From IMG/VR virus record IMGVR_UViG_3300021513_000003, positions 1 through 52,035 of that record: 52,035 nucleotides of DNA. One strand, written 5' to 3'. Positions 1 to 52,035 of this stretch are shown one piece after another. The stretch comes from a virus. The position numbers and the translations under genes were made by a program. Below the pieces are notes generated by a model. It was not told the DNA's origin and searched no databases. It was given only the letters and a program-made list of their open reading frames with translations. How positions within the stretch are numbered: the first letter of the stretch is position 1; each line of letters starts with the position of its first letter.

Positions 1-1169
1 CTAAATCCTTTCAACCATACATAAACTATCATATATTCACCTGGTATTAAACAAGCACTATTTTTCAATGCCCATACAATAAACCAAGTCTTACCTTCAT
101 TCATAATTCCCATATCAACTAATGGATCAGCTTTTTCTTTTTCCCAAACAAGACGTAAAGAATTATTTGATGGTATAGTCTTTCTTTCATCTGGAATTTT
201 AGTCAAATCTGGTTTAAATACTGCATAGCAAGGTGATTCTTCAAATCTAAATTCCATCTTTTCAATTGCACAATTTCTTGGAATCGGAACTTCACAAACT
301 ATATATGGCAAAGAACGTTCAACATTTTCTACTGTATATGATTTTTGATACCAATGGATTTTCTGTAAACATTCTGTTGCGCATTCCAATGTCGGTAACG
401 GTACATCATATAATTGTCTATCATTTGGATGCAAATAAATCAAATCTACTACAACAATATATTTAAATATTGGTTTATAATTTACCACATGTGTTTCTTT
501 TTGCAATCCAGCACCTATTGCATTGTAATGTGAATACATTATTTGCTTTCTTATTGAAGGAATGTTTAACCATTTGGCTATAAGATCATTTGCAACTTGT
601 TCAACTGAAACATCTTGTTCATTATATTCTATATAATCAACTATTTCATAATTATTAATAACCCTACAGCCATAATTCTGCAATCTTACTTTTGGCGTTC
701 TTCCTAAACTATCAATACCATTTTTGGGACAGCAATAATTTTTTATTATCATATCATTACAAAACCACTGGGCAGCAGAACAGGCATTTAAATCTAAGAC
801 TAATTCAAAGCATGGTTGTGTGCATTCTTCAAGATGCGTTTCACGAAGACTATTAAAAGAATCTAAAATCTGGTGTGAAAAACTTTCTATATCACCTTCG
901 CCTTGTCTTACTTCATCGCAAGCTGGAATACAAAATAGACAATCAACTACATCCTTATCAGAAGGCAATAAATAAGCATCAAATCTATTTCCGATATCAT
1001 AACCTTCACCAATCAAATAACTCTGAAGATTTACTTGTTTTAACTTTCCCTGATTATCCAAAACTCTTTCCGAACTTGTACTTTCTTGGCATCTGCCATA
1101 AGAACATATACCTGTTGGTTTCCAAGGTTCGGGGCATAAATATGCTGTTATGTCTCTTCTCTTCGCCAT
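1..1169 (-). CDS. Cysteine-rich virion protein, 3' end cut by window edge
   Basis: The frame is open from an ATG at 1169 to the window edge (389 complete codons, no stop), so the C-terminus is missing. It follows the previous gene by one base, at the end of the tail-fibre module, with only a weak upstream ribosome site. I do not recognise a family. What stands out is about 20 cysteines, many in pairs or CxxC-like spacing (CLFCIPAC, YCCPKN, CATEC), in a protein otherwise rich in Tyr, Ile and Asn. No signal peptide or membrane segment is visible at the N-terminus (MAKRRDITAYLC). The position suggests a late structural protein such as a tail tip or fibre part; the cysteines could bind metal or form disulfides. 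Function is inferred from position only. Confidence 0.75.
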   Translation of the reverse strand, partial: MAKRRDITAYLCPEPWKPTGICSYGRCQESTSSERVLDNQGKLKQVNLQSYLIGEGYDIGNRFDAYLLPSDKDVVDCLFCIPACDEVRQGEGDIESFSHQILDSFNSLRETHLEECTQPCFELVLDLNACSAAQWFCNDMIIKNYCCPKNGIDSLGRTPKVRLQNYGCRVINNYEIVDYIEYNEQDVSVEQVANDLIAKWLNIPSIRKQIMYSHYNAIGAGLQKETHVVNYKPIFKYIVVVDLIYLHPNDRQLYDVPLPTLECATECLQKIHWYQKSYTVENVERSLPYIVCEVPIPRNCAIEKMEFRFEESPCYAVFKPDLTKIPDERKTIPSNNSLRLVWEKEKADPLVDMGIMNEGKTWFIVWALKNSACLIPGEYMIVYVWLKGF

Positions 1170-1170
1170 A

Positions 1171-1941
1171 TTATTCTACCACAAAATAATCATTGGCTAT
1201 CATATCTTCATCACTTGATTGATAGCCAAATTTAACCATTCTCAAAGAATGTTTACCTGTTCTTAATTTGCCTAAATTAATTTGTCCATTTTCGGTAGTT
1301 ACGCCAACAAATTTCCCATCTACATATACTGAAACATTTTCTATAGGTAACCTAGTGCAGGCATCACGAACTGTTAGATAAACTGGAACTTCTTCCACCT
1401 TGAAGTTAACGACTATTGAACCATACATAGATTCTTTAATTGCTTCAACTAAAACTTCTGCTTCCTGATTAACACCTGATAATGCTATTCTATCAAAATA
1501 GCTAATATAAGTTATTCTAGCTATTCCAGAAACTTCTTCGGATGCTGTAATGTCCCAATTAGTTATTGTTAATGTAACATTTTCTGGGTAAGTTCTTCCA
1601 AGCCAAGTCCAACTTACTAACTCAAATAATGGATATGACAAACTGGCAGTCTTAGTTCTTCTAAAAACAATATCTTGCTCAATAGTTTTTGGAATAAAAG
1701 AACTTACTAATGAGACTGTTCCTAAATTACTTCTTAATGTGGGTGTTAAGCAACATGGAAATAATCTTATGTATGCAGTATCTACTTCTGGTACAAATAT
1801 ATTCTTATTTTCATTTACTTCATCATCAAGTTCCAAAATAAATCTACCTTCACTAATTTCACAAACTTTGGAAAATCTTAATTCAATAGAAGTTTTGGCT
1901 GCATTTGAATTAACTCCATTTTTAAACAATCTTAATCCCAT
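1171..1941 (-). CDS. Virion protein with C-terminal PEGA/carboxypeptidase-regulatory-like domain
   Basis: 256 residues. The first about 165 residues are paralogous to the product of the gene just upstream: both share an AKxSIxLxF start, an LDDE/MDDE segment followed by an RLF/RVF strand, and a WLG motif about two thirds along. Residues about 185-256 form an added beta domain (VPVYLTVRDA, then a VSVYVDGKFVG hairpin and a GKHSLRM strand) typical of PEGA or carboxypeptidase-regulatory-like folds, which often decorate surface and phage tail proteins. The ATG overlaps the upstream stop as TAATG, and the AGGAGG ribosome site lies inside the end of the upstream gene, so translation is probably coupled. 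A fibre or baseplate-periphery role is inferred. Confidence 0.7.
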   Translation of the reverse strand: MGLRLFKNGVNSNAAKTSIELRFSKVCEISEGRFILELDDEVNENKNIFVPEVDTAYIRLFPCCLTPTLRSNLGTVSLVSSFIPKTIEQDIVFRRTKTASLSYPLFELVSWTWLGRTYPENVTLTITNWDITASEEVSGIARITYISYFDRIALSGVNQEAEVLVEAIKESMYGSIVVNFKVEEVPVYLTVRDACTRLPIENVSVYVDGKFVGVTTENGQINLGKLRTGKHSLRMVKFGYQSSDEDMIANDYFVVE

Positions 1942-2444
1942 TATAATACCTCCTCAATATAAACCAAAACAGGATATTCATCATAATCTCTTGGGCCTAC
2001 CGTTATTGCATATGAACGATACGACACACGATATCTCAATTTTAAAATCGCCACTCCAGCTTCACTTGTCCTTATTGTAGTATTGGAAATTGATATTGAA
2101 CCTAAAGAATTACCAAGCCAATCTTGTGAAACTATTGAATCTATTAGATATTGCGTATTAGCTTCATTTACATTAGGAAATTGAATATCTTCTTCATATT
2201 CAAAATAACCTGTTCCTTCATTAGAGATTGAGCCATCACTTGATTCTAATCTTATTTTCATATCTTTTGGATTCGTAAACACACGAAAATAGATTTTTTC
2301 GCCATATAGGAAACATGTTTTACCTTGATTCTTCTCATCATCCATTTCTACATTAATAAAATGATCTTCAGCTACACAGGAAGCTGCAAAAGTTAAAACT
2401 ATACTGGCTTTTGCAATATTGTTAATATTGTTCCCATTAGCCAT
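1941..2444 (-). CDS. Virion protein, paralogue of the following gene
   Basis: 167 residues, beta-rich, no recognised family name. It aligns along its length with the N-terminal two thirds of the next gene downstream (AKASIVLTF against AKTSIELRF, matching acidic, RVF/RLF and WLG motifs), so the two arose by tandem duplication and the downstream copy gained a C-terminal domain. The start ATG follows an AGGGG ribosome site. It sits directly after a small gene trailing the 2050-residue hub/propeller protein, which places it among distal tail components. No catalytic motif is visible. Confidence 0.7.
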   Translation of the reverse strand: MANGNNINNIAKASIVLTFAASCVAEDHFINVEMDDEKNQGKTCFLYGEKIYFRVFTNPKDMKIRLESSDGSISNEGTGYFEYEEDIQFPNVNEANTQYLIDSIVSQDWLGNSLGSISISNTTIRTSEAGVAILKLRYRVSYRSYAITVGPRDYDEYPVLVYIEEVL

Positions 2445-2450
2445 TTCTTA

Positions 2451-2684
2451 TTACCCCTGTATTCTTATTGTCTTAATTTTTTTAGCAAAAGAAGAAGTTT
2501 TTGCCAAGATTAAATATTGATCATTGACTTTTCCAACAACAACATTATCATTAACTTGAAAGCCTTTAGCACCAAATGCTTTAACTGTACTATTTCCAAT
2601 TTTAACTAAATAATTTGAACCACTATATGCAATAATTGTACCATTTTCTATTATTTTTGGTTTAATTAAGTCTAATATTTTCAC
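2451..2684 (-). CDS. Small beta-barrel-like tail protein
   Basis: 77 residues if translation starts at the GTG at 2684, which I prefer: it lies immediately after the stop of the upstream gene and has a GGAAGG ribosome site at suitable distance, whereas the longer TTG start at 2711 lies inside the upstream gene. The sequence alternates short hydrophobic strands and turns (GTIIAYSGSNYLVKIGN, then NDNVVVGKVNDQYLILAK), consistent with a small OB or SH3-like barrel. Its position right behind the hub-containing protein fits a small baseplate or hub accessory protein. No specific family recognised. Confidence 0.65.
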   Translation of the reverse strand: MKILDLIKPKIIENGTIIAYSGSNYLVKIGNSTVKAFGAKGFQVNDNVVVGKVNDQYLILAKTSSFAKKIKTIRIQG

Positions 2685-2685
2685 T

Positions 2686-5600
2686 TTAAAATACCTTCCT
2701 GTATTTTTCAATATTTAATGAAAGCCAAATTTTTAAAGTATCTTCTTCTAATATTACATTAATATCACTTTGTTTTACTAAATAGTTACCATATAGATTA
2801 TAATAATCATCGGCTAATGAAACAACTTGACCATCTTCTATATCCACATATGGTAACTTTACAGTATGTTTTATTTTTTGGTAATAATTGTCATCAAGAA
2901 ATGCTTGCCCCCTCAATATCGCCATATATTCTTCAGTAATCAATTCATCTTGAATTGGAGATGCAGGTCTATTTCCATCGCCAATAACAACATTTAAAAC
3001 AATAGTTTCACCTTCTGGAACAATCACAATAGATTTAACTTCTGTCTCTTTATCACATGATAATTTCCATTCATCATACTTAGTTTTATAATTAACTCTT
3101 AAATAAGCACCTGCACAATTAGTACATTGAATATTATTTCCATCAAATTCAATACTTCCTAAAGGTTCTTTTTCATTCTTTTTCTTAATATTGCCTATCC
3201 ATTCATATGAAGTTAAAGCATCAATATATTTAGATGTGCCCCCAGATTCATTTTCAATATTAATGTTTTCTGTAATTTCTTCCGTTTTATTGGAACTTAT
3301 TTTAGTAATTGTTCCATCTGTTGAAAAAACAGTATAACCAATATCAAATGGATATTTATAAACTTTTAATATTGCATCTTCTTTCCCTATTTCGAAACAA
3401 GTTTTATCTGTTTCAATTGAAAAATAGGTTTGCATTTCAGAATAATCAGCACCACGAACTTCTACTGAATCATACAATGCTGCTTCTTCACTATAATCAA
3501 GTGAAACTAGATTGGAATATCTATCTAATTCATAAACTGCATCAACATTTTGTAAATCCTTGGGTCTTACTGGAAACTTATATCTAACTAATAATGAACC
3601 ATCAGATTTTGTTCTTACTATACCACCTATTACTTCTGCCAATCTTGAAATTCCATCAATCGGATAGCCTTCATAAGTAAATTCTTTTACATAAAAATCA
3701 TAAATCTGCCAATCAATGTCGATACTTCCTGCAAGTTCTTCTGCTATTTCACTTGCTTTTTTATCTTTAATCACATAGCTAGTTTTTATGGAAAATGGTT
3801 CTGATAAGATTGCCGCTTTGCATCTTCCCCAAATACTGAATTCACGGCTTTCTTCAGAACCTTCCCTACTTTCAAGTAAAAATTTCATAATTTTATCGTT
3901 AATTCTTAATTCAATTCTTTCCAATCCACTATTAAAATATGGATCGCATTGTTTAAATAACTTTGGATCAACTATTGTAAGTTCTATATGATTGAAAATC
4001 TCACTTTCCCTTCTATAAATATTAATTTCTGTTACTTTATCCTTTATGGAAGTTCCATCTAATTTAATATCCCAATCACTATATTCTAGAAATCTTGTAC
4101 AAACTTCTTCCCCTTCTGAAGGATATAAATATAAAAGTTCATTCCTTAATGATTGGTTCGTTACTAAATAACTTATGATATCTGAAGATATCGTTTCTGC
4201 CTTACTTATCGGTTCAATTAAATCATTCAAAATTGCTAACATTGAAGAAAATGCATCACCCAATTCATTTTGTAATTGATTAGTTTTTGCTAACTGCTGT
4301 AATGAATTAATGATAAACTGACGGTTTTCAACATTAATATTAGCCAATGTATTTAATAAATACAAGATTTTATTTAATACTTCTGGCAGTTCATTTACCA
4401 ATGATTGACTTGCTGCAAATTTTTCATAGCTATTAATTAAACTTAATGACTTAAAAATATCAATATTAGCTATTGAATTTCTCAAATAAAATCCTTTATA
4501 TTTTGGTGAAAGCAGTTCATTAATTAAAATATTTCTTAAATCTAACAAGAAAGGCAAGAGAACACTTGATTTAAAATTATAAACTAAAGAATTAGATAAT
4601 GAAAATGATTTTGTAAATTTATTCGATATAATCATATCAACTGAAATTACATTATGGTTCAATTTCGGAATTAACATATCAATTGAATAAGATTTATTAC
4701 CGAAGATACTCAGAACCAAGTCAATATCAAATTGTGAAGTATATGTATCACCAATACACACATCAACTGGATAATTTAATGTTATTCCAAAACCTTTTAG
4801 TAAAACATCTAAGTCAAAACTTTTAGTAGGTTTCAAAATTGAATCTATATTTAGATTTATATTTTTTTCAATTTCCAAAAGAACATCTTCATTATAACTT
4901 GAAGTTTTATTTAGTTCTTGAAGTAAAGTATCTGAAAAATAATTATAATCTACTTTACCTTCCAATAATGTTTCCGAAAAAATCACACCATCTTTTATAA
5001 TAAACATATCAATATTATATTCTGATGCATTCGCTTTACCTAAATAAGTATCTATATCTAATTTTTTCATTCCGATAAACTTTAAATCTATATCATAAGA
5101 TTTAGAAAGTTGTTTAAGCAATAGCACCCTAATCATTAATGATTTAGCAAGGCACAAATAAGTATCAATATTGTATTGACATAATTTTTCTTTCAGATTT
5201 AATAAATCTATTTGATAATAATTAGAAAGTTGCTTTAACAAACAAGAATCGATATAAAGAAGTGCAAATCTTTCTGTTGGAGTAATCAAACCATCCCATT
5301 TTAAATCTGGGCTTTTATAAAACCATATTTCTTTATTCACACGATTGTGATAAACAAAAGCATAACCTGAATAAGGTCTATTTGGTCTAACATCAGATAA
5401 TTGAGGCCAATTTGCCCAGATTAATCTCGGTGTTCCTTCGTAATAACTATATAAATCTAGGATAAATTCGGAGTCTGACCAGTCTGTTGTTTGAACATCT
5501 TTTTGAAAATGATGGTACTCTCGTTCCCTAAATGGGTCTTCTTGCATATCTATATAAATTAAATGAATCTTTCCATTTTTAGTTGCACTAATTGTAGGTA

Positions 5601-8600
5601 AATAGGATTGAGCTATACCAGTACCTGACAAATTAGTAAGTTTACATTTATCTTTCCATTCACCATTTATATAACTTCTAGCCCAAATATTTAGTCCATT
5701 ATCCCAAGAAACATAGATATTTCCATCGTCATCTAGGCATATGGAACAATTTTCACTGCGCCAATCTTCATATTCAAGTGCTACTCTATCGCCCCAACCA
5801 TTATTGTCTCTTTTTCTATATTGAACATTAGCATGTTCATCTACGCCATATTTTCCTGTAAATACTAAGTGAACATTATCATTATTATCAATAGCAATAG
5901 TCGCATCATCATCATATTTATGCTCAGGTGTTGCTTCTTCAACATCTTGCCATGAACTTCCAATTTTTTTCCTATAAGCTATGTAAGTTATGTTTGGAAC
6001 AGCATCATATTTTTTCCAAACTACATGAATATTATCTTGACTATCTATAGCAATATCAGGGCGATTGAACTCTTCATATGTGTTTTGATCCAATAATTCT
6101 TCAGCTTGCCAATTACCCAATGCATCTCTTTTCTTATAATAAACACTATAATCATTAATATAATCTAAGTAAACTAAATGCACATTATTCGATGAATCTA
6201 TTGCAATAGAACTATGTTTTTGGTGTCTGTTCCCAAATGTAATTTGTTCCTCAGCCCATGTTTTTCCGTTATCTTCTGAATATGCAACAAAGATATGATA
6301 AAAATCGCCTACTCTCTTAGAATATGTAGCCCATAGTTTTCCATTAGAATCTCTTGCCAAAGGATGCTGGCCTAAATAATCTGCATTTTGTGCAATTAAG
6401 AATTTATTTTCTGGTATTTCCCATTCTAAATCTGAACTAGCATAATATCTTAAATCACTTTCATCTATCCAACTAAAAGCATAACCTGTTTTGGGGATGT
6501 TAGTGTGAACTTCATCAATTACTGGATAAATACTAGAAATGAAATTTGGCCAATAGTGATCATTTGAAGTATCAGTTATATGTTTTATCGAAGACCAAGT
6601 GCTAGCAGTTTTTTGCTTATATTGAATGTTAAAATGATTTGTAAATAATCCCCATGCTTTTCCAGCCCAAATGACATTAATGTTAGAATAACTATCTGTA
6701 CTTATTGAAGGCTGAATTTGGTCTTCCGCTTTATTAGTAATTATTTCTTCATCTTCCCAAACCGAAGTTGCAGCAGTACGTTTTCTAAAAATTATATTCC
6801 AAGTATTAGGATTATTTCCCCATCCCTTGCCTTGCCAAACAACATTTAAATTTCCATCTAAATCTACAATTGCGGAAGGAAAATTTTGGTCATAAGGTTT
6901 ATCAGTAATGCTTTCTTGTGGATACCAATTATCATCTAAAACTTTGCGTTTATATTGCAAATTATAGAAGTTTGGATTTGAACCATAGCCTTTTCCTGTC
7001 CAGATAAGATGTAAATAAGAATCATCTACTGCTAAGATTGGATTGATTTGATCATATAAATTATTATTAGTTATTTGTTCTGTACTTGTAATTTGACCTG
7101 TAGTCGTATTTAAATAGGCAATATAAATATTATAAATATTATTGATTTTTCCATACCAAGTTATATAACCATTATTATTTGCATCAATAACAATTACAGG
7201 TGAATGTTGATTGCCTTCAGTAGTTATTTGAATAGGTGTATTAAATCCTTCTTCGATCCTTCTAACATAATAGATATTGCCATTATTAATCCAAACAATA
7301 TGAATATATCCTTCACTATCTACTGCAACATCAGGTTCAGATTGCGGATTACTTTCATTTGTAACTTGTTCTTCTGTCCAAGTTTGGCCATTATCATTAG
7401 AAGTTGCTAAATACAATTGATCATCATATATATAAACACAATATAAATTATTATCTTTTCTAATTAATCTTCTTTGTGATTTAAGATTTTCATTAGATAT
7501 ATTTTCTTTAATTATAGTACCAACATGCTTTTCCATTAATAAATCTAATAGATAATCTGAGCCAGAATCTTTTTGCAATAAAATATCCAATAAATTAGTT
7601 ATCCTATTTACTAATAAAATATCAATTGAATAATATTTCCACAATGGCATTTGCCAATCTAAATTGAAGCTATAAAACTTCAATAAAGAATCATCTATCC
7701 AAATAAAACCAAGTCCTTGTCTTGGAACATTAGTATAAATTCCATATATTTTTGGATATAATGAATAAATGGCATTGGGAAACCATTGATGTCTATCTAT
7801 ATCGGTTACCGATTGAATTGATTGGCCAGATTTTCTATATTGTATATTGTAAAATGTTGGATTATTTTGCCATCCAAGTCCAGACCAAATTGCATAAATA
7901 TCATTTTGAATTGTAGCAGAAGTAGAAAGCGGTAACTGATTATGATCTTCATCTGAAACATTTTGAATGTCAGTCCATCCACTACCATCATTTTTCCTAT
8001 AAACTATATTATAATAATTAGGATTATTACCATACCCTTTATCACGCCAACCAACATATATGTTATTATTCAAATCGATTAAAATTATGGGATAATTATT
8101 TCCTTCTGATTCTGCAAGTATATCTCTATCTGGAAATCTATCTTCATTTGAATAGACTATCTGACAATGGTCCTCTGCTTTTTTTATAGACCAAACTAAA
8201 TGATATTTTCCATTGTTATCAACTGCAATACATGGAAACAATTGTTCAATTCCTGTCGAAAATTCACATGGTGATTGCCAAGAACCATTTATTTTTTTTC
8301 TTATAGAAATTTTATTGCCAAAAAGACCGCCATGCCAACTTACGTAAATTATATTATCATTTTCATTAGAAAAAGCAATTGTTGGCGCTGAATTTTCAAC
8401 AGCAATACCAATAATTTCTGTATCTTGCCATTGCCCATTTAACTGACATTTATATGCAATTTTATAAGTATCAGAATCAATTTGTGACGTCCATACTAAA
8501 TGGATATTATCTTCCGCATCTATTGCAATTGCTGGATATTTCTGATTATAGGAACTATCAGTCAATTGTGTGATTAACCAAGTATTTCCATTATCATCAG

Positions 8601-8838
8601 ACGAAGCTAAAAAAATTTGATCAGTACTACCAACTTTTTTATAATAAACTATAATGAAAGAGCCATCTGTTCTTCTTGCAATTTTCCTTTGGAAGGGGAA
8701 ATACAAAGAATTCATAGATACCACATCAATATATTTCTCAGTACCAAGTTCAAAATTTACTTTATCACTAGGTGGAACACTATATATTACCAGATCAAAA
8801 TTTATTTTATCTCCATTTGGAGGATTATACTTGCCCAT
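2686..8838 (-). CDS. Giant tail protein: three sialidase-like propellers, YNID repeats, tail-hub-like C-terminus
   Basis: 2050 residues. The N-terminus has two short PPxxDxVNFxL-type repeats (residues about 5-35). Three tandem units of about 370 residues follow, each opened by an Asp-box (SDDNGNTW near 80, SNDNGQTW near 483, SEDNGKTW near 855) and carrying repeated AIDxxxNxHLVW blades; this is the sialidase/BNR beta-propeller pattern. Residues about 1205-1570 hold degenerate YNID-type repeats and Leu/Asn-rich helical sequence. From about 1580 to the end the sequence resembles phage tail-hub proteins (late-control-D/gp27-like: SDWDIKLDGTSI, ELTIVDPKLF). Propellers probably bind glycans; I do not see a convincing full set of sialidase catalytic residues, so hydrolysis is unproven. 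The fusion of receptor-binding and hub parts in one chain is unusual. Confidence 0.8.
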   Translation of the reverse strand: MGKYNPPNGDKINFDLVIYSVPPSDKVNFELGTEKYIDVVSMNSLYFPFQRKIARRTDGSFIIVYYKKVGSTDQIFLASSDDNGNTWLITQLTDSSYNQKYPAIAIDAEDNIHLVWTSQIDSDTYKIAYKCQLNGQWQDTEIIGIAVENSAPTIAFSNENDNIIYVSWHGGLFGNKISIRKKINGSWQSPCEFSTGIEQLFPCIAVDNNGKYHLVWSIKKAEDHCQIVYSNEDRFPDRDILAESEGNNYPIILIDLNNNIYVGWRDKGYGNNPNYYNIVYRKNDGSGWTDIQNVSDEDHNQLPLSTSATIQNDIYAIWSGLGWQNNPTFYNIQYRKSGQSIQSVTDIDRHQWFPNAIYSLYPKIYGIYTNVPRQGLGFIWIDDSLLKFYSFNLDWQMPLWKYYSIDILLVNRITNLLDILLQKDSGSDYLLDLLMEKHVGTIIKENISNENLKSQRRLIRKDNNLYCVYIYDDQLYLATSNDNGQTWTEEQVTNESNPQSEPDVAVDSEGYIHIVWINNGNIYYVRRIEEGFNTPIQITTEGNQHSPVIVIDANNNGYITWYGKINNIYNIYIAYLNTTTGQITSTEQITNNNLYDQINPILAVDDSYLHLIWTGKGYGSNPNFYNLQYKRKVLDDNWYPQESITDKPYDQNFPSAIVDLDGNLNVVWQGKGWGNNPNTWNIIFRKRTAATSVWEDEEIITNKAEDQIQPSISTDSYSNINVIWAGKAWGLFTNHFNIQYKQKTASTWSSIKHITDTSNDHYWPNFISSIYPVIDEVHTNIPKTGYAFSWIDESDLRYYASSDLEWEIPENKFLIAQNADYLGQHPLARDSNGKLWATYSKRVGDFYHIFVAYSEDNGKTWAEEQITFGNRHQKHSSIAIDSSNNVHLVYLDYINDYSVYYKKRDALGNWQAEELLDQNTYEEFNRPDIAIDSQDNIHVVWKKYDAVPNITYIAYRKKIGSSWQDVEEATPEHKYDDDATIAIDNNDNVHLVFTGKYGVDEHANVQYRKRDNNGWGDRVALEYEDWRSENCSICLDDDGNIYVSWDNGLNIWARSYINGEWKDKCKLTNLSGTGIAQSYLPTISATKNGKIHLIYIDMQEDPFREREYHHFQKDVQTTDWSDSEFILDLYSYYEGTPRLIWANWPQLSDVRPNRPYSGYAFVYHNRVNKEIWFYKSPDLKWDGLITPTERFALLYIDSCLLKQLSNYYQIDLLNLKEKLCQYNIDTYLCLAKSLMIRVLLLKQLSKSYDIDLKFIGMKKLDIDTYLGKANASEYNIDMFIIKDGVIFSETLLEGKVDYNYFSDTLLQELNKTSSYNEDVLLEIEKNINLNIDSILKPTKSFDLDVLLKGFGITLNYPVDVCIGDTYTSQFDIDLVLSIFGNKSYSIDMLIPKLNHNVISVDMIISNKFTKSFSLSNSLVYNFKSSVLLPFLLDLRNILINELLSPKYKGFYLRNSIANIDIFKSLSLINSYEKFAASQSLVNELPEVLNKILYLLNTLANINVENRQFIINSLQQLAKTNQLQNELGDAFSSMLAILNDLIEPISKAETISSDIISYLVTNQSLRNELLYLYPSEGEEVCTRFLEYSDWDIKLDGTSIKDKVTEINIYRRESEIFNHIELTIVDPKLFKQCDPYFNSGLERIELRINDKIMKFLLESREGSEESREFSIWGRCKAAILSEPFSIKTSYVIKDKKASEIAEELAGSIDIDWQIYDFYVKEFTYEGYPIDGISRLAEVIGGIVRTKSDGSLLVRYKFPVRPKDLQNVDAVYELDRYSNLVSLDYSEEAALYDSVEVRGADYSEMQTYFSIETDKTCFEIGKEDAILKVYKYPFDIGYTVFSTDGTITKISSNKTEEITENINIENESGGTSKYIDALTSYEWIGNIKKKNEKEPLGSIEFDGNNIQCTNCAGAYLRVNYKTKYDEWKLSCDKETEVKSIVIVPEGETIVLNVVIGDGNRPASPIQDELITEEYMAILRGQAFLDDNYYQKIKHTVKLPYVDIEDGQVVSLADDYYNLYGNYLVKQSDINVILEEDTLKIWLSLNIEKYRKVF
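4128..5223 (-). repeat. Degenerate YNID-type coding repeats inside the 2050-residue protein
   Basis: Between the third propeller and the hub-like domain the encoded protein (residues about 1205-1570) contains diverged copies of the short repeat whose best form elsewhere in the window is xYNIDVLLxKLxxQ. Examples are YDIDLKFIGMK, YNIDMFIIKD, FDLDVLLKGF, FDIDLVLSIF and YSIDMLIPKL. A few copies also sit between propellers 1 and 2 (YSIDILLVN). Spacing is less regular than in the 12.0-13.5 kb gene, and the last third drifts into helical Leu/Asn-rich sequence. Confidence 0.6.
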
Positions 8839-8851
8839 ATTTTTAACCTAA

Positions 8852-10252
8852 TTATTCAATATAAACTTCCATCAAAATACCATTGTTACTATATGCATCT
8901 GAACCTGCTGGCACAACTTCTTTTAACCAAATCCCTTTAGCAGAAGGATGTGTCTTAAATATAACTTTATCGTTGGCTTCAAAACTTCCAGACCAAGCAG
9001 TAGAATCTATTGTAAAATATGGTTTAGATGTATTGATATTTGTTGGTGAAAAATTAGATGTAATTGTTCCTGTACCCACATTACCTTCAAGTGAACCACT
9101 ACATGTAAAATGCGAACTATCTGTAAAAGTCAAAGTCCAAGTATCTTCTACAGTTCCTTGATTATCCAATGAAACTTTTGATTCATCAAAATTACCATTT
9201 GCAGAATTCACAGTTACATCTGAAAGACTTGTTTTTATTTCGCCAAGTGATAGACAAATGCCACAATAAGTATTATCAGAATCATAACTATTAGCAATCT
9301 GATCTGCCAAATTTATAGTACAAACATTACCAGACCAAGTATAGCATCTTTTATAATAATCAACTGTTGGCGTAGAATCTGGTGTATCGGAAAATGTTAT
9401 ACTAATTTCACCAGTTTCATAATTTATACTACCATCTGAAACATTTGTTCCAGTGATGTTTCCATTACCATCATCAGTAGCTTCATAATCAATGCCACCA
9501 AATGCATATTTGACGATAACAGTTTGTTTTTTTATCGGTGGATGTAATAATTTTCCACCATCTTGTCCAGTATAAGGCCCAGAACCTGAACCACTCAAGC
9601 TTTCATTTTCATATTTATCATTAGCAGTTTTTATATATTCAATATGACCTTCAGAATGATAAGTAAAAACTACATTATTGCCCAAATATGTTCCATAAGG
9701 ATAATTATCTTCTTGGGAAGGACTTGGTGCAGATTGCTTTATCCATTTACTTCCATTATAATAAACTGGATCAAATGGTTTGACACCACTGTCTATCGTT
9801 TGATTTGTTTTGAACTGTGAAGAAATCGCAATGTAAAGATCATTATCAACATAAACATCATTACTTTCAAATAAAACCTGAATCTGCTGTGAACCAGCAG
9901 TTACATCAGCATTCAATTTCCCACCTGAATACCATTTATAACTATCATCTATGTCTCCTTGAACATCAGTTTGTGTTCCTAGAGCTAAATAAAATCTATC
10001 ATTAGCTGGTGATGGGAAAAGTAAATAAATCATAGCATCAAAAATACTTTCATTATCAGCATTTTTATTCCAGATAAATTCTTTTCTATATCTAGTAATT
10101 CCATTATCTCTTTCAGGTTTAGTCACACGTGGAAATAAATTGTACTTTGTTCTATTAGGAATTTCAATATAACTTTTTCTACCACCATTTGTATTAGAAT
10201 CTGTTACTGTAGATGATTTTACAAATATCACATCTGATCTAGATATTGCCAT
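8852..10252 (-). CDS. Beta-rich tail protein with inserted Ig-like domain
   Basis: 466 residues, starting at an ATG with an AGGAGG site. The first about 100 residues (RSDVIFVKSSTVTDSNTNGG) and the rest are rich in Ser, Thr, Asn, Asp and Gly with alternating strands, as in phage tail or adhesin proteins. Residues about 245-310 contain a domain with the signature YEATDDGNGNI followed by INYETGEISITF; the same domain is inserted in the connector at 27.6-28.6 kb. A few cysteines (CYTW, CGICLSLG) lie just after it. No enzyme motif is visible. It lies between two small paralogous proteins and the giant hub/propeller gene, so a distal tail role is inferred. Confidence 0.7.
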   Translation of the reverse strand: MAISRSDVIFVKSSTVTDSNTNGGRKSYIEIPNRTKYNLFPRVTKPERDNGITRYRKEFIWNKNADNESIFDAMIYLLFPSPANDRFYLALGTQTDVQGDIDDSYKWYSGGKLNADVTAGSQQIQVLFESNDVYVDNDLYIAISSQFKTNQTIDSGVKPFDPVYYNGSKWIKQSAPSPSQEDNYPYGTYLGNNVVFTYHSEGHIEYIKTANDKYENESLSGSGSGPYTGQDGGKLLHPPIKKQTVIVKYAFGGIDYEATDDGNGNITGTNVSDGSINYETGEISITFSDTPDSTPTVDYYKRCYTWSGNVCTINLADQIANSYDSDNTYCGICLSLGEIKTSLSDVTVNSANGNFDESKVSLDNQGTVEDTWTLTFTDSSHFTCSGSLEGNVGTGTITSNFSPTNINTSKPYFTIDSTAWSGSFEANDKVIFKTHPSAKGIWLKEVVPAGSDAYSNNGILMEVYIE

Positions 10253-10294
10253 TTGAAAAAAACCTCCTATAGTTTTAAATTATTTTTAATTTAA

Positions 10295-10885
10295 CTAAAC
10301 CGTAATTTTAATTGTATATTCAACTTTCAAAACTTCATTATCATTAACTGTAACACCTGTTCCAAGTACATCCCTTACAATGCAATGTGAATAGCCCCCA
10401 CAACCAACTGCATAGATTCCAATTTCATTTATGGTAATGCTACCGCCAGATTTATTTTCGAATAACCTCATAGTTTTAAAGCTAGCTTCAGATCCAGATA
10501 TTGATATATCACTACATAAACTACCATAATAAATAAATTGTCCAGTTCCAGTTCCGTGTTCGACTTGAGATTGAAGTTTATAATCAGTTGGGGAAACTGA
10601 ATTAGTACCTGTGCCTACTACTATTCCAATTTTATATCCTGGAACAAAATTTCCAAATCTATTCATGACTGATTTACCACCTGGTGCTGATATCGATAAT
10701 TGGTAATCATTTCTGCCATCGCATCTACTAGCATTATCAATATCTACAGTACAAGTTGGCTGACTAGCAAAATGTCTGTGCAGTAAACAAACAAACCCTT
10801 TCAAAAAACTATGAGATTTATCGGAAATTACTTTCCTTATATTACCATTTTTAATTATCTCAAGTTTATAAATTGCACTTAACAT
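10295..10885 (-). CDS. Tail-associated protein, tandem paralogue
   Basis: 196 residues. It aligns with the gene immediately upstream: both have a GIxVGTGxxxxxPxDY segment, a HGTGxxQ motif, a GxSITxxEIGxxxV strand pair, a conserved VVRDV/IVRDV motif and a final IxYxIKVxV/ItV strand. This pattern occurs in small beta-structured phage tail proteins of unknown exact function. One base separates it from the upstream stop, so it is co-translated in the tail module. The N-terminal 60 residues are diverged from the paralogue and contain more basic residues. Confidence 0.7.
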   Translation of the reverse strand: MLSAIYKLEIIKNGNIRKVISDKSHSFLKGFVCLLHRHFASQPTCTVDIDNASRCDGRNDYQLSISAPGGKSVMNRFGNFVPGYKIGIVVGTGTNSVSPTDYKLQSQVEHGTGTGQFIYYGSLCSDISISGSEASFKTMRLFENKSGGSITINEIGIYAVGCGGYSHCIVRDVLGTGVTVNDNEVLKVEYTIKITV

Positions 10886-10886
10886 A

Positions 10887-11459
10887 TTACACCACCACCT
10901 TAATTCTATAATTTATTGTTAATGTTTCTCCATTTGGTATGGAAATCCCAGCGGAAATAACATCTCTAACAACTAAAGAACGGTGGTTATAACCTGAACC
11001 AGATTGCTGAGAAACAACTACTAAACCAATTTCATAAACTGTAATACTTTCGCCACTTGCATTGGAAAAATCTCGTGTAATAGTAAAATGGCAAGAATTG
11101 GCATCGCAAGTCGGATCACCAAAAGCAACAGCGCCATATTGCAATTGATTTGCCCCAGTTCCATGACTAATAAGGGATTCCATTGCATAATCATCGATAG
11201 TTGGACTTGTACTTCCAGTTCCAACTAAAATTCCGAAACTAGTATCGCCACTGCCAGCATTTGCTTTAAAATTTTCTGATGATATTTGAACAGTTACAAG
11301 ATTACCATTTGTACATTTCGAACTTATATAGAATTGGCCCATATGGCAGAGCAAAATTTCAAGAAATTGACGCACAAAACTTTTACATTCTATAGTTTTT
11401 TTCCAAATTATTTTGTTTTTTCTATCCTTAATAGCTAAATCTGCATATAATTTTATCAT
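10887..11459 (-). CDS. Tail-associated protein, tandem paralogue
   Basis: 190 residues, ATG preceded by AAGGAGG. It is the upstream member of a tandem pair with the 10295-10885 gene and shares the GTGSTSPTIDDY segment, SHGTGANQ motif, SGESITVYEIGL strands and the LVVRDVISAGISI C-terminal block. The conserved part is the C-terminal two thirds. The fold looks all-beta and there are no catalytic motifs. A structural tail role is inferred from family resemblance and from neighbours; the duplication suggests two related positions in the tail tip or fibre. Confidence 0.7.
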   Translation of the reverse strand: MIKLYADLAIKDRKNKIIWKKTIECKSFVRQFLEILLCHMGQFYISSKCTNGNLVTVQISSENFKANAGSGDTSFGILVGTGSTSPTIDDYAMESLISHGTGANQLQYGAVAFGDPTCDANSCHFTITRDFSNASGESITVYEIGLVVVSQQSGSGYNHRSLVVRDVISAGISIPNGETLTINYRIKVVV

Positions 11460-11471
11460 CTCTTATCCTCC

Positions 11472-12005
11472 TTATGATATAGTATAATCATATTCGGTTT
11501 GTACTGTTACTTCTTTTTGTTGGCTCTTATTTACTGATAATGTGGATGTATTATATTCAGTATTTGGCCTAGAACTTTGCTGATTAAATTGATCCTGATT
11601 AGGCCCCTCAGTAGTTGCTATAACCGTTTCGGGAGAAGTTTCTTTTAATATAGTTTTATTAATTTGTTTGATCATAGTATTTACCTCCAAATTAATAATA
11701 TTGTCAAATTGTCTATTTAATGGTGAAATTACAATATCTAAATCTATCGGCAAATCTATAAAAGTTGTTAAAAATACAGGTAATATATCCCATTTACTAA
11801 ATGCATTGTATTTTTGTCCATCAGCGTCTTCATATTCCACCATCACATGACATTTCTTTTGATCCTGAAGTATTATAGTGTAATAACCATCTTTATCTGT
11901 AAGTATGTCATTTAAATAGATTTTATCTTCAGAGGATACAGCTATTACTTTTGCATTTTGAACGGGATTACCATTTAACAATACCCGACCCGAAATTTTA
12001 TACAT
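11472..12005 (-). CDS. Virion protein with N-terminal carboxypeptidase-regulatory-like domain
   Basis: 177 residues. Residues 1-70 have the typical start of a carboxypeptidase-regulatory-like (Ig-fold) domain: KISGRVLLNGNPVQNAKVIA, then TDKDGYYTIIL. The middle (residues about 70-110) is hydrophobic and the last about 55 residues are low-complexity, rich in Thr, Ser, Asn and Gln (QSSRPNTEYNTSTL). Such domains commonly decorate phage structural proteins. It sits between the YNID-repeat protein and the paralogous tail proteins. No enzymatic residues are seen. Confidence 0.65.
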   Translation of the reverse strand: MYKISGRVLLNGNPVQNAKVIAVSSEDKIYLNDILTDKDGYYTIILQDQKKCHVMVEYEDADGQKYNAFSKWDILPVFLTTFIDLPIDLDIVISPLNRQFDNIINLEVNTMIKQINKTILKETSPETVIATTEGPNQDQFNQQSSRPNTEYNTSTLSVNKSQQKEVTVQTEYDYTIS

Positions 12006-12023
12006 ATATAATCCTCCTAAAAT

Positions 12024-13451
12024 TTATCTTAATATTTGCATCAATTTTATTGTTCCATAATAATAATCATCATCTGCCATATTTGGCCTTGGCAAAATAG
12101 GTGTTACGTCAATAACTGGTGGATCTTCCCACCTAAATCTAACTAAATAATGTTTCCCATTATATATCAATGGATATATCTTATTCGGAACTGATGCTTT
12201 TTCATAAAGCATTTCTACCTGTTTTCTTGTCAACCAACCTTGATTTTCCGTAGCTTCCAAAGTAATTGGTTTTTCGCATATATTAAATTCTTGAATATTA
12301 TAATTCTGCGCTAAAGTCAATCGTTTAACTGCATCTATTTCCGAATTCATAAATTCATCATTCCAAACTAACTGCAATTCCATGTCATCAAAAAGGACGT
12401 AACTGGTTTTAAATAGTGAAATTTCGAGATTATAATTTTGATTTTCTGACTTTTGTAATAGTAAATCTATATTATAATTCTTATTTTCTTTTTCTAAAAA
12501 TGCATCTATGTTGTAGTGAAGTAAAAATTTTAATATAATATCTATATCATAATTATAATTTTCAAACGTTTGTAATAATATACTAATATTATAATTTTTT
12601 AACTCTTTTAACAATACATCTATATTACAAGTTTGACTTTTTAACTTTTGCAACAATAAATTAATGTTATAAATCTGATTATTCAATGCTTCCAACAATA
12701 CATCTAAATTATAAATCTCATGGTTTTTCCCTAATAATACATCTAAGTTATAATTTGAAACAATTATTTTTTGCAATAACAAATCAATATTATAAATTTT
12801 TTCTAATAATTTTAATATTACATCAATGTTATAAATTTGATCACCTAACGCTTCTAACAATACATTTAAATTATAAATTTTGTTTATTAATTCTTGTAAT
12901 AATGCATCAATATTATAGGTTTGACTATTTAATTTTCCTAGTAATACATTTAAGTTATAAACTTCACTTATTGATTTTTTTAATAATATATCTAGATTAT
13001 AACTTGAAACAATTGGTTTTTGTAGTAAAGAATCAATATCATAGGTTTTAGGTGATTTTAATATAACATCAATATTGTAACTTTGATTATTTAATTCTTC
13101 TAATAATATATCTAGATTATATGGTTTACTGTTTAACTTTTCTAATGCAATATCTAAATCATAATTTAAAGTAATTAACTTTTGTAAAAAAAGATCAGCA
13201 TTGTAAATTTTATTTGCAAGTTCTAATACAACATCAACATTGTAATCTTGATTATTTAATCTTTTCAATAATACATCTAGATTACAATTTTGATTTTTTA
13301 ACTTTAAAAATAAAATATCAATATCATAATTACATGTATTATATTCTTCTGCTAATTCACTAGGGGCGCAGAAAATACCTTGAAAAACTAAAATTGACCT
13401 TTCTCCAAGTTTTGCTTTTCGATCAGCTTTTATTCCCTTATATTCAGCCAT
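12024..13451 (-). CDS. YNID-repeat virion protein with permuted duplication of flanking genes
   Basis: 475 residues in three parts. Residues 1-27 (starting MAEYKGIKADRKAK, then ILVFQGI) match the 36-codon gene at 14487-14597. Residues about 37-350 are about 23 tandem copies of a 12-14 residue unit, consensus xYNIDVLLxKLxxQ. The last about 120 residues (WLTRKQVE, VRFRWEDPP, PILPRPN, DDDYYYGTIKL) match the separate 125-residue protein at 14620-14997. The protein therefore looks like the 36-residue and 125-residue genes joined in reverse order with a repeat array between them. The repeat may form an elongated solenoid-like spacer or fibre shaft. The ribosome site is weak (GGAAAG). Tail location is inferred; no family name recognised. 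Confidence 0.75.
   Translation of the reverse strand: MAEYKGIKADRKAKLGERSILVFQGIFCAPSELAEEYNTCNYDIDILFLKLKNQNCNLDVLLKRLNNQDYNVDVVLELANKIYNADLFLQKLITLNYDLDIALEKLNSKPYNLDILLEELNNQSYNIDVILKSPKTYDIDSLLQKPIVSSYNLDILLKKSISEVYNLNVLLGKLNSQTYNIDALLQELINKIYNLNVLLEALGDQIYNIDVILKLLEKIYNIDLLLQKIIVSNYNLDVLLGKNHEIYNLDVLLEALNNQIYNINLLLQKLKSQTCNIDVLLKELKNYNISILLQTFENYNYDIDIILKFLLHYNIDAFLEKENKNYNIDLLLQKSENQNYNLEISLFKTSYVLFDDMELQLVWNDEFMNSEIDAVKRLTLAQNYNIQEFNICEKPITLEATENQGWLTRKQVEMLYEKASVPNKIYPLIYNGKHYLVRFRWEDPPVIDVTPILPRPNMADDDYYYGTIKLMQILR
12411..13340 (-). repeat. About 23 tandem coding repeats (period 36-42 nt)
   Basis: The encoded unit is 12-14 residues: aromatic Tyr, Asn/Asp, hydrophobic, Asp/Asn, two to three hydrophobics, then Leu and a polar turn. 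Examples are PYNLDILLEELNNQ, IYNIDLLLQKIIVS and VYNLNVLLGKLNSQ. Copies differ at the DNA level, so this is an old, selected protein repeat rather than a recent slippage array. Loss of one or two residues in the turn is tolerated; the YNxDxLL core is not lost. Confidence 0.8.
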
Positions 13452-13472
13452 TTGACTTTCCCAATTTCCTTT

Positions 13473-14462
13473 TTATACTGATCTGGGAATAACCATAACA
13501 TAATTATTACCATATATTATAAAGACATCATATGTTTTTCCGCCATAAGTAATATTATCTTCAGGCAAAATAGATTGTTCAGTTTTATCAAAAGTAAAAA
13601 CATATTTTAAGTATCCAAATAGTTCTTTATATGTTGCATTAGTATTTACCAAAGCTATTGGAAAGAAATATCTTCTGTTATATCTCTTAGCATCATTGAT
13701 ACAAGATTCTACACTAGGATCCATTGCTTGATAAGTTGCTGCATAATAATTTGTTCCAACTGTTCCATCATAGTAAAATTGCTGATAAATCGAACTGCCT
13801 ACAGCACCACCAAGATTATATTTAGAAACAATATTAGGCATTGGATCTTCTCCAATCCTAGCTCCCGAAGCATAAGAATTATTTAAATGTTCAAACGTAA
13901 TCGTATTTCCAGAAATATTTGTTATTTTTGCCCGTTCGCAATTATCATCATCCATAATCAGATAATATTCATTTGCTTCAAGAATACTTGCATCATCTAC
14001 ATTTACAGAAACATTATCACCACTACTAACACTAGCCTGTGTAGTTGCATAATCCTTGTTATATAATGTATCGTAAAGACCACCATAAAAACAATAATAG
14101 CTACCGCTTACCTTAGTAATCACTACTATATGATCCTTATCGCCATAAAACCAAGCTGTGTGTTCACTACTAGAAGAATATATATAACTATATGACCCAC
14201 CACTTTCCTTTTTGCCAGTATGATTTGTATTATCCCAGCTTAAATACTGCCGTACATCAACTTTGTTTGAACCTTTAGTAAATTTCATGCACAATTTTGC
14301 CTTTCCATCTTCTCCTGTACTGGTAACAACAAAATAATTATTTGTGGATCTTTGATCATCATGACTAGTCCAGCTTAATGTATTAACCAAGAAATCATAT
14401 AACTTATCAAGCAAGTCACTCTCATTGCTTACACTTTGATTCAATAAACTTGAATAAGCCAT
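13473..14462 (-). CDS. Virion structural protein, unknown family
   Basis: 329 residues starting at MAYSSLLNQS; I choose the ATG at 14462 because a GGAGG site lies seven bases upstream, while the TTG six bases earlier overlaps that site. The N-terminal third contains LLDKLYDFLVNTLSW and beta strands; the middle is Ser/Tyr/Gly-rich and there is a likely beta domain around NITFEHLNNSYASG with a preceding YYLIMDDDNCERAKI hairpin. The last quarter is Tyr/Phe-rich. The start pattern (first helix, then a beta barrel with SW) is seen in phage tail-fibre-adjacent proteins, but I cannot assign a named family. It lies between the two copies of the duplicated module described at 12-15 kb. Confidence 0.65.
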   Translation of the reverse strand: MAYSSLLNQSVSNESDLLDKLYDFLVNTLSWTSHDDQRSTNNYFVVTSTGEDGKAKLCMKFTKGSNKVDVRQYLSWDNTNHTGKKESGGSYSYIYSSSSEHTAWFYGDKDHIVVITKVSGSYYCFYGGLYDTLYNKDYATTQASVSSGDNVSVNVDDASILEANEYYLIMDDDNCERAKITNISGNTITFEHLNNSYASGARIGEDPMPNIVSKYNLGGAVGSSIYQQFYYDGTVGTNYYAATYQAMDPSVESCINDAKRYNRRYFFPIALVNTNATYKELFGYLKYVFTFDKTEQSILPEDNITYGGKTYDVFIIYGNNYVMVIPRSV

Positions 14463-14486
14463 TTTCAATCCTCCTTAAATATATAA

Positions 14487-14597
14487 TTATGATTGGATTT
14501 TCCTTGTTATAAAAGCCTTTATACCTTTAAAAACAAGAATTAATCTTTTTCCAGCAAACCCTTTTTTATCTGCCTTTATTCCTTTATAACTAGCCAT
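14487..14597 (-). CDS. 36-residue protein, homologous to N-terminus of the YNID-repeat protein
   Basis: A small open frame with ATG at 14597 and TAA at 14487, starting MASYKGIKADKKGFAGKR and continuing LILVFKGIKAF. About 18 of the first 26 residues are identical or similar to the first 27 residues of the 475-residue repeat protein (MAEYKGIKADRKAKLG, ILVFQGI). The conservation at protein level supports real coding despite its size. An AGGG stretch eight bases before the ATG is a weak ribosome site. It lies between the 125-residue gene and the 329-residue gene. It could be a functional small peptide, or the leftover of a duplication; the C-terminal ten residues are basic and unmatched. Confidence 0.6.
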   Translation of the reverse strand: MASYKGIKADKKGFAGKRLILVFKGIKAFITRKIQS

Positions 14598-14619
14598 ATC
14601 AAGCACCCTGCAAAAATTT

Positions 14620-14997
14620 TTATTCAATTTGCTGTAATCTTATAGTTCCATAATAATAATCTTCATCATTTGGATTAGTTCTTGGCAAAATTGGATATAC
14701 TTCAATTGGAACATCTTCATGTCTGAATCTAACCTTATATTTTTTTCCATTATATTCCAAATCAAAAACAGCATCTGGAATATAAGCCAATTTTTCCAGT
14801 TCTTTTACTTGTTTCCTTGTCAGCCAAGCCCTATTTTCATCACCTTGCAATGTAATATTTCTTTGAAATTTATTTTTGGAAGACCAGACTAAGGCATTAT
14901 ATCCCAAAGTTCTATCTTTGGAAGAAGATATAGGTAGATAATCAAATTCATCTACCCAAATTAAGTCTGGTAATTCTATTGTATCAATTTTTACCAT
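14620..14997 (-). CDS. Tail protein, homologous to C-terminus of the YNID-repeat protein
   Basis: 125 residues. The stretch from residue about 55 to the end (WLTRKQVKELEKLA, YNGKKYKVRFRHED, VYPILPRTNPNDEDYYYGT) aligns nearly residue for residue with the last part of the 12024-13451 product. Family unknown; similar-length phage proteins with a VRFR strand and acidic YYYGT end are structural. Unlike nearly every gene around it, it has no clear Shine-Dalgarno sequence; instead a 40-nt hairpin element begins about 20 bases before the ATG. The gene follows the HNH endonuclease, whose insertion may have replaced the original leader. Confidence 0.7.
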   Translation of the reverse strand: MVKIDTIELPDLIWVDEFDYLPISSSKDRTLGYNALVWSSKNKFQRNITLQGDENRAWLTRKQVKELEKLAYIPDAVFDLEYNGKKYKVRFRHEDVPIEVYPILPRTNPNDEDYYYGTIRLQQIE

Positions 14998-15016
14998 TGT
15001 TTATAGACAATAATCC

Positions 15017-15056
15017 GTCCCATTCTGATAACCCGACTTGGATTATAGAATGGGAC
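15017..15056 (-). repeat. Dispersed hairpin element, copy 1
   Basis: On the minus strand the 40 bases fold into a 10-bp stem (GTCCCATTCT with AGAATGGGAC), a single bulged C, a further 7-bp stem and the loop AAGTC. A second copy is at 36910-36949. Similarity continues for about 20 bases on the downstream side (GGATTnnTGTCTnTAAAC). No U-run follows, so it is not a standard intrinsic terminator. It sits five bases after the HNH endonuclease stop and 20 bases before the next gene. Confidence 0.8.
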
Positions 15057-15061
15057 TGAAG

Positions 15062-15778
15062 TTATGAATTTTTTATTCTATTTAATGTTTCAGAATCAAT
15101 AAGTGCTTCCAACAAGTTCCAGATATTGAAGTCAGGTTTATGTTCCATAGCTGCTTTGGTTAAACGTTCTAAAGCTCCATGACATTCGGCACATACCGTT
15201 ATACAATCACTTAATTTTTCTTCACCTTTAAATTCACTAGGCTTTGTCCATTTCTTTGGAATAATATGATGTGTCTCTATCTTATATCCATCTGATTTCT
15301 TTCTTTTACAGATTACACATTGATAATTATCACGTTGTTTAATCTTTTCAGCAAATCTGAGCCAAGCTCTATAACCAGTATCTTTTCGTTGAGCAATATT
15401 GGCACATTGAATAGAGCAATAAATCTTATCTTTTTTGCCTTTTCTACCGCCAGTGATAAATTCTCTTCCACAAACTGGACAAATCTTTTTGATTATTTTT
15501 TTATCTATTCTATCACGATGTAGCCCTAACTCCTGAATCTTACTTTCTACTGACTTATAACTTCTATTAAGTTCCTCTGCAATCTTATCTTTAGGTAACC
15601 TTTCATCCAAATATAGCTTTTTCAAATTTTCTATCTCATCATTTGTCCAACGTAGTTTAGTACATGATGCATTTTCGACCCATCGATAAGAACAATTTCT
15701 ACATCTAAATCTCCTTTTCCCTTGTTCGGTTCTCCCATCCCTTACTACCTTGGTTGAATTACAATTTGGACAATTCAT
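15062..15778 (-). CDS. HNH homing-type endonuclease
   Basis: 238 residues. An N-terminal zinc ribbon (C3, C6, C26, C29: CPNC, then CRNC) is followed by a helix-turn-helix-like segment (residues about 40-80: EIENLKKLYLDERLPKD, RSYKSVESKI), a second Cys pair region (CPVCGREF, YCSIQC), and an HNH nuclease domain with YQCVICKRK, the catalytic-type ETHHIIPKKW and CITVCAECHGALE. This is a free-standing nuclease of the kind that spreads within phage genomes. It is isolated from the operon by its own consensus promoter (15810-15838) and has a strong AAAGGAGG ribosome site, and a hairpin element follows it. Target unknown. Confidence 0.9.
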   Translation of the reverse strand: MNCPNCNSTKVVRDGRTEQGKRRFRCRNCSYRWVENASCTKLRWTNDEIENLKKLYLDERLPKDKIAEELNRSYKSVESKIQELGLHRDRIDKKIIKKICPVCGREFITGGRKGKKDKIYCSIQCANIAQRKDTGYRAWLRFAEKIKQRDNYQCVICKRKKSDGYKIETHHIIPKKWTKPSEFKGEEKLSDCITVCAECHGALERLTKAAMEHKPDFNIWNLLEALIDSETLNRIKNS

Positions 15779-15809
15779 ATTTCCTCCTTTCTATCCCAAA
15801 TTCAGGTCT

Positions 15810-15838
15810 ATTATAACATGCCGCATTCAATTTGTCAA
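15810..15838 (-). promoter_or_regulatory. Consensus sigma70 promoter for the HNH gene
   Basis: Minus strand reads TTGACA (15838-15833), a 17-base spacer and TATAAT (15815-15810), a perfect match to the bacterial housekeeping consensus. It lies about 32 bases before the HNH ATG. The 13 bases CTTGACAAATTGA are identical in the promoters at 32955-32983 and 40087-40115. Confidence 0.85.
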
Positions 15839-15941
15839 GCCCTTTATAATTTCCCCATCCCAAATCAAATAAAACATAATACGTTAGTCAACTCAATTGC
15901 AGGTCATTCCAAATGCACTTAAGAAATTCCAGATATATCAA

Positions 15942-16520
15942 TTATATTTCATCCCAAATCCAGGTTAGGGTCTCTGAGCTTTGTTGCCCGTGGACAGCGT
16001 CGTTGGCTACTCGGCATTGCAATACTATATGTTTACTATGTCCTTCTGATGTATATTCCGAACTATCTACTGTCAATGGGCTAGAAGAAGTATAATTTTC
16101 CACATTTTTAACTTTATCTGTCTGATCTTTATAATAAGCATGTCCATTTGTAGCATCTTCTATTGGATGACCTGTTGTTCCTTGAGTTCCATCTGCCTGC
16201 TGATAATTATCATCGGGACATCCATTATCACCGCTATCCCTTACGCCAACACGAACTTCACCATTAGTTCCTAATGCCCAGCCGATACTACCGTCACAAT
16301 ACCATCTGATGTTGCTTACCTTTGTAAAACTACCTGTAAATTTTATTCTATGATTTTTCCAGTAACTATAATTAAAACCTGCATCAGGAATCGGAATTGG
16401 ATAATTCAAACCAGGATTATGTGTGTCAGCAGTACAAAATCTGGCACTTGTAATTTCATTTGCAGTTGGGCCTGGACTTTCTGCACCGTTTAATTCTTCT
16501 ACTACGATTGTTGCTGCCAT
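15942..16520 (-). CDS. Beta-rich virion protein
   Basis: 192 residues, start ATG with a GGGAGG site. Sequence is rich in Gly, Asn, Ser and Trp, with strands such as RIKFTGSFTKVSNIRWYCDG and EVRVGVRDSG, and ends with VLQCRV and LTWIWDEI. The ending (a polar Ig-like strand pair finishing WIWDEI) is of a type I associate with beta-sandwich phage tail proteins, but no specific family can be named. It is the first gene after the tape measure and may open the distal tail module; a promoter-like sequence precedes it. Its last codons resemble a short sequence upstream of the HNH gene. Confidence 0.65.
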   Translation of the reverse strand: MAATIVVEELNGAESPGPTANEITSARFCTADTHNPGLNYPIPIPDAGFNYSYWKNHRIKFTGSFTKVSNIRWYCDGSIGWALGTNGEVRVGVRDSGDNGCPDDNYQQADGTQGTTGHPIEDATNGHAYYKDQTDKVKNVENYTSSSPLTVDSSEYTSEGHSKHIVLQCRVANDAVHGQQSSETLTWIWDEI

Positions 16521-16549
16521 GTTAAAAAACCTCCCTTTTTTATTTCTTA

Positions 16550-16578
16550 TTTATAGCATAAAACTTGAATTTTTGCAA
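16550..16578 (-). promoter_or_regulatory. Probable promoter for the distal tail module
   Basis: On the minus strand TTGCAA (16578-16573), a 17-base spacer and TATAAA (16555-16550) lie in the gap between the tape measure stop and the next gene, about 30 bases before its ATG. Two mismatches to consensus; the surroundings are AT-rich, so confidence is moderate. Confidence 0.45.
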
Positions 16579-16581
16579 ATT

Positions 16582-19500
16582 TTAAGCATTTCTTCCAACT
16601 AATCTTTTTCTTGTTAAGAATTTCTCCAATTTATTGGCAACTTCTTCAGAAGTTACTACTGGAAATGTTTCTGTTCCAATTACCAAATTGAGATTTACAG
16701 TTCTTTTAATTCCTTCAGTTGTTTGGACTTCGCCACCACCTTGATAAGGTGTAAACATTTCTTTTGGAAATTGTAAATTATTCAAAGCATTTAAGAATTT
16801 CAAACCATATGATTCAGCAACTTTCTTTTTCAATACAAATTCACCAGGTTCTAACAAAGCTGGAATTCTATCACCAGTTCCAAATCCAGTTACTAAACCA
16901 CCAGTTTGCATTCCAGTTGGTGCTGATGGCGGTGTGCCAGCTGGTTTTGTTTTCCCTAATTGTTTCTGTAACTCTAATGCTTTTTCTAATTTCTTTATAT
17001 AAGCTTCTAAAATTTTCATTAATTGATTTAAATCCCTAAAATCAACTTTTGGATATATATCTTTTATCTTTTGAATTGCTTCAAATTCAGATTTAAGCCG
17101 TGAAATATTATCTAAAGCATCTTGAAATTTCTTTACTATTTTTTCCTGACGTTCTATTTCTTTATCAAGCTGGTCAATAAGTTTTTCATATTCTTCACGT
17201 TCACGCATAAGCATATCAAGACTATCTGATTCAGCATCTTTAATATCTTCAATGTCTCTAGCACGTCTTTCAGCAATATCATCAAGATCATCCCTTAACA
17301 TATCTATAAAATGTTTTACTTCTGGTGTCTTCAATCCTTCTGGAATCTGCTGAAGTATCGAAATAGCACGTTGCAAATTTCTTTCGGTCAAACCATAATA
17401 TTGTTCAGATGTTTGCCAGAAGAAATTGGCCTGCGATAATGCAGCCCTAGCAGCTTGCACATCGCCTTTTCTTGCATAATCTGCTGCCTTACGATAATAA
17501 CTTAAGGCTTTTTCCCTATAATCCAATGCCTTAACATGTAACTCTTGTGCTCTAAATTCTCTACTATGAGCATAATCAATTAATCTTTGTGCCTGCTCTG
17601 CTGTCTTTATTTCCTGTTGTGTCAATCCTTCCCAACGCATCCATCTTCTTTCTTCAGCAGCAAAAGCTTCTTCATTAGCCTGAATACTTGTCCGCATCCA
17701 AGTTTGCTTCATTCCTATCAATACATTCAATGCATTAACTTGTCTTTGATATTCTTCACGCTGCCTTCGCATTGCGCTAATTTCTCTATTAATCATTCTA
17801 ATCCTAATTCTAGTATAAGCTTCAAATGGTTCTAATTTAGTCAATTCATCACGTATTTTCTTTAATTGTTCCGCAATTGGAATTTTAACCTTTGATAGCT
17901 TGCCAATATCGCCAAACACTTGTTTATATACACCCATTGCTTCGCATAATCGCATTAATATTGAAAGGAATTCTATAGCTTGCTTATCTGGTAATAAAGC
18001 AGCCCATTCTCTCATTGCCTTAGCTATTTCTATAAAATCTTTCTTGGATATCTTACGCATAAGTACAAGCTTCACCAATAAATTAGTAAAGAATTTCAAA
18101 ATTCCAGCACGTTTATCTTCTGGAATAGCTAAAATTAATTGCGACAAAGCAACAACAAGCGACCTAATATTTTCAGATGATAATTTTCCACGAGCCGCTA
18201 ATATTAAAAGCCATTTAAATAATTTTTCAAGTTCCGCTAAAACTACAGGTGATATATCTTCTCCCAACACTCTTAATAGTTCAGATAGCTTATTTATTCT
18301 GTCAATTAAATTCTCTACATCAGAAGCTTCAACTAATTTTCCCCAACGGGATAACGCTTTCATCAATTTTACCGTTTCTTCAATAGTCTTTTTTATTTGC
18401 TTGTTCAGCTTTTCTTTCAATTCTTTTTGAAGCTCTTCAATTTTTTTTCTAGCTTCTTCAGCTTTTTCTTTTAAATCAAATAATACTAAACCTAAAACTC
18501 CTATTGCGGCGGCTATAGCTTTAAGAGGGTCTTTTGATTTCTTAATTAAATCAACATAATATGCCATACTATCGCCCATCTTAGAAAGTTCTTGCACAGT
18601 TATCTTCTTCAATTCATTCAAGCTTATCATACCTTTTTTATATTTTGCCATTGCTTTTGTAATATTATTATAAACCAATTCCGCTTTTCCTATCTTAGTA
18701 ATCGTCTGAAAAAGAAGCTGCTGTGCTTCTGTCAAGTCCCGTGTTGTTTCTACCATACCTTCCATAAATTTGTTCATCAATTTCAATTTACCGACGACAA
18801 ATAAAATTGTAACAACTGCTACAGTAAGCAAGAAACGCCAATTTCTAGTTACTACATTAATAGCTATTATCTCTCCTCTTATCAAAGCAATTATATCTTT
18901 TAAAAGTTTCAATGTCGCTATAAATTTTATAACTTTTCCAAGAAGAACACTTACTATTCCTGACAATCCAACTATTGCTATAGCTATGCCTGCAATTTCT
19001 GCTACTACTTTGCCTCTGCCTGAAGCAAGTAAGTTCATAAAATCTGTAAGGGTAACGATTATACCTTTTAATGGCATTGCCATACCTTCAAATATAGCTC
19101 TAGACATTCCGATAAAAGCATTTTTAAATAGTGCCAACTGTGTAACTAAATTGTTCATATAAAGAGAAAGAGCATTTGTAACAGTACCAGTCATTTTTAA
19201 TGATTCATTGAGAATTGGCAAATATTGAGATTGAGACAATAATATAGCAAATGCTGTACTTCCCCTAATTCCAACACCTTCTATTGCATCAGCTACATCA
19301 AATGCTCTTTCATGCATTAATTTAAATATTTCAGCCAAACTATGTAATCTTGGATCAACATCTTCTGCGGTTAATCCAACTTTTGCCAAAGCTTCTTTGA
19401 ATCTATCAGTTGGTGCTGTTAAACGCATTAATAATGATCTCAAATATACACCAGTTTTAGAAAATTCTACTCCTGCATTTGTCAAAACTGCCATTGCACT

Positions 19501-22248
19501 AACAGTTTCTAAGAATGATACACCTGCTGAAGATGCGACAGCAGCCACATATCCCAAAGCAGTTCTCAATCCTTCCATAGACAATCTACTTTTTGTAATT
19601 GCATTAAACAAAATGTCTCCAATTTCATCGGCTTTATCAGCTGCAAATCCCCAAGACCTGATAACTACCATTATTGCATTCGCAGCATCTCTTACACTAG
19701 ATTTAGTTACCATTGCCAATTTAGCAGCGGTCTCAGTTATTTTCATAGTTTCTTTGGCAGAAAAACCCGCCTTGGCAACTTCAATTCCAACTTCTGATAA
19801 TTCTCTAATTGAATAAACTGTCTGTAAGCTCAAATTATGAAATGATTCGGCCAATCTATCTACATCAGCGGCACTTGCCTGTGCAATAGCTCTAATTGCA
19901 GCCAAATTCCTTTGAAATTCAGCAAGTTGGCTTACAACATCTAATAAGTTCATATAAACCATCCAGAATAAACGTAACTGGACAAACCAACTCATACGCA
20001 TTAAGTCCAATAATCGTGCGCCTGCTTCTCTTCTTAATATAGCTCTAGATTTCCTAGCATATGTTTCCAAAGCACCATGTAATTGCGTTAACTGTTTCAT
20101 CACAGTTTCAATTGCAGGGCCAAATTGACCTTTTAGTGCTTCGGTATTCATAATTACAACTTTTTCTAAATTAGTCCAGAAGGTTAATAATTGCTGTGGA
20201 GTCATATATTTGGCTATTGCTCTAGCAGCAACATTCATATTTTTAAGGTCTGTGCCTGATCTAACCAAAATCTGTTGTAAATCACGCCAAACTCTTAATA
20301 TTGGTTCTGTAATTGGTCTTAACCTAGCAGTTCTTTGATATATTTTACTAAGTTCTTCGTTTGATTTTCCAATGAATCGTGCCATTGCTTCATGAATTGG
20401 AACGGTTTCATCTAAAGCACCACCCATTTTAACATATTTGTTCAACAAGGATTCCATTTGGCGATTTAATAGCTCAAGTTGAGTTAATTTAGTAATATGT
20501 TGCTGAACATCTTGTTTGCTCAAATTCAATAAATGCAGTCTAGTTCCATGAATTCTTTGGTTAGTAACAGCTATTTGATCTAAAAGTTGTGTTAATTTTT
20601 TGGATTCGGCAACATCAGCAGCAATAGCTCGTTTTTCTAATAATTCACCACGTAATGCAACCAATCTATTTTCAATTTCAAATTGCTCAGTTTCTTTTTT
20701 AGTTAAACTTACAGCAGCTTCAAGTGTTTTTATCTGATCTTGAAGCAGTTTAACTTCTTGTTCTAATGACAAAACTCCTTGATTTCTTAATTCATTTAAT
20801 CTTTCAACGCTTTGCACCGCTGATTGTACAAATTTAGGTTGTGCGGCTAATATATCAGAAATTGCTTTTTGAGCTGGAACACCTGCTTTAACGGCAGCAA
20901 TAACTTCATTCATTAACTTAGTATAATTTTCCAATGGATTAATACCTGCTGTTAATAAAGCTATATAAGTAGATGTATTCTTTATCAAACTTTCTTGGAC
21001 TTTTTCACGTGCCAAATCAACGGCTGCCATTTCCTTCAAAGTTTGAATATTTTTTATATTTAGATTATTTTCTTCCAAAGCAGTACGTAAAATCTTCTTT
21101 CTTCTAGCAGGCAATCTTTCATATAATGCCAAAATCTGATTTGTCAATTCTATTGTTCTTTCTAATGCAGATGTTCCACCGAAAACTGATTCTATGGCAC
21201 GTACTTTCTTTAATTTATTTAATTCTGCAACTAATGCTTTAGCGTATTCTGTCATATTTAAATATTGCTGTAATAACTTGCGGTTTCCAGTTCCGGTCAG
21301 TAAAACTGTATCTTTTATTCTATTCAATAAATTATTATGTGCTTCTAATGCATTAGTACCAGTTCTTAAACTAGTCAAATATTGTTGATATGCTTCCCGT
21401 AACATTTGTGTACTTCTCAATCGCTCAAGTTCTGCCTGACGCATTGCCAATGTAGCCTGATATCGCCTTGGTTCGATTTGATTGGCAACATTCAATAAAG
21501 AAATTTCCTGTTGCAATAGATTTATTCTTTCATTTATGGGAAGCATTCCTTGACGACGAATTTGTGCTAATCTTTGCGCTTCATCTTTTAATTGCCTAAC
21601 TATATTCGCTTCTTTTAATAAATCTGTGACAACTTCCAATTCGGTAACGCCATGCATTCTGGCAATTCTTACAACAGCATTCATTATATTTCTATAATTT
21701 TGGTAAACATTCATTCCACGTGCAATTGCATCTATTGAAGTAGAAATTGTCTCCTTCAATACAGCTTCCATTTCAATCCTTTGCCTAGCCAAATTTAGAT
21801 TTTCTGCATTAACCTTTTTCTGTGACAATAACTTATCAGTTTGTTGTTCAAGTGTTTTTAAAACATTTGCGTAGGCTTCTTGAAGTTGAAATACTTTTTC
21901 CAAATTGGGTGTTTGCCCACTTCTTAATATTTCTTGAAATTTAATTTTAAATTCATCTAAAGACCTTATTATTTTCCTAAAAGGTTCAGCAGAAATCCCT
22001 AATTCGGTAAATATTCGGGATTTAATATAAAGTGAATCTATCTGATTTAAGATAATAGAAATTGCTTTAGACACATTTAAGAAGGGATCTGCTCTAAAGA
22101 ATGCACCAGCAGAAAATTTACGTTCTAGACCAACTAATAAAGCATCAAACTTCTCTAATGCTTCTTCAAGTTCTTTTAGACCAGCAGTTAGATGTTCTAA
22201 TCCCTTTGCATCAAATCTAAATAGATATCTTAGACCGCCAAGTTCCAT
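16582..22248 (-). CDS. Tail tape measure protein
   Basis: 1888 residues, the length determinant of the tail tube. Residues 1-770 are long helical coiled-coil sequence. Residues about 770-1000 contain the TP901-type core: FQRNLAAIRAIAQASAADVD, LSEVGIEVAKAGFSAKE, LGYVAAVASSAGVSF and VYLRSLLMRLTAPT. Hydrophobic, probably membrane-active segments lie near 1075-1115 (AGIAIAIVGLSGIVSVLLG) and 1140-1155 (FLLTVAVVTILFVVG). After more coiled coil, the motif GDRIPALLEPGEFVLKKKV near 1790 is characteristic of tape measure C-termini. It follows the chaperone genes, as in most long-tailed phages. By the usual relation of about 0.15 nm per residue the tail would be about 280 nm; that is inference. Confidence 0.95.
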   Translation of the reverse strand: MELGGLRYLFRFDAKGLEHLTAGLKELEEALEKFDALLVGLERKFSAGAFFRADPFLNVSKAISIILNQIDSLYIKSRIFTELGISAEPFRKIIRSLDEFKIKFQEILRSGQTPNLEKVFQLQEAYANVLKTLEQQTDKLLSQKKVNAENLNLARQRIEMEAVLKETISTSIDAIARGMNVYQNYRNIMNAVVRIARMHGVTELEVVTDLLKEANIVRQLKDEAQRLAQIRRQGMLPINERINLLQQEISLLNVANQIEPRRYQATLAMRQAELERLRSTQMLREAYQQYLTSLRTGTNALEAHNNLLNRIKDTVLLTGTGNRKLLQQYLNMTEYAKALVAELNKLKKVRAIESVFGGTSALERTIELTNQILALYERLPARRKKILRTALEENNLNIKNIQTLKEMAAVDLAREKVQESLIKNTSTYIALLTAGINPLENYTKLMNEVIAAVKAGVPAQKAISDILAAQPKFVQSAVQSVERLNELRNQGVLSLEQEVKLLQDQIKTLEAAVSLTKKETEQFEIENRLVALRGELLEKRAIAADVAESKKLTQLLDQIAVTNQRIHGTRLHLLNLSKQDVQQHITKLTQLELLNRQMESLLNKYVKMGGALDETVPIHEAMARFIGKSNEELSKIYQRTARLRPITEPILRVWRDLQQILVRSGTDLKNMNVAARAIAKYMTPQQLLTFWTNLEKVVIMNTEALKGQFGPAIETVMKQLTQLHGALETYARKSRAILRREAGARLLDLMRMSWFVQLRLFWMVYMNLLDVVSQLAEFQRNLAAIRAIAQASAADVDRLAESFHNLSLQTVYSIRELSEVGIEVAKAGFSAKETMKITETAAKLAMVTKSSVRDAANAIMVVIRSWGFAADKADEIGDILFNAITKSRLSMEGLRTALGYVAAVASSAGVSFLETVSAMAVLTNAGVEFSKTGVYLRSLLMRLTAPTDRFKEALAKVGLTAEDVDPRLHSLAEIFKLMHERAFDVADAIEGVGIRGSTAFAILLSQSQYLPILNESLKMTGTVTNALSLYMNNLVTQLALFKNAFIGMSRAIFEGMAMPLKGIIVTLTDFMNLLASGRGKVVAEIAGIAIAIVGLSGIVSVLLGKVIKFIATLKLLKDIIALIRGEIIAINVVTRNWRFLLTVAVVTILFVVGKLKLMNKFMEGMVETTRDLTEAQQLLFQTITKIGKAELVYNNITKAMAKYKKGMISLNELKKITVQELSKMGDSMAYYVDLIKKSKDPLKAIAAAIGVLGLVLFDLKEKAEEARKKIEELQKELKEKLNKQIKKTIEETVKLMKALSRWGKLVEASDVENLIDRINKLSELLRVLGEDISPVVLAELEKLFKWLLILAARGKLSSENIRSLVVALSQLILAIPEDKRAGILKFFTNLLVKLVLMRKISKKDFIEIAKAMREWAALLPDKQAIEFLSILMRLCEAMGVYKQVFGDIGKLSKVKIPIAEQLKKIRDELTKLEPFEAYTRIRIRMINREISAMRRQREEYQRQVNALNVLIGMKQTWMRTSIQANEEAFAAEERRWMRWEGLTQQEIKTAEQAQRLIDYAHSREFRAQELHVKALDYREKALSYYRKAADYARKGDVQAARAALSQANFFWQTSEQYYGLTERNLQRAISILQQIPEGLKTPEVKHFIDMLRDDLDDIAERRARDIEDIKDAESDSLDMLMREREEYEKLIDQLDKEIERQEKIVKKFQDALDNISRLKSEFEAIQKIKDIYPKVDFRDLNQLMKILEAYIKKLEKALELQKQLGKTKPAGTPPSAPTGMQTGGLVTGFGTGDRIPALLEPGEFVLKKKVAESYGLKFLNALNNLQFPKEMFTPYQGGGEVQTTEGIKRTVNLNLVIGTETFPVVTSEEVANKLEKFLTRKRLVGRNA

Positions 22249-22251
22249 TTA

Positions 22252-22461
22252 TTATCCTCTCCTTCTTTTTCTTTTGCGATATGGAAGTCCTTTTTCTTTA
22301 GTTTTTGCAAAATCCCTTAGTTGTTTAAGCGTCATTTGACTAGCAAGACGCTTAATTATTGATCTTAAATTTTTAGGTATATCTGATAATTTTAATGTTC
22401 CTTTCTTATAGGCATAAGCCATTGCAAATAGTCTATGCTGAGCTTTTGAGACGCTTGGCAT
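22252..22461 (-). CDS. Small basic protein, DUF3008-like
   Basis: 69 residues, strongly basic. The N-terminus MPSVSKAQHRLFAMAYAYKKG and the motif DFAKTKEKGLPYRKR match the small phage/bacterial family described as DUF3008, whose members start with SKAQxRxM and end with TKHKGLP. Function unknown; the Arg/Lys-rich tail suggests nucleic acid contact. It lies between the chaperone and the tape measure, with a GAGG site before its ATG. In other phages the family is found in varied places, so a tail role is not certain. Confidence 0.65.
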   Translation of the reverse strand: MPSVSKAQHRLFAMAYAYKKGTLKLSDIPKNLRSIIKRLASQMTLKQLRDFAKTKEKGLPYRKRKRRRG

Positions 22462-22466
22462 ATTAA

Positions 22467-22754
22467 TTACCTCTTCACTTTAAGTTTAATCTTAGAACCT
22501 AACTTCAAGACTTCTTTTGAAATATCTTCCGTCTTTATTTCTAGAGAATCAAAAACTTTTTTCCAAGTTGATTCCATCTTTTTAAGACCTTCTTTTGTCA
22601 AATCATGGCTGGTATATCCAGTTAATCTTAAAATATTAGCAAGAAATTGTTTTTCAGATAACTTCTGCTTGGTAATTTCATTAAAAAACAGATAAATTTG
22701 CGGAATGGAATACTGATATTTTATATCGCTAAAGCGATGACCATTGCTAATCAA
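22467..22754 (-). CDS. Tail assembly chaperone second frame (T part of G-T fusion)
   Basis: 95 residues if read alone from a poor TTG start at 22754 that lacks a ribosome site. The same frame is open upstream (adding VGLGTIFQV before the TTG) through the lysine-codon run that ends the preceding gene, so it is most probably expressed by -1 frameshifting as the C-terminal extension of the first chaperone. The sequence HRFSDIKYQYSIPQIYLFFN resembles the C-terminal domain of GT-type chaperones that hold the tape measure during assembly. The C-terminus is basic. Position directly before the tape measure fits. Confidence 0.75.
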   Translation of the reverse strand: MISNGHRFSDIKYQYSIPQIYLFFNEITKQKLSEKQFLANILRLTGYTSHDLTKEGLKKMESTWKKVFDSLEIKTEDISKEVLKLGSKIKLKVKR

Positions 22755-22777
22755 AACTTGGAAAATCGTACCTAATC

Positions 22778-23209
22778 CTACTTTTTCTTTTTCTTCTTTT
22801 CTTCTTTCGGTTTCTGATTCTCTTCCTTCAAGCCTGCGCCGAAAAAATCCATTAACAAGTCCTTATTTACATTCCAAATAGCAAAAATTAATTGAAATCC
22901 TTCTTTGGGAGTCAGATTATAGATTTCCTTTCTGGGATGAATCTCTTTTATATTTCCATTTTCATCCCTAGGGTTTACTGCATGATAGATTATATCAATG
23001 AATTCTTCGGAACTTGCAAGATAGATTTTTAAAAGGAGGGGAATATTATTGGTGATATCTAAATCGACAGTACGTATTCCAAAAGAAATTAATCTTTCGG
23101 CAATACGCTCGAAGGAAGGAGTTAAATCAATTAATTGGCCAAAACTAAATGGCTTAACTGTAAATTTTCCAATCTTAACTTCTGGAAATAAAACTTTAGT
23201 TTCATCCAT
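22778..23209 (-). CDS. Tail assembly chaperone (G protein)
   Basis: 143 residues. Starts MDETKVLFPEVKIGKF and contains helical sequence with LLLKIYLASSEEFIDIIYHA, typical of the first tail chaperone of long-tailed phages. It lies between the tail tube protein and the tape measure and ends in a run of lysine codons and a TAG stop. The run (AAG AAA AAG AAA AAG TAG) is a natural slippage site for shifting into the next frame; only a small fraction of ribosomes would be expected to shift. The ATG has a modest GAGG-type site. Confidence 0.8.
   Translation of the reverse strand: MDETKVLFPEVKIGKFTVKPFSFGQLIDLTPSFERIAERLISFGIRTVDLDITNNIPLLLKIYLASSEEFIDIIYHAVNPRDENGNIKEIHPRKEIYNLTPKEGFQLIFAIWNVNKDLLMDFFGAGLKEENQKPKEEKKKKKK
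22781..22787 (-). other. Candidate -1 ribosomal frameshift site
   Basis: The minus strand reads G AAA AAG immediately before the TAG stop of the G-type chaperone. A -1 slip here places ribosomes in the frame of the 22467-22754 reading frame, which is open at this point. An equal GAAAAAG lies six bases upstream (22787-22793), so slippage could occur at either. It is not the optimal A AAA AAG heptamer, but a lysine-codon slip site at this exact location matches the G/GT arrangement of lambda-like phages. Confidence 0.6.
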
Positions 23210-23228
23210 ATTCTATTACCTCAACTTC

Positions 23229-23284
23229 TATCCCTGCATCCACAGGGATAAACTTTTTTTAAGGGCCAGCTAAAACTGGCCCTT
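23229..23284 (-). other. Two adjacent hairpins between tail tube and chaperone genes
   Basis: Perfect inverted repeats TATCCCTG/CAGGGATA (23229-23250, 6-base loop) and AAGGGCCAG/CTGGCCCTT (23261-23284, 6-base loop). Reading the transcribed (minus) strand, the GC-rich hairpin comes first and is followed by A residues, not U, so it is a poor intrinsic terminator in that direction. It may act as a partial attenuator or RNA stabiliser that keeps tail tube mRNA more abundant than chaperone mRNA. Confidence 0.6.
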
Positions 23285-23306
23285 TTATTAAATAAGATTC
23301 AAATAA

Positions 23307-24437
23307 TTATGATAAATCACACACAAACAAATAGCCATAAGGAATGTCAACATAAGGGGTTCTGTCTTTTAATTGTGCTTCATCGTCCCTTAAAACTGTT
23401 AAGGTTAATGTATAATTAAGCCATGCATCTGTTGCGAAATCTAGACTACCAGAGGGAATCAAACTGCATCTTGGAATTATATGAACCAAATCATGTCCAA
23501 TATCAGTTGTGGAAATAATAGCAGCAGCTCCATCCATAGCTATAATCGACTGTGGTGTTCCTACTACTGTATAGCCAAAAACGTCTGTATCATATTTGAC
23601 CCAATCAAAAGAATTGAATATATATTCTATATTGGCAGTTGCCCAATTGCTTCCAGATACTGGATTTTTCATTTCATCCAATAACTTTACTTTCTTATTC
23701 ATTGCAAAATCAGCAGTAGCACCAGTACCTGCTGGTTTTAGGAAACTCCACAAAAGTGGAGAATCCTGATTTGGATTCCAAGTATCCCAATTACCATTAC
23801 AATCAACATATGCAATATGACCAGCCAAATTGGCCCAATTTCCGACTGGATTCTTGGCAATTATAAATGCATAACTGTGGTCATTTGCACAAGGTGGATT
23901 TCCGCTTCCACCTTTTGATTTCCACAAAGCTTCAATATAAGACTTAGCTTTTGAAGGATCATTCAATTTCTTCGTTACTACGCAAATAGTTTCGGATTCA
24001 GAACCATAGAAAGTTTTTCCAGTTACTTTCAAATCGGAAACTGTTAAATCAATTTCACTACCAACGATGAAACGATTCATATTTTTTTCATCCACTTCTG
24101 CCAATGTCAATTCATAAGTAATAGGTCTGCTTAGAACTACCTGCTTATCTAATTGTCTGATTCCTTCTATACTTGCATAATGTTCCAGTGTAGTTACATC
24201 GCCGCCAACTGTTGCTTCTTCCAAATTTCCTAAATAAGTTTTTGCCAATATTTCATCCCTAGTTCCTACTATATTACCATAGGAATTTTTCACATTTCCA
24301 CTAGCATCAGTTATTCCAAATATAGCATTGGCTAATGCAAGCCAATCAACCTGCATTTCTTTACTAGCTTCTGTTTTGCAAGCAAAATAAACTCTGGGAA
24401 CACTAATGGTATAATTATCAGGTGTTCGCAATGCCAT
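23307..24437 (-). CDS. Major tail (tube) protein, paralogue B
   Basis: 376 residues. It aligns with the preceding 511-residue gene along both ends: YLGNLEEATVGGDVTTLEHY with YLGNLTDMSIGGDITAQEH near residue 70, ITYELTLAEVDEKNMNRFI with its counterpart near 110, and IIPRCSLIPSGSLDF near 325. This is the layout of long-tail tube subunits. It directly precedes the hairpins, chaperones and tape measure, which is the usual place of the major tail protein. Which of the two copies is the main tube subunit cannot be told from sequence. Confidence 0.75.
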   Translation of the reverse strand: MALRTPDNYTISVPRVYFACKTEASKEMQVDWLALANAIFGITDASGNVKNSYGNIVGTRDEILAKTYLGNLEEATVGGDVTTLEHYASIEGIRQLDKQVVLSRPITYELTLAEVDEKNMNRFIVGSEIDLTVSDLKVTGKTFYGSESETICVVTKKLNDPSKAKSYIEALWKSKGGSGNPPCANDHSYAFIIAKNPVGNWANLAGHIAYVDCNGNWDTWNPNQDSPLLWSFLKPAGTGATADFAMNKKVKLLDEMKNPVSGSNWATANIEYIFNSFDWVKYDTDVFGYTVVGTPQSIIAMDGAAAIISTTDIGHDLVHIIPRCSLIPSGSLDFATDAWLNYTLTLTVLRDDEAQLKDRTPYVDIPYGYLFVCDLS

Positions 24438-24469
24438 AATTTTTAACCCCCAAATTTAAAATTTATATA

Positions 24470-26005
24470 TTAAAGCATGAAGTAAGAGATAAAACCACCT
24501 GCTGAAATATCAACAGATGTTGCTATTTCAGGAATTGTATATCCTACTAATTTCTGTATTGCTAAGACAAAACCACCCGTCATCCAATCATCACTTGCAA
24601 AGTTTATTGTTCCATTAGGTCTTAAAGCAGCCTTTGGAATTACCCAATAGAAAGATGTCCCAAGTTTAGTTCTGAATACTAACATTGCACAACCTTCAAC
24701 TATCTGTTTTCCTTCGCCAACAACCATTGTCATAAGTGTAGAATTAACCTTTGTCCAGAAGTAACTTGACCAACCTAAGAGATAACCTGTAACTTCCACT
24801 TTACCACTTGGTACATAATTTGCATCTGTGTAATATTCAACAGTTACTGAATATGTTCCGTCTGAGACAGCTTTAAATACCAATGTTAATTTTGCATTAT
24901 ATGGTGAATTAGCTGTCTTATATTCTATTTTACTACCACTATCTAAGAAAGTAGCTGTACCACTTTCTATTTTTAATGGTGATTCAAAATTTCCACCGCC
25001 ATTATCAGATGTATCATCATAATAAACTTCAGTTGTAGAACCATCACTTACTGTAACCTTAATACCTTTTCTAAATATAGTTCCATAAAGCTCAATATAT
25101 TTAGTCTGACTTGCTGGATTTACATAAGATGCAGTTTCGGTAAATTTTTCTGCATTTGTTCTATCGCCTATTACTTTATTTGCTGGAATTCCACCATTAT
25201 AATTTTCATCAACTACTAACATTTTAACTTTACTGCTTAAATTAGTATCGGCATAAGAATAATCACTTCCATCCATACCAGCTGGCCAATTTTTTATTTC
25301 CATCTTTTCTGTTACAGAATTATATTCAAAGTAGGCACAAATAATACGATTAGAATAAGGTTTTAAAGCATCATCCAATGAATCTTTTAATGCATTTCCT
25401 ACTAAGAAATAAAAAACGCCTTTTAGATTTTCAATTATTTTTCCTTGCTCATCTAATTTATTTGTTAGAAGTTCAGCTAAATTAGATTCAAATGTAGATG
25501 CATCTGTATAACCAGTTATTTTATCATTGATTACAGCAACATAATCTTCAGCATAATCGCCACCAGATTCCTTAGTGGATTTTGCTGTAATATATTCATA
25601 TGCAGGATAGCTAATTTCAGATGCACCAAAGAATTTCTTCAAATTTTCTTTATGAATTTCATCAAAACTAAAAGTTAATTCTATGCTTCTCTGAATGACT
25701 TTTCTTTTATCAACAACATTAATACCGTCCTTATTAACAGTATGTTCCTGAGCGGTAATATCACCGCCAATAGACATATCTGTTAAATTACCTAGATATG
25801 CACCTTCTAAAATTTCTTCAGGTGTTAACCCTGTATCTTCTTTCTTTGCATTTCTAACCTTTCCATTAGTATCAGTTATTCCACTATATGCACGTGCCAA
25901 TGCCATTGTATCAACAACGCCAGACTTATCAAAATCTTCTACTGGATAAAAATACAAAAGGGGCATTCCTAATGTATAAAACTTAGAACTTCTAGTTTCT
26001 GGCAT
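24470..26005 (-). CDS. Major tail (tube) protein, paralogue A with inserted domain
   Basis: 511 residues; ATG with AAAGGAGG. Homologous to the following gene at the N-terminal (residues about 40-130) and C-terminal (residues about 440-490, VIPKAALRPNGTINF) regions. About 130 extra residues in the middle include an Ig-like stretch around YIELYGTIFRKGIKVTVSDG and LVFKAVSDGTYSVTVEYY, which is likely displayed on the tube surface. Two tube-type proteins in tandem, one decorated, could form a mixed or capped tube. Tail function is inferred from position and paralogy. Confidence 0.7.
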   Translation of the reverse strand: MPETRSSKFYTLGMPLLYFYPVEDFDKSGVVDTMALARAYSGITDTNGKVRNAKKEDTGLTPEEILEGAYLGNLTDMSIGGDITAQEHTVNKDGINVVDKRKVIQRSIELTFSFDEIHKENLKKFFGASEISYPAYEYITAKSTKESGGDYAEDYVAVINDKITGYTDASTFESNLAELLTNKLDEQGKIIENLKGVFYFLVGNALKDSLDDALKPYSNRIICAYFEYNSVTEKMEIKNWPAGMDGSDYSYADTNLSSKVKMLVVDENYNGGIPANKVIGDRTNAEKFTETASYVNPASQTKYIELYGTIFRKGIKVTVSDGSTTEVYYDDTSDNGGGNFESPLKIESGTATFLDSGSKIEYKTANSPYNAKLTLVFKAVSDGTYSVTVEYYTDANYVPSGKVEVTGYLLGWSSYFWTKVNSTLMTMVVGEGKQIVEGCAMLVFRTKLGTSFYWVIPKAALRPNGTINFASDDWMTGGFVLAIQKLVGYTIPEIATSVDISAGGFISYFML

Positions 26006-26019
26006 ATTTTAAACCTCCT

Positions 26020-26415
26020 TTAATCTTTCAACAAAGCTTTGAAGGAAATTGCAAAACATCTACAACCGCCTGAAATAGAAGATATTATTTCAGGCTGCGA
26101 ATCTAAAGCTAAAATCTTTCCATTAATAATTTCTTCATTTGCGTTTAATCTTTTCAAAATCAAATTTAAAGCATCAAAAGCATTTCTTGGCCTTCTATGA
26201 CAAGCAACGATTAAAAATCCAGGATAAAATCTTATATTATCAACATTTGGTGAACTACCACCTATCGGCACAACATAAACAGCTTCTTCATTACTTTCAT
26301 ATAAATCCGAAATTGCTAAAAAAAATGCTTTAGCATGAATTTTTTTTCCAAATGCTTGATTTATTATATCAGATTCTTCTAAAGAATTCAAGTATTCAAC
26401 TATTTTGTAAATCAT
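26020..26415 (-). CDS. Probable tail terminator / completion protein
   Basis: 131 residues. A helical start (IYKIVEYLNSLEESDII) and central strands VYVVPIGGSS and GFLIVACHRRP, followed by a helix (AFDALNLILKRLN) and final strands, match the general outline of tail terminator proteins, and it sits just before the tail tube genes as these do. The ATG overlaps the upstream stop as ATGA, and an AAGGGA ribosome site is inside the upstream gene. No diagnostic motif, so the call rests on gene order plus secondary-structure pattern. Confidence 0.55.
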   Translation of the reverse strand: MIYKIVEYLNSLEESDIINQAFGKKIHAKAFFLAISDLYESNEEAVYVVPIGGSSPNVDNIRFYPGFLIVACHRRPRNAFDALNLILKRLNANEEIINGKILALDSQPEIISSISGGCRCFAISFKALLKD

Positions 26416-27014
26416 GTTAAATCCCTTTTAATTAATTCAGCAACTTTTCTAAATAAATTTTCCAATTCTTCCTGTATAACAGGTGTAAGATTTCTTTCTA
26501 TAATTTCTTTTAATGCTACATTATAATCAATGCCTTGGCCTCTTTCTTCAGGTTCATCACTACGCCATCTTCTATATTCTATAAAACCACCAACAGAATG
26601 GGTTTGATAAAATTTATACCCAGCAAATTTCCTAACTTGGTCAGCTCCAGAAACTGGTGCAGTATCAACACTTGCAACCAAAGGGTAGTCATATGCAATT
26701 CTTGTACGCCAACTTTTGGGATTTTTTCTTCCCCAAATAGGGTTTGGCATCCCTCTTTGGGATTTAGTAACACGTGCAACTTCCCTAGCTTCTAAAAAAA
26801 CCTTACCAGATAACTGCAAAGCACCAGTAGCACAGCCAAGTTGATTAGTAATATTTCTTAAAACTTCTGGGCAAACTAATTGAAAATATAAAAATATTCT
26901 ATCAATTAATCTTTTTCTTATAAATTTTTGAAAAGGCTCTACCTTAAATCTATCTTCAATTTGAACCTTTTCGCCTACTCTTATTGGTTCTCTTTTTACA
27001 TCAAATCTTATCAT
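26412..27014 (-). CDS. Head-tail joining / tail completion protein (HK97 gp10-like position)
   Basis: 200 residues, rich in Arg and aromatic residues. The central SWRTRIAYDYPLVASVDTA and YKFYQTHSVGGFIEYRRW stretch and the long C-terminal helix (residues about 165-200) resemble neck or tail-completion proteins. It overlaps its upstream and downstream neighbours by four bases each (ATGA), in the standard order adaptor - stopper - completion - terminator - tail tube. The specific family assignment is tentative. Confidence 0.5.
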   Translation of the reverse strand: MIRFDVKREPIRVGEKVQIEDRFKVEPFQKFIRKRLIDRIFLYFQLVCPEVLRNITNQLGCATGALQLSGKVFLEAREVARVTKSQRGMPNPIWGRKNPKSWRTRIAYDYPLVASVDTAPVSGADQVRKFAGYKFYQTHSVGGFIEYRRWRSDEPEERGQGIDYNVALKEIIERNLTPVIQEELENLFRKVAELIKRDLT

Positions 27015-27328
27015 ACTATTGTTAATCTTATATATGAAAATTTTCCATCTAAATCAGTTCTTACTCTTATAGCTTCAACTATGTATTCATTATCATTAAC
27101 TTTTACAATATCACCAATCCTAATATCTAATTCTTTATCAATCCAGATATAAGTTCTTGGAATAAAATAATCTTGTAGTCTGCTACGTCTAGGCACATTA
27201 TCTTCTTGAATCCTTACTCCTAAATTTTCATAAATAGTTTGCCTTTCTACTAATGCACCTGTTTCATCTAAAATATCTCTATAAATACTAATTGTAGTAT
27301 TTTTTGCTTTATCAAAAAATGAAAACAT
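27011..27328 (-). CDS. Probable head closure (stopper) protein
   Basis: 105 residues, all-beta in appearance: an N-terminal TTISIYRDILDETGA strand pair, YENLGVRIQED, a polar loop, YIWIDKELDIRIGDIVKV and a C-terminal YIVEAIRVRTD with a final strand. The phrase IRIGDIVKVNDNEYIVEAI is typical of phage head-tail stopper proteins (SPP1 gp16-like), which have an IxxGDxV strand-turn followed by a YxVxxV strand. Gene order supports it. Ribosome site weak; likely coupled to its neighbours. Confidence 0.6.
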   Translation of the reverse strand: MFSFFDKAKNTTISIYRDILDETGALVERQTIYENLGVRIQEDNVPRRSRLQDYFIPRTYIWIDKELDIRIGDIVKVNDNEYIVEAIRVRTDLDGKFSYIRLTIV

Positions 27329-27330
27329 AA

Positions 27331-27567
27331 TTATTTCTTAGATTTTTTCTTTTTTGCAGATTTAGGATAATGATATTTTCCTTTGCTTACATTAACTGCA
27401 AATAAAGCCATCTTTTGTGCATGTCCACCAGCCTTAACAGCAGCATTTATACAAGCTTGGCAAACACCTTTAAATCCATGCTGCTTACACCATCTTTCAA
27501 ACATTCCCCTATGGGAACGTGGAACTGCTTTCCTAATCCAATATTTGGACCTTTTCTTAGCTGCCAT
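27331..27567 (-). CDS. Small basic protein of the connector region
   Basis: 78 residues with a Lys-rich C-terminus (YPKSAKKKKSKK) and a Lys/Arg-rich start (AAKKRSKYWIRKAVPRSHRG). Between them are two cysteines near QACINAAV and a KQHGFKG segment. The pattern (WIxKA, helix, AAxKAGG, basic tail) is shared by small phage proteins found in head modules that may bind packaged DNA. Function unknown. GGGGG site upstream of the ATG. Confidence 0.6.
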   Translation of the reverse strand: MAAKKRSKYWIRKAVPRSHRGMFERWCKQHGFKGVCQACINAAVKAGGHAQKMALFAVNVSKGKYHYPKSAKKKKSKK

Positions 27568-27573
27568 AATTTT

Positions 27574-28572
27574 TTACCCCCTTTGCACTTCTATCTTCCC
27601 ATAAATTAAATATGGTGCTAATAATGCTATTACTTGGGGATGCACATTAAACTTCGCCGCTACCCTATCCAATTTATTTGGTTTAAAATATGAAACTGCA
27701 ACATCACCAATTCTTTTTGATCTAATTAAAGAACTTGCATCCCAAGTTAAAACATTTTGTAAATACAATAATTGCGTAATTTGGGCTTCTTTTGCATCAT
27801 TTAAAGGATAAATTACTTTAGACTTACAATCAGAATCTAATAACTTGCTTACTTTTCCATCGAAAGTTATCGTTTTTTCTGAAATACTGTTTGAAATGAT
27901 AGTAAAACATTGATGATTGCCAGTTTCATCTATATGAACAGCACCATACTTTAAAAAATCATCGAATGCATCAAATGTTTCATCTATACTAATTATATTC
28001 CTATAATAGCCATTACATTTAAGAACTATATCTTCATTAGCATCTGGTGGATTTGGAAAACTTATTTCCAATAATCCAGTTTCATAATTTATTGTACCAA
28101 TTTCATTTTCTTCATGGACTATTTTACCATTTCCATCATCAGTAGCTTCAAATTCTGAGCCATCAATTATAGTTTTAATATTTATGGAATTTGCAGTTGG
28201 AAAAACATCTAAATCAATTTCAAAATCCTTTTTTGAACCATCGCCCTTAGCTATATTAAAACTTTCTTCTTGAAAAGATTTAAGGATATTTCCTTTCAAT
28301 GAAAGGCCACTAAAATAATCTTCATCTACTGAATAAGGTTTATATCTTGTTATTTTCCTTGGTAAATTTAAACTCTGGCCTTTATATAACTTTTCACCTG
28401 CAAATGGCAATCTTTCTATATAAGCTGTAGCTAATCTTAATAATGTTTCTTTTTCTTTTGTTATTTTTAATTTCCAGTTTAAATCAGGCCAAATCGTCAA
28501 TTTCTCATTAGCTTCTTCAAGAGTTAAATAAGAATTAGCATTTGAAGAAGCTGGAATAGCATTAATTGCCAC
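27574..28572 (-). CDS. Head-tail adaptor protein with inserted Ig-like domain
   Basis: 332 residues from a GTG at 28572 with a GGGGG ribosome site. The ends fit a head-tail adaptor (DnaT-like/gp6-like) protein: residues 10-75 contain NSYLTLEEANEKL, a KETLLRLATAYIERLPFAG helix and LNLPRK, and the C-terminal part holds AQITQLLYLQNVL and a final helix with VIALLAPYL. Between them (residues about 110-185) sits a beta domain with FEATDDGNGKI and TINYETGLLEISF, also found in the 8852-10252 tail protein. Such adaptors dock on the portal after packaging. An insertion in this small protein suggests surface display at the neck. Confidence 0.65.
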   Translation of the reverse strand: MAINAIPASSNANSYLTLEEANEKLTIWPDLNWKLKITKEKETLLRLATAYIERLPFAGEKLYKGQSLNLPRKITRYKPYSVDEDYFSGLSLKGNILKSFQEESFNIAKGDGSKKDFEIDLDVFPTANSINIKTIIDGSEFEATDDGNGKIVHEENEIGTINYETGLLEISFPNPPDANEDIVLKCNGYYRNIISIDETFDAFDDFLKYGAVHIDETGNHQCFTIISNSISEKTITFDGKVSKLLDSDCKSKVIYPLNDAKEAQITQLLYLQNVLTWDASSLIRSKRIGDVAVSYFKPNKLDRVAAKFNVHPQVIALLAPYLIYGKIEVQRG

Positions 28573-28593
28573 AATTGAAAACCCCCACGGAGG

Positions 28594-28620
28594 ACGAGGG
28601 AAGGCATAACCTTCCCTCGT
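28594..28620 (-). other. Perfect 11-bp hairpin after the homing endonuclease gene
   Basis: ACGAGGGAAGG, a five-base loop and CCTTCCCTCGT form a perfect inverted repeat between the endonuclease stop (28645) and the adaptor start. On the transcribed strand it is followed by CCTCCGTGGGGGTTTTC, so only a weak U-run comes after it; it may be a leaky terminator, an RNA end protector, or a translation-start regulator for the adaptor 20 bases downstream. Confidence 0.7.
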
Positions 28621-28644
28621 TCATATGTGAACAGGTACAAGACC

Positions 28645-30204
28645 TCAATTCAAAACATAAATAAAATTTCCACAATCCCAAATCCTATCATACCCATTTT
28701 CTATCATATTAATCCATTCAGATTTACTTCCATCAAATTTTTCTAAACGCTTAGCTAATTTATGCTTTTGGAAATTTTCCCTTGGGTATCTAATAAATTC
28801 GCCAACTTTAATATAAAAATAATTTGGCTTTGAAGTTCCAATCAACTTAAATCCCAATTTCCTTAATGAATGTCCAGTTCCATATCTCCTATCAACATAA
28901 GAAATAATGGATTTGGGATTATAATTTTCAATAAAATAATTTAATAACTTAGAAAATGCGCCAATAACTAAATAATAATTTTTATTACAAAATCTTAAAA
29001 TTTCCCATTCATAATTTTTATTAAATCTAGGTTTCCCCAAACAAAGTAATGAAACCAATTCATCATTATTAAATAAACCAATATTTAATTTAGCTTTAAT
29101 ATCAGCTTGAAGATGATTCTCTTGCAAAAATTCCTTAACTTCATTATAACTTAAATTTTTTATATTGCAAGTTCTAGCATATATTCTATTTTTTAATAAT
29201 CCAAGTTTAGCAAGCAAAATACTTTTCACAATATCTTTCTTAAATAACCATTCATCTTCAAAAATCTGAATCAAATGAATCCCTTTCTGCTCACATAATA
29301 TCGTTTTATTTAAATGATAATTTCTATCTTTACTTCCATTTAATTCCGAATGCCAAAATAAACCATTTAATTCAATAGCTAAATTTTTATCTGGAATAAA
29401 AATATCTAATTCTTTTCCATCTAAAATTGAGCGATCATGAACAACTATTTTATTATTGTTTTCTTCCAAAAAATTAATAAGCTCTTTTTCTTCATTAGAA
29501 CCTGAGCATCTTGGACATCTAATAATGCTTCTTAATGTAGATTCAAATTCATAACCACATTTTTTGCATTTAAATTTATATTTATTAGCTATACATTGAT
29601 TTTTATCTTTCCAAACACCATTATAATTTTCCGATAAAAAAATCAAATCATTTTTATCACAATATTCTTTAAGTTTAGGTAAAAATTTTTCCGTTTCTTT
29701 AAATCGCTTAATTTCACTAATAACTTTTAATTTTGATATATTATCAACGCCATATTTCTTTAATAAAGTTTCCCTAAACTTTTCTTTTATTTTTTCATTC
29801 TGGAGAGCATGTGGAACGCCATACCTTTTCAAATTAGTTTGTCTAACTTTTTCTTTAATCCGCTCATTCTGAAGTGGGCTTTCAGTTCCATATTTCAATA
29901 GGCAAGTCTTTCTTACTTTTTCTTTAATTGAATCAGATTTTGAAGCATTATCAACACCATATCTTTCCAATAAAGTTTGTTTAGCTTTCTGTCTTATAGA
30001 ATCAAGCTGAAATGGATTTTCAACACCATATTTCTTTAAAAAAACCTGCTTCCTTTTTTCTTTTATAGCTTCAGATTGTGATGGATTTTCAACGCCATAT
30101 TTTTTCAAAAAATGTCTTCTAATATATTCAGCTACACATTCCTTTTTTCCACAAGTTTTAGAATATTTACTTTTCTTTTTAGCACCACAAATTGGACATT
30201 TCAT
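28645..30204 (-). CDS. Vsr/EDxHD-type free-standing homing endonuclease with GNAT-like C-terminus
   Basis: 519 residues. The N-terminus is a Cys cluster (CPIC, then TCGKKEC), followed by six DNA-contact-type repeats of the form LKKYGVENPxQ about 25 residues apart (residues about 33-165). A zinc ribbon (CKKCGYEF, CPRC) comes near 215-240. The nuclease core has ELDIFIPDKNLAIELNG near 270 and HLIQIFEDEW near 315, the signature of Vsr-like phage homing endonucleases. Residues about 345-500 (ISYVDRRYGTGHSLRKLGF) form the GNAT-like module often attached to them. It interrupts the head module between capsid and adaptor genes and carries its own promoter; the ATG lies only six bases after the -10 box, so the message is probably leaderless. 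Confidence 0.85.
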   Translation of the reverse strand: MKCPICGAKKKSKYSKTCGKKECVAEYIRRHFLKKYGVENPSQSEAIKEKRKQVFLKKYGVENPFQLDSIRQKAKQTLLERYGVDNASKSDSIKEKVRKTCLLKYGTESPLQNERIKEKVRQTNLKRYGVPHALQNEKIKEKFRETLLKKYGVDNISKLKVISEIKRFKETEKFLPKLKEYCDKNDLIFLSENYNGVWKDKNQCIANKYKFKCKKCGYEFESTLRSIIRCPRCSGSNEEKELINFLEENNNKIVVHDRSILDGKELDIFIPDKNLAIELNGLFWHSELNGSKDRNYHLNKTILCEQKGIHLIQIFEDEWLFKKDIVKSILLAKLGLLKNRIYARTCNIKNLSYNEVKEFLQENHLQADIKAKLNIGLFNNDELVSLLCLGKPRFNKNYEWEILRFCNKNYYLVIGAFSKLLNYFIENYNPKSIISYVDRRYGTGHSLRKLGFKLIGTSKPNYFYIKVGEFIRYPRENFQKHKLAKRLEKFDGSKSEWINMIENGYDRIWDCGNFIYVLN

Positions 30205-30210
30205 GTAGAA

Positions 30211-30239
30211 ATTATATCATAAAAAACTAATCTTGTAAA
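30211..30239 (-). promoter_or_regulatory. Promoter of the homing endonuclease gene
   Basis: Minus strand TTTACA (30239-30234), a 17-base spacer and TATAAT (30216-30211). The -35 box is the last part of the 3' arm of the capsid-operon hairpin. Six bases separate the -10 box from the ATG, so the expected transcription start is at the A of the start codon. Confidence 0.7.
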
Positions 30240-30261
30240 GGCCCCATTAAGGGCCTTTACA
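30234..30261 (-). terminator. Terminator-like hairpin after the major capsid gene
   Basis: TGTAAAGGCCC and GGGCCTTTACA pair over 11 bp with a 6-base loop, seven bases after the capsid stop. On the transcribed strand a T6 run occurs nine bases after the stem, so termination may be partial. It would separate high capsid expression from the downstream endonuclease and connector genes. Confidence 0.7.
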
Positions 30262-30268
30262 TTGTATA

Positions 30269-31270
30269 TTATGATTTAGCAAAGCAAGCGCCCATTGTAT
30301 AGCGCCAATCTTTCACGTAACCACCGAATAGAACCATCACGCTGGCCTTAATTTCTTTGTTTTCCTTGTCCTGCCATACATCTATCACTACTTCTTCACC
30401 AGACAGTGCTACCAAACCACGGCCTCTCTGTAACAATGCCCAAGGAAAATACTGATTTGCCCCAACAGTAACTGCTGGAATCCTATTCCAAGGAAGAACT
30501 CCAAACATGTTATAGAATGGGTTCTTCTTAGTAGCATTTTTATCTTTCTGTGGATAATATTCACTGGAAATATCTGCCTTAATATCATGTGCTATAGAAG
30601 GATGACATAAAATTGTATCTGGCCTTATTGTAATAGGATTACCCCTATCATTATATGCATTATCAACTACCATTTTTGTATAAGCATCATTCAGATTGGT
30701 TATAGAATAACTTTTGGTAGAACCTAAATAATTCTGACCACAACCAGAAATTGTAGCAGATTTCAATGGATGCTCATTTCCGCTGTCAGCCATAAATGGC
30801 TTGCCATCATATATGAATTTACCACTAGGATCAACAATATCGCCCACACTATTGTCAAATATATCATGTCCAGCTGTTAAAGCGCCATAAACAAAGAATT
30901 TGGAATAGAAAGATTCTTTGGTCCTAGCGGCAGCCCTAGACCATTCCTTAATGGTAGAGCTAAACAACTTTGCAATTGCTTCCATGCTCCTATGTGTTTC
31001 ATAATTCCAGCGCATACCACGTGCAAATGTTCTGATTTTACCTATTAATAGCCAACCTTCTTCAGGTGTATCATATTTGATAGGTTCGCCTGGCTTCTTT
31101 TCAACAAGTTCATCCAATCCTACCATTGTATGACTCATCACATATGCATCGGGGCAATCTTCTTCTTCAAATAGAAGTGGCCAAACAGGAGCTTCTTCTT
31201 CATATTCCCTAAAAAAGATTTCATAACCTTTAGATTTTAAGACTTGAGTGAATTCAGTCTGTTCTGCCAT
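30269..31270 (-). CDS. Major capsid protein
   Basis: 333 residues with a strong GGAGG site. The sequence fits an HK97-fold shell protein: N-terminal helix (TEFTQVLKSKGYEIF), a central domain with an EYYPQKDKNATKKNPFYNMFG-like stretch and a GVLPWNRIPAVTVG segment, then LLQRGRGLVALSGEEVVIDVW and a C-terminal RYTMGACFAK. The part GKPFMADSG, TSKTYxxTNLNDAYTKM-like and IRPDTILCHPSIAHDIKAD is typical of the group that includes Mu gpT-like capsid proteins. It follows a probable decoration protein and is terminated by a hairpin. No prohead protease is present in the window. Confidence 0.85.
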   Translation of the reverse strand: MAEQTEFTQVLKSKGYEIFFREYEEEAPVWPLLFEEEDCPDAYVMSHTMVGLDELVEKKPGEPIKYDTPEEGWLLIGKIRTFARGMRWNYETHRSMEAIAKLFSSTIKEWSRAAARTKESFYSKFFVYGALTAGHDIFDNSVGDIVDPSGKFIYDGKPFMADSGNEHPLKSATISGCGQNYLGSTKSYSITNLNDAYTKMVVDNAYNDRGNPITIRPDTILCHPSIAHDIKADISSEYYPQKDKNATKKNPFYNMFGVLPWNRIPAVTVGANQYFPWALLQRGRGLVALSGEEVVIDVWQDKENKEIKASVMVLFGGYVKDWRYTMGACFAKS

Positions 31271-31305
31271 GATAATTTAACCTCCAAATATATATTATTT
31301 TCTAA

Positions 31306-31830
31306 TTATGAAACAACTATTTGCTTATGTGTATTGATTTTAACACGCATATAACCAGCTTCTGCTTCTTCGTCTGTAGCGCCTACGAAAATCACAAAAC
31401 CTTCATTATATGGGCTACTATCCAAATCCACTACCTGTTCATTGCTATTTATAATAACTTTAAGTGCATCGCCATAACGCAATGCCTTAATAGCAGTTTC
31501 TGCGTCTGGAGAACCACCAATACCTTTAATTAGGAAAATAGCTTCTTCATCAGTAATAACAAATCTTTCCTTATTTTCAGTAAATGTATATGTTCCATTA
31601 CCATTATCGGTTACACCATGAATATTATAAGCATCATAATCGCCTAAAATAGCCCAACCAACTATATTATCGGTAGCACTAGTTGCCTGATCCACAAGTT
31701 TATAATCTGCGCCCTTCTGGCCTACAAAAGTAGCTGTTCCACCTTTTACTGTAACACCATTAAGTTTGATTTCTAAATTAATACCATCTGCATGATAAGC
31801 ATCGTAAATTCCTGCTTTGATAGCCTTCAT
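31306..31830 (-). CDS. Probable capsid decoration protein
   Basis: 174 residues, beta-rich and acidic (KLNGVTVKGGTATFVGQKG, FLIKGIGGSPDAETAIKAL), located directly before the major capsid gene, the usual place for head decoration or stabilising proteins. It contains GNGTYTFTEN and a KALRYGDALKVIINSNEQ strand set resembling small capsid cement proteins. A GGGGG site precedes the ATG. No specific family motif; the call rests on position, size and composition. Confidence 0.55.
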   Translation of the reverse strand: MKAIKAGIYDAYHADGINLEIKLNGVTVKGGTATFVGQKGADYKLVDQATSATDNIVGWAILGDYDAYNIHGVTDNGNGTYTFTENKERFVITDEEAIFLIKGIGGSPDAETAIKALRYGDALKVIINSNEQVVDLDSSPYNEGFVIFVGATDEEAEAGYMRVKINTHKQIVVS

Positions 31831-31843
31831 AATGTTTAACCCC

Positions 31844-32245
31844 CTATTTAAATAATAAAATTATTCTCGAAACTTCTGCTGGTAATTTAGTAATCATTTG
31901 ATTAGTTAATTCTGCTGAAAATCTTAACCAGCAGGCTAAAATTGTTCCCTTTTCACATTCAGTTAAATCTTTATAATCTTTATTTTTCATTATTTCTTCT
32001 ATCTTATTCAAACATTGGATAGAACTGTAAGACAATTTATTTATATCTTCACCTAAAGCATTTTTCCAAAAGCAAATCGAAAAGGCTGAATATTTTGCCA
32101 AAATTTTAGCTAAATCATCAGCCTGTTTCATTACCTTTTCATAACTTTTATCAATCTTAGGAACTTTAATTGTATTTGAAGTAGTTCCACAAGCAATAGT
32201 AAATAAAAATATTAATATTAAAAATAATGAAATTAATTTCTTCAT
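31844..32245 (-). CDS. Lipoprotein of unknown function
   Basis: 133 residues with a clear type II signal peptide: MKKLIS, a hydrophobic core, and the lipobox FTIAC (C19, followed by G20), so the protein should be lipid-anchored in the host envelope. The mature part is helical, with two Cys-containing segments (SICFWKNALG, ILACWLRFSA). Phage lipoproteins often act in superinfection exclusion or as outer spanins; neither is provable here. It sits between the 223-residue gene and the decoration gene, behind a strong promoter, so it may be an accessory gene carried in the head operon. Confidence 0.7.
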   Translation of the reverse strand: MKKLISLFLILIFLFTIACGTTSNTIKVPKIDKSYEKVMKQADDLAKILAKYSAFSICFWKNALGEDINKLSYSSIQCLNKIEEIMKNKDYKDLTECEKGTILACWLRFSAELTNQMITKLPAEVSRIILLFK

Positions 32246-32249
32246 ATTT

Positions 32250-32921
32250 TTAAACCTCTAAAAATTTTTCTAAACTTTTTAAAATTTCTTCTATATTTGT
32301 ATTTTTCAAATTTACAAAATAACCTTTCTTATGTGTAAAATGTTCTGCATTTATATACTTATGAAAATCAACTAATGATGGGCGGCCATCAGATTGAAAT
32401 CCTTTTCTTATTCCAAAATCATCGCCAAATCTATAAATCATATAATCAACTTTTCTAAGTTCAGATTTCAAATATTTAGATTCTGGAAGAATATTATCAT
32501 TTATAGCAACTAAATATGATTTTACTTGAATTTTTTCCAACTGAATATCTTCAAATTGTTTTAACCAATGTAATCTGTATCTTTCAAAATAATCGAAACA
32601 ATTAGATAATAGTTGTAACGTATCTATTCCTTCCGAATCTAAGCCCCACCAAAAATCTTCTTGTAAATTATTAAGAAAATGAAAGTTTATATCTTCTTTT
32701 ATTACATTTTTAAAGAAATCAGAAAAATAAGGATAAATAAATATTTTTAGTTTTGTATTTATTTTTATATCAAATAAGATTATGTCATTATTTTGCAGGT
32801 GAATTGATTTCTTTGGGAAAATCGGGCAATAATCTGATAGTTTAAGTTTCTTCTTTTTATATAAACAGTATGCAATTTTTATCGCATCTGAAGACAATAC
32901 ACAAGGTAATAAAATACGCAA
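32250..32921 (-). CDS. Unknown protein, faint DHH-phosphoesterase-like features
   Basis: 223 residues starting at a TTG (MRILLPCVLSSDAIK) nine bases after GAGGG. No clear family. The order of an early SSDAIKIAYCLY segment, a strand DIILFDIKIN, a long helical middle and a C-terminal HFTHKKGYFV, where DHH proteins have GGHxxAAGF, loosely recalls DHH-type phosphoesterases, but the DHH triad is not recognisable, so this is at most a diverged relative. It is the first gene after the promoter at 32955-32983 and four bases before the lipoprotein gene. Confidence 0.55.
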   Translation of the reverse strand: MRILLPCVLSSDAIKIAYCLYKKKKLKLSDYCPIFPKKSIHLQNNDIILFDIKINTKLKIFIYPYFSDFFKNVIKEDINFHFLNNLQEDFWWGLDSEGIDTLQLLSNCFDYFERYRLHWLKQFEDIQLEKIQVKSYLVAINDNILPESKYLKSELRKVDYMIYRFGDDFGIRKGFQSDGRPSLVDFHKYINAEHFTHKKGYFVNLKNTNIEEILKSLEKFLEV

Positions 32922-32954
32922 ATGGAAAAACCCTCAGAAGATTTTACAGTATAA

Positions 32955-32983
32955 ATGTTAACACATTTTCTTCAATTTGTCAA
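32955..32983 (-). promoter_or_regulatory. Promoter ahead of the lipoprotein-capsid operon
   Basis: Minus strand TTGACA (32983-32978), a 17-base spacer and TAACAT (32960-32955). The gap to the first gene is about 30 bases with a GAGGG ribosome site. No terminator lies between this promoter and the major capsid gene, so it probably also drives capsid protein synthesis. It shares CTTGACAAATTGA with two other promoters in the window. Confidence 0.75.
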
Positions 32984-32986
32984 GTT

Positions 32987-33340
32987 CTAAGATGGTGTAG
33001 TCCATGTAATCTTCTGATCTTTCAATTCAAATCTTCCATCTGGAAGTTCCCTTATATTCAAAGTTTGAACTTGACCATCTGGACTTTCAACTTCTATTTC
33101 TATGTAAGCTATATCATCAAAATCAGCAGTAGCATCTTTTGGTACATAAATTTCAAATTTACAGTTTTCCGAATCAGTAATTTTTATTTGCTCATCGCTT
33201 CCACCTGAATTAGCAGTTGCCAATTTAATAGAATGCTGGTAATCATCATAAATTTCACAACGAATTTTCCAATTATCTAAATTTTCAATTCCATTTACAG
33301 TGCATTCAAATAAAATGCTATCTCCTTTAGTCAATTTCAT
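32987..33340 (-). CDS. Small beta-rich protein, possible BppU/Ig-like fold
   Basis: 117 residues from the ATG at 33340; the upstream TTG in the same frame overlaps the AGGAGG site and is rejected. The start MKLTKGDSILFECTVN and IRCEIYDDYQHSIKLATA, a strand-turn pattern with acidic turns (IYVPKDATADFDDIAYIEIEVE), resembles small beta-sandwich domains found at the start of phage baseplate/fibre proteins. It follows the LamG-type fibre protein immediately and may be its partner. Function unknown. Confidence 0.6.
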   Translation of the reverse strand: MKLTKGDSILFECTVNGIENLDNWKIRCEIYDDYQHSIKLATANSGGSDEQIKITDSENCKFEIYVPKDATADFDDIAYIEIEVESPDGQVQTLNIRELPDGRFELKDQKITWTTPS

Positions 33341-33345
33341 ATTAA

Positions 33346-36300
33346 TTATTCCTCCTGACAAGCAAAATCCAAATTAAGGTTATATTTATTATAATCTAAA
33401 GTTAATTTACATGGTGCAAATCTTAATCTTTGGGCAAATAAGAAAACATCTATTGAATGCTTAATTTCATTTGCTTTCAATAATATAATATCAATAGGAA
33501 TTTGTTTTCCAATTATCTTAATTATTATATCTATATTATAAGTAAAAGTCTGCAATTGTTTAAATAATGCGTTAATATCATAAATAGAAGATGAGAATTG
33601 CTTTAATAATATATCAATATCATAATTAAAAGACTGTAATTGTTCTAATAAAATATCATTATCATAAGTAATTAATTCTAATTTATTAAATATCGCATTA
33701 ATACTATAAACAAGAGATTGTAGTTTTCCCAAAGAAATATCTATATTATAAACGATTGATCTCAATAATTTTAATAAAATATCAAATTGATAATTGAGAT
33801 TTAAAATTCCTTTTAAAAGAACATCAGAATCGTATTCGGATTTTCCTTCTTCCGTTTGTAATATTAAATCTATAGAATATTGTGATTCTCCAATTTTATT
33901 TAAGATTAAATCAGCATTATAATTAATAGAATTAAATTTCTGTAATAAAACATCTGAAATATAAGATTTCTGTTCAAACGTTCTTAGTAAAATATCAATA
34001 TTATAGTTCTTTTTGATTATCTTCCCAAATATTACATCAACATTATAATTAATAGAACTAAATTTTTGTAACAAAATATCAATATCATAAATCTTTTCAA
34101 TTTCCTTTATTATAACATCACAACTATAGCTAAGAGATTGCAATTTCTGCAGCAATAAATCAATAGAAACATCTTGTTTCAATGCAATAAGTATTGCATC
34201 TATAGAGTAATTAATTTCTTTTACAGTTTGTTCACTTCCAATTGTTGAACTTGGTACTGGATCAGTATATTTTCTAACTCTTATCCAATCATATTTTACA
34301 TGATAATTTGTGTTACTATAATCATCACCACCAAGCTCCAATTTCCTTGAAGCGTCTGGAACTGCTGTTCCAGTATGAGTTGCTTTCAAATCATCATCAA
34401 TGTAAAATTTAAGTGTATTTGTGTCAATATAATCAATTCTATACCTATGCCAATTCGAATAATCAATTGTTATATAAGTATATTGTCTATTTGTTGCCCA
34501 AGAATTTGCTACAGTATCACTTTCAGTATTCTGATAAAAACAAAATGTCTGTTTTGAAGTACCCCCCCAAATAGCTCCTTCATTATCATTAGCACCTACA
34601 AAAACCCAATAATTTCTTCTTTGACTATCTCCTTTAACCAATGCTTCTAAAATATGTCCAGTCCCTATAGTATAAGTTTTAGAAACTATACCATTGGATA
34701 TACAACTTCCATCTCCTGTATGTTCCGAAATATAAATATCCAAAACACTATTACTAATATCAAGATTATCAGAATTTCCTTTTATATTCCATTTATTTGT
34801 ATCTATCGTATCGATAAAATCATCAAAAAAATCAAATGTATTATCACCATCACTGCTATCTTCGGCTTCTGAATTACCATAGTAAAGATAAATAGTTTTT
34901 GTGGAAGAAGCTGGAATAGAAGGTACTTTTACCCAAAGAATGGCTTCTTGATTATCTTTATCCCATTTTTCCTTCCAGTGATACAATACAGAAGTCCCAT
35001 TGGAATCGGCAAATGCAATATCACTTCCATCATCTTTAGCATGATTAAAATTGAAATTATCAGAATTTAAAATTATTTTTACTTGATAATCTATAAGATT
35101 ATTGGAATTTGACGTATTATCTATAGTTATTTGTCTTCTAAAATTATAGGGAAGCCAACCTTGCTTAGCTACACATATATCAACGGAATAATTGCAAGAT
35201 AATTTATGTTCTAAAATGCATATATCAATAAAAACTAAACCTGAAGCTTGTTCTTCTGAAAGGGATGAGGAAAAACTTGGTTCTGGATCAATACGTTTGC
35301 GAACTAATACTTTTCCCGAATAGTTTGTTGTCGTATAACCATAATTGTTATATAAATCTGAAACTTCTTCGGCAGTTAAAACTTTATCAAAAACAAAAAT
35401 TTCATCCATAATACCATTGAAATATGCGCCACTTCCGCAAGGACTTCCTGATGAATTTAAGTACTTACCGAATCCAAAATGTGCTGTTCCATTTTGAATA
35501 TCACCAAGATTACCACCACTATAATCTAAAGTAGTAGATTCTGCTTGCCCATCAACGTATATTTTAACTCTATCCAATCCATTATTTGTATCGATAGAAC
35601 CATCATAAGTTACAATAAGATGATACCACTTATTTAAATCAGTTATTGGGGTCGAACCTAAAATACCTCTATAATTAAATGTACTAAGACCACAATAATA
35701 TATAAATTCAGGCTTACTGTCAGTAAGTAATCTAAATACAAATTGTCTTTGATTTTCCGAACAATTAGAATCGGCAAGCTTGACTATAATACAATTATTT
35801 GTCATTTGAGCAGATGGTTTTATCCATAAAGAAAAGCTAAATTTCTTATCTGCTCCAGCGAATACATCATCTAAAATGTCTCCTAAATCTACATAATCGT
35901 TTCCATCGAAATTCAAGGCGTTGCCGAATTTTCCATCAGTCCAAGTTGCACCATGCTTTGTCCCATTGTGATTATTTCCTGATGAATCTTCGACTGTATC
36001 TCCAGAATTTTCATCACAATGCCAAGCACCTTTAAGATTGCTTATTTCCCTTATAAATGTATTAGTAACCGAACTCACATTACCTGCATTGGAATTTCCA
36101 TAATAACAATAGATATTTACATTATTATCTAAATTATCTGTAATCTTTACCCAACAATATGCTACACGATTAGGCGATGTACCTTCTACTTTTTCTATCC
36201 AAAAATTTAATAAAGTAGTTCCATCACTTTTAGTGAACCTTAAATCACCAGATTGATTTGTATCGCTAGGAAAATTAGATGAATGTCCTTCTACATGAAA

Positions 36301-36423
36301 ATCACATCCCGAAGCGCCAGAACTTTCGCCCACTTTAAGTAATACTTGATAGTTAGTTCCAGCGCCTGATTGGCCTTGAATAGTGATTTTTTTTCTATAA
36401 GTCCAGCCATTTGGCCATGCCAA
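33346..36423 (-). CDS. Fibre-like protein with two DUF2341, LamG domain and YNID repeats
   Basis: 1025 residues from a TTG at 36423 with a GAGGTG site seven bases upstream. Residues about 5-125 (WTYRKKITIQGQ, IYCYYGNSNAG) and about 430-555 (YNFRRQITIDN, IYLYYGNSEAED) are DUF2341 domains. Between them (130-370) is a LamG/concanavalin-like domain (GAWHCDENSGD, FDGNDYVDLGD), and residues about 555-720 are another lectin-like sandwich. Residues about 735-1000 are some 19 copies of the YNID-type repeat. Such domains bind surface glycans. The gene sits in the head module between scaffold and capsid genes, so it may be a capsid-attached fibre rather than a tail fibre. Confidence 0.8.
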   Translation of the reverse strand: MAWPNGWTYRKKITIQGQSGAGTNYQVLLKVGESSGASGCDFHVEGHSSNFPSDTNQSGDLRFTKSDGTTLLNFWIEKVEGTSPNRVAYCWVKITDNLDNNVNIYCYYGNSNAGNVSSVTNTFIREISNLKGAWHCDENSGDTVEDSSGNNHNGTKHGATWTDGKFGNALNFDGNDYVDLGDILDDVFAGADKKFSFSLWIKPSAQMTNNCIIVKLADSNCSENQRQFVFRLLTDSKPEFIYYCGLSTFNYRGILGSTPITDLNKWYHLIVTYDGSIDTNNGLDRVKIYVDGQAESTTLDYSGGNLGDIQNGTAHFGFGKYLNSSGSPCGSGAYFNGIMDEIFVFDKVLTAEEVSDLYNNYGYTTTNYSGKVLVRKRIDPEPSFSSSLSEEQASGLVFIDICILEHKLSCNYSVDICVAKQGWLPYNFRRQITIDNTSNSNNLIDYQVKIILNSDNFNFNHAKDDGSDIAFADSNGTSVLYHWKEKWDKDNQEAILWVKVPSIPASSTKTIYLYYGNSEAEDSSDGDNTFDFFDDFIDTIDTNKWNIKGNSDNLDISNSVLDIYISEHTGDGSCISNGIVSKTYTIGTGHILEALVKGDSQRRNYWVFVGANDNEGAIWGGTSKQTFCFYQNTESDTVANSWATNRQYTYITIDYSNWHRYRIDYIDTNTLKFYIDDDLKATHTGTAVPDASRKLELGGDDYSNTNYHVKYDWIRVRKYTDPVPSSTIGSEQTVKEINYSIDAILIALKQDVSIDLLLQKLQSLSYSCDVIIKEIEKIYDIDILLQKFSSINYNVDVIFGKIIKKNYNIDILLRTFEQKSYISDVLLQKFNSINYNADLILNKIGESQYSIDLILQTEEGKSEYDSDVLLKGILNLNYQFDILLKLLRSIVYNIDISLGKLQSLVYSINAIFNKLELITYDNDILLEQLQSFNYDIDILLKQFSSSIYDINALFKQLQTFTYNIDIIIKIIGKQIPIDIILLKANEIKHSIDVFLFAQRLRFAPCKLTLDYNKYNLNLDFACQEE
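33423..34218 (-). repeat. YNID coding repeats, second array
   Basis: About 19 units of 12-14 residues at the C-terminus of the LamG protein. Examples are IYDIDILLQKFSSI, NYNVDVIFGKIIKK, NYNIDILLRTFEQK and TYNIDIIIKIIGK. The consensus is the same as at 12.4-13.3 kb although the DNA is not closely similar. The array ends in a short unrelated tail (LRFAPCKLTLDYNK). Confidence 0.75.
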
Positions 36424-36442
36424 TTTAGTACACCTCTTTTAG

Positions 36443-36859
36443 TTAATCAGTTAACTTTTTTATCTCTTTATTACCATTTTCATCAATTATCCATAAGAAC
36501 TTATGTTTTTTACCTAATATATATTTAATTCTTCTCCCACCATTTGCACCCAAAGCAATATAATTGCGTCTAAAAATTATCGGTTCTTCACCTTTTTCCA
36601 AAATAATTTCATGAGTTGGAATTTGTTTCGGTAATACTAATAAACCCTTATCTAATAACTTTCTAGCTAATTTAACATCGAATGGATACCAACCAATAAT
36701 CAATGCATCTTTCTTAGAAACATTGCCATACAATATTTCATTCCCATTTTCATCAAATTGCGCTATACTTTTACCATTGGGATAAGTAACTTTCCAATAA
36801 TAAACCCAAGGGCGATAAAGTAATAACTTTTCATAAGTTTTAAATAATTTATCAAACAT
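36443..36859 (-). CDS. Small protein of the head module, unknown
   Basis: 138 residues, ATG with an AGGAGG site. Basic and aromatic, with a YYWKVTYPNGKSIAQFDENG hairpin near residues 19-38, a central GWYPFDVKLARKLL helix and a C-terminal KYILGKKHKFLWIIDENG. Proteins with this start (a strand, then DGxxxxQFDxxGxE) are seen in other phage head regions; I cannot name a function. It follows the second copy of the dispersed hairpin element. Confidence 0.6.
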   Translation of the reverse strand: MFDKLFKTYEKLLLYRPWVYYWKVTYPNGKSIAQFDENGNEILYGNVSKKDALIIGWYPFDVKLARKLLDKGLLVLPKQIPTHEIILEKGEEPIIFRRNYIALGANGGRRIKYILGKKHKFLWIIDENGNKEIKKLTD

Positions 36860-36909
36860 AATGAACCTCCTAAAATTTTGTTATAAACTTCGTTTAAAGA
36901 CACGAATCC

Positions 36910-36949
36910 GTCCCATTCTGATAATCCGACTTAGATTATAGAATGGGAC
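36910..36949 (-). repeat. Dispersed hairpin element, copy 2
   Basis: Same outer stem (GTCCCATTCT/AGAATGGGAC), bulged C and loop AAGTC as the copy at 15017-15056. In the inner stem, one pair is U-A here where it is U.G in copy 1, and the loop-closing pair is U.G here where it is C-G in copy 1; pairing is therefore kept as RNA on the transcribed strand but would be broken on the other. About 20 downstream bases are also shared. It lies ten bases after the stop of the 36960-37205 gene. Confidence 0.8.
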
Positions 36950-36959
36950 GCTTAAAAAA

Positions 36960-37205
36960 TTAACCTGTACTTTTAATGAAATCTCTTACTTTCTTTGGAA
37001 TTTTTCTATAAGAAGGATATGATTTACTTCTACATCTGTGTGTAAAAATAAAAATTCCATTTTCATCTATGCCAACACTAAATCCTCTTCTTCTTATTGC
37101 AAATTGACTATTCGACATTCCAGACGGAACCGCTACATTCCAAGGATCAAATTTAGTTGACCACTTTCCATTTTTCAATAAGTATTTAATTTTTTTCTTC
37201 TTCAT
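36960..37205 (-). CDS. Small basic protein, unknown
   Basis: 81 residues, start MKKKKIKYLLKNGKW, overlapping the upstream gene by 20 bases in another frame. Lys/Arg-rich with RRRGFSVGIDENGIFIFTHR in the centre and PKKVRDFIKST at the end. The ATG has only GGGA close by, so translation is probably coupled; the true start could be an internal TTG at residue 10. No family recognised. Confidence 0.5.
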   Translation of the reverse strand: MKKKKIKYLLKNGKWSTKFDPWNVAVPSGMSNSQFAIRRRGFSVGIDENGIFIFTHRCRSKSYPSYRKIPKKVRDFIKSTG

Positions 37206-37371
37206 TTCCCAAAGAATTTAATATTTCTGAAACTAGAAATTTAGCACTAATTCTATGGCAAACCTCTAAATTACCATCTTTATAAATTTCAAATAAAACT
37301 TCGTTTTCATCCAAACGTCTGTAATACCTTGCAATTCCGTCTCTTTCCATTAAAACAACAAAATTTATCAC
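37186..37371 (-). CDS. Small protein, unknown
   Basis: 61 residues read from a GTG at 37371 that overlaps the upstream stop as GTGA; an ATG at residue 8 (MERDGIARYY) is an alternative. Sequence VLFEIYKDGNLEVCHRISA suggests two strands, then a helix and an acidic end. No ribosome site is evident, consistent with coupling. Function unknown. Confidence 0.5.
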   Translation of the reverse strand: MINFVVLMERDGIARYYRRLDENEVLFEIYKDGNLEVCHRISAKFLVSEILNSLGNEEEKN

Positions 37372-37649
37372 GGTTCGTACAATTTTATCTCTTTAATACT
37401 TTTTTTCATCAATATTAACTGTTTATTCAATTCTGCTAGGAATTGTTCAAATTCCACCGAATCGCTTATTTTCTTATAAACCATGATTAAACCTGCCAAA
37501 ATATCTGAAAAGAAATCATATAAACTTTCTTCTTTTGAACTAGAACTAGTATAAAAATGATATAAACCAGAAGATTTAATCATAACAGAAATATGATAAT
37601 CATCCTTACACTTTTCTTCAATTATCTTTAATAAATCCTTTAACTTCAT
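37368..37649 (-). CDS. Small helical protein, unknown
   Basis: 93 residues from the ATG at 37649, chosen because AAGGAG lies six bases upstream; the earlier TTG lies inside the scaffold gene. Helical start (KLKDLLKIIEEKCKDD), a Ser-rich loop (YHFYTSSSSKEESLYDFF) and a long C-terminal helix. It sits right behind the scaffold-like gene. No named family. Confidence 0.6.
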   Translation of the reverse strand: MKLKDLLKIIEEKCKDDYHISVMIKSSGLYHFYTSSSSKEESLYDFFSDILAGLIMVYKKISDSVEFEQFLAELNKQLILMKKSIKEIKLYEP

Positions 37650-37659
37650 TATCCACTCC

Positions 37660-38520
37660 TTAAATGAAATTTTTCTCTGCAAGATTTTTCAATTGTTCTT
37701 TACGTTTTTTCTTGGCTTCTTCCTGTAACTTCAATAATTTCTTCAAATCTTCTATTGTCATGTTCCTGATTTCTGCCTGATGTCTCAATTCTTCTTCTGT
37801 ATATTTCTTTGCTATTTCAGATAAATCTTCATCTTTAGGTTCTTTCTTCTTATCTTTATCACCACCGCCTTCACCCGTGGGTTCATTTATTTTCACTTTT
37901 ACCAAATCAGCATTTTCTGGGTCTTCAAGGAATTTCTTGATGTATTCTTCTACTGGAACTTTTACAACATTACCACGACTGGTTTCCCTTACATGATACC
38001 AATCGCCATTTTCTTCATCCCATACAAAATCATCCCTGCATAGCTTAACAATTCTTTTTGGATTTTTAGCTATATCATATGCAGAATGCAAAATTCTGCT
38101 TTCTAACTGATATCTTCTTAATTTAAAAATTTCATCCTTAGAAGTATTTAAGCCACTTTCTAATTCCTTAATCTTCTTTTCATATTCCCTTATTTCAGCC
38201 TGATATTCCTTCTTCAGTTTTTCAATTTCCCTTTCATGCTGAATTTTCAATTTTTCTATTTCAGAAGCTTCTTTCATTTTTTCTTCTTCTTCTTTTTCCT
38301 GATACTGATTTAACTTTTCTTCCAATTCCGACATTCTCTGTTTAAGTTCTTCTTCTGCTTTTTCCCTAACCTGCATCTTTTCCTGCAAAATTTTCAATTC
38401 CCTTTTTGCCTTTTTAGCCTCTTCTTCCGCTGCACGCAATTCTTCTTTTAATTTATCCCTTTGCTCTACAACTTTTTTAAATTCTTCTTCAGAAACAAAT
38501 TTTTCATCTGGTTTCCCCAT
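37660..38520 (-). CDS. Probable capsid scaffolding protein
   Basis: 286 residues, mostly charged coiled coil: residues about 5-135 are continuous Glu/Lys helix, followed by a small globular section (RILHSAYDIAKNPKRIV, YHVRETSRGNVVKV) and an acidic/basic C-terminus ending in a Lys/Arg helix (AKKKRKEQLKNLAEKNF). Scaffolding proteins of tailed phages have this composition, and the gene is next after the portal. AGGAGGG ribosome site. The globular part also resembles minor head proteins of Gram-positive phages. Confidence 0.7.
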   Translation of the reverse strand: MGKPDEKFVSEEEFKKVVEQRDKLKEELRAAEEEAKKAKRELKILQEKMQVREKAEEELKQRMSELEEKLNQYQEKEEEEKMKEASEIEKLKIQHEREIEKLKKEYQAEIREYEKKIKELESGLNTSKDEIFKLRRYQLESRILHSAYDIAKNPKRIVKLCRDDFVWDEENGDWYHVRETSRGNVVKVPVEEYIKKFLEDPENADLVKVKINEPTGEGGGDKDKKKEPKDEDLSEIAKKYTEEELRHQAEIRNMTIEDLKKLLKLQEEAKKKRKEQLKNLAEKNFI

Positions 38521-38540
38521 AATATATTAACCCTCCTAAA

Positions 38541-40064
38541 TTATTTTTCTTCCTTCCCTTCTTCTTTCTTTTCTTCTTCTTTTTCTTCCCTTTTAGCTTT
38601 TTTTACTTGTTTTTTTGGCTTACTTTTTTTCATTTCTTCTTCACTAGCTGTAAAATCATAAATATCACGTGCTTGGCCGAATAATATACCAGCCGAATCT
38701 TGTATTTCCCTAATAATTCCATCACGCAATTTTTGAACCATTGGATAAGGACAATTTTCGGTTAATTCTATAGCCAATGCCTTATTGAAAGTTCTGCTAA
38801 TATTCTTCTTCATCATTTCAAATATACTATCGAAATAATCCATAAAACTTAATGCATTAACGTCTCTGCAATAGCTGCTGAAATATCTCTTATTGATCTG
38901 TCTTTCCTTATTTAAATATTTCAAGTAAAGTTCTATCATTCGATTTTCAGCAGTCTCCAAATGCATAACTTTAGCTTTTAATGTCGCACCAACTAATTCT
39001 AGTGCAATTCTTCTTGCCCTACTGCTATTCGTTACAATATCTTCCCTAGTTCCAGCTAGGGCTGTACTTAAATAGATAAAATCTATCATACCATTTATAA
39101 TAGTCCAGATTGTTCTTAATTGACTAATATCTGGTGTAATGAATTGTGGTGGATGACCTGCACTTGCTGGATAAGTAAAAACAGAAGAAGTTCCAATTTT
39201 CCTTAAAACACTTCCTTCTTCTGCCCTATTCATTTCTTCCAATTCGCCATCATCAGGGCAAACCAATTGGGCAAATCCCTGTCTTTCTATCATTTCATCA
39301 ATTATGGAAGTCCAGTTAAAAATAGTTCTTGCCAAATAAGGCATATCATTTGATAGTGGCTCGCCTTCACCCAAACTATCAACTTCATCATGCAACACTT
39401 TGATTAATGGAATTTCACCCAAAGAATTATTTGCAGTTCTAACTAAATCTCCTTCTTCATCAAAAGTATAAATTTTCTCTTTAGTTAATAAGTAATAATA
39501 TACCTTTTCATCCCTTTCCCTAAAAGGATCTTTATCGTCATATTCAGGTAATCTTATTAACGCCCAATTATAATTTCCAAAAGAATCTAAAGACCAGTCA
39601 ACTACATCTAAATAAGATAGAACATTTACATAAGGCAAAATCCTTTTTTCCAAGACTTCTTTTAAGCTTAATGATCCCTGAATATTATGCGGAATGTCAA
39701 ATCTTAACCAAAGATAAGACTGCCCCATCAATGTGGACAAATTGGAAGCTTTGCGCATAATTTTATCAATATCATCGCCTTTCCTATCGGCGTTTTCAAA
39801 GAAAGGAGCTAGAATAGCAGCATTGGAACGTTTCACGGGTGTGGCAAAAATGAAATTAGTAAAGGCATTAATAACCTTTCTAGTAATATTCATGTAAGAA
39901 GCACGTTCTTTACGCTTCTGAAAAGAAGTATCGTCTTCTAAAGAATGGTTAAAAAGCTCACTCTCAATGAACTCCCGGCCACCTAAATAAGCTCTTAGGA
40001 AAAATTCATATTCATCTCTCTTTTTTTCATAATTAGGATGTCTTCTTGAAACTTCAAATTTCAC
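38541..40064 (-). CDS. Portal protein
   Basis: 507 residues from a GTG at 40064 with a GGGGTG site. Portal features: an N-terminal helical region with YMNITRKVINAFTNFIFATP (residues about 57-76), the KASNLSTLMGQSYLW segment near 105-120, a DVVDWSLDSFGNYNW/YYYLLTKEKIYTF wing, and the MIDFIYLSTALAGTR stem region near 335. The last 40 residues are a low-complexity Lys/Glu tail. It forms the 12-subunit DNA entry ring. It has its own promoter and starts the head module; the terminase that normally precedes it is not in the window. Confidence 0.85.
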   Translation of the reverse strand: MKFEVSRRHPNYEKKRDEYEFFLRAYLGGREFIESELFNHSLEDDTSFQKRKERASYMNITRKVINAFTNFIFATPVKRSNAAILAPFFENADRKGDDIDKIMRKASNLSTLMGQSYLWLRFDIPHNIQGSLSLKEVLEKRILPYVNVLSYLDVVDWSLDSFGNYNWALIRLPEYDDKDPFRERDEKVYYYLLTKEKIYTFDEEGDLVRTANNSLGEIPLIKVLHDEVDSLGEGEPLSNDMPYLARTIFNWTSIIDEMIERQGFAQLVCPDDGELEEMNRAEEGSVLRKIGTSSVFTYPASAGHPPQFITPDISQLRTIWTIINGMIDFIYLSTALAGTREDIVTNSSRARRIALELVGATLKAKVMHLETAENRMIELYLKYLNKERQINKRYFSSYCRDVNALSFMDYFDSIFEMMKKNISRTFNKALAIELTENCPYPMVQKLRDGIIREIQDSAGILFGQARDIYDFTASEEEMKKSKPKKQVKKAKREEKEEEKKEEGKEEK

Positions 40065-40086
40065 ATAAGTTCACCCCATTAAACCA

Positions 40087-40115
40087 AGCATAACATAAAA
40101 AAGTCAATTTGTCAA
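40087..40115 (-). promoter_or_regulatory. Promoter of the head module (portal)
   Basis: Minus strand TTGACA (40115-40110), a 17-base spacer and TATGCT (40092-40087), about 22 bases before the portal GTG. Shares CTTGACAAATTGA and a TGT just before the -10 box with the promoters at 15.8 and 32.9 kb. Confidence 0.75.
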
Positions 40116-40123
40116 GATATGTT

Positions 40124-40465
40124 TTATTTGATTAAATGTTTTTCCAATAATTTCTTTTTATTATATTTTGGTAAAGACTTCCATCCTTTTTCTGCCCTAT
40201 TGCTATAAATTTCATCTTTTCTTCTTCTAGGAACATTTTCGTCAAATGGTTTAGCACCTTTTTCCCACATCTTATAATCATTAAAATATGTTCCGGGCCC
40301 AGCTTTAGTTAAATCTATTCCTGGCGGACTGGTAATAACTTGTTTCATCGAATTTTTTGCACCACAAACAGGACAAACTTCTGGCGCTTTATCATGTTCT
40401 GCAACAGGTTTTTGTTCTTCAACTATTGCGCCACATTGTTGACATTTATAAGAATATACAGGCAT
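40124..40465 (-). CDS. FmdB-type zinc ribbon protein
   Basis: 113 residues. Residues 1-50 are a typical FmdB/CxxC zinc ribbon: MPVYSYKCQQCG, then VCPVCGAKNSMKQVITSPPG. The remainder is basic and unstructured-looking. The family is widespread, often annotated as a putative regulatory protein, but its molecular role is not known. In phages it is frequently found near head or packaging genes. Strong AGGAGGTG site before the ATG. It ends the replication block, just before the portal promoter. Confidence 0.8.
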   Translation of the reverse strand: MPVYSYKCQQCGAIVEEQKPVAEHDKAPEVCPVCGAKNSMKQVITSPPGIDLTKAGPGTYFNDYKMWEKGAKPFDENVPRRRKDEIYSNRAEKGWKSLPKYNKKKLLEKHLIK

Positions 40466-40480
40466 TTATTTTCACCTCCT

Positions 40481-42862
40481 TTAACTTTTGCTTTGCCATC
40501 TTTTAGAAATTTTTGTTTCTACGGCCAAATTAATTGGCCCTAATAATTTATCTACAAGTTCATGTCTTTTTCTAATCCCTTTAGTCATTTCATAAATTAT
40601 AAACTCTTCCATCTCCTTTATGAATTTTTCATCATTATCTATTTCAAAAATAATTTCATCATGTGCTTCTATGATTGGATAAATTCTTTCTTCCAACGAA
40701 GATTTTTCAATGATTTCATCTATATCACCAAGAGAAATCAACATAATATCTGATGCAACAGATTGTACTACTGTATTAAAAGCTTGTCGCTTCGTTTCTT
40801 CATCAAATTTATCAAACTTTCTTATTCTTCCAAAAGGTGTATTAATATAATGATTTTTTTCTACGAAACTCACACATCTATCTATTGTTTCCTTTATTTG
40901 TGAAAATTCTCCAAAAAAACTATCAATTAATTCTTGTGCTTCAGCTTCAGAAATATTCAATCTCTTAGCTAATCCAATAGATGTCATACCATATAATATA
41001 CCAAATGTTACAGATTTTGCAAATTGTCGCTGTTCCCTTTGAACTTTTTCATAAGGAATATTGAATATTGTAGAGGCAATCATTGTATGCACATCTTTCC
41101 CAGATTTCAAAATTTCAATTAACTTTTCATCACGTGATAAAGCACCAGCAATACAAACTTCAATTGTAGAATAATCTGAACCTAGAAATAATTTGTTTGG
41201 CCTTGCAACAATCATTTCTCTAACGCCACCTGTTCTTGGCAAATTTTGAAAATTAAACTTATGCTCTTCCCTTCCCAATTCGGAACCGCTGCTAGTTCTT
41301 CCTGTAATAGTCCTAGTTAGATTAAAATTTGTATAAGCCACACCATTTATTAATTTTGATTTAATGCCTTTTCCATATGTAGTAAACAATTTTTCAAATT
41401 TCCTGTACTTAGATATATAACCAGCTATAGGATATTTATCTTCCAATTCCAATAAAATTTCATTTCTAAATGATTTATAATCCTTATAAGATAAACCATA
41501 TACCCCATAAAATAACAATCTAATATCATAATCAGAACTTGGATTAAAAGGTACTTTATTAATCAATCTTTTCTTATAGAAACGCAATAAATTTTGAGGT
41601 AAAAATTCTATATTAATATTATCTAAAAAACCATCTGTCATACTTTTTATTTTTTTCTTTAATATTTGCAATTTTCTCTCAAACTTCCTTGTAAGTATAT
41701 CTAAATACTTAGTATCTACCAAAACACCCCTGTATTCCATTTTCATTAAAGCCTGCTCAGCTTTAACTAAAAATTTCCATAAAAAATCCTTATCTTTCAA
41801 TTTATCTTTTAAAATTTTATATAATCTAGCAGTTTTTATAACATCACTTGCATTATATTCAGGATTTATATAGGTCTTCCAATCTTTACTTCCCTTTATA
41901 TCTTCACCATAATGTACTAATTCAGGAACATATTCATAGCATAAACTTTGCAAACTATAATGTTTTCTATTTTGATCTATTATATAAGCGGCCAACTGTG
42001 TATCTGCATATATAGGAAGCCAAATTCCAAATTTATCATAAATCCATTTTAAATCAAATTTAATATTATGACCAATAAGCTTATGTTTAGACAATTCCAA
42101 AATCAAATCTTTAGTTATGTTATCAGTAATAAATGCAAATTTATCATTGCCAATACCCAACAATTTTATGTCACCAAACTGCCATTCAATTGATGAAGTT
42201 TCTAAATCAATTGTAACTTCATCTAATTGCTTTAATATTTTTATAAGTTCATCAGCATTCTTAAAAAACTTATATTTTATTCTTTCTTTTTTTAAATTAT
42301 TATTAAATAATTCTTCCAAAATTTTCAAAGCATCAGAAATAAATTTCGATTTGGCGTCACTTCCATATTTACGCATATAAGCTGCTGGGTGTGCCATTAT
42401 TGCAAAATATTTATTATCTTTTAATACAACTTTATTTTTAACTTCAGTTAATGTAAGTCCTAAAATTCCTTGAACTGGCACATTCCCTAATAAAAGAAAT
42501 CTATCACAATTTATATTTTCAATTTCTTTATCAAGATAATATTTACATCTTTTTATTATTGGAACTGTTATTTTAATTTCTTTATCAAAACAATGAACCA
42601 TATTAGTTGCAAAACAATCTTTTCTATTGATCCCATAGGATGATAAAGCAGACCACAGGAAATCGCCTGATTTTCCAACAAAAACTTTTCCTTCTTCTAT
42701 TTCAGTTTGCCCTGGATTTATACCTATAATGATTAATTTTGGTGGATTTTTTTTAAATTTTTCTAATTCTTTTTCGGAAGGAAATACAGATGGGCTTTTT
42801 AAAAAGGGACACTTTTCACAAATTTTGTCTATCTTACGAAGGACAAATTTTTCAAATATCAT
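40481..42862 (-). CDS. DNA polymerase, family A, with N-terminal uracil-DNA glycosylase-like domain
   Basis: 793 residues. Residues 1-190 match family 4 uracil-DNA glycosylases: iron-sulfur-type cysteines C15, C18, C91 and C106, the motif GINPGQTEIEEGKVFVGKSG and a HPAAYMR motif. The usual GEAPG has become GINPG, so the glycosylase may be inactive. Residues about 200-370 form a 3'-5' exonuclease with Exo I DLET, Exo II HNIKFD and Exo III YNASD. The polymerase part has motif A SDYSTIEVCI, motif B RQFAKSVTFGILYG and motif C AHDE, all intact. The enzyme should replicate the phage genome with the clamp and clamp loader encoded just upstream. Confidence 0.95.
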   Translation of the reverse strand: MIFEKFVLRKIDKICEKCPFLKSPSVFPSEKELEKFKKNPPKLIIIGINPGQTEIEEGKVFVGKSGDFLWSALSSYGINRKDCFATNMVHCFDKEIKITVPIIKRCKYYLDKEIENINCDRFLLLGNVPVQGILGLTLTEVKNKVVLKDNKYFAIMAHPAAYMRKYGSDAKSKFISDALKILEELFNNNLKKERIKYKFFKNADELIKILKQLDEVTIDLETSSIEWQFGDIKLLGIGNDKFAFITDNITKDLILELSKHKLIGHNIKFDLKWIYDKFGIWLPIYADTQLAAYIIDQNRKHYSLQSLCYEYVPELVHYGEDIKGSKDWKTYINPEYNASDVIKTARLYKILKDKLKDKDFLWKFLVKAEQALMKMEYRGVLVDTKYLDILTRKFERKLQILKKKIKSMTDGFLDNINIEFLPQNLLRFYKKRLINKVPFNPSSDYDIRLLFYGVYGLSYKDYKSFRNEILLELEDKYPIAGYISKYRKFEKLFTTYGKGIKSKLINGVAYTNFNLTRTITGRTSSGSELGREEHKFNFQNLPRTGGVREMIVARPNKLFLGSDYSTIEVCIAGALSRDEKLIEILKSGKDVHTMIASTIFNIPYEKVQREQRQFAKSVTFGILYGMTSIGLAKRLNISEAEAQELIDSFFGEFSQIKETIDRCVSFVEKNHYINTPFGRIRKFDKFDEETKRQAFNTVVQSVASDIMLISLGDIDEIIEKSSLEERIYPIIEAHDEIIFEIDNDEKFIKEMEEFIIYEMTKGIRKRHELVDKLLGPINLAVETKISKRWQSKS

Positions 42863-42877
42863 ATCAAATTCTCCAAA

Positions 42878-43801
42878 TTACAAATTTCCAACAGCTGTCC
42901 AAATTTTAGCATCCTTCGTTTCCAAATAAGCTACATTACCTTCACAAATTAAAAATTCAATATAATCACCATCAGGTGGAATATTAAAAATTATTGCAGG
43001 CAATATATAAGTACCATTTGGCTTTCCTTCTATTTCACATAACAATTTAATTTCAGGATATTCATTAACTAAGTGATTCTTTTCTAAAGTTAAAGTTTCT
43101 ATCCTTGATAAAGAAGTCAATAATTTAATATCCTTATACGGAATTCGAACCTTGCACACAAATTTCTTTGAACTTTTAATATTATCTATTTTTTTGTAAA
43201 AGTCAGCTTCTGCTTCAGAGCCAATTATATAAGAAACAAACCCACGTTCAGCTGTAATATGGCCTACCCAAACATCTGAAAACTTAGCAATTGAAAAATA
43301 ATTGGGTGGAATTATTAGTTCATCAGTATTGATTATCAAACGTTTAATTCCTTTATCAAAATCAATATAATCTGGTTTTATCTCTGCATAAACAGAATCA
43401 TTCCCCAAAGCTAAAAATTTAGGGCTAATATCTATATATGATATATCACTAGTAAATTTTTTCAAAATATTGGCAACTTTAATCATCTTTTCCAATGTAT
43501 CTTCTGAAAAATATATCTTATTATCTATTTCAATTTCATCTGGAAGTTCAGATTCTACACATGGTATAAATGCTTCTAGATTCCCTGCTTTATATACCAA
43601 TTTATCTTTTTTAAAATTTAATTTTCCATCTTGAACTTCCAAAATCTTATATATCAAATCACAAGTAACTTGTAAAGGTTTTTCAACAGGAAAATCCATA
43701 TCAATTTCACCATAAATTCCCATTCCAGAGAAAATTGCTTTATCCTTTACTAAAAAAGCATAAGCACCTTTTCTTTGTAAAATGTTCAATAATTCTTTCA
43801 T
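42878..43801 (-). CDS. Probable sliding clamp (polymerase processivity factor)
   Basis: 307 residues, AAGGAGG site. The sequence is made of repeated beta-alpha units without catalytic motifs: KGAYAFLVKDKAIFSGMG, KLVYKAGNLEAFIP, FLALGNDSVYAEIKP, and a C-terminal GTYILPAIIFNIPPDGDYIEF strand series. This resembles beta/gp45-type clamps, whose subunits tile such units. Length is between a PCNA/gp45 subunit (about 230-260) and DnaN (about 370). It lies between the clamp loader and the polymerase, which makes the call fairly safe even though sequence alone is weak. Confidence 0.65.
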   Translation of the reverse strand: MKELLNILQRKGAYAFLVKDKAIFSGMGIYGEIDMDFPVEKPLQVTCDLIYKILEVQDGKLNFKKDKLVYKAGNLEAFIPCVESELPDEIEIDNKIYFSEDTLEKMIKVANILKKFTSDISYIDISPKFLALGNDSVYAEIKPDYIDFDKGIKRLIINTDELIIPPNYFSIAKFSDVWVGHITAERGFVSYIIGSEAEADFYKKIDNIKSSKKFVCKVRIPYKDIKLLTSLSRIETLTLEKNHLVNEYPEIKLLCEIEGKPNGTYILPAIIFNIPPDGDYIEFLICEGNVAYLETKDAKIWTAVGNL

Positions 43802-43802
43802 C

Positions 43803-44120
43803 TTAAACCTCCTTTATTTCCCAATTCTTATCATATGCATCAAAAACTAAATCTGCCAGAGTTATTGTTATTTTTGGCCCAAAACGATTATCATATACAC
43901 AATTTCCTTTTATTTCTACTATAAACCCACAATGGTAATAATCAATATAAGCTTCTGCGTCTTCATATATCTTAAGATTTACTTTACCTATTAACATTAT
44001 TTTGCCTTCTTTATCTACTACTTTTATATCTTTACCTATTGGAAATCGATATTTACCAACAATAAGATTATCACCATCAATCTTTACTTTCAAATTTTTC
44101 ATAAAAAAGTTTTCTATCAT
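43803..44120 (-). CDS. Small protein between clamp loader and clamp
   Basis: 105 residues from the ATG at 44120, which has GGAGG five bases upstream; that site spans the clamp loader stop. Beta-rich (LKVKIDGDNLIVGKYRFP, KIMLIGKVNLKIYEDAEA, CGFIVEIKG), with a short helical end. In T4 the corresponding place is taken by the small clamp-loader subunit gp62, but this protein shows no resemblance and is shorter, so I leave it unnamed. It could be an accessory clamp or loader factor. Confidence 0.6.
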   Translation of the reverse strand: MIENFFMKNLKVKIDGDNLIVGKYRFPIGKDIKVVDKEGKIMLIGKVNLKIYEDAEAYIDYYHCGFIVEIKGNCVYDNRFGPKITITLADLVFDAYDKNWEIKEV

Positions 44121-44121
44121 T

Positions 44122-45054
44122 TTAACCTCCAAATTTATTTTTTATTTTTTCTAATTCAAAATATGTTTTCAATATAGCCAAAATCATAGAAGATGAATCA
44201 TAAATAGGATATTTCAATGGTTCTATACAATTATGTATCAATCTAACATTATTTGGCGATAATATCAAAAGTTGATTGACAAAAGTAGATAACAAATATC
44301 TTCTTAAAGCTTCAGTATTTGCTTCTATCTCTTTTTTATATTTATTCAAATAATCTATTAGTTCTTGTAAATCCCCAACATTAAATAATATTTCTGCTAT
44401 TTTGGAAAAACTCAATTCTTCATGGCTAGATGTAATTCTTTCCAAATAATTTAATGCATCACCTTCATTATCAAAATGAATCATTCCAGATAATAATTTT
44501 TTAGCAACGCCAATACATCCATAAGATTTTTCATATAATTTTTGGAAAAATACTGCACTAACTGGAAATTGCAATGAGTGCAATCCTTTAGCTATGCATT
44601 TACAAAAAGTTTTATATTCTAAAGCTTCTGTCCTTAATCTAAGACATCTACGTCTAATAGTGATTGGAAGTTTATCACCTTCAATTCCAGTTAAGATAAA
44701 ATGTACATCTTTTGGCGTATTTTCAAAAATGTTTAAAAAACTATTCATTGCAGCCGTGCCAATTTCATTGATTTCATCTAATATCCAAATACGCTTTCTA
44801 TCTTCAAAAATTGGTGTTTGGGCACGTTTAATTATTTCTCTAGCATTATCTATGCCTCTTAAATCAGCAACATTTACAAAATAAATATAACGTGGAATTG
44901 TAAAATAATTAGCAATAATATTAGCCAAAGTAGTTTTTCCAGAACCAGAAGGGCCAAAAATCAAGATAGCTCCAGGCAAAGGCTGTTCGCCATCAAAAAA
45001 TGGCTTTAGTATTTTTTTCAATAATTCATTTCCACAAATATCTTCTAGCTTCAT
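44122..45054 (-). CDS. AAA+ sliding clamp loader subunit (gp44/RFC-like)
   Basis: 310 residues from the ATG at 45054, which has a TTTGAGGT site ten bases upstream. The frame is open further upstream but that part is merely translated tRNA. Walker A is FGPSGSGKTTLA (residues about 33-44), Walker B RIWILDEINE (near 87), a sensor strand VHFILTGIE and the clamp-loader-type ITIRRRCLRLR (SRC-like) motif near 127. The C-terminal helices form the oligomerisation collar. It opens the clamp and places it on primed DNA, partner of the neighbouring clamp and polymerase. Its translation start is 15 bases from the tRNA 3' end. Confidence 0.9.
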   Translation of the reverse strand: MKLEDICGNELLKKILKPFFDGEQPLPGAILIFGPSGSGKTTLANIIANYFTIPRYIYFVNVADLRGIDNAREIIKRAQTPIFEDRKRIWILDEINEIGTAAMNSFLNIFENTPKDVHFILTGIEGDKLPITIRRRCLRLRTEALEYKTFCKCIAKGLHSLQFPVSAVFFQKLYEKSYGCIGVAKKLLSGMIHFDNEGDALNYLERITSSHEELSFSKIAEILFNVGDLQELIDYLNKYKKEIEANTEALRRYLLSTFVNQLLILSPNNVRLIHNCIEPLKYPIYDSSSMILAILKTYFELEKIKNKFGG

Positions 45055-45068
45055 GACAAAAACCTCAA

Positions 45069-45143
45069 AGCGGGAAGCAGGATTTGAACCTGCAACTTCC
45101 TGATTGGTAATCAGGTGCTTTACCAAAATTAAGCTATTCCCGC
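45069..45143 (-). tRNA. tRNA-Gly, anticodon ACC
   Basis: Full cloverleaf: acceptor GCGGGAA/TTCCCGC, D stem GCTT/AAGC, anticodon stem CCTGA/TCAGG with loop TTACCAA, variable AAGTT, T arm GCAGG-TTCAAAT-CCTGC, discriminator U. Glycine identity elements (G1-C72, C2-G71, C35, C36, U73) are all present and the acceptor equals that of E. coli tRNA-Gly. The wobble base is A34, giving ACC for codon GGU, which is very unusual in bacteria. CCA is not encoded. The 5' ten bases overlap the end of the upstream small gene. Confidence 0.9.
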
Positions 45144-45316
45144 CTTTTTTCTTCCATTTTTAATTTCCACTTTAATATTTTACGTTTCAGCCAAGGCATA
45201 AATGATTTCCAAAATAATGTAGCTGCGACTATTCCCCACAAAGCTCCTCTACAATAAAAATAAAATGGGTCTGTCTTAGTAAAATCAACAAAAATTATTT
45301 CAAAAATTTTATCCAT
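45134..45316 (-). CDS. Small single-pass membrane protein overlapping the tRNA
   Basis: 60 residues. One hydrophobic segment (residues about 24-43, GALWGIVAATLFWKSFMPWL) is followed by a strongly basic tail (KRKILKWKLKMEEKRRE), suggesting an inner-membrane protein with a cytoplasmic basic end. The stop codon TAG is bases 8-10 of the tRNA. Ribosome site weak (GATAAG). Function unknown; possibilities include holin-like or membrane-tethering roles but nothing decides between them. Confidence 0.55.
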   Translation of the reverse strand: MDKIFEIIFVDFTKTDPFYFYCRGALWGIVAATLFWKSFMPWLKRKILKWKLKMEEKRRE

Positions 45317-45323
45317 AACTTAT

Positions 45324-46091
45324 CTAAATTTCTATTTCTTCATCTTCATTAACAATATTCGATAAATCTTCAGGTTCAGGTTCAGATTCAGATAGTTTTT
45401 TTCTAATACAATCTACATCATATTTACATCCAAAAGCAATTTCATCTTCCCTAAGTTGACTGACGTTCCAATGGAAAAATAGATAACCTATAGGATATTT
45501 ATGTTCATTTTTACATGGTAGCATTCTAATCTCTATTGTTTCATTCTCCTTCATTTCAAATCGTGGTTGAAAAATTTGAACCTGATTACTAACTAGCATA
45601 TAAGATAAAACTGCCTGATTATGAATATCCATTATTTCTTCTTTATATTTATTCCAAAGTTTCGTAATTGACATTGGCTTGCCTTTATCCACATCATATT
45701 GTGTCCTACCATCACTTCCAGATGTTTTTTCTATAATCAACGTATATCCTTTCTCTGGGTCAACAGCATCGCCCCAACTATTTGGAGCTTTTGGGTGCAT
45801 TTTTCTTACAATCTTATCTGTTACATTAACAGGCATTTGAAAAAGGGTAACCCGCCTAGAATAATCTTCATATTGCTCACTAAGAATGAATGCATAACAA
45901 ACAAAAAATTTCTTTTTATAAATGCTGCTAGCTTCATCATCATGCCTTTCAGCATACAAACGTCTAGCCCTTAAACAATGTGGACATTCAATTCCAAACA
46001 TTCCCAAACAAGGAACACCAATTCTTTGGCTTTCACCTGATACTACCCTTCTTACACTTTCTGTTGTTTTGTCATTTAACCAATTAAACAT
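45324..46091 (-). CDS. Single-stranded DNA-binding protein (gp32-like)
   Basis: 255 residues with an AGGAGG site. Characteristic order: basic N-terminus, cysteine pair ECPHCLRARRLYAER, an aromatic/charged OB-fold region (KKFFVCYAFILSEQYED, RVTLFQMPVNVTDKIVRKM), NSWGDAVDPEKGYTLIIEKT and a YDVDKGKPMSI strand, and a very acidic C-terminal tail (SESEPEPEDL, NEDEEIEI). This matches T4 gp32-type proteins, in which the acidic tail recruits other replication factors. It lies two genes behind the primase-helicase. Confidence 0.8.
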   Translation of the reverse strand: MFNWLNDKTTESVRRVVSGESQRIGVPCLGMFGIECPHCLRARRLYAERHDDEASSIYKKKFFVCYAFILSEQYEDYSRRVTLFQMPVNVTDKIVRKMHPKAPNSWGDAVDPEKGYTLIIEKTSGSDGRTQYDVDKGKPMSITKLWNKYKEEIMDIHNQAVLSYMLVSNQVQIFQPRFEMKENETIEIRMLPCKNEHKYPIGYLFFHWNVSQLREDEIAFGCKYDVDCIRKKLSESEPEPEDLSNIVNEDEEIEI

Positions 46092-46118
46092 CTTTGACCT
46101 CCTTTACTTTTGTTTTTT

Positions 46119-46586
46119 TTAATTTTCTTTCCAAGGCCCATCTAAAATTTTTAATAATTCGGTCTTGGAAAGAGTATCTTCACTTATTAATAATTCTTTA
46201 TCAATTTCTAATATAGCTTTCAATAATGATGCCCTTTGTACATGTATTTGCAACATAGTCTTACAAAATTCATATAATTCTGTCGTCCTATCCAACCTTT
46301 CCTTTAGTTTAACATATTCTTTATCTAATGGCAAGGTGTATTTTATAAAATTTTGTTTAGCCGCTTCAGATTTAAATTCCTGTTCGTTAATCATCTTAGC
46401 TTGATATGCTATAAATTCTAATTCTGCTTGATGCATAGATTTTCTAGCTTTGCGGGCTCTTAAAGCCCACTGACCTAACAAAAATGGCTGTTGTTTTATT
46501 AATTCAGCCAGTTCACCAACACTTGGTGCACCTAAATACAATTCCTTTCTTAAATCTAATAAATATTTTAGGTCTTCTTTCTTCAT
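46119..46586 (-). CDS. Possible UvsY-like recombination/replication mediator
   Basis: 155 residues, all helical and charged. It overlaps the primase-helicase stop by four bases (ATGA) and is followed by the gp32-like protein. Its pattern (QWALRARKARKSMHQAELEF, a polar linker, LPLDKEYVKLKERLDRTTE, LYEFCKTMLQIHVQRASLL) follows T4 UvsY in length and order: a W plus paired helix, then an aspartate/lysine segment and a helix with a conserved FC/FCK. UvsY helps load the recombinase onto gp32-coated DNA. No UvsX-like recombinase is in the window, so the role is tentative. Confidence 0.5.
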   Translation of the reverse strand: MKKEDLKYLLDLRKELYLGAPSVGELAELIKQQPFLLGQWALRARKARKSMHQAELEFIAYQAKMINEQEFKSEAAKQNFIKYTLPLDKEYVKLKERLDRTTELYEFCKTMLQIHVQRASLLKAILEIDKELLISEDTLSKTELLKILDGPWKEN

Positions 46587-48367
46587 TTTTTCCTCCTTTT
46601 TTCTTTTTCCTTTACCCCCATACTTTCAAAAATTTGTTCTAATTTAATAGCTTCTTCCTTAGTTATTTCCCTAAATTGAAGAAAATTAGTATCCAAATCA
46701 AAAAAACAAGTCCCACCTTGAGACTCCCTACCCGCTTCTACTGAAACATATAATACTCTGCTAAAACTCTCTTCAATACCTGGAATTCTATTTCTATGTG
46801 CTAGCAAAACCGTATCACTATCTGATAAAAAACTAGCAGCCCATTGTGGCGTCATTCCTTTCGGTATTGTAGTAGGATCACCTTTACCAAAATGTGCAAT
46901 TATAACTATTGGAACTTCCAATTCACGTGAGATATCTCTAAATTTTCTAATATAACTTTCCATAACTTGAACTCTATTATGAATCTCTGTTCTTACCAAA
47001 TAATGTATATTATCAAATATAACCAATTTTAATCCAAAACGCAAGATGCTATCCCTAATAGTTTCTTCTACTTGCTCAGGTTTTTTTATACTACTTGGTG
47101 CACAAATATAAAGACTAGGAACTTGATTTTCATCTAAATAATGTTTTATCAACACATAATCTCTTGTAAATTGAAAATCTCTACCAACATCCAGTAACAT
47201 TCCCCAAGCTAATTTAGCCAATCTAGTAGCTGTCATTTCAACACAATAATACATAGTTGGAATATTCTGGCGAGCCAATTCTGTAGCAATTTTCAAAAAC
47301 AAAGTCGTTTTGCCGATCTTACTGTAACCTACTGCTGTAATTAATTCGCCTGGCCTAAAACCACCATTTAAAATTCTATTTAATTCCTTACTAAATGTTG
47401 GCAATACATCTTCTGATATTTCACCAGTTAATATCTCATTTTCAGCTATTTTATCAATTCTATGAACAGATTCAGGTTCTGCTCTTGTTGCTTCCTTCAA
47501 TAATAATTTAAATCTTTCTATTCCAAATTCATTTACATAATCAGATACATCATAACCTTCTGGCAAATGAATTATATAACAACGATGAATGCCTAATCTA
47601 CTAATCAATTTTTTTGTTCCCAATTCACCCGCTTTATCAGCATCAAGTGCCAAATAAATTTTTTCTAATTCTTCAAACTTTTCATACCATTCTGGATGGA
47701 AAACACTTGCACCAGGAATACCCAATACATTTCCTAATCCTTTATCAATTAAAGTTATTGCATCATGTTCCCCTTCACAAAGAATTGCTTCTCCAGTATC
47801 ATAAATATCTTTCAATGCATCTTCATTGTACATTACCTTAGGCGCATTTTTCACTTGCCTAAAAGTCTTCGGTAATCCAAACCAACTTCTATATTTAATA
47901 TTATACAATCTTCCATTTTTAAAATATGGAATAACTAAATTCTTTGGAACTGGTAAAATTTCACCATTAACTTCTTCATTTTCAACCAAAACACCCAACC
48001 TTTGTCTTCTTATAGTATTCAATGAAATTTTCCAATTTTTTATTAAATCCCTTAAATATTTTCTATTTTTCATCAACGTATTATGTGCTAATGTAACTTT
48101 TTCCAAATATTTATTATCTAAAGGTCTTAATTTTTCAGAAGACAATTTAGCAACGGGATCAATCAATCCCATCTTTTTCTTTAGACTGTAGAGACTTCTA
48201 CCACTTTCCAAACATGCGAAACAATGCCATTTGCCAGTAGTAGCATGAATGACAAATGCACGATTTCCTTCTGAACCACAGAAAGGACACTTATGTAATC
48301 TTATTTCTTCGCCTTCTATTTTAAAATCCAAATTCTGTCTTTTCAAAAAATCGATTGGTCTTTCCAT
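46583..48367 (-). CDS. Bifunctional DNA primase-helicase (T7 gp4-like)
   Basis: 594 residues. An N-terminal C4 zinc ribbon (C27, C30, C49, C52: CPFC, then CFAC) reads template. A Toprim primase core contains EAILCEGEHDAITLIDKG and LALDADKAG (acidic metal ligands). The C-terminal half is a RecA-type DnaB-family helicase: Walker A GYSKIGKTTLF near 345, YYCVEMTATRLA, Walker B LVIFDNIHYL near 450 and a DSDTVLLAHRN region. It should unwind the fork and prime the lagging strand. It heads a run of overlapping genes with the UvsY-like and SSB genes. Confidence 0.92.
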   Translation of the reverse strand: MERPIDFLKRQNLDFKIEGEEIRLHKCPFCGSEGNRAFVIHATTGKWHCFACLESGRSLYSLKKKMGLIDPVAKLSSEKLRPLDNKYLEKVTLAHNTLMKNRKYLRDLIKNWKISLNTIRRQRLGVLVENEEVNGEILPVPKNLVIPYFKNGRLYNIKYRSWFGLPKTFRQVKNAPKVMYNEDALKDIYDTGEAILCEGEHDAITLIDKGLGNVLGIPGASVFHPEWYEKFEELEKIYLALDADKAGELGTKKLISRLGIHRCYIIHLPEGYDVSDYVNEFGIERFKLLLKEATRAEPESVHRIDKIAENEILTGEISEDVLPTFSKELNRILNGGFRPGELITAVGYSKIGKTTLFLKIATELARQNIPTMYYCVEMTATRLAKLAWGMLLDVGRDFQFTRDYVLIKHYLDENQVPSLYICAPSSIKKPEQVEETIRDSILRFGLKLVIFDNIHYLVRTEIHNRVQVMESYIRKFRDISRELEVPIVIIAHFGKGDPTTIPKGMTPQWAASFLSDSDTVLLAHRNRIPGIEESFSRVLYVSVEAGRESQGGTCFFDLDTNFLQFREITKEEAIKLEQIFESMGVKEKEKRRKK

Positions 48368-48369
48368 AA

Positions 48370-49155
48370 CTAATTCCTAAAAATAAAATTACGCACTGGC
48401 GGCGCAAATCTTAATAATGACCCGTATTTTTCTTCAAATAATAGTTTCTTTCTTTTTATAAGCAAGATATCACTATTAGTTAATTTGCGTTTAAACAAAT
48501 TAAAAAATATTTCTTCATTTAATAAATAATCTAATTCATTATATCTTATACTAAATCCATAAATATTTGTTCTTTCTTTTGGAACTATAATCCTTGACCA
48601 ATGTTGCTTTAACCAAAGAAGACTATTATCACGATGTTCCTTTCTAATATTCAAAATTTTATTATGTGCATCTACAATGACTTTTATTGTCTGTTCATCT
48701 AAATAATTATAGAAATAAAATATAGAACTTTCAACAAGAATACCTGCTTGTGGAACATAATTTAATTTTCCTTGAAATTTAGCTATTGTAATTGCAAAAT
48801 CTACATAATAATCCAAATACGCCTTATCAATTCTAAATTCAATATTATATTTTTGGCAAAGAGATTTATAATAAGGATGAAAATTTGAAAGCTGAAGCAA
48901 ATCAACATTAGATTTTTCTTTTAATAAAAAAGAAAGTTTATTAGAAATCAAATGACGGGTATTAGGAATAGAAATATATCTACCATAATAATAAGAAATA
49001 GCATTGAGAAAGTAATGGTAGGCTTCATCCAAAGTAAGATTCTTATCCCTAACAAATGCCGAAATTAGATTCTTATCCAAATAGACATTTCTACCATATA
49101 AAATAAATAAATAACGTCTTAACCTATCAATTAAATAATTAATATCATACTTCAT
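48370..49155 (-). CDS. Unknown protein upstream of primase-helicase
   Basis: 261 residues from the ATG at 49155 (MKYDINYLIDRL). A longer frame to 49227 exists but encodes a Trp/Leu-rich stretch that overlaps the upstream gene in another frame, so the internal start is preferred. Tyr-, Leu- and Lys-rich, with repeated YY and YF pairs and predicted mostly helical; a segment VPQAGILVESSIFYFYNYL near residue 160 is the most hydrophobic. No motif recognised. Its position before the primase suggests a replication accessory role such as helicase loading, which is only inference. Confidence 0.6.
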   Translation of the reverse strand: MKYDINYLIDRLRRYLFILYGRNVYLDKNLISAFVRDKNLTLDEAYHYFLNAISYYYGRYISIPNTRHLISNKLSFLLKEKSNVDLLQLSNFHPYYKSLCQKYNIEFRIDKAYLDYYVDFAITIAKFQGKLNYVPQAGILVESSIFYFYNYLDEQTIKVIVDAHNKILNIRKEHRDNSLLWLKQHWSRIIVPKERTNIYGFSIRYNELDYLLNEEIFFNLFKRKLTNSDILLIKRKKLLFEEKYGSLLRFAPPVRNFIFRN

Positions 49156-49390
49156 TGGACAAATATTTAACAACCATATCCAAAATAATACCAGCAACCA
49201 ATGATTTTGGCAATTTGAAATTTGCACTTATATTGCTAATAACTTCATTAGTTTTCACATTTACAGAAGCATTCAATATAACTTTATTATGCCGCTTTGG
49301 TGGCTTAGGCAATGGAAACAAATCTCCACGCCTTTTCAAAATTTCATTCAATATTGCTTCAGTTAATTTTGGTAAGATCCCTTCCATCAT
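49145..49390 (-). CDS. Small protein, unknown
   Basis: 81 residues, start ATG ATG overlapping the upstream stop (TGA). N-terminal helix (LPKLTEAILNEILKRRGD), a Pro-rich turn (LPKPPKRHNK), a strand region (VILNASVNVKTNEVISNIS) and a final helix. No family assignment. Lacks a ribosome site, so likely translated by coupling. Confidence 0.55.
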   Translation of the reverse strand: MMEGILPKLTEAILNEILKRRGDLFPLPKPPKRHNKVILNASVNVKTNEVISNISANFKLPKSLVAGIILDMVVKYLSNEV

Positions 49391-49731
49391 TCAAAAAGTG
49401 AAGATAAATCAATAGTTATAATTATTTTTTTACCTTTTTTATCTACATTTATCTCTTTCGGCTTCTCAAGTTTTTCCAATTTCTTTTCCAAAGTTGAAGA
49501 TTGAAGCGTTACTTCCATATCAGTTGAATTTTCATCATTTCCTTTTTCAACTACTTCATTTTGGTCTTCTTCTTCATTCTGAATTTCATCTTTTATTTCA
49601 TTAGCACTAGATTCCCCACCTTGAAATAATGCTTCATCAAGTAGAAATTCATCACAGCAATAATCTGGGCCTTTTGAATCTTCACATTTACCATCTTCAT
49701 AAAATACACAATACTTACAAGCTTTTTTCAT
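49387..49731 (-). CDS. Small Cys-rich N-terminus, acidic protein
   Basis: 114 residues. Residues 4-27 contain five cysteines (KYCVFYEDGKCEDSKGPDYC, then C), a probable zinc-binding knot, followed by a long acidic low-complexity stretch (EIKDEIQNEEEDQNEVVE) and a Lys-rich strand pair with KKIIITIDLS at the end. GGAGG site inside the previous gene's final codons. Similar small Cys-cluster proteins are common in phages, function unknown. Confidence 0.6.
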   Translation of the reverse strand: MKKACKYCVFYEDGKCEDSKGPDYCCDEFLLDEALFQGGESSANEIKDEIQNEEEDQNEVVEKGNDENSTDMEVTLQSSTLEKKLEKLEKPKEINVDKKGKKIIITIDLSSLFE

Positions 49732-49733
49732 TT

Positions 49734-50030
49734 TTATCCTCCTTTCTTAATATCTTTCAAATCAACCTTAATATCTGGAACAACTATTCCAGATGTTTGC
49801 TGAATATACATTTTTTGTAAATCTTCTGCATGGGAAATGGGAATTTCTACTAAAATATGCATTTTCTTTAACCAACAATCTTCCATAGGTAACCAAGGAA
49901 TCAATATAAATTGATTTCTATTTCGGATCACTACCATAGGTTTTGACAACAAATAAGATTCATCATTTTCTTCTTTAACATTGCTTATTATAAACTCATT
50001 TGTAACTAATTTAAATAATTTAATTTCCAT
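49734..50030 (-). CDS. Small protein with Sm-like pattern
   Basis: 98 residues. The first 45 residues (IKLFKLVTNEFIISNVKEE, then SYLLSKPMVVI) follow the beta-strand order of small Sm/Hfq-like proteins seen in many phages: KxFKLVTGEEII, a turn, then a YxLxxPxxV strand. The rest (ILIPWLPMEDCW and a polar C-terminus) is less distinctive. AGGAGGG site. It is the first gene after the promoter at 50049-50077. RNA binding is possible but unproven. Confidence 0.55.
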   Translation of the reverse strand: MEIKLFKLVTNEFIISNVKEENDESYLLSKPMVVIRNRNQFILIPWLPMEDCWLKKMHILVEIPISHAEDLQKMYIQQTSGIVVPDIKVDLKDIKKGG

Positions 50031-50048
50031 TTTTACCCTCCTTCTTTT

Positions 50049-50077
50049 AATATAATTACTTTATGAAAAAATGTCAA
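50049..50077 (-). promoter_or_regulatory. Promoter within the replication block
   Basis: Minus strand TTGACA (50077-50072), a 17-base spacer and TATATT (50054-50049), with the first ATG about 19 bases downstream of the -10 box. It begins just three bases after the HU-like gene stop and would drive the small genes and the primase-helicase. Spacer differs from the other three TTGACA promoters. Confidence 0.75.
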
Positions 50078-50079
50078 CA

Positions 50080-50340
50080 CTATAATATACATTTATCAGT
50101 TTTTAAACGAATAGTCTTTCTAGCAGGTATTTTATATTTTTCCAATGTAATTGGATGCTTTATAGTTCTTTCTTTAAGTATTATAGGATAAAAGCGCCCA
50201 ATGGGCGTAGCTACTTCATAATTATCTTCCATAACTAAATCTTCTAAAGTATCAAAGATTATATTCATTATTTTTTGGGTAGTCACGGCCTTCAAACCTA
50301 ATCTCTGTGAAACAATATTGCAAAACTCTTTATATTTCAT
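50080..50340 (-). CDS. HU/IHF-type DNA-binding protein
   Basis: 86 residues. Helical N-terminus (EFCNIVSQRLGLKAVTTQ, IMNIIFDTLEDLVMED), then the HU-type arm: ATPIGRFYPIILKERTIKHP, with the strand-turn-strand and IPARKTIRLKTDK, matching the conserved IGxF, ...P, IPA and K residues. HU-like proteins bend and organise DNA. It overlaps the Rad50-like gene by four bases (ATGA). Confidence 0.8.
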   Translation of the reverse strand: MKYKEFCNIVSQRLGLKAVTTQKIMNIIFDTLEDLVMEDNYEVATPIGRFYPIILKERTIKHPITLEKYKIPARKTIRLKTDKCIL

Positions 50341-52034
50341 ACTGCAATTTCCTCCAAATGGCTCTTTCCATCTATTAAATCAACATGTTGTATGTTATCA
50401 AATTTAATAACATTTTTCAAGTCCGAATTATGGCTTATGATAATTATTTTCCTAAAAATTGTTTTTAAATTTGCTAACATTTGAGCCAATTTCTCTTGTG
50501 CTTCTAAATCAAGATTTACATCAAATGTTTCATCTATTGCAATCACATCTACACTATGTGCAAAATAGGCTAACGCTAAGGAAGCAGATATTTTCATTAA
50601 TTGTTTTTGACCTGAAGACAACTTTTCATATTTTCTACCATTATATTTAAATACTAAATTTTCATCTACAGTAATTTTCCCTTCACTAAACGCATTCATT
50701 GCAAAAACCAATTTGGAAATAAATAAATCATAATATTTTTTTATTATTTCTTTAAGTTCAATCCTACTATCCTTAATTTTAGCTAATAACTTATCCAATA
50801 CATCTAAAGAATTTTGTTTTATTTTATATATTCTTTCAGTCTTTTCAATTTCTTTTTCAATTTGTTCTTTCCTTTCATTCAAATCTCTTAATTGTTTTTT
50901 ATAAATTTCAATTACATCAAAAATCTTTTGCTTATTTTCCATTTCGGCCTTATAAAAATTCAATTCCGCCTGTAAATCATTTATTTGTAATTGAATTTCA
51001 TATTTCATCTTTTCATTGGATTTTATAAGCTCATCTAAATTCCTTATTTCATTCTTAATAGATTCCGAAGAAAGTTTAGATAATTTTTTACCCAAATCTT
51101 TTAAAATTACTATCTGTTCTTTAATTTCAGATTCAAGTTCATCTTTTTTCTCCTGTATAAATTTCAAATCTTTTATTTCTTGGCCACACCATTTACATTT
51201 TTCAAATTTAATGCTAATTTCCAAATTCTTTAAATTTTTCTTCAATTCTTTTATTTTATTTTTTATAAAATCATGCCTTTTTTCAAAAACAACAATACTA
51301 TCTAAATCCTTAGATTTTTTCAATTTTTCTTCATTTAAATTTGATAATTTGGACTCAATTTCTTGCTTTTGCAATTTTAATTCTTCAATTTTAGTTTCTA
51401 TATCATCCAAATTATATTTCTTAGTTATTTCTTTTTTCTTTTCTTTCATTGCTTTTCTCAGCTTAACTTTTGTATCTTTGATTTCATTCTTAATAACTTC
51501 CAAATTTTCAGTTAGAAATTTCAAATGATCTTCCCATAAAGATAAATTTATTTTTCCTATTTTAAATTCAACATTTTTTTCCATTTTAAATAAATAATCA
51601 TCAACAGTTTTCCTTAAAAATTCCATATCGGGAAGTAAGTTTTCAATATATTTCTTCCTTTCATTAGGTCTTAAATCTAAAAAAGAAGAAAAACCAAATA
51701 AAAATGCGAATTTGGTTCTATTCTTAATATTATCAAGCAATGAATTATGCTTAAAATGATATGGAATAGAATCTATAAATAACTGGATACCCGATTTTTT
51801 CCTTAAAATAGTAACATTTCTATCTTCAATTAACATATCCAATTTTACCAGTAAATCATCTTGACCTTCCCTAACTAAATCACTTTTTCTTAATCCTTCT
51901 ATATTACCTTGAAGTGCATATTTGATGGCAAGTATAATGCTTGACTTTCCTGTACCTATCTTACCTTCTAATAGTGTAATACCATCTTTAAAAGGATAAA
52001 TTAAATGTTTCCAGCTCCTAAAGTCCTTTAATTC
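50337..52034 (-). CDS. Rad50/SbcC-type (T4 gp46-like) recombination nuclease subunit, 5' end cut
   Basis: 565 residues in the window; the frame is open to the right edge, so the N-terminus is missing. Walker A EGKIGTGKSS is near the window edge, followed by coiled-coil arms. A zinc hook CKWC lies about midway, and the second half has SSGQKQLMK (ABC signature), DVIAIDETFDV (Walker B) and IIISHNSD (H-loop). Such proteins pair with a gp47/Mre11 nuclease to resect DNA ends for recombination-dependent replication; that partner should lie just outside the window. The short hook arm and total length fit gp46 rather than full-length cellular SbcC. Confidence 0.9.
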   Translation of the reverse strand, partial: ELKDFRSWKHLIYPFKDGITLLEGKIGTGKSSIILAIKYALQGNIEGLRKSDLVREGQDDLLVKLDMLIEDRNVTILRKKSGIQLFIDSIPYHFKHNSLLDNIKNRTKFAFLFGFSSFLDLRPNERKKYIENLLPDMEFLRKTVDDYLFKMEKNVEFKIGKINLSLWEDHLKFLTENLEVIKNEIKDTKVKLRKAMKEKKKEITKKYNLDDIETKIEELKLQKQEIESKLSNLNEEKLKKSKDLDSIVVFEKRHDFIKNKIKELKKNLKNLEISIKFEKCKWCGQEIKDLKFIQEKKDELESEIKEQIVILKDLGKKLSKLSSESIKNEIRNLDELIKSNEKMKYEIQLQINDLQAELNFYKAEMENKQKIFDVIEIYKKQLRDLNERKEQIEKEIEKTERIYKIKQNSLDVLDKLLAKIKDSRIELKEIIKKYYDLFISKLVFAMNAFSEGKITVDENLVFKYNGRKYEKLSSGQKQLMKISASLALAYFAHSVDVIAIDETFDVNLDLEAQEKLAQMLANLKTIFRKIIIISHNSDLKNVIKFDNIQHVDLIDGKSHLEEIAV

Positions 52035-52035
52035 T

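Follow-up and report, generated by a model that had tools for sequence, protein, structure and literature searches.

The YNID array, a tandem repeat carried by three predicted virion proteins in the 52,035 nt of viral DNA analyzed here (the window), is by its sequence one branch of an uncatalogued family of 14-residue tandem repeats in tailed viruses of archaea and bacteria. Judged by the libraries and collections searched, this repeat family is new. With slightly better than even probability the array is an elongated virion stalk of variable length, which would hold adhesin-like domains off the particle. Variable-length stalks that separate a receptor-binding domain from the virion are familiar structures, but the repeat itself is absent from the libraries, structures and 50,697 phage genomes searched.

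P0001 is a protein of 475 amino acids, encoded on the minus strand by ORF 12024-13451. The original prediction had placed the feature on this whole ORF. The array is indeed present, but it takes up only ~12387-13328; the ends of the protein are a leader and a phrog_4408 domain. The following features were delineated:

12387-13328, minus strand: YNID array of P0001 (residues 42-355), made up of 23 units that are 12-14 residues long
12024-12380, minus strand: C-terminal phrog_4408 domain of P0001 (PHROG E = 3.6e-18), a post-tape-measure minor tail protein family
13329-13451, minus strand: leader at the N-terminus of P0001, residues 1-41, of which the first ~30 are paralogous to the small ORF 14436-14597
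14620-14997, minus strand: P0006, which has no array and is paralogous to the phrog_4408 domain at the P0001 C-terminus (PHROG E = 2e-27)

The 23 consecutive units, at residues 42-353, share the core Y-N-[IL]-D-[VI]-L-L and are spaced by 14 (15 times), 13 (4 times) or 12 residues (3 times), with a modal unit of 14 residues. Self-identity at lag 14 amounts to 97, against 32.4 ± 5.1 in shuffles (z = 12.7), which confirms an array far above chance and bears out the ~23 units claimed. The 7-residue core is uninterrupted throughout and every change in length falls outside it, in agreement with the claim that indels occur only in the turn. It had also been stated that the core is conserved in protein but not in DNA. 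The first part holds; the second was too strong, since TRF detected periods of 42, 84 and 162 nt at 64-77% match in the array DNA, and core pairs encoding the same residue use different codons in only 36% of cases.

Sequence comparison indicates that P0001 is a fusion of the array with a phrog_4408 domain. Residues 358-475 match model positions 12-128 of 128, while P0006 covers positions 6-127 and shares 49-52% identity with the C-terminus of P0001. Both profile score and gene position assign P0006 and residues 358-473 of P0001 to this family, whose function is not assigned. Genes of the family are found directly behind the tape-measure gene in Marinobacter phage AS1 (AS1_16) and in Vibrio phage VHB1 (vBVhaSVHB1_19). 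Because of the position of these homologues P0001 is regarded as a tail protein, and most likely belongs to the tail tip. The window has a 1888-aa tape-measure-like ORF (16582-22248), downstream of which P0006 and P0001 are encoded, with other ORFs in between, among which an HNH gene. The deposited members AS1_16 and vBVhaSVHB1_19 are, like P0006, ~125-130 aa long and array-free, whereas P0001 carries the array. Relatives of the window's virus, L006 and L007, lack the P0001 leader; their array sits at the N-terminus of the protein (MAQNYNIDSLL...) and their array gene directly follows the P0006 orthologue. From this arrangement it seems that a cassette was acquired between P0006 and P0001 in the window's virus. 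The P0005 gene (13473-14468), missing in L006 and L007, looks like an inserted cassette, and is flanked by the ~50-aa ORF 14436-14597 and its paralogue at the P0001 N-terminus (13360-13451).

The two other array proteins, P0002 and P0003 (2686-8838), display the following features:

33346-36423, minus strand: P0002 (Pfam E = 7.9e-40 and 1.6e-19), composed of DUF2341, Laminin_G_3, a second DUF2341 stretch, the array and finally a short C-terminal tail
33412-34209, minus strand: YNID array of P0002, residues ~739-1004, ~19-20 units
4429-5160, minus strand: longer stretch of degenerate YNID units in P0003 (residues ~1227-1470), located after the BNR propellers and before the C-terminal domain (profile matches 4600-5253)
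7525-7644, minus strand: another 2-3 degenerate units, lying between two propellers of P0003 at residues ~403-430 (profile E = 6.6e-5)

The P0002 gene is flanked by a scaffold-like ORF on one side and a head-protein ORF on the other. Its array has a lag-14 self-identity z of 9.8 versus shuffles, and the ~19 units expected at 33.4-34.2 kb in this LamG protein were recovered. The predicted sharing of the array by one head-region and two tail-region proteins holds as well, with P0002 as the head-region protein and P0001 belonging to the tail region. At the C-terminal end of P0002 (window 33346-33450) and of its relatives L008 and L009 a second short repeat, (D)YNKYNLNLD, was observed, which P0001 does not have. 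Degenerate units had been reported between the propellers and the hub of the 2050-residue P0003. The units are present, at two places matched by the array profile, and the longer degenerate stretch (z = 5.6 at lag 14) is preceded by BNR propellers. The hub part of this claim stands by position only: the P0003 C-terminus showed no match to the C-terminal domain of L196 and matched Vibrio phages only weakly, over ~90 residues. A scan of viral contigs with P0003 as query found no relative.

The number of units changes between related viruses. P0001 orthologues in L006 and L007 are 227 aa long with a closely similar C-terminal domain, and contain ~7 units by motif or ~10 by profile span, versus 23 in the window. 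The array of P0002, in contrast, runs colinear with those of its relatives, with 13 (L008) and 16 (L009) reciprocal-best unit pairs in order and unit-block differences near the array start. Within a single genome, the repeat is thus in turnover in one gene and static in another. Whole units are gained or lost with the flanking domains undisturbed, and the length of a stalk could therefore change in steps of one unit. Change in copy number, together with the tandem and higher-order repeats in the DNA of P0001, also favours a reading in which the arrays are flexible, largely unfolded tethers, repetitive through slippage and unequal recombination, for which only length and solubility matter. This is distinctly unlikely in our estimate: the colinear P0002 array is not in free turnover, the composition is rich in large hydrophobics, and very divergent sequences all keep the D of position 4 and the hydrophobic pair of positions 6-7.

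Arrays within one virus share a dialect. The mean Jensen-Shannon divergence is 0.147 within viruses versus 0.306 between viruses, a value not reached in any of 2000 label permutations, in a comparison comprising only 8 within-virus pairs of which the L013 pair may be a single frameshifted gene. It can be hypothesized that the arrays are interaction modules, in which like-with-like contacts (a zipper or shared docking surface) between virion proteins of one virus assemble fibres or appendages. In several viruses there is more than one array protein, often an array-only protein beside an adhesin+array gene (L030, L168, L187), which is consistent with such a role. However, a shared dialect would also be expected from duplication within the genome or from base composition, and the P0003 array matches the other two window arrays poorly (JS 0.235-0.267). 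We consider this reading unlikely, and the docking surface of the original prediction receives indirect support only, through the within-virus dialect.

Beyond the window, the pattern [YFH]-x-x-D-x-[LIV]-[LIV] with period 14 was found in 42 other IMG/VR uncultivated-virus contigs, some of them near-duplicates, using degenerate DNA patterns for three in-register units followed by a profile. The third position of this core is hydrophobic, and a variable stretch of 7 residues completes the unit. Distant units include KTYTIDALIRKAIE, KTFTVDAILKKTLT and TFTIDGIVKEINT. A profile built from the window's branch alone matched 34 distant-set ORFs at E<1e-3 (best 1.7e-78), E-values that overstate independence as the distant contigs were recruited with core-containing patterns; reversed ORFs gave 3 matches (best 5.7e-5) and shuffled ORFs none. 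The 340 distinct units of the distant members are rich in T, I, V and F. Position 4 is D/N in practically all of them, position 5 is A/G/S/T and strand formers occupy the rest, with indels outside the core. Across the family position 4 is almost always D and otherwise N, S or T. Profile searches also identified array loci in a few cellular genomes, with hosts placed at phylum level: in archaeal genomes from the phylum of Natronorubrum, adjoining tape-measure, minor tail, sheath and baseplate genes, and in one genome from the phylum of a Portnoybacteria MAG (Patescibacteria phylum), with HSTDSLLK units. A pattern scan of genome contigs yielded 66 matches, and those inspected in frame were antisense or low-complexity repeats; as the pattern accepts only L or F at position 6, the F-x-x-D-A-I-L branch escapes it, and the scan is not proof of absence from cells.

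That the repeat fits no nameable fold was sustained by profile searches, in which no catalogued repeat was matched. Pfam, NCBIfam and PHROGs gave no significant family-wide array match, only scattered weak ones, and PHROGs 28518 and 28911 aligned with single pieces of ~14-16 residues at most, or not at all. No match was found by tblastn of the arrays tested against 50,697 deposited phage records and 72,556 plasmids, no convincing array match among PDB sequences, and neither the motif string nor relevant work in a literature search. One profile would annotate adhesin and fibre genes in many dark viruses at once.

Members of the family have a usual layout, with an N-terminal flank often of 200-560 aa, an array of 10-90 units and a C-terminal flank often of 15-60 aa. 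LamG or propeller-like domains are found N-terminally in L139, L169, L141, L013 and L191. Among the neighbours of array genes are those for major head, tail-fibre, minor tail, tail-fibre-assembly, tape-measure, sheath and baseplate proteins. This adhesin-array-tail layout, the virion gene neighbours and the change in unit number speak for the stalk. In such a stalk the adhesin-like domains (LamG/DUF2341, propellers) would sit on the N-terminal side, and the C-terminal side would carry the part attached to the virion, be it a tail-tip domain, a hub-like domain or a short C-terminal tail. P0001, without an N-terminal adhesin, may project its array from the tail tip or pair it with the arrays of P0002 and P0003. 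The same layout would also suit a tether that is disordered or only loosely folded, and the proteins consisting of array without adhesin (L152, L157, L168, L038) are not explained by a role as pure adhesin spacer. The array-free P0006 and the short-array orthologues offer natural controls for the question whether unit number sets fibre length. Glycosyltransferase-family genes are located near the array genes of L145, L165, L172 and L181, and T/S-rich arrays could be glycosylated.

For the array we favour a β-rich, probably oligomeric rod. It would be extended and built mainly from β-strand, with either two short strands per unit and a corner at D4 or one strand and a return loop, and would space the adhesins from the particle. 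For 8 window units (32 alignment rows) AlphaFold2 modelled short helices at pLDDT 46, and for the more regular L038 array (11 rows) one strand of 7-9 residues per 14 residues along 385 residues, at pLDDT 55 and pTM 0.56. Of the predicted new solenoid shaft, the shaft fits the layout across the family; these models are neither a confident solenoid nor proof of disorder. The low confidence of both runs, which also suits an unfolded tether, and the helices modelled for the window's own array count against the stalk, as do the about equal α and β propensities of the latter array. These helices could also suggest that the units form a short-helix repeat, an α-solenoid or helical bundle, with D4 as helix N-cap. 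Position 4 consists almost entirely of the good N-cap residues D, N, S and T, and hydrophobic residues are spaced 3-6/7-10-13 in P0002 and relatives. The poor helix formers in distant members such as KTFTIDGIVLVEQT, the strands predicted for L038, and units of 12-15 residues that would break a heptad make a helical repeat improbable. A coiled coil was rejected: 14 residues equal two heptads and fit P0002 partially, but units of 12-13 residues break the phase.

Among known shafts, parallel β-helices and β-rolls resemble the rod proposed here in their short tandem unit of ~14 residues, β-rich distant members and elongated adhesin context. The objection that the unit is too short for β-helix coils carries little weight, as coils of 12-15 residues are known from the YadA head, a 14-residue β-roll, and from insect antifreeze proteins. 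Foldseek of the L038 model retrieved β-helices as best PDB matches, among which the RTX antifreeze protein MpAFP (3p4g), autotransporters and a phage tailspike (not significant, best E = 0.36); the best BFVD match had E = 4.7e-3. The array differs from the MpAFP/β-roll type in having no conserved Gly or Ca-binding GGxGxD motif and in the large hydrophobics Y/F, I, L and L of its unit; indeed, the RTX nonapeptide Ca2+ motif GGxGxDxUx was not found in the per-position residue tables. The triple β-spiral fibre shafts of adenovirus and reovirus are virion stalks that end in a receptor-binding domain and repeat a ~15-residue unit in variable copy number. The array would share this layout of a variable-copy virion stalk, with a modal unit of 14 residues, but lacks the conserved turn Gly/Pro and hydrophobic pattern, and no PDB sequence match was found. 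Gly and Pro together reach at most 12% at any position in the window and mid-distance arrays, and in the distant set Gly reaches 24% at position 5 only. It may be speculated that the repeat is a new fold, a minimal 14-residue solenoid or stacked-strand rod, and that head and tail arrays with a virus-specific dialect co-assemble into appendages of adjustable length in uncultivated archaeal and bacterial tailed viruses; we assign this combined proposal a low probability.

Several other genes of the window deserve mention. Two adjacent ORFs, 23307-24437 and 24470-26005, are phrog_807 matches (major tail protein with Ig-like domain), and 24470-26005 has a weak Big_3_5 match in addition. A phrog_6128 domain (function not assigned) is common to the tail-region ORF 8852-10252 and to ORF 27574-28572, which matches head-tail adaptor Ad1. 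HNH/homing endonuclease genes lie beside structural genes, at 15062-15778 upstream of P0006 and at 28645-30204 between the head-protein and adaptor ORFs. A DNA polymerase gene (40481-42862) is located beside the portal gene (38541-40064), adjoining the structural region. The neighbouring ORFs 1171-1941 and 1941-2444 both match phrog_24905, one strongly and one weakly, and are likely tandem paralogues.
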